This document shows, piece after piece, positions 1 to 43,086 of a stretch of DNA of 43,086 bases. Positions within the stretch are counted from its first letter, which is position 1. Every line of letters begins with the position of its first letter. The position numbers were made by a program, and so were the translations under genes. Source of the stretch: a virus; the IMG/VR virus record IMGVR_UViG_3300020281_001005, positions 1 to 43,086 of that record; one strand, given 5' to 3'. Under the pieces are notes generated by a model, which saw only the letters and a list, made by a program, of their open reading frames with translations, had not been told where the DNA came from and made no database searches.

Positions 1-108
1 GGAGCTGCTACGATGATGGGTATGGATGCAGGAGAGGATATTGGTGGTACAATGGTAGAAAGTATTAATCCAAACTGCGAATCCGAGGATCTCAAAGATG
101 CATCTTGA
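1..108 (+). CDS. 3' end of a probable virion gene (partial)
   Basis: Frame 1 is open from the first base to a TGA at 106-108, giving the last 35 residues of a protein that begins outside the window. The visible tail is Met/Gly-rich (MMGMDAGEDIGGTMVES) and then acidic. No domain can be recognised from so little. Its position just upstream of baseplate/tail-type genes and uvsY suggests a structural protein; in T4 the uvsW-uvsY block adjoins gp25/gp26, so a gp26-like hub protein is one possibility, but this is inference from position only. The next ORF starts inside its last codons. Confidence 0.6.
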   Translation, partial: GAATMMGMDAGEDIGGTMVESINPNCESEDLKDAS

Positions 109-211
109 AGAAAAAATTGAAACTACAGAAGCAAGGATTAAAGAACTCCAGATGCTAATTGAGGCATGGAAAAAATTAATTGAGGAGAAAAAAAAGAATG
201 AATCATCATGA
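98..211 (+). CDS. small coiled-coil protein
   Basis: A 37-residue ORF starts at ATG 98, overlapping the end of the upstream gene by 11 nt, and ends at TGA 209-211, overlapping the start of pcyA by 14 nt. The product is almost entirely charged helix (EEKIETTEARIKELQ then LIEAWKKLIEEKKK), with a heptad-like spacing of I/L residues that predicts a short coiled coil. Coupling by overlap on both sides favours a real gene. No function can be assigned. A small tail or baseplate assembly factor would fit the neighbours but is not shown. Confidence 0.55.
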   Translation: MHLEEKIETTEARIKELQMLIEAWKKLIEEKKKNESS

Positions 212-890
212 ATTGATTAATAAATTATCTACTGTTATTCGTTGTTCTTATAGCTCATTACCAGGAATTAAACCTTTACACCTTAGTCCAGAGATGTCAC
301 AGATCTATGGAACTATGGATGATGAGAAGTTACAGATACATAATGAAGTATATAAGTGTCCAGGTCTTCGTAAGATTCATCTAGAAACTGCTAAGTTAGG
401 ATCTTTAGATGTCCTGCACTGTGTATTTTTTCCAGATTCAAATTATGACTTACCAATCTTTGGTGCTGATATTGTTGCTACTCCTAGAGGAGTTGGGGCT
501 GCTATCGTTGATTTATCACCTGTTAGTGACTTTTCTCCCACCCTTACCGAGAAGTTAACACATATAAGCACATCCTTTAATTTTAAGGAAGAGAGAAAAC
601 TACCTGAATGGGGGAGTATATTCTCATCCTATTGTAAATTTATTAGACCTACTAATAAGGCAGAAGAATCTAAATTTATTAATGCTGTAGAATCATATCT
701 TACAATTTACACCTTAGCAGTTATGGAAGCAAAACCAACTGAAGGTCGAGAAGAAAGATTAAAAGCACAATTACATTATTGCAATCAGCAGAAGAAGAAC
801 GATAAGACTCGTGGCATCCTTGAGAGGTGCTTCAGTAAGGAATGGGCAGATAGATATATGGATGAAGTGTTGTTTGATGAACCTAAATAG
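198..890 (+). CDS. pcyA: phycocyanobilin:ferredoxin oxidoreductase PcyA
   Basis: A ferredoxin-dependent bilin reductase of 230 residues that reduces biliverdin IXalpha to phycocyanobilin, the chromophore precursor of phycobiliproteins and phytochromes. The protein matches cyanobacterial PcyA over its whole length: RKIHLETAKLG, LDVLHCVFFP, LPIFGADIVATP, LPEWGSIFSSYCKFIRP, and the C-terminal KNDKTR...EWADRYM..VLFD. The residues equivalent to the PcyA catalytic Glu, His and Asp are present (E63, H74, D91), so it should be active. I place the start at ATG 198, 10 nt after the GAGGAG at 182-187, rather than at the in-frame TTG at 180. It resembles PcyA rather than the phage-specific PebS. Cyanophages are known to carry pcyA as an auxiliary metabolic gene; here it sits between structural genes. 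Confidence 0.95.
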   Translation: MNHHELINKLSTVIRCSYSSLPGIKPLHLSPEMSQIYGTMDDEKLQIHNEVYKCPGLRKIHLETAKLGSLDVLHCVFFPDSNYDLPIFGADIVATPRGVGAAIVDLSPVSDFSPTLTEKLTHISTSFNFKEERKLPEWGSIFSSYCKFIRPTNKAEESKFINAVESYLTIYTLAVMEAKPTEGREERLKAQLHYCNQQKKNDKTRGILERCFSKEWADRYMDEVLFDEPK

Positions 891-1548
891 TGAGACTATA
901 TTATTAACCTTCGGTGATAGTTGGACTGTAGGTGATGGTGCTGGTTATACAAAAGGTATGACCAAAATACGCTATGACGAATTATTCAAATGTAATGATG
1001 ATATTTGTTGGGAGAAGGGTTGGCGAAAAAAGGTAATAGACCATTTTGGTATTGATCATATAAATTTTAGTACTTTTCATAGTACTAATACATCACAGTT
1101 CCAACTTGGTAAAGAATTTTTTATTAGTAAAAGATTCCAAGAGTTGTGTAAAACCAAGAAAAAGATTATTATATTATGGGGTATCACTAGTTTAAAACGT
1201 GATAATGGTAATATTAAAAACTTGGAAGTTGATATTCTTCATTGGAACCAATACCTTAAACTGTTAAATAAAGGTGTAGAACCAACTATTATTAATTTTT
1301 GGTATGATACTTTTAACTCCAAGGATTATGGTATAAAACCATCAAACTTTATAGGTATTAAAAGTAATAAGAGAGACCTCTTATCTCTTATATGTCTCAA
1401 CTTCAATAAGAATTCTAATGAATTAGGATCTGGTTTTGAATTTGCTGAACATAATAAGTTAGTTGATCCTTATACTTATCATCCCAGAGCAGAGCAACAC
1501 TCTGTAATTGCTAATTACTTTATTGATTATCTAAAACCTCATATGTAA
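877..1548 (+). CDS. SGNH/GDSL-hydrolase-like protein
   Basis: A 223-residue protein. Near the N terminus it has TFGDSWTVGDGAGY (GDSW at residues 13-16), the block I nucleophile motif of SGNH hydrolases, and near the C terminus DPYTYHPRAEQH, where H202 could be the catalytic His of block V. The middle contains ILWGITSLKRDN, in the place where a block III residue is expected. SGNH enzymes are esterases, lipases or carbohydrate deacetylases; the substrate here is unknown. The chosen start ATG 877 overlaps pcyA by 14 nt; ATG 862 is an alternative. The position between pcyA and a tail protein may mean a virion-associated or glycan-modifying enzyme (inference). Confidence 0.65.
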   Translation: MNLNSETILLTFGDSWTVGDGAGYTKGMTKIRYDELFKCNDDICWEKGWRKKVIDHFGIDHINFSTFHSTNTSQFQLGKEFFISKRFQELCKTKKKIIILWGITSLKRDNGNIKNLEVDILHWNQYLKLLNKGVEPTIINFWYDTFNSKDYGIKPSNFIGIKSNKRDLLSLICLNFNKNSNELGSGFEFAEHNKLVDPYTYHPRAEQHSVIANYFIDYLKPHM

Positions 1549-1549
1549 A

Positions 1550-2113
1550 ATGGCTACTTCAAGAAATCTTTATACCAATCAATTATCTAATAGGAACTTC
1601 TTATCCTCTGTAGGATTTAGATTTACTTTGAGTAGAGCTAGGAAGGTATCATTCTTATCAAACTCTGCAAATATACCTGGTTTACAGTTAGGTGTAGCAG
1701 AGCAACCAAACTACTTAAAGAATATTGATATTCCTGGTGATAAAATGTTCTTTGATGATTTTGTTCTTAGGTTTATTGTTGATGAAGATCTAGAGAACTA
1801 TATGCAGATACAGAACTGGATGCGTGGTTTAGGATATCCAGAATCATTGAATGAGATTGATAGACTTCAATGGACTAATAAGCAGAACCAACCAGATGCT
1901 AAGTCAATGGACATATATTCTGATGGAACACTACAAGCACTGAACAGTAACCAAAGAGTTCAGTTCCAAGTTCAATTTCAAGATATGTTCCCAGTAGCAT
2001 TGTCAGATTTGGCATTTGATGCTACTAACCCAGACGTTGAATACTTTACAGCAGAGGCAGTTTTCAAGTACACTATATACACAATACAAACACCAGAGGG
2101 TAAACGTTTATGA
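1550..2113 (+). CDS. tail-tube/baseplate-type structural protein
   Basis: A 187-residue protein starting one base after the previous stop. Features are a polar N terminus (ATSRNLYTNQLSNRNFL), then GFRFTLSRARKVSFLSNSANIPG, a segment rich in beta strands, and a C-terminal FTAEAVFKYTIYTIQTP strand pair. Short hydrophobic/polar alternation is typical of the tail-tube fold shared by T4 gp19, gp48 and gp54, and a conserved protein of this kind lies beside uvsY in T4-like cyanophages. I regard a baseplate tail-tube initiator or tube-like protein as most likely, but cannot tell gp48 from gp54 or gp19 by eye. No signal peptide or membrane segment is seen. Confidence 0.6.
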   Translation: MATSRNLYTNQLSNRNFLSSVGFRFTLSRARKVSFLSNSANIPGLQLGVAEQPNYLKNIDIPGDKMFFDDFVLRFIVDEDLENYMQIQNWMRGLGYPESLNEIDRLQWTNKQNQPDAKSMDIYSDGTLQALNSNQRVQFQVQFQDMFPVALSDLAFDATNPDVEYFTAEAVFKYTIYTIQTPEGKRL

Positions 2114-2418
2114 TATTTTGGATTGGATTTTTCGTTATGTTCTTCAACGAAGGATTTGTTATGATGAGGCACGTATCACCGTGGTTCGCAAGGAAAAGAG
2201 ATGGTTTTATTAAAAAGTATGGTGATAATATCTGGTATAGATTCCACGGTACTTTAGATTATGTCTGGATGGGACTTGTAATTTGTGGGTTGATAGTCAA
2301 CTCTAATAGATTATTCCATCTAGCAGTTTTAGCTACCTTCTGGGCTATGTCATTTGCAATATTCTATGCACCAAGGTGGATAAAGAAGTGGATACAAGAT
2401 GGAGGATTTGATGGATGA
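2110..2418 (+). CDS. small integral membrane protein
   Basis: A 102-residue protein overlapping the preceding stop (ATGA). It has a hydrophobic N-terminal segment (residues about 1-18, IFWIGFFVMFF), a basic loop (WFARKRDGFIKKYG), then two hydrophobic stretches (about 50-64 WMGLVICGLIV and 68-87 LFHLAVLATFWAMSFAIFY) and a basic/aromatic tail. This predicts two to three transmembrane helices in the host inner membrane. The function is unknown. It overlaps the uvsY start by 4 nt, so it is translationally coupled to the recombination genes. Confidence 0.7.
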   Translation: MIFWIGFFVMFFNEGFVMMRHVSPWFARKRDGFIKKYGDNIWYRFHGTLDYVWMGLVICGLIVNSNRLFHLAVLATFWAMSFAIFYAPRWIKKWIQDGGFDG

Positions 2419-2852
2419 CACTTGACCTTGATATGATACAAAAAATGTGGGAGAAAGATTCCAACATTGACCTTGACAATTTACATACAGAGTCTATAAA
2501 TATCCCTAAATTACATGCTAAATACTATGAGATCTATAATAACATAGTTCTTTTAAAGAAAAAAGCAGAACAACAGCGTAAGAACACTCGTCATGAGAGG
2601 TATGAATACTTCACGGGAAAAGCAGATCCTGAGGTTTACACAGAGAATCCCTTCCCTAAAAAGATTAGAGATAAAGACACACTTCAAAAATACCTAGATG
2701 CAGATGAGAGTTTAGCTTCAGTTAGTTTAAAAATAGATTATTATGATACTATTTTAAATTATTTGGAAAGTATACTTAGGGTTATTCAGAATAGAACATA
2801 CCAAATTAAGAATGCTGTTGAATTTATGAAATTCCAAGCAGGTTATGGTTGA
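2415..2852 (+). CDS. uvsY: UvsY recombination mediator
   Basis: A 145-residue homologue of T4 UvsY (137 residues in T4), the mediator that loads UvsX recombinase onto ssDNA covered by gp32. Shared features are the central YEYFTGKADPEVY (T4 has a similar YYSGRGD region), the LQKYLDADESL segment, and the C-terminal amphipathic tail ending in EFMKFQAGYG, like T4 DMRAFEAGK. The start ATG overlaps the upstream gene by 4 nt, and the 3' end overlaps uvsW by 8 nt. Its partner uvsX lies about 24 kb downstream in this window. Confidence 0.9.
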   Translation: MTLDLDMIQKMWEKDSNIDLDNLHTESINIPKLHAKYYEIYNNIVLLKKKAEQQRKNTRHERYEYFTGKADPEVYTENPFPKKIRDKDTLQKYLDADESLASVSLKIDYYDTILNYLESILRVIQNRTYQIKNAVEFMKFQAGYG

Positions 2853-4305
2853 TGTAGTTATTCATAAGTTAAATGAGGTGCATCTCAAGATAGAGGCTGA
2901 ACCACATGTTGACTATGAATTAAGAGATCATTTTACATTTGAAGTTCCAAACGCAAAGTTTATGCCACAATATCGTGGTAGGAATTGGAATGGAGAAATA
3001 CATCTATATGATTTACGATCTAAAAGACTTTATGTGGGTCTCTTGGATCGTTTAGTATCTTTCTGTGTTAATAGAGAATATAAATTTAAATTTGAAGATA
3101 ACAAGTATTATGGATCACCTTTTGAGATAAATGAACATATCTCTAGAGAAGGAGTAAAGGATTATCTAGCATCTATTACTAACCTTAAGGTGAGGGATTA
3201 TCAAGTAGAGGGAGTATATGATGCTCTAAGGCGTAATAGAAGGCTATTGATATCCCCCACTGCTTCTGGCAAATCGCTGATGATCTACGCAATCGTAAGG
3301 TATTTTGTAAGTAAGAACCAAAAAATATTGCTAGTTGTTCCAACGACATCTCTTGTAGAGCAGATGTATAAGGATTTTGAAGACTATGGTTGGAATCCTG
3401 ATTCATATTGTCACCGTATATATTCTGGTAAGGAGAAGAGTAATGAATACCCAGTTACTATTACTACATGGCAATCTATCTATAAACTAGATCGACAGTT
3501 CTTTGTAGATTATGATGTAGTAATTGGAGACGAAGCTCATTTATTTAAGAGTAAGTCTTTAATATCTATAATGACAAAGCTAGAACATGCTAAGTATAGG
3601 TTTGGATTCACTGGTACTTTAGACGGGACACAGACCCATAAGTGGGTCTTAGAAGGAGTGTTTGGTCCATCCTATAAGGTAACTAGAACTGCTGAGTTGA
3701 TGGAAAGCGGTCATCTCGCAAAACTCGATATTCAATGTATTGTATTAAAACATCCACCGCAAAAATTTGAAGTATTTGAAGATGAAGTTCAATATCTTAT
3801 AGGTCATAATCAAAGAAATACCTTTATTAAAAATTTAGTTTTAGACTTAAAAGGTAATACTTTAGTGCTATTCCAAAGAGTTGAAGCACATGGTAAACCT
3901 TTGTATGATCTTATTAATGAATCTGTTGTTGGTGATAGAAAAGTCTTCTTTGTTCATGGTGGAGTTGATACTCAAGAGAGAGAAGAAGTACGATATATTG
4001 TAGATACGGAAGAGAATGCCGTAATTGTAGCATCATATGGTGTGTTTTCAACAGGTATAAATATTAGAAACCTTCATAATGTAGTTTTTGCTTCCCCATC
4101 CAAGTCTAGAATACGCAATCTCCAATCAATTGGTAGAGTTCTTAGGAAGGGTAATAACAAAACTAAAGCGAGACTATATGATATATCTGATGATTGTTCT
4201 TACAGGTCGAAGAAGAACTACACGTTAAATCATCTCATTGAGAGAATAAAAATTTACAACGAAGAAAAATTTAATTATGACATCGTAACTGTAAATTTAA
4301 AATAG
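2845..4305 (+). CDS. uvsW: UvsW RNA-DNA/DNA-DNA helicase
   Basis: A 486-residue SF2 helicase matching T4 UvsW, which unwinds R-loops and drives branch migration and fork regression. The N-terminal small domain (about 1-110) precedes RDYQVEGVYDAL (Q-like motif). The motifs are ISPTASGKS (Walker A, about 138-144), VVPTTSLVEQM (Ia), GDEAH (II), GFTGTLDG (III), the C-terminal TGINIRNLHNVVFASPS (V) and LQSIGRVLRKG (VI). All helicase motifs are intact. It lies 8 nt inside the end of uvsY, and a possible Sm-like gene follows with a good TAGGAG ribosome-binding site. Confidence 0.95.
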   Translation: MVDVVIHKLNEVHLKIEAEPHVDYELRDHFTFEVPNAKFMPQYRGRNWNGEIHLYDLRSKRLYVGLLDRLVSFCVNREYKFKFEDNKYYGSPFEINEHISREGVKDYLASITNLKVRDYQVEGVYDALRRNRRLLISPTASGKSLMIYAIVRYFVSKNQKILLVVPTTSLVEQMYKDFEDYGWNPDSYCHRIYSGKEKSNEYPVTITTWQSIYKLDRQFFVDYDVVIGDEAHLFKSKSLISIMTKLEHAKYRFGFTGTLDGTQTHKWVLEGVFGPSYKVTRTAELMESGHLAKLDIQCIVLKHPPQKFEVFEDEVQYLIGHNQRNTFIKNLVLDLKGNTLVLFQRVEAHGKPLYDLINESVVGDRKVFFVHGGVDTQEREEVRYIVDTEENAVIVASYGVFSTGINIRNLHNVVFASPSKSRIRNLQSIGRVLRKGNNKTKARLYDISDDCSYRSKKNYTLNHLIERIKIYNEEKFNYDIVTVNLK

Positions 4306-4313
4306 GAGAATAT

Positions 4314-4718
4314 ATGGAAGACGATTTCTACGGAACAATTAAACTCAAAAGCGGTGAAGAGATATTCACAAAAGTTGCACCGTGCTTTGAAGAGAATAAA
4401 ACTATATTGCTTATTACAAATCCTATTACACTTCAAGCCATTAATGGTCCAAGAGGTATGACTGGTTATAAATTAGAACCTTGGTTAAAGACGACTAAAG
4501 AAGATATGTTTGTTATTGATATGGATAATGTTATGACTATAAGCGAATCTAAGGATATTGAGATGATTATGATGTATCAAACTTGGGTAAGAGAATCTTC
4601 TGAAGAGAGAAAAGACCCTACTGGGATAAGAAAAAAGCTTAATGGTAAGATGGGATATAAAGGTAACGTCGCTGATACCAAAGAGATCTTAGAGAAGCTC
4701 TTTGAGAAGGACCAATAA
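4314..4718 (+). CDS. Sm-like (LSm-type) small protein A
   Basis: A 134-residue protein with a strong ribosome-binding site (TAGGAG at 4303-4308). The first 90 residues look like an Sm-type beta barrel: KLKSGEEIFTKV, a turn, LLITNPITLQAI, GYKLEPWLKT, FVIDMDNVMTISE. The same layout (GE-I--KV, a P-rich strand, -PW-, then a final strand before a -Y- helix) recurs in three other proteins of this window, at 16935, 23019 and 23379, so these four are probably paralogues. The C-terminal 45 residues are a basic/acidic extension (SSEERKDPTGIRKK...ILEKLFEKD) not shared by the others. RNA binding would fit an Sm fold but is not demonstrated. Confidence 0.65.
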   Translation: MEDDFYGTIKLKSGEEIFTKVAPCFEENKTILLITNPITLQAINGPRGMTGYKLEPWLKTTKEDMFVIDMDNVMTISESKDIEMIMMYQTWVRESSEERKDPTGIRKKLNGKMGYKGNVADTKEILEKLFEKDQ

Positions 4719-4727
4719 AACCCTTTG

Positions 4728-4772
4728 AACCTTGACAGGCACATTGTACCCATATTCGACTACCTTGTCAAG
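4728..4772. repeat. imperfect inverted repeat before gp55
   Basis: AACCTTGACAGG at 4728-4739 is nearly the reverse complement of CCTTGTCAAGTT at 4763-4774, with a central CTTGACA/TGTCAAG perfect match and a loop of about 28 nt. There is no T-run after it, so it is a poor intrinsic terminator. It lies immediately upstream of, and slightly overlaps, the -35 box of the promoter at 4773-4801, so an operator role is possible. This is inference. Confidence 0.35.
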
Positions 4773-4801
4773 TTGTCCTCATCTCTCATAGATGTTATAA
4801 T
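4773..4801 (+). promoter_or_regulatory. sigma70-type promoter for gp55
   Basis: TTGTCC (4773-4778) and TATAAT (4796-4801) are separated by 17 nt, and TG at 4794-4795 sits directly before TATAAT (one base closer than a classical extended -10). The start point would fall near 4808, leaving a leader of about 17 nt with an AAGGAA ribosome-binding site (4813-4818) before ATG 4825. It would allow host-polymerase transcription of the late sigma factor gene before late promoters fire. Confidence 0.7.
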
Positions 4802-4824
4802 TACTTCAACACAAGGAAATTCGT

Positions 4825-5316
4825 ATGGCTGGTGTAACTAAAAGAAAAAGGTCTATTCATTATGTCAACAATAAGGAATTTCTTGCTGCCTTAATTTTAT
4901 ATAAAAAGGATGTTGCTGAAGCAGAGGAATTGGGTAAACCTAAGCCTAGGATTACCAATTACCTCGGTGAATGTTTTTTAAAGATAGCAACCCATTTATC
5001 TTTTAAACCAAATTTTGTTAATTACATCTTTAAGGATGACATGATCTCTGATGGAATCGAAAATTGCGTTCAGTACATACATAATTTTAATCCTGAGAAA
5101 TCCCAAAATCCTTTTGCTTACTTTACGCAGATTATTCATTATGCGTTTTTACGTAGGATACAAAAAGAAAAGAAGCAGTTAGAAATTAAAAACAAAATTA
5201 TTGAGAAGAATGGTTATGAAGAAGTCTTTCATGACGATAGTCTCACTGACGGGGGGAACTATTCCGACTATAATAGTATAAAAGATTCTATTCATTCCAA
5301 GACTCGGTATCAATGA
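4825..5316 (+). CDS. 55: late-transcription sigma factor gp55
   Basis: A 163-residue homologue of T4 gp55, the small sigma factor that directs host RNA polymerase to TATAAATA-type late promoters together with the sliding clamp. The characteristic region is YLGECFLKIATHLSFKPNF, DDMISDGIENCVQYIHNFNP, NPFAYFTQIIHYAFLRRIQKEKKQ, which is the reduced sigma region 2 (core binding and -10 recognition). The acidic C-terminal part is variable. The gene has its own promoter at 4773-4801 and overlaps gp47 by 4 nt. Late-type motifs at the right end of the window are its expected targets. Confidence 0.93.
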   Translation: MAGVTKRKRSIHYVNNKEFLAALILYKKDVAEAEELGKPKPRITNYLGECFLKIATHLSFKPNFVNYIFKDDMISDGIENCVQYIHNFNPEKSQNPFAYFTQIIHYAFLRRIQKEKKQLEIKNKIIEKNGYEEVFHDDSLTDGGNYSDYNSIKDSIHSKTRYQ

Positions 5317-6350
5317 AGGTAGCAATAATAACCGATCAACATTTTGGTGCTCGTAAGAATTCCAATCTGTTCCACGACTATTTTCTAAAATTTTATAACA
5401 ATATATTTTTTCCAGAGTTGGAATCTCGTGGAATTGATACTATAATAGATATGGGAGATACCTTTGATAATAGGAAGGGTATAGACTTTGCTGCTCTGAA
5501 ATGGGCAAAAGATAATTATTATGATAGACTTACATCCTATACTATCCATACTATTGTTGGTAATCATACTGCTTATTATAAGAATACCAACGAAGTAAAT
5601 GCGATAGATTTACTACTTAGAGAGTATCCTAATATAACCTGTTATTCTGATACAACAGAAGTTAAGATTGGTAGGTTAAAGACTTTAATGGTTCCTTGGA
5701 TTTGCAAGGAGAATGAAGATGAGACTTTTAAACGGATTAAAGCATCTAAAGCAAAAGTTGTCTTTGGTCATTTAGAACTGAATGGATTCACTGCTACTCG
5801 TGGACATGTTATGATGAATGGATATGAGACTGATACTTATGATAAGTTTGCAAAAGTGTTTAGTGGTCATTATCATACAAGATCTACTGATGGAAAAATA
5901 TATTACTTAGGTAATCCTTATGAGATGTTTGCTAATGATACTGGAGATAGTAGAGGATTCCATATATTTGATACAGAAACTTTAGAGACTGAAGAGATTC
6001 GTAATCCATATAGAATGTTTTATAATATCTATTATGAGGATGATAATGCACAGACATTTGATGCTAGACAATATAGAGATAAGATAGTAAAATTATTTGT
6101 AAAGAAGAAAACCTATCCTAAAAAATTTGAGAAGTTTGTAGATAAACTTTATGCTGCTAATATTGCAGAGTTAAGAATTGTAGAGAACTTCAATGATATA
6201 AACGATACGGTTGATGATACTGATATTGAATCTGAGGATACTATATCACTATTAAATAGGTATGTAGAAGAAACTGAGACTACTTTAAACAAGTCACAAA
6301 TTCAGGGTCTTATACAAGAAATCTATAGGGAGGCATGTGAATTAGTATAA
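5313..6350 (+). CDS. 47: gp47 recombination endonuclease subunit (Mre11/SbcD-like)
   Basis: A 345-residue metallophosphoesterase and nuclease subunit of the T4 gp46/gp47 complex, which resects DNA ends for recombination-dependent replication and host DNA breakdown. Phosphoesterase motifs are in order: ITDQHFGARKN (DxH), IIDMGDTFDNRKG (GD), HTIVGNHTAYY (GNH), VVFGHLELNG (GH) and FSGHYHTRS (GHxH), all intact. The C-terminal part is the capping and gp46-binding region. It starts with ATGA overlap to gp55 and ends at the ATG of the DUF3110 gene. Confidence 0.95.
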   Translation: MKVAIITDQHFGARKNSNLFHDYFLKFYNNIFFPELESRGIDTIIDMGDTFDNRKGIDFAALKWAKDNYYDRLTSYTIHTIVGNHTAYYKNTNEVNAIDLLLREYPNITCYSDTTEVKIGRLKTLMVPWICKENEDETFKRIKASKAKVVFGHLELNGFTATRGHVMMNGYETDTYDKFAKVFSGHYHTRSTDGKIYYLGNPYEMFANDTGDSRGFHIFDTETLETEEIRNPYRMFYNIYYEDDNAQTFDARQYRDKIVKLFVKKKTYPKKFEKFVDKLYAANIAELRIVENFNDINDTVDDTDIESEDTISLLNRYVEETETTLNKSQIQGLIQEIYREACELV

Positions 6351-6619
6351 TGTACATACTTACCCTAGAAGGTCGTGAAGACCAAGGAGCGTACTCCGTT
6401 ACAAATGAAGAAGGACGGCAAGTTCTTTATCTTTTTGAAGAGGAGGATGATTGTGATCGGTTTGCTATGATGTTAGAGGAGAGGGATAACCATCCTGAGT
6501 TAAATGTCTTAGAAGTTGATGACAATTTAATTGTTAAAACTTGCCAGTTGCATGGATATGAGTATGCAATAATTACTGGTAATGATCTTGTGATACCACC
6601 TGAGAATGATAACATTTAA
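6350..6619 (+). CDS. DUF3110-like protein between gp47 and gp46
   Basis: An 89-residue acidic protein beginning MYILTLEGREDQGAYSV and containing YLFEEEDDCDRFAMMLEERD and LEVDDNLIV. This pattern matches the DUF3110 family, found in cyanobacteria, plastid-bearing organisms and T4-like cyanophages; the function is unknown. It overlaps gp47 by one base and gp46 by 14 nt, so it is translated as part of the nuclease operon. A regulatory role towards the nuclease is plausible from position only. Confidence 0.75.
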   Translation: MYILTLEGREDQGAYSVTNEEGRQVLYLFEEEDDCDRFAMMLEERDNHPELNVLEVDDNLIVKTCQLHGYEYAIITGNDLVIPPENDNI

Positions 6620-8321
6620 AAAACTTCGATATAAAAATTTTCTGAGTACAGGCAATCAATTTACTGAGATTGTATTTGATAAAAACTCATTTAATACTTT
6701 AGTTGTTGGGAATAATGGTGCTGGTAAAAGTACTATTCTCGATGCTTTAACATTTTCATTATTTGGTAAATCTTATAGGGGTGTAAGTAAGAGTCAGTTA
6801 ATTAATAGTGTTAATGAAAAAGGGACAGAGGTTGAGATTGAGTTTGAGATTGGTACAGTTCAATGGAAGGTTGTAAGATGTATTAAACCAAATAAGTTTA
6901 ATATTTTTAAGAATGATGAGATATTAAATCAAGATGCCCATGCAAATGCACAGCAGACTTGGTTAGAGAATGTAGTTCTTAAGATGAATTACAAATCATT
7001 TACACAGATTGTTATTCTTGGTAGTAGCAATTTTGTTCCTTTTATGCAACTGAGTGCTTCTAATAGAAGAGAGGTTATTGAGGATTTACTTGATATTAAA
7101 ATATTCTCTCAGATGAATTCTGTTCTTAAGGATAAGACTAAAATAGTTAAGGATGAGATTAAACAGTTAGAATATAAATTGATGACTTTGGAGGAGAAGT
7201 ATGAGATGCAGCAATCTTTTATGGATGAGATTGAGGCATTAAGTAAGAAGGATATTAGTAATAAAAAGAAGTCTATTAAGCAACTTATTAAAGAACAGGA
7301 AAATCTACTAGAAGAAGAAAAGGAATTTCAAAAGTCTTTAGAATCTAAGAATAATGAGTTAGAATCTTTTAGAGGATCAAGACAAAAACTTCGTAAGTTA
7401 GGAAACCTTAAAGGAAAAATTACTGAAAAAGTAACGACTATTACTAAAGAACATAAGTTCTTCACAGATAATGTAACATGCCCTACATGTACCCAATCCA
7501 TTGAGGAGGAGTTCAGAATAAATAAAATCAAGGATTCCCAAAATAAGGCAAAAGAGTTGCAATCGGGTTATAAAGAACTCGAAGAGGCAATTAAAGAGGA
7601 AGAGTTGAGGGAGTCCTCTTTTATTAAGATATCCGACGAGGTAACTAATCTAACGCATGGCATTTCTCAAGTTAATACCAAAATCTCTGGATTCAAAAAA
7701 CAAGTCAGAGATCTGGAACAAGAAATTCAAACTCTTACCGATCAACTTGCAGACAGAAATACTGAAAATGAAAAGTTAGCAAACTTTAAAAATCAATTTG
7801 AGATTGCCACGGCAGATGCGGATTCTAGAAAAGATGATATAATAAGGTACAACTTTATATTTGATCTCCTAAAGGATGGTGGTGTCAAAACCAAAATCAT
7901 TAGGAAGTATCTGCCTCTTATCAATCAGCAGGTAAACCGTTATCTTCAGATGATGGACTTCTACATTAACTTCTCATTAGATGAGGAATTTAATGAGTCT
8001 ATCAAATCTCCTATACATGAGGACTTCTCATATTCTTCTTTTAGTGAAGGTGAGAAGATGAGGATTGACTTGGCACTTTTGTTTACGTGGCGAGAAGTTG
8101 CTAAAATAAAGAACTCGTTGAATTGCAACCTCATCATTTTTGATGAGACATTTGATTCTTCTCTCGATGGATTTGGTACAGACGAATTCCTTCGGATCAT
8201 TCGATTTGTGGTAGAGAAGGCAAATATTTTTGTAATCTCTCATAAGGAGGGTTTACAAGATAAATTCTCAAACGTTATTCGATTTGAAAAAATTAAAGGA
8301 TTTAGTAGGATGAAATCATGA
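6606..8321 (+). CDS. 46: gp46 recombination endonuclease subunit (Rad50/SbcC-like)
   Basis: A 571-residue SMC-type ATPase partner of gp47. Walker A is GNNGAGKST (residues 35-43). Two long coiled-coil arms (about 170-285 and 305-400) flank a zinc hook CPTC (C292, C295). The ABC signature is YSSFSEGEKMRIDLAL and Walker B is LIIFDETFDSSLD. The arms are short compared with cellular Rad50, as in T4 gp46 (560 residues). The start overlaps the upstream gene by 14 nt and the stop overlaps the epimerase start by 4 nt. Confidence 0.95.
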   Translation: MITFKKLRYKNFLSTGNQFTEIVFDKNSFNTLVVGNNGAGKSTILDALTFSLFGKSYRGVSKSQLINSVNEKGTEVEIEFEIGTVQWKVVRCIKPNKFNIFKNDEILNQDAHANAQQTWLENVVLKMNYKSFTQIVILGSSNFVPFMQLSASNRREVIEDLLDIKIFSQMNSVLKDKTKIVKDEIKQLEYKLMTLEEKYEMQQSFMDEIEALSKKDISNKKKSIKQLIKEQENLLEEEKEFQKSLESKNNELESFRGSRQKLRKLGNLKGKITEKVTTITKEHKFFTDNVTCPTCTQSIEEEFRINKIKDSQNKAKELQSGYKELEEAIKEEELRESSFIKISDEVTNLTHGISQVNTKISGFKKQVRDLEQEIQTLTDQLADRNTENEKLANFKNQFEIATADADSRKDDIIRYNFIFDLLKDGGVKTKIIRKYLPLINQQVNRYLQMMDFYINFSLDEEFNESIKSPIHEDFSYSSFSEGEKMRIDLALLFTWREVAKIKNSLNCNLIIFDETFDSSLDGFGTDEFLRIIRFVVEKANIFVISHKEGLQDKFSNVIRFEKIKGFSRMKS

Positions 8322-9229
8322 CAAGATCATTAGTAACAGGAGGAGCAGGATTCATAGGATCAAACCTTGTAGATAAACTGCTTGCAGAAGGACATGAGGT
8401 AGTTGTAATTGACAATGAGTATTCTGATGCTCATGATCAGTTCTACTGGAATGATAGAGCAGAGAATCATAAGTTTGATATATGCGACTATGAGAATACA
8501 CGACCATTATATGATGGTGTTGATTACGTATTTCATATTGCAGCAGAAGCAAGAATTCAACCAGCAATTGAGAATCCTATAAGAGCAGTTCAGATTAACT
8601 GTGTAGGTACTACAACAGTATTACAATGTTCTAGGGAAGCAGGTGTTAAGAAAGTGATGTATTCATCTACATCATCTGCTTATGGTATGGGTAAGATACC
8701 AAATGCTGAATGTCATCCAGAAGATTGTTTAAATCCTTATTCAGTATCTAAGGTTGCTGGTGAGAAGTTGTGTAAGATGTATACAGATCTATTTGGTCTT
8801 AAGACAGTTATCTTTAGATACTTTAATGTCTATGGTGAGCGTCAACCATTAAGAGGACAGTATGCTCCTGTTATTGGTATCTTCTTACGTCAAAGAGCAG
8901 CAGGTGAGAAGTTAACTGTTGTTGGTGATGGTGAACAACGTAGAGATTTTACACATGTGTCTGATGTAGTTCATGCAAATTATCTTGCTGCTGTTACAGA
9001 CATTAAAGATGAGGATTATGGTGAAGTTTATAATGTAGGTAATGGTACAAACTATTCTGTTAATCAAGTCGCAAGAATGGTTACATGCCTAGATAGTAGA
9101 ATCACATATATTCCAGAGAGAATTGGTGAAGCAAGAGAAACACTTGCTCAGAATACTTTACTCAAGTTAATCTTTGGTTGGAGACCAACTGTAGATCTGG
9201 AGGATTGGATCAATGGACAAACCAATTGA
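8318..9229 (+). CDS. NAD-dependent sugar-nucleotide epimerase/dehydratase
   Basis: A 303-residue extended short-chain dehydrogenase. The NAD motif TGGAGFIGSNLVD (GxxGxxG) is at residues 7-19, Ser-rich SSTSSAYG is in the active-site region, and the catalytic pair is YSVSKVAGEK (YxxxK). Later motifs are FRYFNVYGERQ and RRDFTHVSDVV, typical of UDP-glucose 4-epimerase/UDP-glucuronate epimerase relatives. It would interconvert NDP-sugars for glycan synthesis, perhaps feeding the glycosyltransferase island at 30-38 kb. It overlaps gp46 by 4 nt, so a sugar gene is embedded in the recombination operon. The substrate cannot be fixed from sequence alone. Confidence 0.9.
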   Translation: MTRSLVTGGAGFIGSNLVDKLLAEGHEVVVIDNEYSDAHDQFYWNDRAENHKFDICDYENTRPLYDGVDYVFHIAAEARIQPAIENPIRAVQINCVGTTTVLQCSREAGVKKVMYSSTSSAYGMGKIPNAECHPEDCLNPYSVSKVAGEKLCKMYTDLFGLKTVIFRYFNVYGERQPLRGQYAPVIGIFLRQRAAGEKLTVVGDGEQRRDFTHVSDVVHANYLAAVTDIKDEDYGEVYNVGNGTNYSVNQVARMVTCLDSRITYIPERIGEARETLAQNTLLKLIFGWRPTVDLEDWINGQTN

Positions 9230-9443
9230 TGATTCCAATTGGAGAGAGGATTTTAAAGGATACACTTCTAACAAACTTCAGTTAGATCTTCTTGAAAATG
9301 GTCCTAAGAGTCTTTCTCAATCTTGGATAATGCAAGCTATGTACAACAAATGGAAGAAGATTCATGGTATAGTAGAACCTGAACCTCCTGATTGTTCATC
9401 CAATCTTAAGGACTCACTTAAAAAGTTCGATGAAATTACCTAA
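9213..9443 (+). CDS. small conserved-type protein, unknown function
   Basis: A 76-residue soluble protein starting inside the end of the epimerase gene (17-nt overlap). It is rich in Trp, Lys and Ser (DDSNWREDFKGYTSNK, ISQSW-like LSQSWIMQAMYNKWKKIHG) and Pro-rich near EPEPPDCSS. No domain is recognised. The tight overlap with the genes on both sides supports translation. Confidence 0.6.
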   Translation: MDKPIDDSNWREDFKGYTSNKLQLDLLENGPKSLSQSWIMQAMYNKWKKIHGIVEPEPPDCSSNLKDSLKKFDEIT

Positions 9444-9615
9444 CTGGCAGCACAATTCGGGCAAAGAACCGAAGCGAACGCTTAAACCTCAAGCGTTGCG
9501 TAGTGCAAGAGAAAGACGTAGACAATTAAAAAAGCGTCTACTTATGACCTCTTCCCCACGGAAGGGGTTTTATAATGTGTATAACAAGTTAAAAAGTCTA
9601 TGTCTGTCAATTTAG
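9430..9615 (+). CDS. small basic protein (uncertain 3' half)
   Basis: A 61-residue ORF overlapping the previous stop by 14 nt. Its first 37 residues are strongly basic and protein-like (KEPKRTLKPQALRSARERRRQLKKRL), suggesting nucleic-acid binding. The rest of the reading frame runs through a good intrinsic terminator hairpin (9546-9569) and a TATAAT (9571-9576), ending inside the next gene. A functional product may therefore come only from transcripts that read through, or the frame may be fortuitous. No known family is recognised. Confidence 0.4.
   Translation: MKLPNWQHNSGKEPKRTLKPQALRSARERRRQLKKRLLMTSSPRKGFYNVYNKLKSLCLSI
9546..9571 (+). terminator. intrinsic terminator hairpin
   Basis: ACCTCTTCC (9547-9555) pairs with GGAAGGGGT (9560-9568) around a CCAC loop, with one U-G pair at 9550/9565, followed by TTTT. 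It closes the uvsY-to-epimerase transcription block before the zincin-VWA gene. The T-run directly merges into the TATAAT at 9571-9576. Confidence 0.65.
9571..9576 (+). promoter_or_regulatory. -10 box (TATAAT) before the zincin-VWA gene
   Basis: A perfect TATAAT begins in the T-run of the preceding terminator and ends 23 nt before ATG 9600, the same spacing as the gp55 promoter. No convincing -35 hexamer is seen 16-18 nt upstream, because the hairpin occupies that place. An activator-dependent or weak promoter is possible. Confidence 0.5.
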
Positions 9616-11894
9616 AAATCAAAGGAACTCTAGCAAAATTACTTGCTACAGAAGATCTAATCATCGAGAATAAACAAGTAGAGACAGCATGCTTTAATGT
9701 ACAGACTCGTGTACTAACACTTCCTATGTGGGAAAGAGCAGATGAGATTGTTTATGATATGTTGGTTGGTCATGAAGTAGGACATGCACTATTCACACCT
9801 AATAGAGATCCAAAAAAAGGTATTCCTCAGTCATTTATTAATGTTACAGAAGATGCTCGTATTGAGAAGTTAATGAAGCGTAAGTATCTTGGACTTGGAA
9901 GGACTTTTTATAATGCATATCAAACAATGTTCCAAGATGATTTCTTTGAATTGGATGGTGAAGATATTGATGCACTTAGTCTTGCTGATAAAATAAATCT
10001 ACACTATAAAGTTGGTGCATTTTTGGCAATAACATTTAACGAAGAAGAGCAAAAGATTGTTGAACTTATTGGTGATGCTGAGACTTTTGAAGATGCAGAA
10101 AATGCAGCAGAGGTTCTATACAAGTATTGTAAAGATCATCAGGAAGATACTGAAGATGAAGGTGAGAAAATAAGTATAGAATCAATGTCTCTTGAAGCAG
10201 ATATTGAAAAGTTTGAAAAGGAGAAGGAAGAAAAGACAGGTGATTCTGGAGAAGATAATGCTGAGAATAAGCAAGAGGAAGGAGATGTAAAAGAAGGTCG
10301 TCCTGACCTAGGTACAGATGATACAGAGTATCCTTTAGAAGATCTTAGTGAAGGTAGAGGAAAGGAATCAGATCAAAAACCAGAAGAAAAAGTGGAGGCT
10401 TTGCTGGAACACATGAGTAGTGGTGCTTCTTTACAAAATGCTGAAGGGGAACCACGAGTTCAAACTGATGATATGCTAAAGCAAAAGATTAGAGATCTTA
10501 TATCAAATGATGCAATGCCTAATGAGTATCTTGAAATACCTGATGTAAATCTTGATACTATTATTAATTCTAACGAAGAAGTTCATTCTTATATTAAAAA
10601 GGAATGGGCAGTTTGGGAAGAAGCAGTAAAAAAAGAAAATGAAGATTTGGGTATAAGTTCAAGAGATAGTTATTTTAGAAATCCACAGATAACTTTTGAA
10701 TCTGTAGATAAGGAATTTGCAAAATTAAAGAATGATTCTAAAAAAGCAGTTAACTATCTTGTTAAAGAATTTGAGATGAAGAAAGCAGCATCTGCATATG
10801 CTCGTGCTGCTACCTCTAAGACTGGTGTATTAGATACAGGTAAACTTCACACATATAAGTTTAATGATGACCTATTCAAAAAGGTTACAACATTCCAAGA
10901 AGGTCAAAGTCATGGACTAATATTCGTACTTGATTGGTCTGGATCTATGAATAATGTTTTGAGAGATACTTTAAAACAACTATACAATCTAATTTGGTTT
11001 TGTAAAAAGGTTAATATTCCATTCAAGGTATATGCTTTTACATATGAGTATAATCGTCTTGAGTATGATCCTATTACTCATAGACCAATAGAGGTTCAAT
11101 CTCATTACACTCCAGAAGATGGGCAACTTGTAGTTGAAGATAGATTTAGTTTGATGGAGTTCTTTACTAGCAATAGTCGTCCTAAGGATTTAGAAGAACA
11201 GATGAAAAATATTTGGAGAATTGCTTGTGCCTTTAGAGAATATGGAACATACCCAATTCCACCTAGGATGAATCTATCTGGAACACCATTGAATGAGACT
11301 GTAATTGCTCTCAATAAAATTATTCCACTATTCCAAAAAGAGTGTGGAATGGAGAAGGTACAATGTGTGATTTTGACTGATGGTGAGACACATCATTTGC
11401 CACGTCATAAGTTAGTTCAAAGACATTGGGAACCAGAACCATTCATGGGGCAAAATAATCTTAATGCCCATAGAGATTATCTTCGCAATCGTAAGACTGG
11501 TAGAACTTATAAGGTTCCACCTCGTTATCATGAGTTTACTCAACTCTTACTTAAGTATGTTAATGACATCCATCCTAATGTTAATTTTATTGGTATTAGA
11601 GTTATGCCTAGTAGGGATGCTAATTACTTCATTAATCGTTATTGTGGTTATGATGGTGCAGACTATGATAAAGCAAAAAAACAATGGAAGAAGTTTAAGA
11701 GTTGTTCTCTTCCAGTAGATGGATATAAAAAATATATTGGAATGTCAAGTGGTGCTATGGCATCAGATGATATGGAATATGTTGTTCCAGAACAAGCAAC
11801 AAAGTCTCAATTAAAGAGTTATTTCAACCGTTCTCTTAAGGATAAGCAACTAAATAAAAAGGTACTTAGTGAGTTTGTAGAACTCATCGCATAA
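9600..11894 (+). CDS. zincin-like plus VWA-domain protein (CobT-like)
   Basis: A 764-residue protein. The N-terminal part carries HEVGH (residues 58-62), an HExxH zinc-peptidase motif, followed by NVTEDARIEKLM, whose EDARIE could supply a third ligand. A long acidic low-complexity linker (about 180-270) leads to a von Willebrand A domain with an intact MIDAS: DWSGSM (D445), the SGTP threonine (T562) and LTDGE (D594). Cyanophage copies are often named CobT after the cobaltochelatase subunit, but the HExxH domain is not part of classical CobT. With the AAA+ ATPase at 12078 it forms a MoxR/VWA-type pair, a system usually used for metal insertion or protein-complex remodelling. The substrate is unknown. 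Confidence 0.8.
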   Translation: MSVNLEIKGTLAKLLATEDLIIENKQVETACFNVQTRVLTLPMWERADEIVYDMLVGHEVGHALFTPNRDPKKGIPQSFINVTEDARIEKLMKRKYLGLGRTFYNAYQTMFQDDFFELDGEDIDALSLADKINLHYKVGAFLAITFNEEEQKIVELIGDAETFEDAENAAEVLYKYCKDHQEDTEDEGEKISIESMSLEADIEKFEKEKEEKTGDSGEDNAENKQEEGDVKEGRPDLGTDDTEYPLEDLSEGRGKESDQKPEEKVEALLEHMSSGASLQNAEGEPRVQTDDMLKQKIRDLISNDAMPNEYLEIPDVNLDTIINSNEEVHSYIKKEWAVWEEAVKKENEDLGISSRDSYFRNPQITFESVDKEFAKLKNDSKKAVNYLVKEFEMKKAASAYARAATSKTGVLDTGKLHTYKFNDDLFKKVTTFQEGQSHGLIFVLDWSGSMNNVLRDTLKQLYNLIWFCKKVNIPFKVYAFTYEYNRLEYDPITHRPIEVQSHYTPEDGQLVVEDRFSLMEFFTSNSRPKDLEEQMKNIWRIACAFREYGTYPIPPRMNLSGTPLNETVIALNKIIPLFQKECGMEKVQCVILTDGETHHLPRHKLVQRHWEPEPFMGQNNLNAHRDYLRNRKTGRTYKVPPRYHEFTQLLLKYVNDIHPNVNFIGIRVMPSRDANYFINRYCGYDGADYDKAKKQWKKFKSCSLPVDGYKKYIGMSSGAMASDDMEYVVPEQATKSQLKSYFNRSLKDKQLNKKVLSEFVELIA

Positions 11895-12043
11895 TGCTTA
11901 CGAGACACGAATGGGATATGATTGCTAGGTGTGTGCATTGTCACCCATCTAGTATTACTGCTGAAGAAGCAGATGATCTTATAAAAAAATTAGCAGAGAC
12001 AGTTAAAGAACTGGAACAGTTAAAAGGGTTAAGTATTAAATAG
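11894..12043 (+). CDS. 49-residue ORF between the VWA and MoxR-type genes
   Basis: Starts at ATG 11894, sharing the A of the upstream TAA (TAATG coupling), and ends at TAG 12041-12043. The product begins MLTRHEWDMIARCVHCHP (Cys/His-rich) and ends with an amphipathic helix (AEEADDLIKKLAETVKELEQL). It could bind a metal through CVHCH or form a coiled coil. Its position between two partner genes suggests a small adaptor, but nothing in the sequence proves this. Confidence 0.6.
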   Translation: MLTRHEWDMIARCVHCHPSSITAEEADDLIKKLAETVKELEQLKGLSIK

Positions 12044-12047
12044 CGTA

Positions 12048-12053
12048 TATAAT
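12048..12053 (+). promoter_or_regulatory. -10 box (TATAAT) before the cobS-like gene
   Basis: TATAAT lies in the 34-nt gap before ATG 12078, 24 nt upstream of it. The -35 region (AGGGTT with a 17-nt spacer) is a poor match, so a weak or activator-dependent promoter is implied. The spacing to the start codon matches the other gaps in this half of the window. Confidence 0.45.
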
Positions 12054-12077
12054 AGAATTACTGAACAACATTACATT

Positions 12078-13217
12078 ATGGCCTTTGAAATTAAAATGAC
12101 TAAAGAACAAGTCATTGATGGTTTAAAAACCGATTATGGTACAGAGATTACCACTAACGACATTAAAGTATTTTGCGTTAAGAATGATATTGGTTATCAA
12201 ACTGTCACCAAAAAAATTCAAGAATTTAAAGTTACCAAAGGCAAATGGAATTTGGAAGTAACTACTCAAGTTGTTGAAGATCTAAATCAATCTTATCAAG
12301 CACCAGCAGCAATGCCAGCAGTCGAACAAAATTTAATCCCTGATAAGGATGCTACATTTGTTAAATTTGGACCTTTTACAGATGTTAAGAAAATCATTGG
12401 TTCTAAATTATTCTACCCATCTTTTATTACTGGACTATCTGGTAATGGTAAGACATTTAGTGTAGAACAAGCATGTGCTCAATTAAATAGGGAGTTAATT
12501 CGTGTCAACATCACAATCGAAACGGACGAAGATGATCTCATTGGTGGTTTCCGTCTTATTAATGGCAGTACTGTTTGGCACAACGGTCCTGTTATCGAAG
12601 CACTACAAAGAGGGGCAGTCCTGCTTTTGGACGAAGTTGATCTTGCCTCTAACAAGATCTTGTGCCTCCAGTCAATCCTAGAAGGTAAGGGAGTATTCGT
12701 TAAAAAGATTGGTAAGTTTATCAAACCTGCTCATGGATTTAACGTAATCGCTACTGCTAATACCAAAGGTAAGGGATCTGAGGATGGAAGATTTATTGGA
12801 ACTAATGTTCTTAATGAAGCATTCTTGGAGAGATTCTGTGTAACCTTTGAGCAACAGTATCCTAATCCTGTTACTGAGCATAAGATCCTTACTGCAAAGG
12901 CAGTAGAAGTTGGTATCCAACTATTAGATACTAGAGAACCATGTGAGAATACTGTGTTCTGTAAGCGTCTTGTAGACTGGGCAGACATCATCCGTAAGAC
13001 ATTCTTTGATGGTGGTATAGATGAAGTTATATCAACTCGTCGTTTGACACACATTATTAGAGCGTATAGTATCTTTAATAACAAAGAGAAAGCAATCAAG
13101 ATGTGTCTTAATAGGTTTGATGATGAGACCAAGCAGTCCTTCATGGAACTCTATGACAAAGTTGACCCTGATTTTGTACCAGCAGAAGATGGACAAGAAG
13201 AGGAATCCTTGGTATAA
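12078..13217 (+). CDS. cobS: MoxR/CobS-type AAA+ ATPase
   Basis: A 379-residue AAA+ protein of the kind annotated as CobS in cyanophages. Residues 1-80 form a helical N-terminal region. The ATPase core has Walker A GLSGNGKTF (about 118-126), Walker B AVLLLDEVDLAS, the sensor 1 segment FNVIATANT, and the arginine-finger region with NEAFLERFCVTFE, followed by the C-terminal lid STRRLTHIIRAYSIF. In cobaltochelatase, CobS and CobT power cobalt insertion, but phages lack the rest of the pathway, so a chaperone-like role with the zincin-VWA protein at 9600 is as likely. It ends next to the TATAAT at 13213. Confidence 0.88.
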   Translation: MAFEIKMTKEQVIDGLKTDYGTEITTNDIKVFCVKNDIGYQTVTKKIQEFKVTKGKWNLEVTTQVVEDLNQSYQAPAAMPAVEQNLIPDKDATFVKFGPFTDVKKIIGSKLFYPSFITGLSGNGKTFSVEQACAQLNRELIRVNITIETDEDDLIGGFRLINGSTVWHNGPVIEALQRGAVLLLDEVDLASNKILCLQSILEGKGVFVKKIGKFIKPAHGFNVIATANTKGKGSEDGRFIGTNVLNEAFLERFCVTFEQQYPNPVTEHKILTAKAVEVGIQLLDTREPCENTVFCKRLVDWADIIRKTFFDGGIDEVISTRRLTHIIRAYSIFNNKEKAIKMCLNRFDDETKQSFMELYDKVDPDFVPAEDGQEEESLV

Positions 13218-13218
13218 T
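13190..13218 (+). promoter_or_regulatory. possible promoter at the 3' end of cobS
   Basis: TGGACA (13190-13195, five of six matches to TTGACA) is 17 nt from TATAAT (13213-13218), which overlaps the cobS stop codon; TGG precedes it, an extended -10 element. The predicted start (about 13225) would fall within the AGGAG ribosome-binding site of the next gene (13222-13226), which argues against a simple leadered transcript. It could be coincidental. Confidence 0.35.
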
Positions 13219-13232
13219 ATTAGGAGAAAAGT

Positions 13233-13994
13233 ATGACTTCTACTATGGGTGACGAGAATAGAGTGACACCTCAAGAGAGTGATGAGTATGATCCAAAACC
13301 TGAATCAACTACCATCACTCCTCAAGAGAGTGATGAGTATGATCTAATTAATCCTGAACCAAAGCATTCTAAGTATTGGTATGATTATGATAGGAATGAT
13401 CCTGATAGACCAAATCCATTCCCTACTGATCCTCTAGCAGATAATGATGATCAAATAGCACATCATATTAATCTTGATTATGCTAGTGCAGTTGACTTCC
13501 AAGTAGATAACATGGTTGGGGCAGCAGAGGAGATCAAAATTGATACTGGTATTGGTTCTGATGTTGTTACTTTTGGAGCAGTACCAGATTGGGGTGATGA
13601 TACCAGTATTACTGGTAATCCCCTTGCTTCTCCAGATACTATAACATTTGCTGATGCTCACGATCCAAAACCTACACCAAATCTTGACTTTAAATCTCAA
13701 AAGTATCAAGAAGATTTAGGTATTGCAGATCTTAAAGATTACGTTGCTTCTACTTATAGAGGGCATTACACAAACAAAAATTCAGATACTCAAACTCTTG
13801 ATCTTATTCACTCTGTAGGTGATGCAGAATCATTCTGTCGATCTAATGCAATTAAGTATTTGAGTCGCTATGATAAGAAGGGGACTGCAAAGCAAGACAT
13901 CCTAAAAGCAATGCATTATTGCTTACTCCTTTATTACTTTAGTGGCAACACTAAAGAACCTGATTACACTAATACTCGTTATGAAACTTTCTGA
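13233..13994 (+). CDS. DUF3310-domain protein with acidic repeat N terminus
   Basis: A 253-residue protein with a good AGGAG site (13222-13226). Residues 1-170 are acidic, Pro/Asp-rich and probably disordered. They begin with two copies of TPQESDEYD, encoded by a direct DNA repeat. The C-terminal 70 residues (TLDLIHSVGDAESFCRSNAIKYLSRYDKKG followed by DILKAMHYCLLLYY) match the DUF3310 pattern found in many phage proteins. DUF3310 has no firmly established activity. The gene overlaps the sliding-clamp start by 14 nt. Confidence 0.75.
   Translation: MTSTMGDENRVTPQESDEYDPKPESTTITPQESDEYDLINPEPKHSKYWYDYDRNDPDRPNPFPTDPLADNDDQIAHHINLDYASAVDFQVDNMVGAAEEIKIDTGIGSDVVTFGAVPDWGDDTSITGNPLASPDTITFADAHDPKPTPNLDFKSQKYQEDLGIADLKDYVASTYRGHYTNKNSDTQTLDLIHSVGDAESFCRSNAIKYLSRYDKKGTAKQDILKAMHYCLLLYYFSGNTKEPDYTNTRYETF
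13269..13344 (+). repeat. 25-bp direct repeat pair, period 51 bp
   Basis: Two identical 25-bp copies beginning CCTCAAGAGAGTGATGAG lie at 13269-13293 and 13320-13344, 51 bp (17 codons) apart and in frame. They encode the duplicated PQESDEYD in the N terminus of the DUF3310 protein. Exact DNA identity suggests a recent tandem duplication or selection on the DNA or peptide sequence. Confidence 0.8.
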
Positions 13995-14646
13995 TAAAAC
14001 TGTTAATTTACTGAAGAATTTTAGCAACATCAATCAATCTATTCTTTTTAAAGAGGGTAGTAAACTTCGCACTATTTCTGTAATGAAGAATATTCTTGCA
14101 GAAGCAGAAGTCAATGAATCATTTCCAAAAGATTTTGGAATTTATGATTTGAATCAATTCCTTAATGGTATGGGATTGCATCAGAATCCAGATTTAGATT
14201 TTGAGAATGAAGGTCATGTTGTTATCAAAGAAGGTAGGATGAGATCCAAATACTTCTTTGCTGATCCTAGTGTAATAGTTACACCTCCAGATAAGAATTT
14301 AGATCTTCCTAGTGAGGATGTATCTTTTGAATTAAATACACAACAGTTAGATCGTTTGCTTAAAGCAGCAGGGATTTATCAGTTACCTGATTTATCTGTT
14401 ATTGGTAAAGCAGGTGTGGTTAAGATTCTTGTACGAGATAAGAAGAATGATACTTCTAATGACTTTGCTATCACAGTTGGTGAGACAGATAAAGAGTTTG
14501 TATTTAACTTTAAAGTAGAGAATATTAAGATTATACCTGGTACATATGATGTTGTTGTATCTCAAAAACTATTGTCTAGATTTAAGTGTAAGGATTATGA
14601 ACTTACATACTTTATTGCACTAGAACCTGATTCATCCTTCCAGTAA
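13981..14646 (+). CDS. 45: sliding clamp gp45
   Basis: A 221-residue homologue of the T4 processivity clamp (228 residues in T4), a trimeric ring that tethers gp43 and activates late transcription with gp55. Recognisable regions include MKLSDKTVNLLKNFSNINQS, ILAEAEVNESFPKDFGIYDLNQFL, and the C-terminal GTYDVVVSQKLLSRFK..DYELTYFIALEPDSSF. I place the start at ATG 13981, inside the end of the DUF3310 gene, rather than at the upstream GTG. The stop overlaps the methyltransferase start by one base. Confidence 0.92.
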   Translation: MKLSDKTVNLLKNFSNINQSILFKEGSKLRTISVMKNILAEAEVNESFPKDFGIYDLNQFLNGMGLHQNPDLDFENEGHVVIKEGRMRSKYFFADPSVIVTPPDKNLDLPSEDVSFELNTQQLDRLLKAAGIYQLPDLSVIGKAGVVKILVRDKKNDTSNDFAITVGETDKEFVFNFKVENIKIIPGTYDVVVSQKLLSRFKCKDYELTYFIALEPDSSFQ

Positions 14647-15575
14647 TGAGAAATACTATCCTCTATGGGGATTGTAGGGAGACCTTAAAACAATTTGCGT
14701 CTCACACCGATAAGGCGAGGATGTGTGTAACATCACCGCCTTATTATGGTCTTAGGGATTATGGTGGAGAAGAGAATCAAATAGGTCAAGAACAATCACC
14801 TGAAGAATTTATACAAAATTTAGTTGAAGTTTTTAGTTTGGTAAGAGATTGCCTAACTGATGATGGTACACTATGGGTTAATATAGGTGATAGTTATTAC
14901 AACTATAGACCTGGTAAAGGACAATCATATCCTAAGCAGTCGGTAAGTAAAACTAAACAAGATTTACCAGATAAGTGTAATAAACGTGGTAATAAATTAG
15001 AAGGATTAAAGGAGAAGGATTTAATTGGTATTCCTTGGATGCTTGCTTTTGCTCTTAGAGCAGATGGTTGGTATCTACGTCAGGATATTATATGGCACAA
15101 ACCTAATCCTATGCCTGAGTCAGTACGAGATAGATGTACTAAGTCACATGAATACATTTTTTTATTGAGTAAAAATAAAAAGTATTATTATGACAATGAA
15201 GCGATTAAAGAACCTGCTAAAGACTGGGGTACTAGAGATCGTAGTAAAGGTAAGTATCACAATGCTGGCACTGGTTTATCCCCTCACACAGGGTTAAGTA
15301 AGAGTTACCCAACAAAAAATAAACGTTCTGTTTGGAGAGTAACTAATAAACCATATAAGGGAGCACACTTTGCAGTTTATCCACCTGATCTTATTGAACC
15401 ATGTATAAAGGCAGGTAGTAAGTCTGGTGATATTATATTAGATCCATTTATGGGATCTGGTACAACTGCTAGGGTTGCAAGGTCTCTAAATAGGGATTAT
15501 GTTGGGTGCGAACTACATGAAGAGTACCGCAACTTAATTGAAATACCATCATTAGATGGACTAATAGAAAAATGA
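14646..15575 (+). CDS. beta-class DNA methyltransferase (N4-cytosine or N6-adenine)
   Basis: A 309-residue site-specific methyltransferase. The catalytic motif IV TSPPYYGLRDYG (SPPY at 30-33) comes first, and the AdoMet motif I DPFMGSGTT (about 266-274) near the C terminus; this order defines the beta class. Between them are WVNIGDSYYN and the target-recognition region. SPPY occurs in both N4-cytosine and N6-adenine enzymes, so the methylated base cannot be decided here. The gene is inserted between gp45 and gp44 and overlaps neighbours by 1 and 4 nt. It probably protects phage DNA from host restriction. Confidence 0.88.
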   Translation: MRNTILYGDCRETLKQFASHTDKARMCVTSPPYYGLRDYGGEENQIGQEQSPEEFIQNLVEVFSLVRDCLTDDGTLWVNIGDSYYNYRPGKGQSYPKQSVSKTKQDLPDKCNKRGNKLEGLKEKDLIGIPWMLAFALRADGWYLRQDIIWHKPNPMPESVRDRCTKSHEYIFLLSKNKKYYYDNEAIKEPAKDWGTRDRSKGKYHNAGTGLSPHTGLSKSYPTKNKRSVWRVTNKPYKGAHFAVYPPDLIEPCIKAGSKSGDIILDPFMGSGTTARVARSLNRDYVGCELHEEYRNLIEIPSLDGLIEK

Positions 15576-15769
15576 TTAAATTATGGAGAGTGTGGAAGTA
15601 TGCCTTGGGAAGTTTCTCGGATAATACAACTTCAAAGTACGATAATGCAGTCTGCATTGTTAGGAGTATTATCTTTATCAGTTATCTTGTTACTAATTGC
15701 TTTATTACTGCTGGCGTAATTCGACATTGGAATCCAAATGACCAAGTACAAAGTATGCGGATTAGATGA
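15572..15769 (+). CDS. small single-pass membrane protein
   Basis: A 65-residue protein overlapping the methyltransferase stop (ATGA). The N terminus is MIKLWRVWKYALGSFSDN, followed by one hydrophobic helix (about 28-50, VCIVRSIIFISYLVTNCFITAG) and a short tail ending in VIRHWNP and basic residues. It looks like a small conserved cyanophage membrane protein lying upstream of gp44. The function is unknown. The next ORF begins 32 nt before its stop. Confidence 0.7.
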   Translation: MIKLWRVWKYALGSFSDNTTSKYDNAVCIVRSIIFISYLVTNCFITAGVIRHWNPNDQVQSMRIR

Positions 15770-16004
15770 TTCTTATCCTAAGAACATCACCTTTGAAAAA
15801 GAATATGAAGATTGGACAGAATCTCAAGACAAGGCTGTCCAATTACTTGAAGATGGTGTACAATGGGTTCAGATCCTTATTGGGGATACTGATGATTGGG
15901 GGTTACTCCAAGAGTTAAATCTAGAAAGGGGTATTGTTGATAAAAACTTCAACACCCATGTTCTAGCACCTTATTATGTGAGATTGAGAAATTATGAGGG
16001 ATGA
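15738..16004 (+). CDS. small acidic protein before gp44
   Basis: An 88-residue acidic, Trp-rich protein (EYEDWTESQDKAVQLLEDGVQWVQILIGDTDDWGLLQEL). It begins inside the membrane-protein gene (32-nt overlap) and ends 11 nt inside gp44. No known domain is recognised. Compact overlaps and normal composition support expression within the clamp-loader operon. Confidence 0.65.
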   Translation: MTKYKVCGLDDSYPKNITFEKEYEDWTESQDKAVQLLEDGVQWVQILIGDTDDWGLLQELNLERGIVDKNFNTHVLAPYYVRLRNYEG

Positions 16005-16938
16005 ATTCCTTTGGGTTGAAAAATATCGACCCAAGACTATTGAAGAATGTATCCTTCCAGAAGCAACCAAGAAAACTTTTCTTGAGTTTTTGGAAGCGGG
16101 TGAAGTACCTAATTTACTTTTATCTGGCCCTGCTGGGTGTGGTAAAACTACAGTTGCGAAGGCACTGTGCAATCAATTGGGAGTAGACTTCTATGTCATT
16201 AACGGATCAGACGAGGGACGATTCCTCGATACGGTACGTAACAATGCAAAAAACTTTGCATCTACTGTATCGTTGTCTTCGGAGGCGAAGCACAAGGTCA
16301 TCATCATTGACGAAGCAGATAACACAACATCCGATGTACAACTCTTACTTAGAGCAAGTATCGAAGAATTCTCAAACAACTGTAGATTCATCTTTACCTG
16401 TAACTACAAGAACAAAATCATTGAACCCCTCCATTCAAGATGCTCCGTCATCGAGTTCTCAATCACAGGAAAACAAAAACCAGCAATCGCTGGACAATTC
16501 TTCAAACGACTTGTATCCATCTTGGACGACGAGCGGATTGAAGCTGATAAGAAAGTCCTCGCAGAACTCATCAATAAACACTTCCCCGATTGGAGAAGAG
16601 TCCTCAATGAATGTCAACGATATTCCGTTGGAGGAAAAATAGATTCTGCAATTCTTGCAACCTTTGGGGATGTAAGAACTGAGGATTTAGTAAAAAACTT
16701 AAAGGTTAAGAATTTTACGGAAGTCCGTAAATGGGTAGTCCAGAATCTGGATAATGATCCTGCTCTTATCCTTAGGAGAATCTACGATTGTATGTACGGT
16801 TCTCTAGTACCAAGCAGCATACCTGCAGCCGTGCTGATTATTGCAAAGTATCAATATCAGATAGCGTTTGTTGCTGATCAAGAGATCAATCTTTTAGCGG
16901 CTTTAACTGAACTAATGTGTGAATGCGAATTCAAATGA
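15994..16938 (+). CDS. 44: clamp loader large subunit gp44
   Basis: A 314-residue AAA+ clamp-loader ATPase (319 residues in T4). It opens the gp45 ring onto primer-template DNA together with gp62. Motifs: EKYRPKTIEECILP (RFC box), Walker A LSGPAGCGKTTVAKAL (about 42-57), Walker B HKVIIIDEADN, and the sensor 1/arginine-finger region FTCNYKNKIIEPLHSRCSVIEF (SRC). The C-terminal collar helices follow. The stop overlaps the next gene by ATGA. Its partner gp62 lies 2.2 kb downstream. Confidence 0.95.
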   Translation: MRDEFLWVEKYRPKTIEECILPEATKKTFLEFLEAGEVPNLLLSGPAGCGKTTVAKALCNQLGVDFYVINGSDEGRFLDTVRNNAKNFASTVSLSSEAKHKVIIIDEADNTTSDVQLLLRASIEEFSNNCRFIFTCNYKNKIIEPLHSRCSVIEFSITGKQKPAIAGQFFKRLVSILDDERIEADKKVLAELINKHFPDWRRVLNECQRYSVGGKIDSAILATFGDVRTEDLVKNLKVKNFTEVRKWVVQNLDNDPALILRRIYDCMYGSLVPSSIPAAVLIIAKYQYQIAFVADQEINLLAALTELMCECEFK

Positions 16939-17261
16939 CTGAAGCAAGACCAAGAAATGAAATGAACGTAAAGATCGTTCGTTTAAGTACATCTGAAGAT
17001 GTTATAGCAGATGTGGTAGATGTTAATGATTCTACTGTAACCTTCCGTGGTGCAATTGTTGCTGTCCCAACTAAGGATGGTAATATTGGATTTGCCTCAT
17101 GGTGTCCTCTTCTCAGTAGTCCTGTAGAAGATATTACTGTTAAACAGGAACATGTAATTTATGTTGCTGATCCTGCAGAACAAGTAGTGGATCATTATAA
17201 AAATCAATTTAGTAAGATTGTCCAACCAGATAGTGTACAAGACGGTATTATTGTTCCCTAA
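16935..17261 (+). CDS. Sm-like (LSm-type) small protein B
   Basis: A 108-residue protein from ATG 16935, which gives ATGA overlap to gp44 (an upstream ATG at 16923 is also in frame). The core reads NVKIVRLSTSEDVIADVVDVNDSTVTFRGAIVAVP, ASWCPLLSSP, VEDITVKQEHVIYVADP, EQVVDHYKNQF. This matches the strand pattern of the other three Sm-like proteins in the window: -E-VIA-V-, a P-containing strand, a WxP region, and a strand ending V-P---V--Y. Position next to the clamp loader hints at a link to replication, but no function is known. Confidence 0.6.
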   Translation: MTEARPRNEMNVKIVRLSTSEDVIADVVDVNDSTVTFRGAIVAVPTKDGNIGFASWCPLLSSPVEDITVKQEHVIYVADPAEQVVDHYKNQFSKIVQPDSVQDGIIVP

Positions 17262-17800
17262 TGATTGACATTAACCTTTGTGATTTGAGCAATTTCTTTG
17301 GATGTGTTCAGGCAACTAATACTCCAGAGTTAAAAACTAATGCCTTCCGTCCTCTTAGGACTTATCTTCAAGAGAAGTCTTTTGAGAAGTGGTCTGGTAA
17401 TCAACTAACATATGTTGGAGACCATGAAGATGGTAAGGATTTTTATGACACCAATGGTGTTCCTTATGAAATGAAAGGTAGTCTTGGACTTTTTAATAAG
17501 AATGGTTCTTGTAAGAGAGTTGTTCTGATTAATAAAAGACCAGGTCAAAAGAAGAACAATGAATTGAAAAGAGAAGATCTTAAAAAGACATTTGAGTATA
17601 TGCTTTTGGTAGATACTAAAAAGATGTCTATAGGTGTTACGACGTGGGATATTGTATATTCCAGAGCGGAGTGTGACGGTGCAGGTGCAACGTTTAAACT
17701 TCTGGAAGGAGATTATACAATGCTTGCTGAAGGAATTGAACCTAGTGATAAGGAGATAACTGCTAGAGAACTTTTAAATTCTCTAGAGACTATTCTCTAA
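17261..17800 (+). CDS. candidate PD-(D/E)xK nuclease (restriction-endonuclease-like)
   Basis: A 179-residue protein whose ATG overlaps the previous stop by one base. The stretch GKDFYDTNGVPYEMKGSLG contains acidic residues (D60, D63) followed by E70-M71-K72, a PD-(D/E)xK-like pair, and then beta strand CKRVVLINK and later YMLLVDTK..IGVTTWDIVYS. The layout resembles small type II endonucleases that act beside a cognate methyltransferase; the next gene is a Dam-type enzyme. This is inference from short motifs and context. It could instead be another fold, such as a modification-dependent protein. Confidence 0.45.
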   Translation: MIDINLCDLSNFFGCVQATNTPELKTNAFRPLRTYLQEKSFEKWSGNQLTYVGDHEDGKDFYDTNGVPYEMKGSLGLFNKNGSCKRVVLINKRPGQKKNNELKREDLKKTFEYMLLVDTKKMSIGVTTWDIVYSRAECDGAGATFKLLEGDYTMLAEGIEPSDKEITARELLNSLETIL

Positions 17801-17803
17801 ATA
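17797..17803 (+). promoter_or_regulatory. possible late-type motif CTAAATA
   Basis: CTAAATA overlaps the stop of the preceding gene and lies 20 nt before ATG 17824 of the Dam-type gene. It resembles the T4 late consensus TATAAATA with the first bases changed. There is no TATAAT in this 23-nt gap, only ATTATAG. Evidence is weak. Confidence 0.25.
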
Positions 17804-17823
17804 ATTATAGAAGAATTTTTATT

Positions 17824-18852
17824 ATGCCATTACACCAACACAAAAAAGATCAGGTGTTTAATCTTAAAGGATCTGATAAATTATTAAAAACACCCTTAAG
17901 ATATCCTGGTGGCAAGTCTCGTGCTTGTGCTAAGATGGATAATTTTTTACCTAACTTGGATCAGGGTAGTAGGTATAAACAGTATCGTGAACCATTTCTT
18001 GGTGGAGGATCTTTTGCTCTTCATATTACAAAGAAGTATCCACATCTAGAGATTTGGGTTAATGATGCATATGAACCTCTTGCTAACTTCTGGCAACAGT
18101 TGAAAGCAGATGGTGCAGAAATGAAAAAGAGATTAGTTAAACTTAAAAATGCTAATAAGACTGAGGAAAAGGCAAAGGAATTATTTTTAAAAGCAAAGGA
18201 GGATTTGTATGACAAAGAAGCTACCCCCTTGGACAGGGCAGTTAATTTTTATATTATCAATAAGTGCTCTTTTAGTGGTTTGTCTGAGTCCTCGTCCTTC
18301 AGTGCTCAGGCAAGCAAATCCAACTTTACCCTTGCTGGAATTAAAAGATTAGATGATTATCAAGAACTAATTAAGTTTTGGAGAATAACTAATAAGGATT
18401 ATAAAGAGTTAATGTTTGAAGGTGGTGATTGTTTTATGTACTTAGATCCTCCTTATGATATTAAGGATAACTTATATGGTAAGAAGGGTGGAATGCATAA
18501 GAATTTTGATCATGACGAGTTTGCTGATGCATGTTGTAGAACTACTGCTCATCAATTAATATCTTACAATAGTAGTGAGTTGGTTAAGAGTCGGTTTGAT
18601 AATGAATGGCAAGCACAAGAGTATGATCTAACATATACTATGAGATCTACTAATGATTATAAAGAAGATCAGAAGAAAAGAAAAGAACTTCTTTTATTCA
18701 ATTATGAACGTGGACTGATATCTATTCTACAGGAACAAAAGGGACAAGAAGAGATAATGTGGAAGAAAGAAGCAGAGTCAAAATCTGCAATTCCAATTTC
18801 TCCTAAAACTCTTGCTGAAGCAGAAACACTTATTAAATCGGATATTGAGTAA
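17824..18852 (+). CDS. dam: D12-class (Dam-type) DNA N6-adenine methyltransferase
   Basis: A 342-residue alpha-class N6-adenine methyltransferase. Motif X LRYPGGKSRA (YPGGK 27-31), motif I EPFLGGGSFAL (about 56-66), VNDAYEPLANFW, SFSGLSESSSF, and catalytic motif IV YLDPPYDI (DPPY 208-211) are all intact. Family members commonly methylate GATC, though specificity is not readable here. The C-terminal 60 residues are an extra charged tail. The gene follows the candidate nuclease by 23 nt and has TATAG/CTAAATA motifs before it. It may protect phage DNA against that nuclease or host enzymes. Confidence 0.92.
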   Translation: MPLHQHKKDQVFNLKGSDKLLKTPLRYPGGKSRACAKMDNFLPNLDQGSRYKQYREPFLGGGSFALHITKKYPHLEIWVNDAYEPLANFWQQLKADGAEMKKRLVKLKNANKTEEKAKELFLKAKEDLYDKEATPLDRAVNFYIINKCSFSGLSESSSFSAQASKSNFTLAGIKRLDDYQELIKFWRITNKDYKELMFEGGDCFMYLDPPYDIKDNLYGKKGGMHKNFDHDEFADACCRTTAHQLISYNSSELVKSRFDNEWQAQEYDLTYTMRSTNDYKEDQKKRKELLLFNYERGLISILQEQKGQEEIMWKKEAESKSAIPISPKTLAEAETLIKSDIE

Positions 18853-19007
18853 TGAATTGTTGGCATTGTAATACTGAACTGATCTGGGGATCAGATTTTG
18901 ATGGTGAAGACTATGGATGTGAAGACATCGCAATAGTTACCAATCTATCATGCCCTAAATGTAAATCTATTGTAGAGGTTTATTTACCAAAGGACACTGA
19001 ACAATGA
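18852..19007 (+). CDS. small zinc-ribbon protein
   Basis: A 51-residue ORF coupled to the Dam-type gene (TAATG; ATG 18852) and ending at TGA 19005-19007. The two knuckles MNCWHC (C3, C6) and LSCPKC (C34, C37) make a two-CxxC zinc ribbon, and the region between is acidic (DFDGEDYGCEDI). Such small ribbons occur in cyanophage replication clusters and may bind nucleic acid or a protein partner. The stop overlaps the next start by 4 nt. Confidence 0.75.
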   Translation: MNCWHCNTELIWGSDFDGEDYGCEDIAIVTNLSCPKCKSIVEVYLPKDTEQ

Positions 19008-19168
19008 AATGTAGAGTACAATTATACGTTGCTGGACAACTCTTTAATGAAGATGTCCACGCAAGAGATTACCAAGAGGCAAAAAAAGTTGCCTTAGCAC
19101 GTAATCCTAATGCTACAGTCGTTAGCGTTAATGCAATTTTCGGAGAATCATTTCAACTAGACCAATGA
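19004..19168 (+). CDS. small conserved-type protein before gp62
   Basis: A 54-residue ORF from ATG 19004 (ATGA overlap with the zinc-ribbon gene) to TGA 19166-19168, which overlaps the gp62 start by 4 nt. The sequence begins MKCRVQLYVAGQLFNEDV and continues ARDYQEAKKVALARNPNATVVSVN, a beta-alpha-beta pattern. No characterised domain is recognised. Overlaps on both sides make translation very likely. Confidence 0.7.
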   Translation: MKCRVQLYVAGQLFNEDVHARDYQEAKKVALARNPNATVVSVNAIFGESFQLDQ

Positions 19169-19548
19169 AAACTGAATTGAAGGAATGGTTAAATTCTATT
19201 AACCAAACCAAGGAGAATCTTACAGAAGATCCTAATGTGATTAAAGATTATCCTCCTTATATTATTAATAAGTGCCTATCTGCACACCTAGATTGCATAC
19301 TCTTTGCTAATGAAATGAACAAATATCCTGCTTTAGACAAGGATATGCAATATAGTTTTTATCTAAATAGTCTCAGGAAACGGAAGAGATTCTCTCCGTG
19401 GATGCGAAAAGATAAGATTAGTAACCTTGACCTTGTTAAACAATACTATGGATATAGTAATGAAAAAGCAATGCAAGCGTTGAATATTTTATCAAAGCAA
19501 CAACTCGAATTTATTAAACAACGACTTGACATTGGAGGAGTGGCGTGA
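19165..19548 (+). CDS. 62: clamp loader small subunit gp62
   Basis: A 127-residue homologue of T4 gp62 (187 residues in T4; cyanophage copies are shorter). The signature region is YIINKCLSAHLDCILFANEMNKYPALDKDMQYSFYLNSLRKRKRFSPWMR, matching the T4 FPECMPAVYAMN..HFNYLM...PRGKRYGKW segment. It completes the clamp loader with gp44. The upstream overlap is 4 nt; the stop overlaps the GTG of regA by 4 nt. Confidence 0.88.
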   Translation: MKTELKEWLNSINQTKENLTEDPNVIKDYPPYIINKCLSAHLDCILFANEMNKYPALDKDMQYSFYLNSLRKRKRFSPWMRKDKISNLDLVKQYYGYSNEKAMQALNILSKQQLEFIKQRLDIGGVA

Positions 19549-19985
19549 CTACTAGCACTATTGAACCACAAGTTAACTGGAAACCTGAGATGATGGTGGA
19601 GGTTATGCTTAACGAACCAGATGATTTCTTAAAAGTCCGTGAGACTTTAACAAGAATTGGAGTAGCATCTAGGAAAGAGAAGAAGTTATATCAATCTTGC
19701 CACATTCTTCATAAGCAAGGTAGATATTATATTACTCACTTCAAAGAATTATTTGCATTAGATGGCAAGCATGCCAACCTTACTGTTAACGATGTTCAGC
19801 GTCGGAACCGTATCGCTCGCTTGCTTTCTGATTGGGGATTGATATCTGTAGTTAATGCAGAGTCTATAGTAGATGTTGCACCTTTGAACCAAATTAAGGT
19901 GTTGGCATACAAAGATAAGAACGATTGGATCCTGGAACAAAAATATAACATCGGTTCTAAGAAAAAAGTGGAGGCTTCTGAATAG
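19545..19985 (+). CDS. regA: RegA translational repressor
   Basis: A 146-residue homologue of T4 RegA, which binds initiation regions of early mRNAs and blocks their translation. The core EVMLNEPDDFLKVRETLTRIGVASRKEKKLYQSCHILHKQGRYYI is nearly the same as T4 over this region, followed by HFKELFALDGK and RRNRIARLLSDWGL. The start is GTG 19545, preceded by GGAGGAG (19534-19540), and it gives an N-terminal extension of about 15 residues compared with T4. The gene lies immediately upstream of the promoter for the phosphorylase gene. Confidence 0.94.
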   Translation: MTTSTIEPQVNWKPEMMVEVMLNEPDDFLKVRETLTRIGVASRKEKKLYQSCHILHKQGRYYITHFKELFALDGKHANLTVNDVQRRNRIARLLSDWGLISVVNAESIVDVAPLNQIKVLAYKDKNDWILEQKYNIGSKKKVEASE

Positions 19986-19991
19986 ATAGGT

Positions 19992-19997
19992 TATAAT
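19992..19997 (+). promoter_or_regulatory. -10 box (TATAAT) before glycogen phosphorylase
   Basis: TATAAT in the 33-nt gap after regA ends 21 nt before ATG 20019, matching the spacing in other gaps. The -35 region (TGGAGG at a 17-nt spacer) is poor. No strong ribosome-binding site is seen (ATAAGAT before the ATG), so expression may be modest. Confidence 0.45.
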
Positions 19998-20018
19998 ACT
20001 TTTATCTAATCATAAGAT

Positions 20019-22400
20019 ATGTCTCTACTTAATAATGGTATCAATGATCGTCTATACTACACTCTAGGTAAACGACCCGACAATGCTAGTAAGCATGATT
20101 TCTATATGGCACTTTGTTATGCTGTAAGAGATCAGATGATGTCATACTGGTTAAATAACCAACAGTCTAACGAAAAGGAAGTTGCTTATTTATCCGCAGA
20201 GTTTTTAATTGGACCACAACTTAATAACAATCTTTTAAACCTAGGTCTTAAAAAGGATGCAGAAGAAGCACTAGCAGAGTATGATCAGTGCTTGGATAAG
20301 ATCCTTGATTGTGCAGAGGAACCTGGACTAGGTAATGGTGGTTTAGGTCGTCTTGCAGCGTGTTATATGGAGTCCTTAGCGACTTTAAAGATACCTTCCA
20401 CTGGATATGGTATTAGATATAAGTATGGTATTTTTAAACAGGTAGTTAGAGATAATCAACAAATAGAGATTACAGATAATTGGTTGCATGGAGATTGGCC
20501 TTGGGAATTATCTTATCCAGATGAATCTGTTCATGTTGGGTTTGGTGGTAGAGTAGAGAATTATGTATCAGATCATAATAACTATAGATGTCGTTGGGTT
20601 CCTGAAGAGCAGGTAGTTGCTGTACCCTATGATGTATTGCAGTTAGGATATAGAGTTAACAGTTGTAATAGGATTAGACTTTGGAGAGCAGATGCTACAG
20701 ATGTATTTGACTTCTATGCATTTAATATTGGAGACTATCTTGGTTCAGTAGAACAGAGTGTGTCTTCTGAAACTATCTCCAAGGTATTGTATCCTAATGA
20801 TGGTACAGATCAAGGTAAGAAACTTAGATTAAAACAACAATACTTCTTTGTAAGTGCTTCTCTTCAAGATATGTTTAATAGTCTTGATAGGAGAGGTATT
20901 CCTATTGAGAATTTTGCAGAGCATTATCAAGTACAATTAAATGATACTCATCCATCTGTTGCTGTTGCAGAGTTGATGAGACTTCTTGTAGATGTTAGAC
21001 ATTTAGAGTGGGAAGATGCATGGGAGATAACCCATGCTGCTATAGCATATACAAACCATACTCTTCTTCCAGAGGCATTAGAGAAGTGGGATCTTAGACT
21101 CTTTAAGTCTCTACTGCCACGTCATATGGAGATTATCTATGAGATTAATCGTAGGTTCCTTAATGCTGTTCGTATAAAGTATCCTGCTGATGAATCAATG
21201 TTAGCAAAGATGTCTATTATTGATGAGCATGGTAATAAGTCAGTTCGTATGGCACATCTTGCTACTGTTGGTTCTCATCATGTTAATGGTGTTGCAGCGT
21301 TACATTCTGATCTTATTAAGAAACAATTGATGCCAGAGTTTTATGATATGTGGCCCCATAAGTTTACTAATGTAACTAATGGTGTTACTCCACGTAGATG
21401 GTTGGCATCATGTAATCCAAATCTTGCAACTGTTCTAACTGAAGCAGTTGGTTCGGATTGGGTTACTAATATGGATTTACTAAACCAACTAGATGTTGAT
21501 GATAAGAATCTTTTAGATAAGTTTGCAGAGACCAAGATAATTGGTAAACATCATCTTGCAACTTATATCTTTAACAATCTTGGAATCTGTGTAGATCCTA
21601 GTAGTATGTTTGATGTACACGTTAAACGTATACATGAATATAAGAGACAACATTTACTTGCATTGCAAGTAGTTGCTCAGTATCTTAGAATCAAAAACGG
21701 AAAGGACTTCGTTCCTCGCACAGTAATATTTGGGGGTAAAGCAGCACCTGGATATTATATGGCAAAATTAATCATTCAATTTATTAATCGCATTGCAGAA
21801 ACAATCAATGCAGATCCAGATATGGATGGTAAGTTACGTGTAGTATTCTTACCAAACTATAGTGTTAAATTGGGTGAGAAGGTATATCCTGCTGCTGACT
21901 TATCAGAACAAATCTCTACTGCTGGTAAGGAAGCATCAGGTACAGGTAATATGAAGTTCCAAATGAATGGTGCTTTAACCATCGGTACTCTTGATGGTGC
22001 AAATGTAGAGATACTTGATCTTGTAGGCAAAGAGAACTTCTTCTTGTTTGGTAAAAATGAAGAAGAGATTAGTGATCTTTGGAGACATGGTTATAACCCA
22101 CAAGATCATATGTGTCCAGAGTTATGGGAAGCAGTTAATCTCATACAAGGTGGACACTTTACTCATGGTGATAAAGAAGTATTCAAACCATTAATGGATA
22201 ATCTTTTGCATCATGATCCCTTCTGTGTCATGGCAGATTTTAATGATTACATTGCTGCTCAAGATCGTGTAAGTGATGCATGGAGGGACAAGGATAATTG
22301 GAATCGTATGGCGGTTATCAACACCGCAAGGTCTGGTTTCTTCTCTTCTGATAGATCTATTACGGATTACTGTACTAAAATTTGGGGTATTCCGACCTAG
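20019..22400 (+). CDS. glgP: glycogen/alpha-glucan phosphorylase
   Basis: A full-length 793-residue GT35 phosphorylase (E. coli GlgP 815, MalP 797). It releases glucose-1-phosphate from glycogen using phosphate and PLP. Signature stretches are VAYLSAEFLIGPQL, GLGNGGLGRLAACYMESLATL, GYGIRYKYGIFKQ, QLNDTHPSVAVAELMRLL, NHTLLPEALEKW, TNVTNGVTPRRWL, RIHEYKRQHL and the PLP site EASGTGNMKFQMNGALT with Lys646. The protein ends in FFSSDRSITDYCTKIWGI, as in bacterial enzymes, so it is not truncated. It would draw on host glycogen and feed glucose-phosphate into the pentose phosphate pathway during infection (inference). It sits between regA and hsp20, in the replication block. Confidence 0.97.
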   Translation: MSLLNNGINDRLYYTLGKRPDNASKHDFYMALCYAVRDQMMSYWLNNQQSNEKEVAYLSAEFLIGPQLNNNLLNLGLKKDAEEALAEYDQCLDKILDCAEEPGLGNGGLGRLAACYMESLATLKIPSTGYGIRYKYGIFKQVVRDNQQIEITDNWLHGDWPWELSYPDESVHVGFGGRVENYVSDHNNYRCRWVPEEQVVAVPYDVLQLGYRVNSCNRIRLWRADATDVFDFYAFNIGDYLGSVEQSVSSETISKVLYPNDGTDQGKKLRLKQQYFFVSASLQDMFNSLDRRGIPIENFAEHYQVQLNDTHPSVAVAELMRLLVDVRHLEWEDAWEITHAAIAYTNHTLLPEALEKWDLRLFKSLLPRHMEIIYEINRRFLNAVRIKYPADESMLAKMSIIDEHGNKSVRMAHLATVGSHHVNGVAALHSDLIKKQLMPEFYDMWPHKFTNVTNGVTPRRWLASCNPNLATVLTEAVGSDWVTNMDLLNQLDVDDKNLLDKFAETKIIGKHHLATYIFNNLGICVDPSSMFDVHVKRIHEYKRQHLLALQVVAQYLRIKNGKDFVPRTVIFGGKAAPGYYMAKLIIQFINRIAETINADPDMDGKLRVVFLPNYSVKLGEKVYPAADLSEQISTAGKEASGTGNMKFQMNGALTIGTLDGANVEILDLVGKENFFLFGKNEEEISDLWRHGYNPQDHMCPELWEAVNLIQGGHFTHGDKEVFKPLMDNLLHHDPFCVMADFNDYIAAQDRVSDAWRDKDNWNRMAVINTARSGFFSSDRSITDYCTKIWGIPT

Positions 22401-22430
22401 CTATTTTAAGCATCTGTGGTTAAATATTAG

Positions 22431-22447
22431 TGTCGCCGAAAGGGACA
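22431..22447 (+). other. GAAA-tetraloop hairpin in the hsp20 leader
   Basis: TGTC-G-CC, a GAAA loop, then GG-GACA form a six-pair hairpin with a one-base bulge (G22435), closed by a GNRA-type tetraloop. It is in the leader of hsp20, upstream of a second hairpin at 22460-22475. A structured leader is suggested; there is no T-run, so it is not a terminator. Confidence 0.45.
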
Positions 22448-22459
22448 TCAAAACACAAA

Positions 22460-22475
22460 CTCGCTTAATAAGGAG
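22460..22475 (+). promoter_or_regulatory. hairpin enclosing the hsp20 Shine-Dalgarno (candidate RNA thermometer)
   Basis: CTC-G-CTT (22460-22466) can pair with AAGGAG (22470-22475) around an AAU loop, with G22463 bulged. All six bases of the ribosome-binding site are sequestered, 9 nt before ATG 22485. Short imperfect hairpins of this kind act as RNA thermometers for small heat-shock genes, for example hsp17 of Synechocystis. That role is inference here. Confidence 0.45.
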
Positions 22476-22484
22476 CTAAGAACA

Positions 22485-22919
22485 ATGGGCACACTAGCAC
22501 GTTATCACGCAGCTAATCTTCCAGAACTATTTGAGAAGATTACACGGAACAGTATTGGTATGGATGATTATCTCAATCAATTTTGGGATAGTCCTACAAC
22601 AAACTCTAATTATCCACCTTACAATCTAATTCAGGTGAATAATGTCGAATCGAGACTTGAAATCGCCCTTGCGGGGTTTAAGAAAAATGAAGTCAAAGTC
22701 TATACGGAGTTTGGAAAATTATATGTCGAAGGCATCAAGGAAGACAAGGAGACAGATGCAACGTTTGTCCATAAAGGATTGGCCAGCAGGTCTTTCACTA
22801 GGGTCTGGCAAATCACAGATGATACCGAAGTACGAGATGTACGATTCGGAGACGGATTATTGGTAGTTGAACTTGGTAAGGTGGTTCCAGAGCATCATGC
22901 TCGTAAGGACTTCCTATAA
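22485..22919 (+). CDS. hsp20: small heat shock protein Hsp20
   Basis: A 144-residue alpha-crystallin-domain chaperone. The N-terminal region (1-44) is followed by PPYNLIQVNNVESRLEIALAGFKKNEVKVYTEFGKLYVEG, KGLASRSFTRVWQI and VRFGDGLLVVELGKVVPE, the core crystallin strands. Small Hsps hold unfolded proteins; in cyanophages they are near-universal and may protect photosystem or scaffold proteins or help virion assembly. The leader contains two hairpins, one covering the ribosome-binding site (AAGGAG). A terminator follows the gene at 22946. Confidence 0.92.
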   Translation: MGTLARYHAANLPELFEKITRNSIGMDDYLNQFWDSPTTNSNYPPYNLIQVNNVESRLEIALAGFKKNEVKVYTEFGKLYVEGIKEDKETDATFVHKGLASRSFTRVWQITDDTEVRDVRFGDGLLVVELGKVVPEHHARKDFL

Positions 22920-22922
22920 ATA
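22915..22922 (+). promoter_or_regulatory. T4-late-type motif TATAAATA
   Basis: A perfect TATAAATA overlaps the hsp20 stop codon. If used by gp55-directed polymerase, transcription would start near 22930 and run straight into the terminator hairpin at 22946, so it may be silent, leaky, or read through late in infection. It could be fortuitous because the DNA is AT-rich. Confidence 0.3.
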
Positions 22923-22945
22923 TAATTGAATATCGTCGCCGTGTT

Positions 22946-22987
22946 ATGGGGTGTACTGGCAAAATCCAGTTGACACCCCATTTTATT
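22946..22987 (+). terminator. strong intrinsic terminator after hsp20
   Basis: ATGGGGTGT-ACTGG (22946-22959) pairs with CCAGT-TG-ACACCCCAT (22966-22981): 14 base pairs with a two-base bulge (T22971, G22972) and a six-base loop CAAAAT, followed by TTTTATT. This is the best terminator in the window. Its 3' arm contains the -35 box of the next promoter. Confidence 0.88.
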
Positions 22988-22998
22988 GGCTATATAAT
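22970..22998 (+). promoter_or_regulatory. consensus sigma70 promoter embedded in the terminator
   Basis: TTGACA (22970-22975) and TATAAT (22993-22998) are both perfect and separated by 17 nt. The -35 box lies within the 3' arm of the terminator hairpin at 22946-22981. Transcription would begin near 23005, with a leader of about 14 nt before ATG 23019. It drives the Sm-like genes and probably DNA polymerase as an early promoter. Confidence 0.88.
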
Positions 22999-23018
22999 AA
23001 TCACAAAGACATACTGCT

Positions 23019-23378
23019 ATGATTAAATTAGGTGTCATAAAGACTGGAGAGCAAATAATTGCCAAGGTTGAAGAGATGATACTAGAAGATAAAGTTGTTG
23101 GATACTTCTTTATTAGACCTTGCATTGTAAATACTTCAGAACCTGTTATTAGTAAGGGTGAAGATGGAGATGCTAAAGGTGCATCTTTCGATATTAGATT
23201 ATCTCCGTGGATTCCATTAGGTAAAGGAACTAGATTCCCAGTACCTTTGGATTGGATTGTAACTTTTATTGATCCTGTCGATGAGTTACATCAAATGTAT
23301 ACAAGAGATATTCTTCAAGAAACTGAAGAGACTCAAGAACAAACTGTAGTTTTAACCGATGAATGTGAGGATTGTTAA
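23019..23378 (+). CDS. Sm-like (LSm-type) small protein C
   Basis: A 119-residue protein, first gene behind the consensus promoter. The core IKLGVIKTGEQIIAKVEEMI, KVVGYFFIRPCIVNTSEPV, FDIRLSPWIPLGKG, VPLDWIVTFIDPVDELHQMYTRDI has the pattern of the other three Sm-like proteins (GE-IIAKV, a P-ending strand, SPW, a strand, -P---L--MY). The acidic C-terminal tail (TEETQEQTVVLTDECEDC) is unique to this copy. It is followed directly by the next paralogue, whose ATG begins at the base after its TAA. Confidence 0.68.
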   Translation: MIKLGVIKTGEQIIAKVEEMILEDKVVGYFFIRPCIVNTSEPVISKGEDGDAKGASFDIRLSPWIPLGKGTRFPVPLDWIVTFIDPVDELHQMYTRDILQETEETQEQTVVLTDECEDC

Positions 23379-23654
23379 ATGGCAGAAGAACTTAAACCAC
23401 AAGTAATTGTATTCCACACTGGTGGAACAGTTATATCTAAGATAGAAGAGGTTGGAGCAGATATTGGGGAACCAGATTGTAAGTTGATTGAACCTTTTAA
23501 TCTCATACCTCAATCTAATGGCAATGCAACATTAGAACCTTGGTTAGGAGAATTAACAAGTCAGAATGAATTTATGATTTCTTCTGAAAAAATCTTGACT
23601 ATTGCAGAACCTCTTGGTAAAATACTAGACGTATATAACAGTTTGACAAAGTAA
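23379..23654 (+). CDS. Sm-like (LSm-type) small protein D
   Basis: A 91-residue protein starting immediately after the preceding TAA. The core is PQVIVFHTGGTVISKIEEVGAD, CKLIEPFNLIP, ATLEPWLGELTSQNEFMISSEKILTIAEPLGKILDVYNSL. It is the most compact of the four Sm-like paralogues and shares LEPWL with the copy at 4314. It is directly followed (TAA then ATG) by the DNA polymerase gene, so the two are likely co-translated. The function is unknown. Confidence 0.65.
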   Translation: MAEELKPQVIVFHTGGTVISKIEEVGADIGEPDCKLIEPFNLIPQSNGNATLEPWLGELTSQNEFMISSEKILTIAEPLGKILDVYNSLTK

Positions 23655-26153
23655 ATGAGGTTCTATACGAACGTTCAGATGGTTGGGGACAACTTCTTGG
23701 TTCGTGGTTACGAAGATGGAAAACACTTCGCAACCCGTGAGAAGTTTTACCCAACCCTTTTTGTTGAGTCCCCTAAGAAGAAGACTAACTATAGGACTCT
23801 TGAGGGTTTGCAGGTAGCACCTGTTAAACCTGGAACTGTTCGTGAGACAAGAGAATTTATAAAGAAGTACGAACCTGTACCAGGTTTTGATGTATATGGT
23901 AATGAGAGATTTATTTACCAGTATATCTCAGAGAAATATCCTGAAGATGAATTGAAGTTTGATATTAGTAAAGTTAAACTGGTTACGATTGATATTGAGG
24001 TTGCTTCTGAACAGGGATTCCCTGATGTAGAATCTGCTGCTGAAGAGATTCTTCTTATAACAGTTCAGGATTATACTACTAAAGAGATTATTACTTGGGG
24101 TAATGGTCCTTTTAAAACTCATAAAGATAATCTATATTACAAGCAATTTAATAATGAGTATGATCTACTAAATGATTTTATTAATTGGTGGATGATAGAG
24201 GAGAATACTCCAGAGGTTATTACTGGATGGAATAGTAAGTTGTATGATATTCCATATATTGTTCGTAGGATAGAACGTATTCTTGGTGAGAAATTAATGA
24301 AGCGTATGTCACCTTGGGGATTGGTGACGGAGGATGAAGTTTACATTGCTGGTAGAAAACAAATTGCATATGATATTGGTGGTATATCACAGTTAGATTA
24401 TCTTGATCTTTATAAGAAGTTTACTTATAAGGCACAGGAGTCTTATAGGTTGGATTATATTGCTAGTGTAGAACTTGGTCAGAAGAAGTTAGACCATAGT
24501 GAATTCGACACATTTAAAGACTTCTATACAAAGGGGTGGAAAAAATTCGTAGAGTATAATATAATTGACGTGGAACTTGTTGACCGTATGGAAGGCAAGA
24601 TGAAGTTGATCGAACTCGCACTCACTATGGCATATGAAGCCAAGGTGAATTACGAAGATGTTTTTTATCAAGTTCGTATGTGGGATACGATCATTTATAA
24701 CTATCTAAAGAAGAGGGGTATTGTTATACCTCCAAAAAATAGATCCGATAAAAACGACAAGTATGCGGGGGCGTATGTCAAGGAACCGAAACCAGGACGC
24801 TATGATTGGGTTGTCTCTTTTGACCTTAATAGCTTGTATCCTCATCTTATTATGCAATACAATATCTCGCCCGAAACACTCAGGGAGATTAGACATCCCA
24901 GTGCAAGCGTTGAACGGATTTTAAATAAAGAGTGTGAGTTTGACGGAGAGTTTTCTGTCTGTGCAAATGGAGCACAATATAGGAAGGATATTCGTGGGTT
25001 CCTTCCCGAACTTATGGATAAAATGTATGGAGATCGTGTGATCTTCAAAAAGAAAATGTTGGAGGCAAAGCAAGCTTATGAGAAGACCCCCACTGAGGCA
25101 CTGGAGAAGGAAATTGCAAGGTGCAACAACATCCAGATGGCGAAAAAGATCTCTCTTAATTCTGCTTATGGTGCTATCGGCAATCAGTACTTCAGGTATT
25201 ATAAATTAGCGAACGCAGAAGCTATTACTTTATCTGGACAAGTCTCTATTCGATGGATAGAGAATAAGATGAATGCTTATTTGAATAAACTTATGAAAAC
25301 AGAGGAGGTTGATTATGTTATTGCTTCAGATACTGATTCCATTTACCTTAATTTGGGTGATTTGGTTGAGACTGTATACAAGGGGCGAGAGAAAACTACT
25401 GAGGGCGTTGTTAGGTTCCTTGACCAGGTGTGTGAAACTAAACTTGAACCTTATATTGAAAGTTCTTACGAAGAATTGGCAGGGTACGTCAACGCCTATG
25501 CCCAAAAGATGCAAATGAAGCGAGAGAATATCGCTGAACGTGGTATTTGGACTGCTAAGAAGAGATATATTCTTAATGTATGGAATAGTGAAGGGGTTCA
25601 GTATAATGAACCTAAGTTAAAGATGATGGGTATTGAGGCAGTTAAATCCTCAACTCCTGCACCTTGTCGTACCATGATTAAGGATGCACTTAAACTTATG
25701 ATGAATGGAACAGAAGATGATGTAATTGATTTTATTGATAATGCTCGTAAGAAGTTTAAGACACTTCCACCAGAAGATATTTCTTTTCCAAGATCTGCAA
25801 GTAATGTTGAGAAGTATAGAGCAGTAAATTCGATTTATGCAAAAGGAACTCCTATACATATACGGGGGGCTTTGTTGTTTAACTACTATGTTAAGAAACA
25901 TAAGTTAGACAATAAGTACTCACTCATCAATAATGGTGAGAAGGTTAAATTTTGTTATCTTAAATTACCCAATCCTGTTCATGAGAATGTGATGTCATTT
26001 ATTCAAGACTTCCCTAAGGAACTTGATTTGAACAGCTATGTCGATTATGACTTACAATTTGAGAAGTCTTTTGTAGAACCTCTCAAAGCGATTCTTAATG
26101 CGATTGGTTGGAGTGTAGAAAAAACTGCGACGCTGGAGGCGTTTTTTACCTAA
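23655..26153 (+). CDS. 43: DNA polymerase gp43 (family B)
   Basis: An 832-residue replicative polymerase (898 in T4). The 3'-5' exonuclease motifs are VTIDIEVASEQGFPD (Exo I, DxE), EVITGWNSKLYDIPY (Exo II) and VEYNIIDVELVDRM (Exo III). The polymerase motifs are VSFDLNSLYPHLIMQ (A), KKISLNSAYGAIGNQYF (B) and IASDTDSIYLNLG (C, DTDS). A C-terminal clamp-binding tail ends in KTATLEAFF. The gene is uninterrupted, unlike phages with split or intein-bearing polymerase genes. Its ATG directly follows the Sm-like gene. Confidence 0.97.
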   Translation: MRFYTNVQMVGDNFLVRGYEDGKHFATREKFYPTLFVESPKKKTNYRTLEGLQVAPVKPGTVRETREFIKKYEPVPGFDVYGNERFIYQYISEKYPEDELKFDISKVKLVTIDIEVASEQGFPDVESAAEEILLITVQDYTTKEIITWGNGPFKTHKDNLYYKQFNNEYDLLNDFINWWMIEENTPEVITGWNSKLYDIPYIVRRIERILGEKLMKRMSPWGLVTEDEVYIAGRKQIAYDIGGISQLDYLDLYKKFTYKAQESYRLDYIASVELGQKKLDHSEFDTFKDFYTKGWKKFVEYNIIDVELVDRMEGKMKLIELALTMAYEAKVNYEDVFYQVRMWDTIIYNYLKKRGIVIPPKNRSDKNDKYAGAYVKEPKPGRYDWVVSFDLNSLYPHLIMQYNISPETLREIRHPSASVERILNKECEFDGEFSVCANGAQYRKDIRGFLPELMDKMYGDRVIFKKKMLEAKQAYEKTPTEALEKEIARCNNIQMAKKISLNSAYGAIGNQYFRYYKLANAEAITLSGQVSIRWIENKMNAYLNKLMKTEEVDYVIASDTDSIYLNLGDLVETVYKGREKTTEGVVRFLDQVCETKLEPYIESSYEELAGYVNAYAQKMQMKRENIAERGIWTAKKRYILNVWNSEGVQYNEPKLKMMGIEAVKSSTPAPCRTMIKDALKLMMNGTEDDVIDFIDNARKKFKTLPPEDISFPRSASNVEKYRAVNSIYAKGTPIHIRGALLFNYYVKKHKLDNKYSLINNGEKVKFCYLKLPNPVHENVMSFIQDFPKELDLNSYVDYDLQFEKSFVEPLKAILNAIGWSVEKTATLEAFFT

Positions 26154-26323
26154 TGGAATTACCTGTAGACGACAAAGAGTTGTCCACTATCATAAGTGCA
26201 TTACATCTAGGTGGTGACACAGCACTTTATCAGAAGTTGAAGATTGTAAAGGAGACTAGAGATTCAAATCCTGGTGGTCCTTACAAGAAAATTATCAGAG
26301 AACAATATGGTATGGTCTTTTAG
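26153..26323 (+). CDS. small protein downstream of gp43
   Basis: A 56-residue ORF whose ATG shares a base with the gp43 stop (TAATG). The sequence MELPVDDKELSTIISALHLGGDTALYQKLKIVKETRD is helical and mostly polar, ending IIREQYGMVF. I believe a protein of this kind is common behind gp43 in cyanophages; it has no known domain. I exclude the longer upstream reading frame inside gp43. Confidence 0.7.
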   Translation: MELPVDDKELSTIISALHLGGDTALYQKLKIVKETRDSNPGGPYKKIIREQYGMVF

Positions 26324-26332
26324 TATAAATGA

Positions 26333-26341
26333 TGGTATAAT
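26333..26341 (+). promoter_or_regulatory. extended -10 promoter element before the PsbN-like gene
   Basis: TGGTATAAT combines a TGn extension with a perfect TATAAT (26336-26341), 21 nt before ATG 26363. The -35 region is a poor match (TGGTCT). A TATAAAT also lies just upstream (26325-26331), so this gap may serve both early and late polymerases. Confidence 0.5.
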
Positions 26342-26362
26342 ATCATCGTTAATACTAACAAC

Positions 26363-26617
26363 ATGCTTGCTACATTAATTCCTCACGGAAACTATCCAGG
26401 ACTACCACCTCAAGGGCAAATGCTTGCCATTATTATTGGGTTGTTATTGTTCCTGTTGGGTTATGGTATCTACCTAACCTTTGGACCAGGTGGTGAAGAG
26501 TTTATTGATGCAATTGATGAACATGCTAAAATGCATGAACTAGGAATAGCACACACCCATAAGGAAGGCACAGTTCGTGCTATTAGAGCAAAAGAAAAAA
26601 ATAATGAGGAATCATAA
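26363..26617 (+). CDS. psbN: PsbN-like small membrane protein
   Basis: An 84-residue protein with one hydrophobic helix (about 20-40, MLAIIIGLLLFLLGYGIYLTFG). The segment LLGYGIYLTFGPGGEEFIDAIDEH strongly recalls the end of cyanobacterial PsbN (GYALYTAFG...DPFEEH). PsbN (about 43 residues) is a thylakoid protein needed for photosystem II assembly or repair. This copy has an extra N-terminal leader (about 18 residues) and a basic/acidic tail. Identification rests on one short segment, so an unrelated membrane protein remains possible. The stop overlaps the uvsX start by one base. Confidence 0.5.
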   Translation: MLATLIPHGNYPGLPPQGQMLAIIIGLLLFLLGYGIYLTFGPGGEEFIDAIDEHAKMHELGIAHTHKEGTVRAIRAKEKNNEES

Positions 26618-27621
26618 TGGATTTTTTGAAAGAAATTGTCAAAGAGATTGGAGATGAGTACACACAACTCGCAAAAGACATCGACGACACCGAATCTTAC
26701 ATTGATACGGGTTCGTTCATTTTTAATAGCTTGCTATCAGGTAGCTTGTTTGGTGGTGCGAGTCGTAACCGTATTACCGCCATTGCTGGCGAGAGCAGCA
26801 CTGGTAAGACTTTTTTCTCCCTCGCAATGGTTAAGAACTTCCTTGATACTTATCCTGATAGTTATTGTCTCTACTTTGACACTGAAGCCGCAGTTAATAA
26901 AGGATTACTTGAATCTCGTGGGGTTGACCTAAATAGGATTGTGGTGGTGAATGTAGTCACCATAGAAGAGTTTAGATCAAAGGCGTTAAAGGCAGTTGAT
27001 ATATACTTAAAAAAATCTGAAGAGGAACGCAAACCTTGTATGTTTGTGTTAGACTCTTTAGGAATGTTGTCTACTGAAAAAGAAATCAGGGATGCATTAG
27101 ATGATAAACAGGTTAGAGATATGACCAAATCTCAACTTGTTAAGGGAGCATTCAGAATGCTTACATTAAAACTTGGTCAAGCAAACATACCCCTTATAGT
27201 TACAAATCACACATACGATGTTATCGGTAGTTACGTCCCTACTAAAGAAATGGGAGGAGGCAGTGGCCTCAAGTACGCCTCGTCTACGATCATTTATCTC
27301 AGCAAAAAAAAGGAAAAGGATCAGAGCGAAGTTGTTGGAAACATTATTAAAGCTAAGACAGCTAAGTCAAGACTCAGTAAAGAAAATAAGGAAGTAAATA
27401 TACGTCTTTATTTTGATGAGAGAGGATTAGATCGTTATTATGGTCTACTCGAACTTGGTGAGATAGGAGGACTGTGGAAAAATGTTGCAGGTAGATACGA
27501 GATTAATGGTAAGAAAGTATATGCCAAAGCAATATATAAAGATCCAGAAGAATATTTTACAGAAGATATACTACAAAAATTAGACACTATAGCAAAAGAA
27601 GAATTTAGTTATGGTATGTGA
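26617..27621 (+). CDS. uvsX: UvsX recombinase
   Basis: A 334-residue RecA-like strand-exchange ATPase (390 in T4). Walker A is AIAGESSTGKTFFSLAM, Walker B CMFVLDSLGMLS, followed by the L1/L2 region TKSQLVKGAFRMLTLK and PLIVTNHTYDVIGSYVPTKEMGGGSGLKYASS. It works with UvsY (2415) and gp46/47 in recombination-dependent replication. The start overlaps the previous gene by one base; the stop TGA overlaps the helicase ATG. Confidence 0.95.
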   Translation: MDFLKEIVKEIGDEYTQLAKDIDDTESYIDTGSFIFNSLLSGSLFGGASRNRITAIAGESSTGKTFFSLAMVKNFLDTYPDSYCLYFDTEAAVNKGLLESRGVDLNRIVVVNVVTIEEFRSKALKAVDIYLKKSEEERKPCMFVLDSLGMLSTEKEIRDALDDKQVRDMTKSQLVKGAFRMLTLKLGQANIPLIVTNHTYDVIGSYVPTKEMGGGSGLKYASSTIIYLSKKKEKDQSEVVGNIIKAKTAKSRLSKENKEVNIRLYFDERGLDRYYGLLELGEIGGLWKNVAGRYEINGKKVYAKAIYKDPEEYFTEDILQKLDTIAKEEFSYGM

Positions 27622-28997
27622 TGGAATCACTTGAAGTCACCATTCTCGAAAATCTGATTTATAATGAGGATTATTCTAGGAAGGTAATCCCTTTTATAGA
27701 ACCAGAATATTTCCAAGAGCAAGGTCAGAAGATAGTCTTTGAAGAGACTGTTCAGTTTATTGCTAAGTATGATTCACAGATAACTGTTGAAGCATTACTT
27801 ATTGAGGTCTCAAATCGTAGAGATCTTACAGAACAAAGTCTTCAAGAAATACAACAGTTGGTTGGTACTCTTGAGAAGCGTCCACAAGATCAACAGTGGT
27901 TGTTAGACTCTACTGAGAAGTGGTGTAGAGAACGTGCTATTTACCTAGCACTAATGGAGTCTATTAGTATTGCTGATGGACAAGATGATAAGAAAACACA
28001 AGATGCTATTCCTACAATATTATCTGATGCTCTAGCAGTATCCTTTGATAATAATATAGGACACGATTATTTTGGCAATGTTGATGAACGTTATGAGTAT
28101 TATCATAAGAAAGAAGAAAAGATCCCATTTGATCTTGAATACTTTAACAAGATTACAAAAGGTGGAGTACCGAATAAGACTCTCAACATTGCTCTCGCTG
28201 GCACAGGTGTTGGAAAATCTTTATTCATGTGTCATGTGGCAAGCTCAGTGTTGTTCCAAGGCAAAAATGTTCTCTACATTACAATGGAAATGGCAGAGGA
28301 AAAGATTGCGGAGAGGATTGACGCTAATCTACTTAATGTCAACATACAAGACATAACAGATCTTCCTAAATCTATGTTTGAAGGGAAGATTCAGAATCTA
28401 TTAAGTAAGACACAGGGACAACTTATTATTAAAGAGTACCCTACTGCGTCTGCCCATTCAGGACATTTTAAAGCATTGTTAAATGAACTTGCATTGAAGA
28501 AGTCCTTTAGACCTGATATAATATTCATTGATTACTTAAACATATGTGCATCATCGAGGTATCGTGGTAATTCAACTGTCAATTCTTACTCGTACATTAA
28601 GGCGATTGCAGAAGAACTTAGGGGACTTGCTGTGGAAGCTAACGTACCGATCATTAGTGCTACTCAAACTACTCGTTCTGGTTACGGTTCTAGCGATGTT
28701 GACCTTACCGACACGTCTGAGTCTTTCGGACTCCCTGCTACTGCTGACCTTATGTTCGCTCTCATATCTACTGAGGAATTGGAAGGTCTCAACCAGATAA
28801 TGGTTAAGCAATTGAAGAATAGATATAATGATCCTACAATGTTTAAAAGATTTGTTGTGGGTATTGATAGAGCAAAGATGAGATTATATGATGTAGAACA
28901 AAAGGCACAAGAAGGTATAGTTGATAATGGTCATGATAAGGAGGATGCTCCTGAGACTAAGTTTAAAGATAAGTTTGGAGGGTTTAAATTTGAATAA
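27621..28997 (+). CDS. 41: replicative DNA helicase gp41 (DnaB-like)
   Basis: A 458-residue hexameric helicase. I start it at ATG 27621, one base into the uvsX TGA, rather than the GTG at 27618. The N-terminal helical domain (1-150) is followed by the RecA-like domain: NIALAGTGVGKSLF (Walker A), LYITMEMAEEKIAERIDANLL, IFIDYLNICASSRYRG (Walker B), and PIISATQTTRSGYG...SESFGLPATADLMFAL. It unwinds DNA ahead of gp43. A primase gene (gp61) is not in this window. The downstream oxygenase starts with TTG inside its last codons. Confidence 0.95.
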   Translation: MESLEVTILENLIYNEDYSRKVIPFIEPEYFQEQGQKIVFEETVQFIAKYDSQITVEALLIEVSNRRDLTEQSLQEIQQLVGTLEKRPQDQQWLLDSTEKWCRERAIYLALMESISIADGQDDKKTQDAIPTILSDALAVSFDNNIGHDYFGNVDERYEYYHKKEEKIPFDLEYFNKITKGGVPNKTLNIALAGTGVGKSLFMCHVASSVLFQGKNVLYITMEMAEEKIAERIDANLLNVNIQDITDLPKSMFEGKIQNLLSKTQGQLIIKEYPTASAHSGHFKALLNELALKKSFRPDIIFIDYLNICASSRYRGNSTVNSYSYIKAIAEELRGLAVEANVPIISATQTTRSGYGSSDVDLTDTSESFGLPATADLMFALISTEELEGLNQIMVKQLKNRYNDPTMFKRFVVGIDRAKMRLYDVEQKAQEGIVDNGHDKEDAPETKFKDKFGGFKFE

Positions 28998-29493
28998 TTT
29001 ACCTTTAGAGTTAATGGGTGATCCATCTGTGATTGAGTATCCAGATAGGAGACAATTCCCATGTGATAAGACTGTAGATAAGTGGAAGTCTATAGGTCAT
29101 CTTTATGTTAACTATACAGGATTATTGTTAGAGGAGTATAGAGGAGTTCCTAAGTGGTGTCTTGAGGTTAAGGACTATCTTGTTAACAAATATAATTTAC
29201 AAGATGCTTGTTCATCTATCTACTGTATGCCACCAGGAACTATTATGCCAGAGCATAGGGATACCTATCCTCGTTATAAGTCTCTACATAACATTGACAA
29301 ATTAGAAAAAATCTGTAGAATATTAGTATTCCTAAATGATTGGGAATCAGGACATTACTTTGAGGTTGACACAAAACCTGTAGTGAACTGGACCAAAGGA
29401 GAATATATAATGTGGAGAGGTGACACACCGCATATTGCGGCTAATGTTGGTTCAACCAACAGATATACTATGCAAATTACAGCTCATGACTAA
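28990..29493 (+). CDS. Fe(II)/2-oxoglutarate dioxygenase-like (aspartyl-hydroxylase type)
   Basis: A 167-residue cupin-like protein. The proximal iron motif is MPEHRDTYP (H89, D91) and the distal His is in RGDTPHIAANVG (H148), followed by NRYTMQITA, whose Arg could bind 2-oxoglutarate. I choose TTG 28990 because GGAGGG (28977-28982) lies 7 nt upstream; ATG 29014 has no comparable site. The start lies inside gp41. This fold includes aspartyl/asparaginyl beta-hydroxylases; the substrate is unknown. Confidence 0.75.
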   Translation: MNNLPLELMGDPSVIEYPDRRQFPCDKTVDKWKSIGHLYVNYTGLLLEEYRGVPKWCLEVKDYLVNKYNLQDACSSIYCMPPGTIMPEHRDTYPRYKSLHNIDKLEKICRILVFLNDWESGHYFEVDTKPVVNWTKGEYIMWRGDTPHIAANVGSTNRYTMQITAHD

Positions 29494-29791
29494 ATTGACA
29501 AAAAAGCAAAGACATCAAGTTAAATCTAGGTGGTATTATATTTTCTGGGGTGCAGCGACTGTATCTGTCTTTGCAGGACAAATGTATGTTGGATCTGGAT
29601 ATCGTCAGATGTCAAGATCTTTTAATCGTATCTTGGATGCTGTTAGGTTCGAGTTAATGGAACCTGATCATCCAAGTGTATTGCCATATAGATCTGGTAA
29701 AATATTAGAACATGGAGATGATATTATTATATGGGAAGAGCATCAGGAGAGATTGTACCACCCAACTAATCCTCCTAAGGAAATATACTAA
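29486..29791 (+). CDS. membrane-anchored small protein
   Basis: A 101-residue protein starting at ATG 29486 inside the previous gene's last codons. A basic head (KLTKKQRHQVKSR) precedes one hydrophobic helix (about 16-35, WYYIFWGAATVSVFAGQMYVG), then a soluble part (FNRILDAVRFELMEPDHPSV...HGDDIIIWEEHQERLYHP). The positive-inside pattern suggests an N-in/C-out topology. The function is unknown. The upstream extension from 29420 would overlap the oxygenase and is unlikely. Confidence 0.7.
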   Translation: MTKLTKKQRHQVKSRWYYIFWGAATVSVFAGQMYVGSGYRQMSRSFNRILDAVRFELMEPDHPSVLPYRSGKILEHGDDIIIWEEHQERLYHPTNPPKEIY

Positions 29792-29800
29792 AGGAGGGAT

Positions 29801-30151
29801 ATGAGTCCAAATATACACGACATACCTGGAATAGGAGGATTCTACACAAAGAAGGAAGTAGATGACCTAATCAAGGCTGCTGTAGAAGAAGCAAGAGCAA
29901 TTGATGAAGAATCAATGCGTAAGCATAATCGTGATGCTACTATTATTAGTATGATACTTGGGTTCACATGTTTAGCACTATTTGTGGATGGTTTATTAAG
30001 AATTTTAGGAATCATTCCACCATTCATGGATTTAGATGTTAACGTAATAGATGATTTAACAGAGAGAATAGAGAGTGATATGATACCTATGATAAAAGAG
30101 ACAGTTAAGAAGATGCCATCTGTACCTAGGGTGAACAATATGTCATGGTAG
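29801..30151 (+). CDS. single-pass membrane protein
   Basis: A 116-residue protein with a very strong ribosome-binding site (AAAGGAGG, 29790-29797). A helical N-terminal region (VDDLIKAAVEEARAIDEESM) precedes one hydrophobic helix (about 48-69, ATIISMILGFTCLALFVDGLL), then IPPFMDLDVN and an acidic/basic C-terminal helix. No family is recognised. The last codons overlap the sulfotransferase-like start by 7 nt. Confidence 0.7.
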   Translation: MSPNIHDIPGIGGFYTKKEVDDLIKAAVEEARAIDEESMRKHNRDATIISMILGFTCLALFVDGLLRILGIIPPFMDLDVNVIDDLTERIESDMIPMIKETVKKMPSVPRVNNMSW

Positions 30152-30873
30152 TTGATTCTTTAATATCAAGAGATGTTCCTCAACGTAGGGCAGTTATAGA
30201 TGATCTTGTTGAGAAGTATTCAGAATATTGTTCACCATTTACTTTTAAATTAAAAAGAGGATTACCTGGTCAGGCAATCCATAGAGATGGTTTTATCAAT
30301 TGTTATCTTGATGTAAAGAAGAAATTAGTATATCTGCATGTTGATAAGTGTGGAAGTACTTCAATAACTTCAGCGTTTATCTCTGAGGGTATGACCTTTA
30401 TACCTTTGGAGAATTTTCGTAGAGCCAAGGATTATGATACTATGGCAAAGTTTTTGGTTGAGAGTGAATATACATTTTTTGCTATGACTAGAGATCCTTG
30501 TACCAGATGGGTATCTGGTATGAATGAGTTTATGTGTAGATATAAACCACCATTTGATTGGGTATTAAAACAAGTGAAAAATAAGAAGTATGTGTATGAT
30601 GAACATACTGCACCTCAACATTTGTTTTTAAGGTTATGTTTAGAGTATAATGGTAAATTGAAGTTACTAAAATTAGATGGTAACTTAAAACAAAAAGTCA
30701 ATGATTTTCTTGGTATGAATTTAGACATACAGCATCTAAGGCAGTCTAAATATTTCGTGCCTAATTATACCATGTTGGCAAAAAAATTATTCCATCAGAT
30801 TGTAGAACCTGATATGGAAGAATTTAATAAACTCTACGCTATGGACTATGACCTATACAATTCCGCTCACTAA
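30145..30873 (+). CDS. sulfotransferase-like protein
   Basis: A 242-residue protein with the PAPS-binding 5' loop LVYLHVDKCGSTSITSAF (K68) and the 3'-phosphate motif FFAMTRDPCTRWVSGMNEF, both hallmarks of Sulfotransfer_2-type carbohydrate sulfotransferases. These enzymes move sulfate from PAPS to sugars. It overlaps the preceding and following genes, at the head of the glycan island, so a sulfated glycan on virion or host surface is a reasonable inference. The catalytic base is not clear from sequence alone. Confidence 0.75.
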   Translation: MVVDSLISRDVPQRRAVIDDLVEKYSEYCSPFTFKLKRGLPGQAIHRDGFINCYLDVKKKLVYLHVDKCGSTSITSAFISEGMTFIPLENFRRAKDYDTMAKFLVESEYTFFAMTRDPCTRWVSGMNEFMCRYKPPFDWVLKQVKNKKYVYDEHTAPQHLFLRLCLEYNGKLKLLKLDGNLKQKVNDFLGMNLDIQHLRQSKYFVPNYTMLAKKLFHQIVEPDMEEFNKLYAMDYDLYNSAH

Positions 30874-31486
30874 TCAAGTAGTAAGGGATTCAACAATACA
30901 TCAATTTGAACAATTGATTGCAAATTTTTATGGTGCTACTTATGGGATAGCAGTTGACTCATGTACTCATGCAATGGAATTGTGTATGAGATTTGAGAAG
31001 TATGATTTTGTAGAAGTACCAACCAATACTTATCTCTCAGTTCCACTCATCATGAAGAAGATTGGAATAAGACAATGGAGATGGGAAGATAATCAGTGGG
31101 AAAAATATTATTATATTGGCAGCACAAATATTGTTGATGCTGCTGTTTGTTTTGAAAAGAATTCATATATTCCTGGTACATATTTTTGCTTAAGTTTTCA
31201 ACAAAGAAAACATCTACCACTAGGACGTGGTGGTATGATTCTTACTGATGATCCCAAGGCATATTATGTACTAAAAAGAATGTCATGTGATGGTAGAGAT
31301 TTTTATAGACCTTGGAGAGATCAAGATATAGACATTATGGGATATCATTATTATATGACACCAGAGAAGGCTTCTGAAGGAATAGATAGATTCCATGAAG
31401 TAGTTAATAAACCTGTTAAGCATTGGACTTATCAGGATTATCCTTATCTTCCTGATATGTCGGTATTTAAGCATGACAAAGTTTGA
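30848..31486 (+). CDS. truncated DegT/DnrJ/EryC1-type sugar aminotransferase
   Basis: A 212-residue PLP-enzyme-like protein. The N-terminal part has ATYGIAVDSCTHAMELCMRF and FVEVPTNTYLSVPLIMKKIG, and the PLP Lys site reads FCLSFQQRKHLPLGRGGMILTDD with K121 in the expected place. Full-length relatives have about 370 residues; this one ends about 90 residues after the Lys, so the C-terminal small domain is missing or much reduced. It may be a minimal active form, or a degraded remnant that still has an intact frame. It overlaps its neighbours by 26 and 14 nt. Confidence 0.7.
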   Translation: MTYTIPLTNQVVRDSTIHQFEQLIANFYGATYGIAVDSCTHAMELCMRFEKYDFVEVPTNTYLSVPLIMKKIGIRQWRWEDNQWEKYYYIGSTNIVDAAVCFEKNSYIPGTYFCLSFQQRKHLPLGRGGMILTDDPKAYYVLKRMSCDGRDFYRPWRDQDIDIMGYHYYMTPEKASEGIDRFHEVVNKPVKHWTYQDYPYLPDMSVFKHDKV

Positions 31487-32351
31487 TGATAAACTAAAAG
31501 GTTTACCTCCTATATTCTATTTGAATATGGATCATAGAACTGAGAGGAAGGAACATCTTGAGAATGAATTTAGTAAATGGGGTATTACAGATTATACTAG
31601 AGTATCTGCAAATAGATTTCATACTTCAAAAATAAATGAATGGGGACGTAAGTTAGATTTAATGTTACTTGCTCCCTCAGATGCATCAATTGTAATGAAT
31701 GAGTTCTGGACATTTATTGATTGGTATAATTCTGGTATCTCTGAAAATATGATATTAATTCAAGATGATCTTGCATTAGATCTAATTGAATATTGGCCTT
31801 TTGATTGGAATACTTTATATAAAAATCTTCCTTATAATTGGGACATAGTACAATTTTATTATTGCCATAATGATTTTTTAAATATGCACCTCTCTCCTAG
31901 AATTGGTGAGAGTTCATCTGCTGCGTGTATTCTGATTAATAGACATTTTGTTGAGAAGTTAATGAGGATGCATCTTCAACCAGATGGTTCATTTAAACTT
32001 GATAATAATTTAAGAGATATTACTATTCCTAGAGAATGTTATAGTAGTGATGATTGGTTAATATATCAGGTTGGAAAATCATATACATTACCTTTACTTT
32101 GTTTAAATCAAAGGTTGGCAACTAGACCTGATAATAGACAAGAAGCAAGTAAAGAAGAAGAGATGTATGATGAAGTAGTTGCTCAATATCATAACAAGTT
32201 ATATGATATACTTGCCACTACTGTTACTAGGAAATGGTGGGAGACTAGTAGTAAAAATTATAGTGTAGATGATATTTTAAGTTGGGGTTCTCCTATACAC
32301 CATGAGATGAGAATTCAATTACCACAGTATGATGGGAAGGGGCCAGTCTGA
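31473..32351 (+). CDS. GT25-like glycosyltransferase paralogue 1
   Basis: A 292-residue member of a six-copy tandem family. It begins FDDKLKGLPPIFYLNMDHRTERKEHLENEF, a good version of the GT25 donor-binding segment (family pattern Y-NLD-RTDR). The acidic motif position reads ILIQDDLALD (about residue 96) instead of MEDD, so metal binding is altered but two Asp remain. It also has FDWNTLYKNLPYNWD and the family C-terminal motif KWWETSSKNYSVDDILSWG. It probably transfers or once transferred a sugar to a glycan. Confidence 0.75.
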   Translation: MTKFDDKLKGLPPIFYLNMDHRTERKEHLENEFSKWGITDYTRVSANRFHTSKINEWGRKLDLMLLAPSDASIVMNEFWTFIDWYNSGISENMILIQDDLALDLIEYWPFDWNTLYKNLPYNWDIVQFYYCHNDFLNMHLSPRIGESSSAACILINRHFVEKLMRMHLQPDGSFKLDNNLRDITIPRECYSSDDWLIYQVGKSYTLPLLCLNQRLATRPDNRQEASKEEEMYDEVVAQYHNKLYDILATTVTRKWWETSSKNYSVDDILSWGSPIHHEMRIQLPQYDGKGPV

Positions 32352-33217
32352 TGCATGAGAAATTAAAAGGACTACCGAAGATAATATATCTAAATTCTAA
32401 ACATCATTCTGAGAGGGATGATGAGATGAAGACTCAGTTTGATTTGTTAGGTATAGAAAATTATGAACGATATGAGAAAGAATATACTAATAAAAATATT
32501 GAAGAAGACTTAGGTCTACATGATTGGTTAAAATTTATAGAAGATGATTTTACTGCTCTAAGTGTAGAAGAGTTATCTATTACATTAGACCATTATAATG
32601 CAATAGTTAAATGGTTAGATACTAGCGATGATGATGTTTGCATCATAATGGACGATGTTGTTAATATGGATACAATAGAATACTGGCATTTTGATTGGGA
32701 AAAATTTTATTATAGACTTCCTTATAACTGGGATTGTATTCAGTTATTTGTCAATTCAACTAACGAACAGATTAGGACATATCTACATCCTTGGAGAAAG
32801 ACATCTAGATCTACTAGATGTTATATGATAACTAGACAGTTTGCTAAGAAGGTAAAGAAGTTCCATTATAAAGATGGTAAGTTCCGTTTATATTATCCAA
32901 ATAAAGATAGGAGTCATTATGAACCTGATGAGGGAAGTGTTGAGGTAACTTTATTTGATTTGGGAATAACTTATAGTTGTCCGTTATTCCGTCTGACAGA
33001 TATGTTTATGGAGAGTGATGAACTTGATATTAGAATGTGTAGAGATAGGTTATCTTCACAAGCAATACAATACTTTTGGAATTATGCAATAAGTGTTCAA
33101 TCAAATGAGGAATTTTTTAATTATGGATATAGTCAGGATTGGAAGAGAATAGTTACCTTTGATATGAAGTCTGAATGGGTTCATCAGAATAAAGAAAAGA
33201 TATTGGTATGGATTTAG
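32351..33217 (+). CDS. GT25-like glycosyltransferase paralogue 2 (divergent)
   Basis: A 288-residue paralogue, overlapping copy 1 by one base. The N-terminal motif is degraded to IIYLNSKHHSERDDEMKTQF and the acidic motif to IIMDDVVNMD (about residue 100), so it lacks the canonical NLD-R--DR and MEDD. The conserved FDWEKFYYRLPYNWDCIQL and the C-terminal NYAISVQSNEEFFNYG remain. It may be non-catalytic, a partner subunit or specificity module, or have shifted function. Confidence 0.7.
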   Translation: MHEKLKGLPKIIYLNSKHHSERDDEMKTQFDLLGIENYERYEKEYTNKNIEEDLGLHDWLKFIEDDFTALSVEELSITLDHYNAIVKWLDTSDDDVCIIMDDVVNMDTIEYWHFDWEKFYYRLPYNWDCIQLFVNSTNEQIRTYLHPWRKTSRSTRCYMITRQFAKKVKKFHYKDGKFRLYYPNKDRSHYEPDEGSVEVTLFDLGITYSCPLFRLTDMFMESDELDIRMCRDRLSSQAIQYFWNYAISVQSNEEFFNYGYSQDWKRIVTFDMKSEWVHQNKEKILVWI

Positions 33218-34110
33218 ATAATAAGTTAAAAGGTATGCCTCATGTATACTACTTTAATCTGGATAATAGAACAGATAGAAGGCAGTATATGGAGAAGCAA
33301 TTTGATAGGTGGGGTATTAAGTATACTAGATTGTCGGGTACTAAGTATCTCGGATCTCAAGTAAAATCTTGGTCTCATTTAATTGTAGATTATGAGAACT
33401 ATACATTACTACCACCCATTGCTGCTAATGCAATAAGTCATCTTGATTTCTTAAAGAAGTGGTATAAAGAATCTAATGATCCTTATCTTATATTGATGGA
33501 GGATGATTATGATTTAAATTGTATTAAGAGATGGCATTTTGATTGGGAATATCTTATGAGTAGACTTCCTTATGATTGGGATTGTCTTCACATGGGATTT
33601 GAGAATCCAGAGGGGATGCCAATGTTTTTACATCCTATACAATCAGCACATGATTTTGGTCCAGTTCTTTTACATAGAGAATATGTTGAGAAACTTATTG
33701 ATCTTCATTGTGTAGGTGATAGATATAGATTATTAAATACGGTTGCTAATGCTGCTTGGAATTCTGGTAAAGCAGTTGCTGGATCTGGAACAGTTGATTA
33801 TTTTATGGTTCATTGTGGTAGAACATATTGTGTTCCTCTTATTACAATAAATCCATCCTTTGGTAGTTTTGAAGATAACAGTGCTCTACAAAAATTTTAT
33901 AGAGAGAGTGGAGATATTAAAGCAAGAAATGCATATTATTTTTGGTGGAAGCATGAACGAGATAGATTTACTTTAGATGACTTCTTTACCTATGGAACTT
34001 CCAAAGATGCAAAGATGACACTGGACACGGAGAAGTTTTTGCATTATGATATAACTAATAAGATGAGTGAAATCTACGGGGAAAAGTATCTGGAAAACTA
34101 TAGACCATGA
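33208..34110 (+). CDS. GT25-like glycosyltransferase paralogue 3 (canonical)
   Basis: A 300-residue paralogue with intact motifs: VYYFNLDNRTDRRQYMEKQF (NLDNRTDR at 17-24), then ILMEDDYDLN (E98, D99, D100), FDWEYLMSRLPYDWDCLHMGFE, GTVDYFMVHCGRTYCVPLI and YFWWKHERDRFTLDDFFTYG. This is the pattern expected for an active retaining or inverting GT25-type enzyme of lipooligosaccharide or protein glycan synthesis. It starts 10 nt inside copy 2. Confidence 0.8.
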   Translation: MDLDNKLKGMPHVYYFNLDNRTDRRQYMEKQFDRWGIKYTRLSGTKYLGSQVKSWSHLIVDYENYTLLPPIAANAISHLDFLKKWYKESNDPYLILMEDDYDLNCIKRWHFDWEYLMSRLPYDWDCLHMGFENPEGMPMFLHPIQSAHDFGPVLLHREYVEKLIDLHCVGDRYRLLNTVANAAWNSGKAVAGSGTVDYFMVHCGRTYCVPLITINPSFGSFEDNSALQKFYRESGDIKARNAYYFWWKHERDRFTLDDFFTYGTSKDAKMTLDTEKFLHYDITNKMSEIYGEKYLENYRP

Positions 34111-35087
34111 CTGTTAAAAAATACGAATTCGCTGATAAGTTAAGGCACTTGCCACATATTCTTTATACCAATGTAAAGTCACAGATTAACAGAAAGCATT
34201 GGATGGAATATCATTTTAGAATTTATGGTATGGCATTTACTAGGATTGAACAACCTCCTATTAAAGATATGCCTAAAGATTTTCATAAGCAATTAGTTGG
34301 GGATTATTCTGATAAAAGTTCTATAATAATTAATTGGTATTCATCTCAGATTTTAGATCTATTGCGTAAGTGGTTAGATGATACTAAAGCAACTGGTGAA
34401 CCTTATATCATTTTAATGGAGGATGATTATGATGTAAGGATCTCAGACTACTGGCATTTTAGTTGGGATTATATGATGGAGCAATTACCTTATGGGTGGG
34501 ATTGTATCCAGTTAGGATTTGAATCTCCAGATGTAGTTCCATTTTATTTGCATCCTACTAAACCAGAGTATTCTCTTGGTGCTACTTTAATGAGTAGACA
34601 TTATGCTGAGAAGTTATTGGATCTTCATTATATTAATGGTAAATATAAATTTGATAATGTAATTGCAAATTCTGTGTATATGAATAGAGAATCTGGAATA
34701 CATGATGGAATGAATTATGATCAGACTTCAGGATCACCAGATTACTTTATAGCACAATCTGGTAATTGTTATTCTCTTCCTATGATACCTATAGTTCCAT
34801 ATTTTTCTGGAGTTAGTGATCATGGAGGTTCTGGAGATGATAATGCTTGGCAAGCAAGACCTAGTTTTTTAAAATGTTATAAAGCATATTGGGAGTGGTG
34901 GACACAGGATAGAGATAACTTTACTTCTGATGAATTTTTTAGTTATGGTAAGGATAATGATAATCTTATGGAGAGGGATATCTCACAATGGAGTGATAAA
35001 TATTTCCTCGAACAAGCACATTCACAACGAAAAGAATTTTTGACTAGATTCGGGTTGGTATTAGACAATCATGGCATTAAAGGATAA
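34107..35087 (+). CDS. GT25-like glycosyltransferase paralogue 4
   Basis: A 326-residue paralogue. The N-terminal motif is weakened (ILYTNVKSQINRKHWMEYHF), but the acidic motif ILMEDDYDVR (about residue 104), FSWDYMMEQLPYGWDCIQLGFE and SPDYFIAQSGNCYSLPMI are kept. It is longest of the six because of insertions near ANSVYMNRESGIHDGMNYDQT. The C terminus has WEWWTQDRDNFTSDEFFSYG followed by a tail. It may use a different donor sugar. Confidence 0.75.
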   Translation: MTVKKYEFADKLRHLPHILYTNVKSQINRKHWMEYHFRIYGMAFTRIEQPPIKDMPKDFHKQLVGDYSDKSSIIINWYSSQILDLLRKWLDDTKATGEPYIILMEDDYDVRISDYWHFSWDYMMEQLPYGWDCIQLGFESPDVVPFYLHPTKPEYSLGATLMSRHYAEKLLDLHYINGKYKFDNVIANSVYMNRESGIHDGMNYDQTSGSPDYFIAQSGNCYSLPMIPIVPYFSGVSDHGGSGDDNAWQARPSFLKCYKAYWEWWTQDRDNFTSDEFFSYGKDNDNLMERDISQWSDKYFLEQAHSQRKEFLTRFGLVLDNHGIKG

Positions 35088-35892
35088 ATTAAAAGGATTA
35101 CCTAGGGTTTATTATTTTAATAATAATAAAGTCCTAGATGAACATATGGACAGGAGTCTAAGTAACTTAGATGTCATGGACTATAGTTGTATGCGTATTA
35201 AGTATACAAGTGAGAATATTTCTGAATGGAAAGATTTAATTTTAAATAGATCAGATTATAAACTTCCTGTTAGTGTTGCTGGATTTTCTATATCAGTTCT
35301 TGAATTTTTAAAGGATTGGTTAGATGTTACAGAGCAGGATCAAGATCCCGAATTAATAATTATGCGGGATACTATTGATTGGGAAGTTGCTCAAACAGAT
35401 CTATCTTATACATGGGATTTTGATTGGAAATATATTCATTCAAGATTACCTTATGATTGGGATTGTTTTCAATTTGGATTTGAGAATTTACATTATATTC
35501 CTTTTTATCTTCATCAGATAATGCCAGCGACTACCTTTGGTCCTTCTCTATTGAATAGGAGATACGTTAAGAAGTTAGTCAGGTTACATTATAAAGATGG
35601 TAAGTATGATCTTAACGGTAAGATTGCAAATTTAAACTTTGGTCTTAAGTCTGGAACAGTTGATTATTTTATAGGTCATAACGGTAAAACTTATTGTCTT
35701 CCTTTACTACCTAATAATCCAAAGTTCTTCCCAAGTAATACTAAAAAGTTTAAGGTAGTACGTGCTTGTAAATTAGCATACTATGATTGGTGGGTTAATG
35801 AGAGTAAGAAGTTTAGTCTTGAAGAGATTTTTACTTATGGTAAAACAAATGATCTTGGTATGATTAGGAAGACTATGAATTATTATAATTGA
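35071..35892 (+). CDS. GT25-like glycosyltransferase paralogue 5 (probably non-catalytic)
   Basis: A 273-residue paralogue. The N-terminal motif is lost (RVYYFNNNKVLDEHMDRSL) and the acidic motif reads IIMRDTIDWE (R99 in place of Glu), with an insertion before FDWKYIHSRLPYDWDCFQFGFE. The family fold motifs GTVDYFIGHNGKTYCLPLL and YDWWVNESKKFSLEEIFTYG remain. Retention of fold but loss of donor and metal motifs suggests a structural or regulatory partner. It overlaps copy 4 by 17 nt. Confidence 0.7.
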   Translation: MALKDKLKGLPRVYYFNNNKVLDEHMDRSLSNLDVMDYSCMRIKYTSENISEWKDLILNRSDYKLPVSVAGFSISVLEFLKDWLDVTEQDQDPELIIMRDTIDWEVAQTDLSYTWDFDWKYIHSRLPYDWDCFQFGFENLHYIPFYLHQIMPATTFGPSLLNRRYVKKLVRLHYKDGKYDLNGKIANLNFGLKSGTVDYFIGHNGKTYCLPLLPNNPKFFPSNTKKFKVVRACKLAYYDWWVNESKKFSLEEIFTYGKTNDLGMIRKTMNYYN

Positions 35893-35893
35893 T

Positions 35894-36703
35894 ATGCTTA
35901 AGTATGATAAAGGTAAATTAAGAAATTTTCCTCATGTATATTATGTCAATCTTGATAATAGAACTGATAGAAAAGAATACATGGAGAAGCAGTTTGAGTT
36001 TTGGAGATTAGATTTTACTAGAGTCTCTTCTTCAAAATATGCTGCGTCTAAAGCAAAAGAGTGGGGAGCAGATAAGGTAACTGGTAAGGTTACTGGTATG
36101 CCAGCATATGTTGTTGGTAATGCAGTTACTCATCTAGAGTTTATGAAGGATTGGTTGAATACCTCAACTGATCCTTGGTTGCTTTTAATGGAAGATGATT
36201 ATGATTTAAATCTATTTCAATATTGGAATTTTAATTGGGATTATCTAATGAATAGAATTCCTTATGATTGGGATTGTCTTCAAATTGGATATGAGTCTAC
36301 TAAGTTTATACCATTCTTTTTACACCCAAAATTAAATCATACTTATTTTGGTCCAGTTATTTTACAAAGAGATTATGTTGAGAAGATATTGGATTTACAT
36401 TCTGATGGAGATAAGTGGAATTTTGAGAAGGTATTAGGAGATAAGAAGTTTAATAAATCTGCTGGAACTGTCGATTATTTTATTGGACATACTGGTAGGA
36501 CATATTGTATTCCATTAATCACTACTAACGATACGCTGACAAGTGGAGAAAATGGTGTTATGATTAATAGAATACATCATAAACATTCTAGACGTGCATA
36601 TTACCATTGGTGGATGACACAACATAAGAAGTTTAGCTTGGATGATTTCTTTACTTATGGTAAAGTAAATGATCATAAGATGATAATCTCAACTATAAAA
36701 TAA
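35894..36703 (+). CDS. GT25-like glycosyltransferase paralogue 6 (canonical)
   Basis: A 269-residue paralogue with canonical motifs: VYYVNLDNRTDRKEYMEKQF (NLDNRTDR at 19-26), LLMEDDYDLN (E100, D101, D102), FNWDYLMNRIPYDWDCLQIGYE, GTVDYFIGHTGRTYCIPLI and YHWWMTQHKKFSLDDFFTYG. It is closest to copy 3. It starts one base after copy 5 and is followed by one base before the amidinotransferase gene. Confidence 0.8.
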   Translation: MLKYDKGKLRNFPHVYYVNLDNRTDRKEYMEKQFEFWRLDFTRVSSSKYAASKAKEWGADKVTGKVTGMPAYVVGNAVTHLEFMKDWLNTSTDPWLLLMEDDYDLNLFQYWNFNWDYLMNRIPYDWDCLQIGYESTKFIPFFLHPKLNHTYFGPVILQRDYVEKILDLHSDGDKWNFEKVLGDKKFNKSAGTVDYFIGHTGRTYCIPLITTNDTLTSGENGVMINRIHHKHSRRAYYHWWMTQHKKFSLDDFFTYGKVNDHKMIISTIK

Positions 36704-36704
36704 T

Positions 36705-37709
36705 ATGTACGCTACTAACGAATGGGATAAACTTAAGAAGGTTATAGTTGGTGTTGCAGATTATGCAACTATGCCACCTGTAGAGAAGGATACTAGAACT
36801 ATTAATTATGCTGGTGTTAAACCAAGGAAGAAGATGTTTGGTTTTGGTGATGAGGAGTATCTTCCTATTAAAGTTGGACCATTTCCAGAGCAAGTAATTA
36901 CAGAAGCAAATGAGGATTTAGAAGTCTTTGTTAATTTTTTAAAAGGTGAAGGTGTAGAGGTTGTACGTCCAAAGAGAGAACCAGTAGAATATTATAATTA
37001 TTGTCCTAGAGATTCTGTATTTGTACATAGTAATCTTGCTTTAGCAACTCCTATGCCTCTAAGATCTAGAAGAGGTGAGTGGAGATCAATGCGTGAGCAT
37101 TTACCAAATGCTATTGAGATGCCATGTCAATATATTGATGAACTTTATAATGAAGATTGTATTGGTAATCCAGATGTCTTAGCATTAAATGAAGTTACTC
37201 CAGCATTTGATGCTGCTAATACTCTTAGAGCAAATACTGATATTTTATATTTGGTATCAAATAGTGGTAATGAATTAGGTGCTGAGTTATTACAACATCA
37301 GTTACATGAAGCAGGATGTGATGCAGATGTTCATTTACTTAAAGATGTTTATTCATACTCTCATATTGATACTACAGTAGCATTTTTAAGAGAAGGACTT
37401 ATACTTGCAAATCCATCTAGATTAAAAGATAAGGATCAGTTGCCAGGACCATTTAAGGAATGGGATGTTATATATTGTCCAGAAGCGATTGACATAGGAT
37501 CTTACCCTGGATATAATAACATGTCAGTATGGGCGAACATGAATTTGTTCAGCATCAATCCAGGTTTAGTTGCTCTTGAAGAACATCAAGAACCAACTAG
37601 AAAACTTCTTGAGAGTCATGGTATAGAATGTGCTATGCTTCCAATGAGGCATCAAAGAACTTTGAGTGGTGGATACCATTGTGTAACACTTGATTTGGAG
37701 AGAGAATGA
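36705..37709 (+). CDS. glycine/inosamine-type amidinotransferase
   Basis: A 334-residue member of the AGAT/StrB family, which moves an amidino group from arginine to an amine. The catalytic triad is visible: D169 in TPAFDAAN, H220 in YSYSHIDTTV and C326 in LSGGYHCVTLD. PRDSVFVHSNLA is the family N-terminal motif. In glycan islands such enzymes can add guanidino groups to amino sugars, consistent with the aminotransferase-like gene nearby; glycine amidinotransferase activity is the alternative. The stop overlaps the dehydrogenase start by 4 nt. Confidence 0.9.
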   Translation: MYATNEWDKLKKVIVGVADYATMPPVEKDTRTINYAGVKPRKKMFGFGDEEYLPIKVGPFPEQVITEANEDLEVFVNFLKGEGVEVVRPKREPVEYYNYCPRDSVFVHSNLALATPMPLRSRRGEWRSMREHLPNAIEMPCQYIDELYNEDCIGNPDVLALNEVTPAFDAANTLRANTDILYLVSNSGNELGAELLQHQLHEAGCDADVHLLKDVYSYSHIDTTVAFLREGLILANPSRLKDKDQLPGPFKEWDVIYCPEAIDIGSYPGYNNMSVWANMNLFSINPGLVALEEHQEPTRKLLESHGIECAMLPMRHQRTLSGGYHCVTLDLERE

Positions 37710-38920
37710 ATATAGGTTTTATTGGTCTTGGCAAACTTGGCATGCCTTGTGCTGAGGAGGTTGCTAAGGCAGGTCATTTTGTATTTGGATATGATGTTGA
37801 ATCTAGAGATAGTTGTTTAGTAGACATTCGTCCATCAATTAAAGAAGTTGTAATTAGATCGGATATAATTTTTATTGCTGTTCCTACACCTCATGATAAA
37901 GATTATGATGGTAGTAAACCATGCATGCATTTAGAACCAAAAGATTTTGATTATAGTATAGTCGAGAATGTAATAAAAGAAATTAATAAGTATGTAGATA
38001 ATCAATTAATAGTTTTAATCTCTACAGTTTTACCTGGTACAACTAGAGAAAGATTCACACCAATGAAAGGTAGGTTTGTATATAATCCTTACCTTATTGC
38101 TATGGGTACTGTTGCATTTGATTTTACAAATCCAGAGATAGTAATGATAGGTACTGAAGATGGTACTGAGACTGGTGATGCTAAAGAACTGATTCAATTT
38201 TATAGATCAATAGCAAAGAATGATCCACCTTATATTGTTGGTACATGGGATGAGTGTGAATGTATAAAAGTTTTTTATAATACATTCATTAGTAATAAAA
38301 TTAGTTTTGTCAATATGATTCAAGATGTTGCTGAGAGACAGGGTAACATTAATGTTGATGTTGTTACTGGTGCATTGTGTCAGGCAGGAACTAGGATTAT
38401 CAATTCATCTTATATGACAGCAGGTATGGGTGATGGTGGTGCTTGTCATCCTAGAGATAATATTGCTCTTAGATTTTTGGCAAAGAAGTTAGAACTTGGA
38501 TATGATTTGTTTGAAGGTATAATGTTATCCAGAGAAGAACAGGCAAAGAATTTAGCAAAAAGGTTGGTTGAACTTGCATTAGAGAATAGGATGTCTATTG
38601 TTATTCATGGTAAAGCATATAAACCAAGGGTATCATACATTGAAGGAAGTTATGGTTTATTGGTAGGTCATTTTTGTAAGGAGTTGTGTGGTAGTGTTGA
38701 ATTATCATATGTTGATAAATGTACAGGAGATACATATGATAGCGATAAACCTGCTGTGTTTTTACTTGCCCATAGTGCAACAACAACTTATAGATACTGG
38801 GATAATCCAGATAGTGATGAACTATATTGTGAGATCCCAGATGGCAGTATAGTCGTTGATCCTTGGAGGAAATTTACTTCAGATACTTTAGAGGTTATTC
38901 ATTATGGCAAGACTAGATGA
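37706..38920 (+). CDS. UDP-glucose/GDP-mannose dehydrogenase family enzyme
   Basis: A 404-residue NAD-dependent four-electron dehydrogenase. The N-terminal NAD motif IGFIGLGKLGMPCAEEVAKAGH, FIAVPTPHD, ISTVLPGTT and the catalytic region AGMGDGGACHPRDNIALRF (C247) are intact, followed by the C-terminal KAYKPRVSYIEGSYGLLVG. It would oxidise an NDP-sugar to a uronic acid, a donor for acidic glycans. It is between the amidinotransferase and an oxygenase-like gene with 4-17 nt overlaps. The exact sugar is not readable. Confidence 0.9.
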   Translation: MNIGFIGLGKLGMPCAEEVAKAGHFVFGYDVESRDSCLVDIRPSIKEVVIRSDIIFIAVPTPHDKDYDGSKPCMHLEPKDFDYSIVENVIKEINKYVDNQLIVLISTVLPGTTRERFTPMKGRFVYNPYLIAMGTVAFDFTNPEIVMIGTEDGTETGDAKELIQFYRSIAKNDPPYIVGTWDECECIKVFYNTFISNKISFVNMIQDVAERQGNINVDVVTGALCQAGTRIINSSYMTAGMGDGGACHPRDNIALRFLAKKLELGYDLFEGIMLSREEQAKNLAKRLVELALENRMSIVIHGKAYKPRVSYIEGSYGLLVGHFCKELCGSVELSYVDKCTGDTYDSDKPAVFLLAHSATTTYRYWDNPDSDELYCEIPDGSIVVDPWRKFTSDTLEVIHYGKTR

Positions 38921-39491
38921 GATGATAATGTTCAGTATATCTTGTAGAAGATACAAGGTTAATAACTGGGCACAGAAGAAAAAACAATTATTAGATATGG
39001 TTGATGCTGATTGGTCAATGTCTGAGAGGATTCAAGATCAAGAAGTTGTTGATTGTCATACGGATTACTTCTCTACTAATGGAAGAGCATCATATTTTGA
39101 TATATGGTATAATATTCTTAAAGAAGATCTTGATGATGCCCTACCACAAACTGGGTTGCCTTTAGCAAATCCAGAGATGTGGCAACTATGGACTCAAAAA
39201 TATAGAAGAGGTCATTATCATGGAGCACATAATCATGGATGTTCAAATTTGTCATGTATCTTATATGTTGAATTTGAAAAGGGATTACATGAACCTACAG
39301 CGTTTTATCAACCATTCCCCGATCCTTGGTTTGGAACTCTACACAAGATACAACCTCAAATAGAGGAAGGAGATATTTTAATGTTTCCTGCTGTACTCTT
39401 ACATGAATCTCCTGTATCACGTTCTGATAAAACCAGAACAGTTATGTCCTTTAATATACCAGTAGGTAATTTTTATGCAGAATCAAATTGA
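38904..39491 (+). CDS. 2OG-Fe(II) oxygenase-like protein
   Basis: A 195-residue protein. RRGHYHGAHNHGCSNLSCILYVEF supplies several candidate iron ligands (H104, H106, H109, H111); the distal His is in FPAVLLHESPVS (H167), followed by SDKTRTVMSFN, where Arg may bind 2-oxoglutarate. The usual HxD is replaced by a His-rich HxH cluster, so the ligand set should be checked. Such enzymes hydroxylate sugars, proteins or nucleotides. It begins inside the dehydrogenase gene; ATG 38922 is an alternative start. Confidence 0.65.
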   Translation: MARLDEMIMFSISCRRYKVNNWAQKKKQLLDMVDADWSMSERIQDQEVVDCHTDYFSTNGRASYFDIWYNILKEDLDDALPQTGLPLANPEMWQLWTQKYRRGHYHGAHNHGCSNLSCILYVEFEKGLHEPTAFYQPFPDPWFGTLHKIQPQIEEGDILMFPAVLLHESPVSRSDKTRTVMSFNIPVGNFYAESN

Positions 39492-39885
39492 CCCAAAAAA
39501 ATATGCTCAGTTTGTTGATGGTGTAACAAGCGAACCATCAAAAGATTTTGACGCATTCATTTATAGATTGCAAGAGTTGAATGGTGAGAACTCTGATATT
39601 CAACGTCTTCTTACTGCTGCTGTTGGATTATCTGCAGAGTCTGGTGAGTTTACTGAGATAGTTAAGAAGATCATCTTCCAAGGTAAACCTTATAATGATG
39701 ATAACATTTATCATATGAAGAGGGAGTTGGGTGACATTATGTGGTATCTTGCTCAAGCTTGCATGGCACTAAATACTAACTTTAATGAAATTCTTGAGAT
39801 GAATATAGACAAACTCAAGTCCAGATATCCTGGCGGTGAGTTTGATGCACACTATTCTGAGAATCGTAAGGAGGGAGACCTATGA
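39475..39885 (+). CDS. mazG: MazG-type nucleotide pyrophosphohydrolase
   Basis: A 136-residue MazG-like protein that hydrolyses NTPs or dNTPs (and possibly ppGpp) to monophosphates. Metal motifs are LSAESGEFTEIVKK (ExxxE) and MKRELGDIMWYLAQAC (ExxD), in the family order. Phage MazG is widespread in marine T4-like cyanophages; its in vivo substrate is disputed. It overlaps the oxygenase gene by 17 nt and the DUF2997 gene by 4 nt. Confidence 0.92.
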   Translation: MQNQIDPKKYAQFVDGVTSEPSKDFDAFIYRLQELNGENSDIQRLLTAAVGLSAESGEFTEIVKKIIFQGKPYNDDNIYHMKRELGDIMWYLAQACMALNTNFNEILEMNIDKLKSRYPGGEFDAHYSENRKEGDL

Positions 39886-40091
39886 GTACTAAGAAGACTC
39901 TTAAATTTAATGTTCGACAAGATGGTACTGTAACCGAAGAGGTTCTAGGTAATGTTGGAAATGCATGTGAGAATCTCACTGCAGAGATTGAGAAGAGATT
40001 AGGTGCAGTAACTCAAAGAGTTCATAAAGCAGAGTATTATCAACAGGAAGTAAAAAATGTCACACTTCAGCACAATAAAGACTACAATTAA
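39882..40091 (+). CDS. DUF2997-type protein
   Basis: A 69-residue protein: KKTLKFNVRQDGTVTEEVLGNVGNACENLTAEIEKRLGAVTQRVHKAEYY. It fits the short DUF2997 family of cyanobacteria and plastids: beta strand, Gly turn, conserved Cys-containing helix. In cyanobacteria it is found beside DUF1257/Ycf35, as here. The function is unknown. It overlaps the next gene by 35 nt. Confidence 0.75.
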   Translation: MSTKKTLKFNVRQDGTVTEEVLGNVGNACENLTAEIEKRLGAVTQRVHKAEYYQQEVKNVTLQHNKDYN

Positions 40092-40440
40092 AAATAAACC
40101 TGAACTGGTAGAAGCATTAGAACTTCTACAATATAATGTAGTTCAGGATGTACAATTAGAAAATCCACTTGATCATCAACATAAACAATGGAATGTTGAT
40201 GTTGCTATTAATGATGAGATTGGATTTAAATTGAACAAGTCTACAGGAACTTATGAGTTAGTTGCTGATGAACAGACTTGGGATTTAGATGTACCAGTTC
40301 AAAGGTTTATTGATCAAGTAACTCAACAGTATGCTAGGATGACAATCCATAATACTGTTAAGGATTTGGGATACCAAGTTGAAGAAGAATGGGAGATGGA
40401 TGATCTCTCTATTGAAATTACCGCTACAGTATGGGAGTAG
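40057..40440 (+). CDS. ycf35: DUF1257/Ycf35-like protein
   Basis: A 127-residue protein beginning MSHFSTIKTTIKNKPELVEALELL and containing VAINDEIGFKLNKSTGTYELVAD and a C-terminal FIDQVTQQYARMTIHNTVKDLGY. This is the Ycf35 pattern known from cyanobacteria, red-algal plastids and T4-like cyanophages. Its role is not established. It overlaps the DUF2997 gene by 35 nt and ends just before the next ATG, so the pair is one translational unit. Confidence 0.85.
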   Translation: MSHFSTIKTTIKNKPELVEALELLQYNVVQDVQLENPLDHQHKQWNVDVAINDEIGFKLNKSTGTYELVADEQTWDLDVPVQRFIDQVTQQYARMTIHNTVKDLGYQVEEEWEMDDLSIEITATVWE

Positions 40441-40441
40441 T

Positions 40442-40939
40442 ATGCCTTACGTTGTAACTAAGAATCATTTTCCAGAACATTATGTAGATTGGGCAGATGT
40501 CATGACTAAGACTGCTGCCGAATTTGAATTTGGTGCTACCAAGGTTTTGTATGATGAGAAGACATTACCAACTTTAGTTTTGCATACTGAGTTCCGACCA
40601 GGAACTCTTAATACTGCATTTGAAAATATTAAGAAGCAGATATTCCAGTCACATCATAACGATATTAGTAATGAGTGGTTGTATAATATTAATGTTATGC
40701 ATGTATATTATTCTATAGGTAATAGAGCAGTAACCTTTGGACGGCATCAAGATTGTGAAGATGTTATGATAGTACAATCATATGGAACTATAGAATATCT
40801 GATGGATGATGGAACACCTTTTGAGAAGGGTGATGTTGAGAGTGTTAAGTTAGAACCAGGCGATAGTTTGTGGATTAAAGAGGGTACATGGCATGACCCT
40901 ATAGTTACTGAACCTAGGATTACGTTAAGTCTCTCATAA
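40442..40939 (+). CDS. cupin/Fe(II)-dioxygenase-like protein
   Basis: A 165-residue protein starting at ATG 40442, one base after the Ycf35 stop. Candidate iron ligands are GRHQDCEDVM (H102, D104) and KEGTWHDPIV (H151), in a beta-rich core with LEPGDSLWI and ending in EPRITLSLS. This fits a JmjC-like or 2OG-Fe(II) oxygenase. It is the third such protein in the window. The substrate is unknown. A late-type motif follows the gene. Confidence 0.65.
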   Translation: MPYVVTKNHFPEHYVDWADVMTKTAAEFEFGATKVLYDEKTLPTLVLHTEFRPGTLNTAFENIKKQIFQSHHNDISNEWLYNINVMHVYYSIGNRAVTFGRHQDCEDVMIVQSYGTIEYLMDDGTPFEKGDVESVKLEPGDSLWIKEGTWHDPIVTEPRITLSLS

Positions 40940-40942
40940 ATA
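40935..40942 (+). promoter_or_regulatory. late-type promoter motif CATAAATA
   Basis: CATAAATA overlaps the stop of the oxygenase-like gene and lies 24 nt before ATG 40967. It differs from the T4 late consensus TATAAATA only at the first base. It is the first of three such motifs at the right end, where genes look structural. Confidence 0.5.
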
Positions 40943-40966
40943 ATTTCTGGAGACCTGCGTGGACTA

Positions 40967-42067
40967 ATGGCAAAATACGATGCTAAGACAATATATAATG
41001 CGTTGAGTGAGAGGCAAAAAACTTATAATGTTATTAATGAACAAATGCCAGGTGGTGCTAAGACCACTGGATTAATTAGAGTTGAGTCTACACAGAGACA
41101 AAAATGTAAGAATTTGATAGTTAATATTTTAAGTGATATAAAGCAACCTTATAAGGAAGTTAAGAAACCGAACATCTCTAGTTTTCCACATTTACAAATT
41201 ACTGATCTTTTATTATCAAATAAAAATAAAAAAGCAGAGACTTTGAGGATTGTTTTTAAATTCCCTAAGGGTGCTGATCAACCAGATTATGGGAAGATGT
41301 GGAATCCATTATTGCTTGATCTTTTTAAGAGTCATCAAACACTTAAAAGAGTTCCTAAGAATAGAGATGAGATAAGTGTACTAACAGAAATTAATCAAAA
41401 AATTTATGAATTATCTAGTGAGCAACCAGTTAAAGTTAAGATTGGTAATGTAACAGCAAATAATATAATAGGTGTTGTTGGTGGTGTTGGTAATAAACAT
41501 GCCGATCTTGTTTTTATAAGTGATCAACGACCATTTGAAAGGATATTTTTATCTTATAAAGCTGGTTTTGGACCAAAAGATTTTCAACAATATAGTGGTA
41601 TAAGTAAGATATCTGGTCTTGCTAATACTAATGAAGTTAAGAGGTGGAGAGGAGATGTTGTTAAAAATTGGGATGAAGAATCACCTACTAGATGGAGATC
41701 CATTGGATCTGCACGTTTAAAGAGGAATGCAGTTATGGGATCTGGTGCTGCTAATGGTAGTCTTAAAAAGGGCAATCATTCTGCTTGTCAGGTTTTTGCT
41801 CAAGGCACTCCATCACTTACAGGAAATCTTAAAAATGGTATTACAATTACCTTTGATGCTATGTTACTTACCAATACTAATGGTCAAGTTGCTTCATTAA
41901 ATGGTACTGGTTACGAACCAACTTTAGGTGCTCGTAAAGGAGAAGCGGCTCGTAGAATTACTGCTCCAGGTGGAATATTTGGTACAAAAGTTTTGCGTGG
42001 AGTTCGAGGTGGAATTTATAGTAAGGAGTATTTAACTTCTCGTAGGAATAGCAAGCCATTAGAATGA
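40967..42067 (+). CDS. unknown protein, possible nuclease-like region
   Basis: A 366-residue protein with ribosome-binding CTGGAGA region and an upstream late-type motif. The middle contains GNKHADLVFISD (D180) followed by IFLSYKAG (K198), a D-x(n)-xxK arrangement like PD-(D/E)xK nucleases, though the Glu is not obvious. The C-terminal third is Gly/Ser/Asn-rich and basic (GSGAANGSLKKGNH, ARKGEAARRITAPGGIFG). It could be a virion-associated or DNA-end-processing enzyme. Other identities are not excluded. Confidence 0.6.
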   Translation: MAKYDAKTIYNALSERQKTYNVINEQMPGGAKTTGLIRVESTQRQKCKNLIVNILSDIKQPYKEVKKPNISSFPHLQITDLLLSNKNKKAETLRIVFKFPKGADQPDYGKMWNPLLLDLFKSHQTLKRVPKNRDEISVLTEINQKIYELSSEQPVKVKIGNVTANNIIGVVGGVGNKHADLVFISDQRPFERIFLSYKAGFGPKDFQQYSGISKISGLANTNEVKRWRGDVVKNWDEESPTRWRSIGSARLKRNAVMGSGAANGSLKKGNHSACQVFAQGTPSLTGNLKNGITITFDAMLLTNTNGQVASLNGTGYEPTLGARKGEAARRITAPGGIFGTKVLRGVRGGIYSKEYLTSRRNSKPLE

Positions 42068-42075
42068 TATAAATA
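42068..42075 (+). promoter_or_regulatory. T4-consensus late promoter motif TATAAATA
   Basis: A perfect TATAAATA lies just after the previous stop and 39 nt before ATG 42115. It is the expected recognition site of gp55 (4825). The gap has no TATAAT/-35 pair. It supports late expression of the next gene. Confidence 0.65.
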
Positions 42076-42114
42076 TACTTATATGTTTATAATGAACTAC
42101 TAGATCTAGTTATC

Positions 42115-42750
42115 ATGAAGAAGAAATTTTCTCAGTTTTGTAAAGAAGCTAAGACCTCCATTGCGTCTATACAGGGGAGGAGGTTAGGGCTCGTCCCAGA
42201 TGGGCATGGTGGATTCCACGATAAGAAGACTGGAGAATTCATTGCTAAGAATACTGGTGGTAAATTAAAGTTCTATAATCAGAACCAGCTTCCTGGACAA
42301 GATCCTAAGCAAATTAGGACTCAGAATAACCAGAGACCAGTTGCTACTCAGACTTTTAGGAAGAGACAGAAGGCAACTAAAGAGAATATTGATCTTAGAG
42401 ATAGGCAGAGAGAAAAAGAATTGCGTGAGAAATATATTGCAGGTGAAATTTTTAAAGAAGGATCTTATGTTCGTCATATTACATCAGGTAAAACTGGTAA
42501 GGTTATTCGTAGAGGGACTAATCATTTGATTTGTCTTACTGGTGAACCAGGTCAATATGATGAATTTGGATTTAGTGAATCACTTGATCCTGAGATGTTT
42601 AAGTGCTGGATTAGAGATGTTGCTGAATGGACTGATCAGTCTGGTGAACCTAATTCGTCCAAAAGGGAAGTTGGGACGGATGCACTACGTAAATATGTCA
42701 TGAAAATGACTGGTACAAAGAAGATTCATAATTTCCCTAAACATAAATAA
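42115..42750 (+). CDS. late protein with N-terminal targeting-like peptide and KOW-like region
   Basis: A 211-residue basic protein. The N terminus MKKKFSQFCKEAKTS resembles the MKTYQEFIAEA capsid-targeting peptide of T4 internal proteins, which is cut after Glu by the gp21 protease. A Gly-rich GLVPDGHGGFHDKKTGEF segment follows, a basic coiled segment (ENIDLRDRQREKELREKY), then SYVRHITSGKTGKVIRRGTNHLICLT, which has the outline of a KOW/SH3-like nucleic-acid-binding fold. It could be an internal head protein, but this is inference. A TATAAATA precedes it. Confidence 0.6.
   Translation: MKKKFSQFCKEAKTSIASIQGRRLGLVPDGHGGFHDKKTGEFIAKNTGGKLKFYNQNQLPGQDPKQIRTQNNQRPVATQTFRKRQKATKENIDLRDRQREKELREKYIAGEIFKEGSYVRHITSGKTGKVIRRGTNHLICLTGEPGQYDEFGFSESLDPEMFKCWIRDVAEWTDQSGEPNSSKREVGTDALRKYVMKMTGTKKIHNFPKHK
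42742..42749 (+). promoter_or_regulatory. late-type promoter motif CATAAATA
   Basis: CATAAATA overlaps the stop of the previous gene and lies 31 nt before ATG 42781. It differs from TATAAATA at one base, like the motif at 40935. An AAGGAAAGG ribosome-binding site (42755-42763) follows. Confidence 0.5.
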
Positions 42751-42780
42751 CAGTAAGGAAAGGTAAGTTTCTTTAGAATA

Positions 42781-43086
42781 ATGACATTAAAGCATATCGT
42801 AACTGATCTCCATCAGGTATATCTTACTGAGATGGAAGCTAAGATCAAACCAAAGTCTACTGCTGGCACAGAGAAAAAAGCGTCTGGTGACAGTGAAGGT
42901 GGTACTGCAGAAGATCAGGTTAAAAAAGCTGCAAGGCAGTTAGCATACGACACTCGTTATAAAGCAAGACGGGATGGTCTTCCTCTAGAGAGAGCATTTA
43001 CCCAAACACTACAGAACTCCAGTGCTTCTGGTCCTGTCAAAGAACTTGCTAAAGGCATGCTCTTTGGTGGTGGACAGAAGGAAGAA
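42781..43086 (+). CDS. late gene of unknown function (partial, 3' end outside the window)
   Basis: An open frame of 102 codons from ATG 42781 with no stop before the window ends. It begins MTLKHIVTDLHQVYLTEMEAK, has a linker rich in Ser, Thr, Gly and Glu, and then KAARQLAYDTRYKARRDGLPLERAFTQ, an Arg/Tyr-rich helical segment that recurs in cyanophage virion-region proteins as far as I recall. The upstream CATAAATA and AAGGAAAGG support late expression. Product identity is not established. Confidence 0.6.
   Translation, partial: MTLKHIVTDLHQVYLTEMEAKIKPKSTAGTEKKASGDSEGGTAEDQVKKAARQLAYDTRYKARRDGLPLERAFTQTLQNSSASGPVKELAKGMLFGGGQKEE

What the first reader, a model, noticed from the sequence alone, without database searches (positions are those of the whole stretch)
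20019..22400. Full-length glycogen phosphorylase as a phage auxiliary metabolic gene
All main GT35 signature regions and the PLP lysine (K646 in EASGTGNMKF) are present and the protein is complete at both ends. It sits inside the core replication block between regA and hsp20, so this is not contaminating host sequence. Known cyanophage carbon genes (talC, zwf, gnd, CP12) push host carbon into the pentose phosphate pathway for nucleotide synthesis; phosphorylase would open glycogen as the feedstock, useful at night. I do not recall glgP as a common cyanophage gene.
Basis: partly seen in the sequence, partly recalled or inferred. Interest (0 to 1): 0.85.

Follow-up and report, generated by a model that had tools for sequence, protein, structure and literature searches.

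The report
Glycogen phosphorylase gene in cyanophages
A virus of photosynthetic bacteria carries an apparently intact gene for the enzyme that breaks down the host's stored sugar, and so do many uncultured relatives although almost no cultured one does, which suggests that such viruses tap the host's carbon reserves to build new virus DNA.

Summary
Window 20019-22400 (+) encodes a complete 793-aa GT35 phosphorylase (PF00343, 1029 bits). Of 34 PLP and active-site positions checked, 29 match muscle phosphorylase, including the catalytic core, and 33 are invariant in 93 distinct viral copies. It lies between regA and hsp20 of a T4-like cyanophage; contigs from other samples show the same junctions, so it is not host contamination. 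New here: the sampled viral copies form one clade on a long stem, are under strong purifying selection (median dN/dS 0.057), and occupy several phage sites: regA/hsp20, behind nrdB, near psbA. A eukaryotic-type phosphomannomutase gene is nearby in 19 of 82 evaluable records, but mostly uses these sites alone. Most likely role: release glucose-1-phosphate from host glycogen for the pentose phosphate pathway and nucleotides. Activity, donor and timing are untested; no marine picocyanobacterial GlgP was obtained, and zwf and gnd were absent from 19 long uncultured contigs.

The parts
20019..22400 (+). glgP: GT35 alpha-glucan (glycogen) phosphorylase, 793 aa
   Evidence: PF00343 1029 bits; relatives
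21930..21959 (+). PLP-lysine motif EASGTGNMKF (residues 638-647); K646 codon at 21954-21956
   Evidence: K646 aligns with muscle K680, invariant in 93 of 93 distinct viral copies
19545..19985 (+). regA translational repressor, upstream border of the slot
   Evidence: PHROG 242, E 5e-64
19165..19548 (+). gp62 clamp loader subunit
   Evidence: PHROG 225, E 4e-49
22485..22919 (+). hsp20, downstream border of the slot
   Evidence: PHROG 432, E 1e-51
23655..26153 (+). gp43 DNA polymerase; 83% identity to P-SSM2 and P-SSM5, places the virus among T4-like cyanophages
19992..19997 (+). TATAAT in the 33-base regA-glgP gap, possible -10 element, not tested
   Evidence: Position; no statistical test made

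Best explanation
A T4-like cyanophage gene for a functional glycogen phosphorylase without the animal-type control sites. During infection it would phosphorolyse the host's glycogen to glucose-1-phosphate. A mutase (the host's, or in some relatives possibly the neighbouring phage PMM-family enzyme) would make glucose-6-phosphate. That would enter the pentose phosphate pathway, giving NADPH and ribose-5-phosphate for nucleotide synthesis and the phage ribonucleotide reductase. Shown: sequence identity, intact active site, phage location, purifying selection, wide occurrence in viral contigs. Inferred: activity, substrate, expression, flux and benefit.
For: Complete GT35 domain. K680, K568, R569, K574, H377, D339, N484, Y573, E672, S674, G675 and T676 (muscle numbering, list recalled) are kept in the window and invariant in 93 of 93 distinct viral proteins. 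Glycogen-storage-site residues N407, R409, S429 and E433 are kept in 93 of 93, K437 in 91 (R in 2). The muscle AMP-site residues Y75, R309 and R310 have no counterpart, and the alignment to muscle begins after residue 14. Median dN/dS is 0.057 in 39 pairs within 95% clusters, maximum 0.129; pairs with dS outside 0.05-2 were not counted and pairs are not independent. Of 109 distinct glgP records (108 IMG/VR contigs plus S-SCSM2R), 79 have it behind regA, 18 behind nrdB, 6 before psbA, 6 elsewhere. talC is in 7 of 19 long contigs. S-SCSM2R carries glgP with CP12, talC, zwf and gnd. Host Prochlorococcus MED4 expresses glgP and oxidative pentose phosphate genes together, peaking at sunset (PMC2663038, passages). 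A review reports host glycogen phosphorylase among 12 host proteins still made during S-SM1 infection (PMC10452541, one section read).
Against: No activity or expression data. zwf and gnd were found in 0 of 19 long uncultured glgP contigs, by Pfam family and by the S-SCSM2R proteins (with S-SCSM2R itself as positive control in the latter), and CP12 in 1 of 19. So the link to the oxidative branch rests on one isolate and on host enzymes; the contigs are fragments of 20-69 kb. talC is common in cyanophages (recalled), so its presence is weak support. In S-SCSM2R the gene lies beside a glycosyltransferase and near a large sugar-nucleotide gene block, which fits another use of glucose-1-phosphate.
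Confidence: 0.68

Rival explanations
1. The enzyme is active, but its glucose-1-phosphate goes mainly to UDP-glucose and other sugar nucleotides used to glycosylate phage structures or DNA.
For: The window has a UDP-glucose dehydrogenase-type gene (37706-38920), an epimerase (8318-9229) and six consecutive paralogous ORFs (15 of 15 pairs match), one with a GT25 match just under the cut-off. In S-SCSM2R glgP abuts a family 24 glycosyltransferase and lies near UDP-glucose dehydrogenase, KdsA and KdsB.
Against: In 97 of 109 records glgP lies behind regA in the replication block or behind nrdB. Such sugar genes are frequent in cyanophages anyway (recalled).
Confidence: 0.17
2. The enzyme mainly fuels ATP and NADPH by respiration or glycolysis so that infection can run in the dark, rather than nucleotide supply.
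For: A Prochlorococcus study proposes stored glycogen, through the oxidative pentose phosphate pathway, as the night-time energy source (PMC2663038, passages). Six of 109 copies lie before psbA; petF is a neighbour in L080, L209 and S-SCSM2R.
Against: Proximity to nrdB in 18 of 109 records points to nucleotide supply; the two uses overlap and cannot be separated here.
Confidence: 0.1
3. Inactive or redundant passenger that spreads by hot-spot recombination.
For: The slots are shared by many accessory genes.
Against: Low dN/dS, core catalytic residues invariant, no internal stop in 126 viral rows. Rows were picked by similarity, so decayed copies could be missed.
Confidence: 0.04
4. Host contig chimera or contamination.
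For: None found.
Against: Same junctions in contigs from several samples, and a complete isolate genome carrying a 72% identical gene.
Confidence: 0.01

Closest known systems
S-SCSM2R 'carbohydrate phosphorylase' (PQ898602, SSCSM2R_260)
   Same: Same viral clade, full length, 71.8% identity
   Different: Different genome site (petF-peroxiredoxin-glgP-glycosyltransferase); no glgP between its regA and the next gene, a small heat-shock protein
Bacterial and cyanobacterial GlgP (PDB 9wvu, Nostoc and Acaryochloris plasmid copies, Gammaproteobacteria, Burkholderiales)
   Same: About 54-57% identity over nearly the whole chain for the closest ones
   Different: The S-SCSM2R and window proteins begin and end inside the bacterial chains; the viral rows form a separate clade on a stem of about 1 change per site
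Cyanophage carbon genes talC, zwf, gnd, CP12
   Same: Host-type carbon enzymes in T4-like cyanophages; all four co-occur with glgP in S-SCSM2R
   Different: glgP acts earlier, on the storage polymer, and was found in one cultured cyanophage record only
Viral glgA (glycogen synthase) of Pacific viromes (PMC4053976, passages)
   Same: Glycogen metabolism gene in marine viruses
   Different: Synthesis direction; the word phosphorylase does not occur in that paper's held main text

Membership tests
GT35 glycogen/alpha-glucan phosphorylase | PF00343 domain over the curated cut-off, full length | tested here: met
   1029 bits against 27, profile 2-713 of 713
GT35 glycogen/alpha-glucan phosphorylase | PLP-binding lysine and surrounding motif | tested here: met
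   K646 = muscle K680, 93 of 93 viral proteins
GT35 glycogen/alpha-glucan phosphorylase | Phosphate and glucose site residues (list recalled from muscle enzyme literature) | tested here: met
   29 of 34 checked positions identical to muscle in the window; Y90, N284, R649, A653 and T671 differ. 33 of 34 are invariant in 93 viral proteins; at N284 91 have Gly, 2 Glu
GT35 glycogen/alpha-glucan phosphorylase | Prefers glycogen over short maltodextrins | tested here: inconclusive
   13 of 17 storage-site positions identical to muscle. Scores to solved enzymes do not decide: 820 bits muscle, 773 another glycogen phosphorylase entry (9ukq), 764 maltodextrin phosphorylase; no assay
GT35 glycogen/alpha-glucan phosphorylase | Phosphorolysis releasing glucose-1-phosphate | not testable with these tools
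   Needs purified protein
Cyanophage auxiliary metabolic gene | Lies in a phage genome between phage core genes | tested here: met
   gp62-regA-glgP-hsp20-gp43
Cyanophage auxiliary metabolic gene | Derived from a cyanobacterial host gene | tested here: inconclusive
   A joint viral plus cyanobacterial clade is not rejected, p-AU 0.434, but not shown; no marine Synechococcus or Prochlorococcus GlgP was in hand
Cyanophage auxiliary metabolic gene | Expressed and useful during infection | not testable with these tools
   Low dN/dS only
T4-like cyanophage (Kyanoviridae-like) | T4-like replication genes closest to cyanophage records | tested here: met
   gp43 83% to P-SSM2 and P-SSM5 and to single-cell marine viruses; PHROG and Pfam
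Phosphomannomutase / alpha-phosphoglucomutase neighbour (other contigs, not the window) | PF03332 over cut-off with DxDGT motif | tested here: met
   75-90 bits against 22.4 in six of six ORFs scanned; motif invariant in the five aligned proteins. Substrate not testable

The most novel reading that the evidence does not exclude
Uncultured cyanophages carry mobile glycogen-to-glucose-6-phosphate modules. GlgP releases glucose-1-phosphate, and a eukaryotic-type phosphomannomutase homologue, a family not found in the Synechococcus elongatus control genome, acts as alpha-phosphoglucomutase. The pieces are shuffled between the regA-hsp20 slot and the site behind ribonucleotide reductase, so the phage itself links stored carbon to DNA building blocks and frees infection from the host's daily glycogen schedule.
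Probability: 0.25. Interest if true: 0.68.

Novelty: new member of a known kind. Interest (0 to 1): 0.48.

Why it matters
It extends the known cyanophage carbon genes back to the host's storage polymer, and shows a gene family with many copies in uncultured viral contigs but one close relative among the phage records searched. It makes a testable prediction: infection by glgP-bearing phages should drain host glycogen, most of all in the dark.

Tried and rejected
Chance ORF, chimera and host contamination: rejected.

Donor of the gene: not settled. The one genome-contig scan listed 80 of 111 relatives, none titled as a cyanobacterium. The genome search needs a genome handle as centre and draws no relatives for a virus. 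A viral-contig scan with two cyanobacterial proteins found none. A scan with universal motifs listed 80 of 217 loci, and those are of the viral type. Cyanobacteria are represented only by plasmid copies (L164, L165, L166) and PDB 9wvu; that 9wvu is cyanobacterial is my reading of its sequence and tree place, no call names the organism.

Structure model: mean pLDDT 56.5 on 24 sequences, too poor; no fold search was made.

glgP-PMM pairing as a fixed operon: weakened. PMM lies within 4 kb of glgP in 19 of 82 records with over 1.5 kb downstream or hsp20 in view; one search's 27 of 90 also counts records made evaluable by the PMM itself. Only 7 of the 80 listed PMM loci have glgP. In two regA-based samples the fully seen slots held glgP+PMM 2, glgP alone 5, PMM alone 7, neither 112, Fisher p 0.08. 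Three contigs were there twice; without the repeats 2, 4, 7 and 110, p 0.06. The samples are nearest neighbours of one regA query each, so not random.

Oxidative pentose phosphate genes beside uncultured glgP: zwf 0 of 19, gnd 0 of 19, CP12 1 of 19.

Rows dropped: L030 (cut at its 3' end) and copies of the window from the protein set. L166 is truncated (41% of columns) and was left out of the second tree. The first tree used 30 of the 68 viral clusters plus the window, 41 of the 87 bacterial loci held, and two PDB segments. The second used 33 rows. One search counts 109 records after I removed 22 loci that repeat a contig or the window.

Full report
The ORF. Window 20019-22400 on the plus strand is an open frame of 793 codons from ATG to stop. 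It matches Pfam PF00343 over the full profile at 1029 bits and solved phosphorylases over almost the whole chain. Identity is 48% to human muscle phosphorylase and 56% to PDB 9wvu.

Is it likely to work? I mapped residues recalled from the muscle enzyme literature onto the alignment. Of 34 PLP and active-site positions, 29 are identical to muscle in the window; Y90, N284, R649, A653 and T671 differ. The PLP lysine, K568, R569, K574, H377, D339, N484, Y573, E672, S674, G675 and T676 are among the 29, and 33 of the 34 positions are invariant in 93 distinct viral proteins; N284, in the mobile 280s loop, is Gly in 91 and Glu in 2. The AMP-site residues Y75, R309 and R310 have no counterpart, and the N-terminal phosphorylation segment is missing. 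Of 17 glycogen-storage-site positions 13 are identical to muscle. Within clusters of at least 95% identity the median dN/dS is 0.057 (39 pairs, maximum 0.129). None of 126 viral rows has an internal stop; they are 791-804 aa long. These rows repeat some contigs. AlphaFold gave a poor model on the shallow alignment and was not used.

Where it lies. PHROG and Pfam matches give a T4-like cyanophage order: ferredoxin oxidoreductase-type gene, gp19, uvsY, uvsW, gp55, gp47, gp46, cobS-type ATPase, gp44, DNA methyltransferase, gp62, regA, glgP, hsp20, two small ORFs, gp43, uvsX, gp41. The nearest gp43 genes are those of single-cell marine viruses and of P-SSM2 and P-SSM5 at 83%. The host is therefore probably Prochlorococcus or marine Synechococcus (inference; no call gives the sample). 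P-SSM2 has genes annotated purL and hsp20 after regA and two annotated purM before gp43, without glgP.

How common it is. Among 50,697 phage records only S-SCSM2R has a close relative (71.8%); the other 20 matches are under 60% and lie in human gut contigs or Salmonella and Escherichia records. For scale, the gp43 search hit 376 records named Synechococcus and 61 named Cyanophage. In IMG/VR, 202 stretches encoded relatives in one scan and 217 in another that overlaps it; 80 were listed each time. Of the 80 listed regA loci nearest to the window's, 5 had glgP, 59 had hsp20 within 1.5 kb without glgP, 5 had hsp20 further away, 10 were too short and 1 had no hsp20. So it is a widespread but optional gene.

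Sites. Of 109 distinct glgP records, 79 have it behind regA, 18 behind nrdB, 6 before psbA and 6 elsewhere. In the quick tree the psbA-site copies L010, L019 and L046 fall in one group with the window, L006 and L016, which are regA-site copies (SH-aLRT 93). nrdB-site copies fall in two separate starred groups: L202 and L215, joined by S-SCSM2R; and L012, L021, L024, L182, L185. The gene has thus probably moved between sites inside phages. In 50 of 79 regA-site records the start picked by my script, TTG in 48 and GTG in 2, lies before the regA stop, which would suggest coupled translation; in the window a 33-base gap holds a TATAAT. Start codons are not proven.

Phylogeny. All 31 viral rows used form one group (100, starred) on a stem of 1.01 changes per site. 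In a second tree of 33 rows the stem is 0.97 and a joint viral plus cyanobacterial clade is not rejected, p-AU 0.434. Marine picocyanobacterial sequences are missing, so the donor and the date stay open; the long stem could shorten once they are added.

Neighbours. An ORF of the PMM family lies within 4 kb of glgP in 16 of 61 evaluable regA-site, 3 of 9 nrdB-site, 0 of 6 psbA-site and 0 of 6 other records (a looser count gave 27 of 90). In 14 of 109 it is within 10 bases of glgP. Its solved relatives are phosphomannomutases and, more weakly, a protein deposited as alpha-phosphoglucomutase. Of 14 control genomes only Lactococcus lactis rings for the family. It could supply the glucose-1-phosphate to glucose-6-phosphate step, but it sits in the same slots mostly without glgP (7 of 80 listed loci with glgP), so hot-spot sharing explains part of the adjacency. 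Other slot genes are PurS, 2OG-Fe(II) oxygenases and ferredoxin. The window fragment has no PMM match.

Pathway. S-SCSM2R carries glgP with CP12, talC, zwf, gnd, nrdA and nrdB. talC is in 7 of 19 long uncultured glgP contigs; zwf and gnd in none, whether sought by Pfam family or with the S-SCSM2R proteins, which did find themselves; CP12 in 1. These phages may rely on host enzymes for the oxidative steps, or the genes lie outside the fragments. The window has no match to S-SCSM2R TalC, Zwf, Gnd, CP12, NrdA, NrdB or PsbA.

Literature. Searches in the held open-access library; of these 42, 48, 95 and 100 held more papers than were listed. The review PMC10452541 (section 14 read) reports from Waldbauer et al. 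2019 (reference seen; paper not held) that host glycogen phosphorylase is among eight still-made host proteins with homologues in phages or viral metagenome fragments. A mangrove virome paper lists GT35 alpha-glucan phosphorylase (PMC6460857, passage). A prasinovirus paper names a glycogen phosphorylase B under glycosylation (PMC12584671, passage). Two ocean surveys hold no 'phosphorylase' in their main text (PMC4053976, passages; PMC11360552, term search only). In those listings I saw no study devoted to this gene family. Host glgP peaks at sunset in Prochlorococcus MED4 (PMC2663038, passages).

Verdict. The most novel part, a phage-borne glycogen-to-glucose-6-phosphate module in shared hot spots, is possible but not shown.

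Noticed in passing
L031:11573-12277, L043:3336-4049, L175:5109-5861, L024:2955-3668: Phosphomannomutase-family (PF03332) genes are widespread in IMG/VR T4-like phage contigs (541 relatives in a capped scan), in the same slots as glgP; homologues at 56% identity in cultured P-TIM68, S-SSM7 and S-SSM6a lie mostly under 'hypothetical protein'.
   Followed up: partly
window 31473-36703: Six consecutive paralogous ORFs of 269-326 aa (15 of 15 pairs match, 24-47% identity); one has a GT25 match just under the cut-off: probably an expanded glycosyltransferase array.
   Followed up: partly
window 180-890: Full-length match to PHROG 7278, ferredoxin oxidoreductase, near the contig start.
   Followed up: no
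window 26363-26617: Small ORF with a weak, sub-threshold PsbN match between gp43 and uvsX.
   Followed up: no
L285:1456-4196 and L294:5457-9374: Other cargo in the regA-hsp20 slot: five small or middle-sized ORFs in L285, and a 180-aa plus a 1123-aa ORF of unknown function in L294.
   Followed up: no
contig of L052 (G006:C1:32695-33288): The PMM-family match contains one in-frame TAG; whether the gene is broken was not examined.
   Followed up: no
L196, L197, L198: A different arrangement: hsp20 upstream of glgP, and in L196 ORFs resembling regA and gp62 on the opposite strand downstream.
   Followed up: no

Follow-up and report, generated by a model that had tools for sequence, protein, structure and literature searches.

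Six GT25-like glycosyltransferases in fixed order form part of a conserved amidinotransferase-containing cassette in a T4-like cyanophage

Introduction

Six similar glycosyltransferase (GT) genes standing side by side in a T4-like cyanophage raise the question of whether the copies are a pool of variants or a set of enzymes with separate tasks and, in the latter case, of what such a set would build. Cyanophage glycan genes are mostly known as scattered, variable genes of the LPS-like type. In pelagi- and cyanomyophages, a variable host recognition cluster has been described in which tail-fibre and glycosyltransferase genes are intermixed, with GT8 being stressed (Zaragoza-Solas 2020; PMC7029224); the main text of that paper holds no match for aminotransferase or sulfotransferase. 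We found no paper on the cyanophage array or on the Synechococcus phage S-SCSM2R, which carries a related gene set. Here, we report a computational analysis of the array, of the genes that accompany it and of its relatives, in a window (the whole stretch of DNA analysed) of 43,086 nucleotides.

Results

Genomic site and family identity of the array

The sequence places the window in a T4-like cyanophage near P-SSM2, in agreement with the first-pass annotation: its DNA polymerase is 83–84% identical to those of P-SSM2 and relatives, and psbA/psbD-type genes are present in several array-bearing relatives. The operon occupies the gp41–mazG interval of the replication region, where structural genes do not adjoin it; P-SSM2 has only gp41, one gene and mazG at the equivalent site and lacks the cassette. 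Overlap or abutment of genes runs from the DegT gene to MazG. Two DNA methyltransferase-like genes are also found in the window.

Six consecutive open reading frames on the plus strand at 31473–36703 (Table 1) overlap or abut with spacings of −17 to +1 nt. In all-pairs BLASTP their products are 23–47% identical over most of their length (83–272 bits, E 4e-22 to 4e-95), which is far from chance because shuffled copies reach at most 28 bits; the six tandem paralogues that had been annotated are thus genuine. In a profile search, all six match phrog_2835 'glucosyltransferase' (E 1e-14 to 2e-43). PF01755 gives GT3 23.7 bits as a protein against a curated cut-off of 24, and 24.3 in a genome search with in-frame neighbours; GT6 falls under the cut-off and the other four copies have no match. 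NCBIfam gave a name to none of the four GTs submitted, and defence-system models matched none of ten cassette proteins, the six GTs included.

Table 1. Genes of the cassette in the window.
Feature	Position	Strand	Length (aa)	Assignment and evidence
OG1	28921..29493	+		2OG-Fe(II) oxygenase; PF05118 E 0.002, under curated cut-off; real start probably 28945
Sulfotransferase	30145..30873	+		PF03567; Pfam E 3.5e-9, over cut-off
Short DegT	30848..31486	+	212	DegT/DnrJ/EryC1/StrS aminotransferase-like; Pfam E 3e-15; PDB sugar aminotransferases
GT1	31473..32351	+	292	GT25-like glycosyltransferase, slow-evolving; phrog_2835 E 1e-33
GT2	32351..33217	+	288	Fast-evolving paralogue, probable non-catalytic member; phrog_2835 E 6e-37
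GT3	33208..34110	+	300	Canonical GT25-like; phrog_2835 E 2e-42; PF01755 E 5e-5
GT4	34107..35087	+	326	Long-branched paralogue with EDD; phrog_2835 E 1e-26
GT5	35071..35892	+	273	[R/K]D[T/I/S/Q/C] replaces EDD; probable non-catalytic partner
GT6	35894..36703	+	269	Canonical GT25-like; phrog_2835 E 2e-43; PF01755 E 0.0045 (under cut-off)
Amidinotransferase	36705..37709	+		StrB1-like; phmmer to 1bwd E 4e-56, full length
Dehydrogenase	37706..38920	+		UDP-glucose/GDP-mannose dehydrogenase family; Pfam E 3e-17; PHROG E 2e-88; PDB 1mfz, 3vtf
OG2	38904..39491	+		Second 2OG-Fe(II) oxygenase; PF13759 E 1e-12; phrog_81 E 3e-33

AlphaFold models of GT3 and GT5 (pLDDT 93.9 and 91.3) both have the GT25 fold, and the top Foldseek matches of both in the PDB are GT25 members with E values of 1e-7 to 1e-9, at TM-scores of only 0.4–0.6; those of GT5 include COLGALT1, R655 and a bacterial beta-1,4-galactosyltransferase. 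The identification as glycosyltransferases and the GT25/GT-A relation that the first-pass annotation had put forward are thus upheld by the phrog_2835 matches and, for copies 3 and 5, by structure prediction, a check named in that annotation, which returned a GT25-type GT-A fold. In sequence comparison, a 110-member GT profile had mimivirus R655 (N-terminal part) as its sole match in the PDB. The phage GTs are only 8–18% identical to COLGALT1, mimivirus R655 and the bacterial beta-1,4-galactosyltransferase (8xlz and others), their best fold matches, and differ from them in being tandem and single-domain. The PYDWDC segment resembles D461-W-D463 of COLGALT1, which is essential in that enzyme (PMC3244457). 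A collagen-like acceptor (PF01391), considered by analogy with the glycosylation of hydroxylysine in mimivirus and by COLGALT, was rejected, with none present in 12 related contigs; the window's three forward frames contain no long GXY run.

The copies are ancient and specialized

In 46 related contigs, the genes of each GT position group in a clade of their own, with orthogroup supports of 98–100, and the order GT1–GT2–GT3–(GT4)–GT5–GT6 is fixed in 46 contigs (L006–L051, some truncated), counts that do not represent independent events because many contigs are near-identical. Recent expansion of the copies within the genome is rejected (p-AU 5e-30), and the trees give no sign of gene conversion between copies. 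Values of dN/dS are mostly 0.02–0.25, and fast evolution is confined to copy 2. Given these ancient orthogroups, fixed order and purifying selection, the proposal of repeated duplication for decoration diversity, taken as a recent or continuing process, is not supported: we read the six copies as an ancient, specialized, division-of-labour set in fixed order, not as a diversity generator.

Several landmarks had been proposed to be shared by all six copies. KL(K/R)xxP near the N terminus, FxWxxxxxxxPYxWD and a C-terminal W...G do align throughout, but the acidic motif and the DYF segment are not universal. The acidic motif reads EDD in copies 3, 4 and 6, QDD in copy 1, DDV in copy 2 and RDT in copy 5, and the DYF segment is replaced by DDW in copy 1 and VEV in copy 2. 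These differences recur among orthologues: EDD is invariant in 32 orthologues of GT3 and 29 of GT6, (E/D)DD is found in nearly all of GT4, and GT1 has QDD in 34/34, with R21 and D197 retained, dN/dS of 0.03–0.15 and orthogroup support of 100/100. GT4 groups with the position-4 genes of contigs L032 and L046 (clade support 98/99), and its position is missing from five-GT phages.

Relative to (E/D)DD, the third acid (D100) is lost in GT2 orthologues, in which R21 and D197 are mostly lost as well (dN/dS mostly 0.06–0.36), and GT5 lacks the first and third acids. The GT5 motif [R/K]D[T/I/S/Q/C] and the loss of R21 are found in 30/30 orthologues, with dN/dS of 0.04–0.26 indicating purifying selection and with the predicted fold intact. 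At both positions motif acids and the N-terminal arginine have thus been lost in all or nearly all orthologues while the frames stay open and constrained. Judged from these motifs, GT2 and GT5 are probably non-catalytic partners. The middle Asp of the motif, otherwise invariant, is kept in all GT5 orthologues and in 32 of 34 GT2 orthologues, and therefore both could still be active. The first-pass annotation mentioned neither the motif-residue loss in two copies nor the larger conserved cassette to which the array, an amidinotransferase and a short DegT protein belong.

The accompanying genes

The six GTs are one arm of a larger conserved, translationally coupled cassette, none of whose enzymes has a clear transmembrane segment. 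OG1 is part of the conserved core; its HxD...H...R motif is invariant in 70 homologues, and it is weakly Asp/Asn beta-hydroxylase-like. A presence/absence comparison confines OG2 to part of the lineage. The sulfotransferase has PAPS-loop-like K68, S71-T72-S73 and R116 conserved in 47 homologues, and the sugar-nucleotide dehydrogenase has its active-site cysteine, C247, in GG(A/S)C.

In the short DegT protein, the Schiff-base lysine K121 (in SFQxxKHLxLGRGG) and D97 are invariant in 70 homologues. Full-length enzymes of this family have two domains and about 370 residues, and its PDB homologues have 373–440; the phage protein lacks their C-terminal half, and the C-terminal part is missing in all homologues found. 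For this reason we call it DegT-like rather than a proven aminotransferase, and it may not be a true aminotransferase. The amidinotransferase has His220, Asp222 and Cys326 invariant in 62 homologues and shares the catalytic Cys, His and Asp with StrB1 inosamine-phosphate amidinotransferase. It differs in that no streptidine pathway surrounds the phage gene, and the phage proteins form their own group; the closest relatives found in bacteria share about 40% identity with them. Within the amidinotransferase gene, a 12/12 match to the sigma-70 consensus was set aside as probably reflecting coding constraint.

Distribution and architectures

Dozens of uncultured aquatic phages share the gene set. 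A scan seeded with the amidinotransferase covered 80 viral loci, with GTs scored within 10 kb: at least one GT was found in 72/80 and at least three in 67/80, a short DegT gene in 75/80 and a 2OG oxygenase in 76/80. Seven of the loci have no GT of the phrog_2835-type family within 10 kb; therefore, the core can exist without the array. A bacterial source of the cassette was rejected: amidinotransferase relatives of about 40% identity have neither such GTs nor a short DegT gene within 10 kb, in a scan whose amidinotransferase seed leaves GT25 arrays of hosts lacking that gene outside its scope.

Phage records encoding phrog_2835-type relatives number 97. The single phrog_2835/GT25-type GTs of cyanophages such as S-SRM01, S-T4 and S-CAM9 belong to the same protein family as the six copies, but nearly all of these phages have one copy, and the StrB1-like amidinotransferase and short DegT were not found in them; in the two examined, the GT25 gene lies in an LPS-like cluster with fucosyltransferases. 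Among the cultured cyanophages searched, the amidinotransferase and short DegT occur only in S-SCSM2R (PQ898602, 228–237 kb), which also has a multi-copy GT array: four family GTs accompany the short DegT, a PF05118-like 2OG oxygenase and the StrB1-like amidinotransferase. S-SCSM2R differs from the window in gene order, in an extra radical SAM protein and GT2-family gene, and in lacking the six-gene array and an adjoining dehydrogenase.

Three architectures, all with OG1 co-located, can be distinguished. Architecture A is the window type, in the gp41–mazG interval. In architecture B, the cassette is immediately preceded by genes for proteins with an S-SCSM1 homologue annotated 'tail fiber protein'; a NodU-type carbamoyltransferase closes it in the longer contigs. 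Architecture C adjoins genes that are tail-fibre-like, judged by eye from their sequences. Architectures B and C fit the host recognition cluster (PMC7029224), whereas A occupies the gp41–mazG interval instead.

Discussion

We propose that the operon makes an oligosaccharide that carries guanidino and perhaps sulfate groups, with virion fibres as its most likely site, through a fixed division-of-labour set of GTs, and consider this about as likely as not; the virion-fibre target is plausible. In the proposed scheme, the enzyme activities, the guanidino sugar as product, the acceptor and the absence of catalysis by copies 2 and 5 are all predictions: the short DegT enzyme would install an amino group, which the StrB1-like amidinotransferase would convert to a guanidino group, and the sugar-nucleotide dehydrogenase would supply uronic acid. 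GT1, GT3, GT4 and GT6 would transfer sugars sequentially, with GT2 and GT5 as probable non-catalytic partners, the sulfotransferase would sulfate, and the PF05118-type 2OG oxygenase would hydroxylate the acceptor or the sugar. A tail fibre or another virion protein would be the most likely acceptor. The cassette enzymes all appear to be soluble, which makes the cytoplasm the most likely place of glycan assembly. More doubtful is the fuller version of a guanidino-bearing virion glycan pathway in which positions 2 and 5 are conserved pseudo-glycosyltransferases pairing with active neighbours, in the manner of the accessory GT-like domains of multidomain GT25 and lysyl hydroxylase enzymes.

The same genes might instead act on the infected host and remodel its LPS or O-chain, which could, for instance, prevent superinfection or keep progeny from sticking to debris. 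Such host-surface modification, in which the GTs would use host lipid-linked or LPS precursors, is the main alternative, although we find it rather unlikely. It is the published reading for glycosyltransferases of related pelagimyophages (PMC7029224), the single GT25 genes of other cyanophages belong to LPS-like clusters alongside fucosyltransferase and heptose genes, and host flippases could be used; however, the gp41–mazG interval has no recognizable flippase, polymerase, ligase or initiating phosphosugar transferase, the cassette enzymes look soluble, and architectures B and C adjoin tail-fibre-like genes. A free guanidino sugar or aminoglycoside-like small molecule, glycosylated and acting inside or outside the infected cell, is suggested by the co-occurrence of StrB1 and DegT enzymes in streptomycin-type pathways, by streptomycin StrB1 as the best solved homologue of the amidinotransferase, and by weak matches of the short DegT to scyllo-inosose aminotransferases. 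For a small metabolite, six dedicated GTs would be a large number, the cassette has no recognizable cyclitol synthase, kinase or exporter, and the bacterial amidinotransferase relatives have no such GTs nearby, which makes this reading improbable.

Glycosylation of hydroxymethylated DNA bases, as in T4 or TET-type phages, would suit a T4-like phage with 2OG oxygenases and methyltransferase-like genes. Yet Tet_JBP exceeded its cut-off in 0/12 array-bearing contigs, a search narrowed by incomplete contigs, with one sub-threshold match, OG1 and OG2 fall in other 2OG families and, to our knowledge, GT25 is not a DNA glucosyltransferase family; we regard DNA hypermodification as very improbable. 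Equally hard to credit, and largely refuted, is the idea of functionally redundant paralogues that are maintained for dosage or, in line with the first-pass annotation, supply antigenic or fibre variants. Tandem paralogy and the fast evolution of GT2 would fit it, but each position has its own clade, place in the order and motif signature, and both the rejection of recent expansion and the trees speak against it.

An ordered, ancient and constrained GT set thus recurs across many aquatic phages together with a StrB1-like amidinotransferase. Should the operon indeed make a guanidinylated virion glycan, the particle would bear a positively charged decoration of a type that we know from no phage, and both host recognition and particle protection would be affected. 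Since S-SCSM2R is cultured on Synechococcus WH7803, the virion-glycan question is directly testable, and GT2 and GT5, with their consistently lost motif residues, provide a natural test case for GT25-type pseudo-enzymes as partners.

The phage and the genomic site

The window encodes UvsY, a UvsW-type helicase, a gp55-type sigma factor, gp46/47, the sliding clamp, the clamp loader, gp43, UvsX and gp41, some of these T4 names being what we take the PHROG descriptions to mean, together with Hsp20, a cobS-type gene, MazG and a ferredoxin oxidoreductase. Its gp43 is 83-84% identical to those of marine single-cell viruses and the Prochlorococcus phages P-SSM5 and P-SSM2, and psbA/psbD-type genes are present in array-bearing relatives. 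A single gene separates gp41 from mazG in P-SSM2; thus, the interval filled by the cassette is empty in this close relative.

Organization and history of the array

The six glycosyltransferase (GT) genes, GT1-GT6 in array order, lie exactly where the first-pass annotation had placed them. Their ORFs are spaced by -17 to +1 nt, and the same overlap or abutment runs from the DegT-like gene through mazG (30848-39885), so that the array and its flanking genes look like one translationally coupled operon. Alignments cover most of the length of every pair, at 23-47% identity and 83-272 bits (shuffled versions score at most 28 bits), and all six match phrog_2835; Pfam GT25 gives 23.7 bits against GT3 (cut-off 24) and less against GT6. 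Two of the landmarks first described as common to all copies needed amending: the acidic motif differs by copy (EDD, QDD, DDV or RDT), and copies 1 and 2 lack DYF.

A GT-seeded scan of 2.9 million viral contigs yielded 78 loci, 46 of which have the window's arrangement (architecture A), with identical gene order as far as each contig reaches; only position 4 varies in presence. The trees resolve a separate clade for every position (support 98-100) and divide GT1/GT2 from GT3-GT6; a topology in which the window's six copies group together is rejected (p-AU 5e-30). The duplications are therefore old. Counting-method dN/dS is 0.02-0.26 in most comparisons; GT2 is fastest (mostly 0.06-0.36), and GT1 and GT6 are among the slowest.

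Fold and the odd members

AlphaFold models of GT3 and GT5, built from 110-sequence alignments, reached pLDDT values of 93.9 and 91.3. The first-pass annotation had named the lack of a GT-A fold as refuting its reading; this did not arise, as both models match GT25 enzymes in Foldseek, including mimivirus R655, COLGALT1 (for GT5), a bacterial beta-1,4-galactosyltransferase and many viral GT25 proteins. The modest TM-scores (0.4-0.65) point to remote membership of the GT-A/GT25 group for GT3 and GT5, not to a close relationship with the enzymes matched.

Numbered as in GT3, residues R21, E98, D99, D100, D102 and D197 are invariant across GT3 and GT6 orthologues, and QDD occurs in 34/34 GT1 orthologues. 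All 30 GT5 orthologues lack R21 and replace E98 by R or K and D100 by T, I, S, Q or C, but GT5 retains D99, D102, DWD and D197. In GT2, D100 is gone, and so, in most orthologues, are R21 and D197. The DWD segment is reminiscent of the D461-W-D463 pair that COLGALT1 activity requires (PMC3244457). Given the intact fold of GT5 and the purifying selection on it, we infer that GT2 and GT5 are probably non-catalytic partners; alternatively, the retained D99 and D102 could form part of an altered metal site.

Linkage and cassette architectures

Features of the cassette and related loci
Feature	Position	Observation
GT1-GT6	31473-36703	six ORFs, + strand
DegT-like protein	30848-31486	before GT1; 212 aa; PLP lysine invariant, C-terminal part missing
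StrB1-type amidinotransferase	after GT6	full-length; 1bwd, E 4e-56; catalytic residues conserved
Architecture A order		sulfotransferase, short DegT, GT1, GT2, GT3, (GT4), GT5, GT6, amidinotransferase, dehydrogenase, mazG
Small protein	29801-30151	between OG1 and sulfotransferase; one strongly hydrophobic segment; only in contigs closest to the window
TTGACA-17-TATAAT	37489-37517	perfect; within amidinotransferase gene, ~190 nt upstream of dehydrogenase start; -35 part not kept in all relatives
366-aa protein	40967-42067	function unassigned; 34-64% identity among relatives, neighbours conserved; weak phrog_13937 match
Giant uncultured phage L085	6615-7868	short DegT (46% identity), dehydrogenase relative (37%); alpha-1,2-fucosyltransferase-like genes nearby
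Architecture B, L078	15398-16978	NodU/CmcH-type carbamoyltransferase closing the cassette, as at other B loci
Architecture C, L209	9325-10005, 10947-12475 and neighbours	DegT, SGNH-like protein, amidinotransferase, OG1, one further protein; tail-like genes nearby; radical SAM-like protein on opposite strand

Motif residues are kept in the sulfotransferase, the dehydrogenase and the 2OG protein OG1. A second scan, seeded with the amidinotransferase as an independent test of linkage, gave 80 loci, several on near-identical contigs and hence not 80 independent events: at least one GT of the array family lay within reach in 72 and at least three in 67, a short DegT in 75 and a 2OG oxygenase in 76. 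One of the eight loci without GTs is cut at a contig end; the other seven represent a third architecture, C. Among 50,697 phage records, S-SCSM2R is the only cyanophage in which the short DegT is accompanied by a close amidinotransferase of this type, and it also carries a multi-copy GT array. Distant (~25%) amidinotransferase homologues occur in Campylobacter phages CP220, CP20, CPt10, F379 and others. Half-length DegT proteins with the PLP lysine form a widespread phage family, possibly a distinct enzyme class, found also in glycan clusters of a 642 kb uncultured phage (L085) and Flavobacterium Immutovirus.

Immediately upstream of the architecture B cassette are a long 2OG protein and two small proteins with an S-SCSM1 homologue annotated as 'tail fiber protein'; where contigs extend further, a carbamoyltransferase usually closes the cassette, which suggests a carbamoylated glycan. 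At L209, of architecture C, large and repetitive proteins that appear tail-like by eye are found close to the DegT-amidinotransferase-OG1 core, with no GT of the array family within 10 kb.

Discussion

Cyanophages are known to carry single GT25 genes, and glycan clusters are known from phages in general. In the literature searched, which covered few subscription papers, we found no description of an ordered array of six such genes, of conserved degenerate positions within it or of its association with a StrB1-like amidinotransferase and a short DegT protein.

The mixing in B and C recalls what has been described in T4-like marine phages as the host recognition cluster, which combines fibres and glycosyltransferases; the authors of that work favour O-chain modification (PMC7029224). 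Modification of the host surface is a serious rival here, if the less probable one. We prefer virion fibres as the putative acceptor, because B and C adjoin genes of fibre-like appearance and the cassette contains no gene recognisable as a membrane exporter. Enzyme activities, product and acceptor are all read from the genes, and the best-supported interpretation is a glycan-building operon whose product would be guanidinylated and perhaps also sulfated or carbamoylated. Within it, six position-specific GT25-like proteins, four of them likely catalytic, would build a glycan that may decorate the phage's own fibres.
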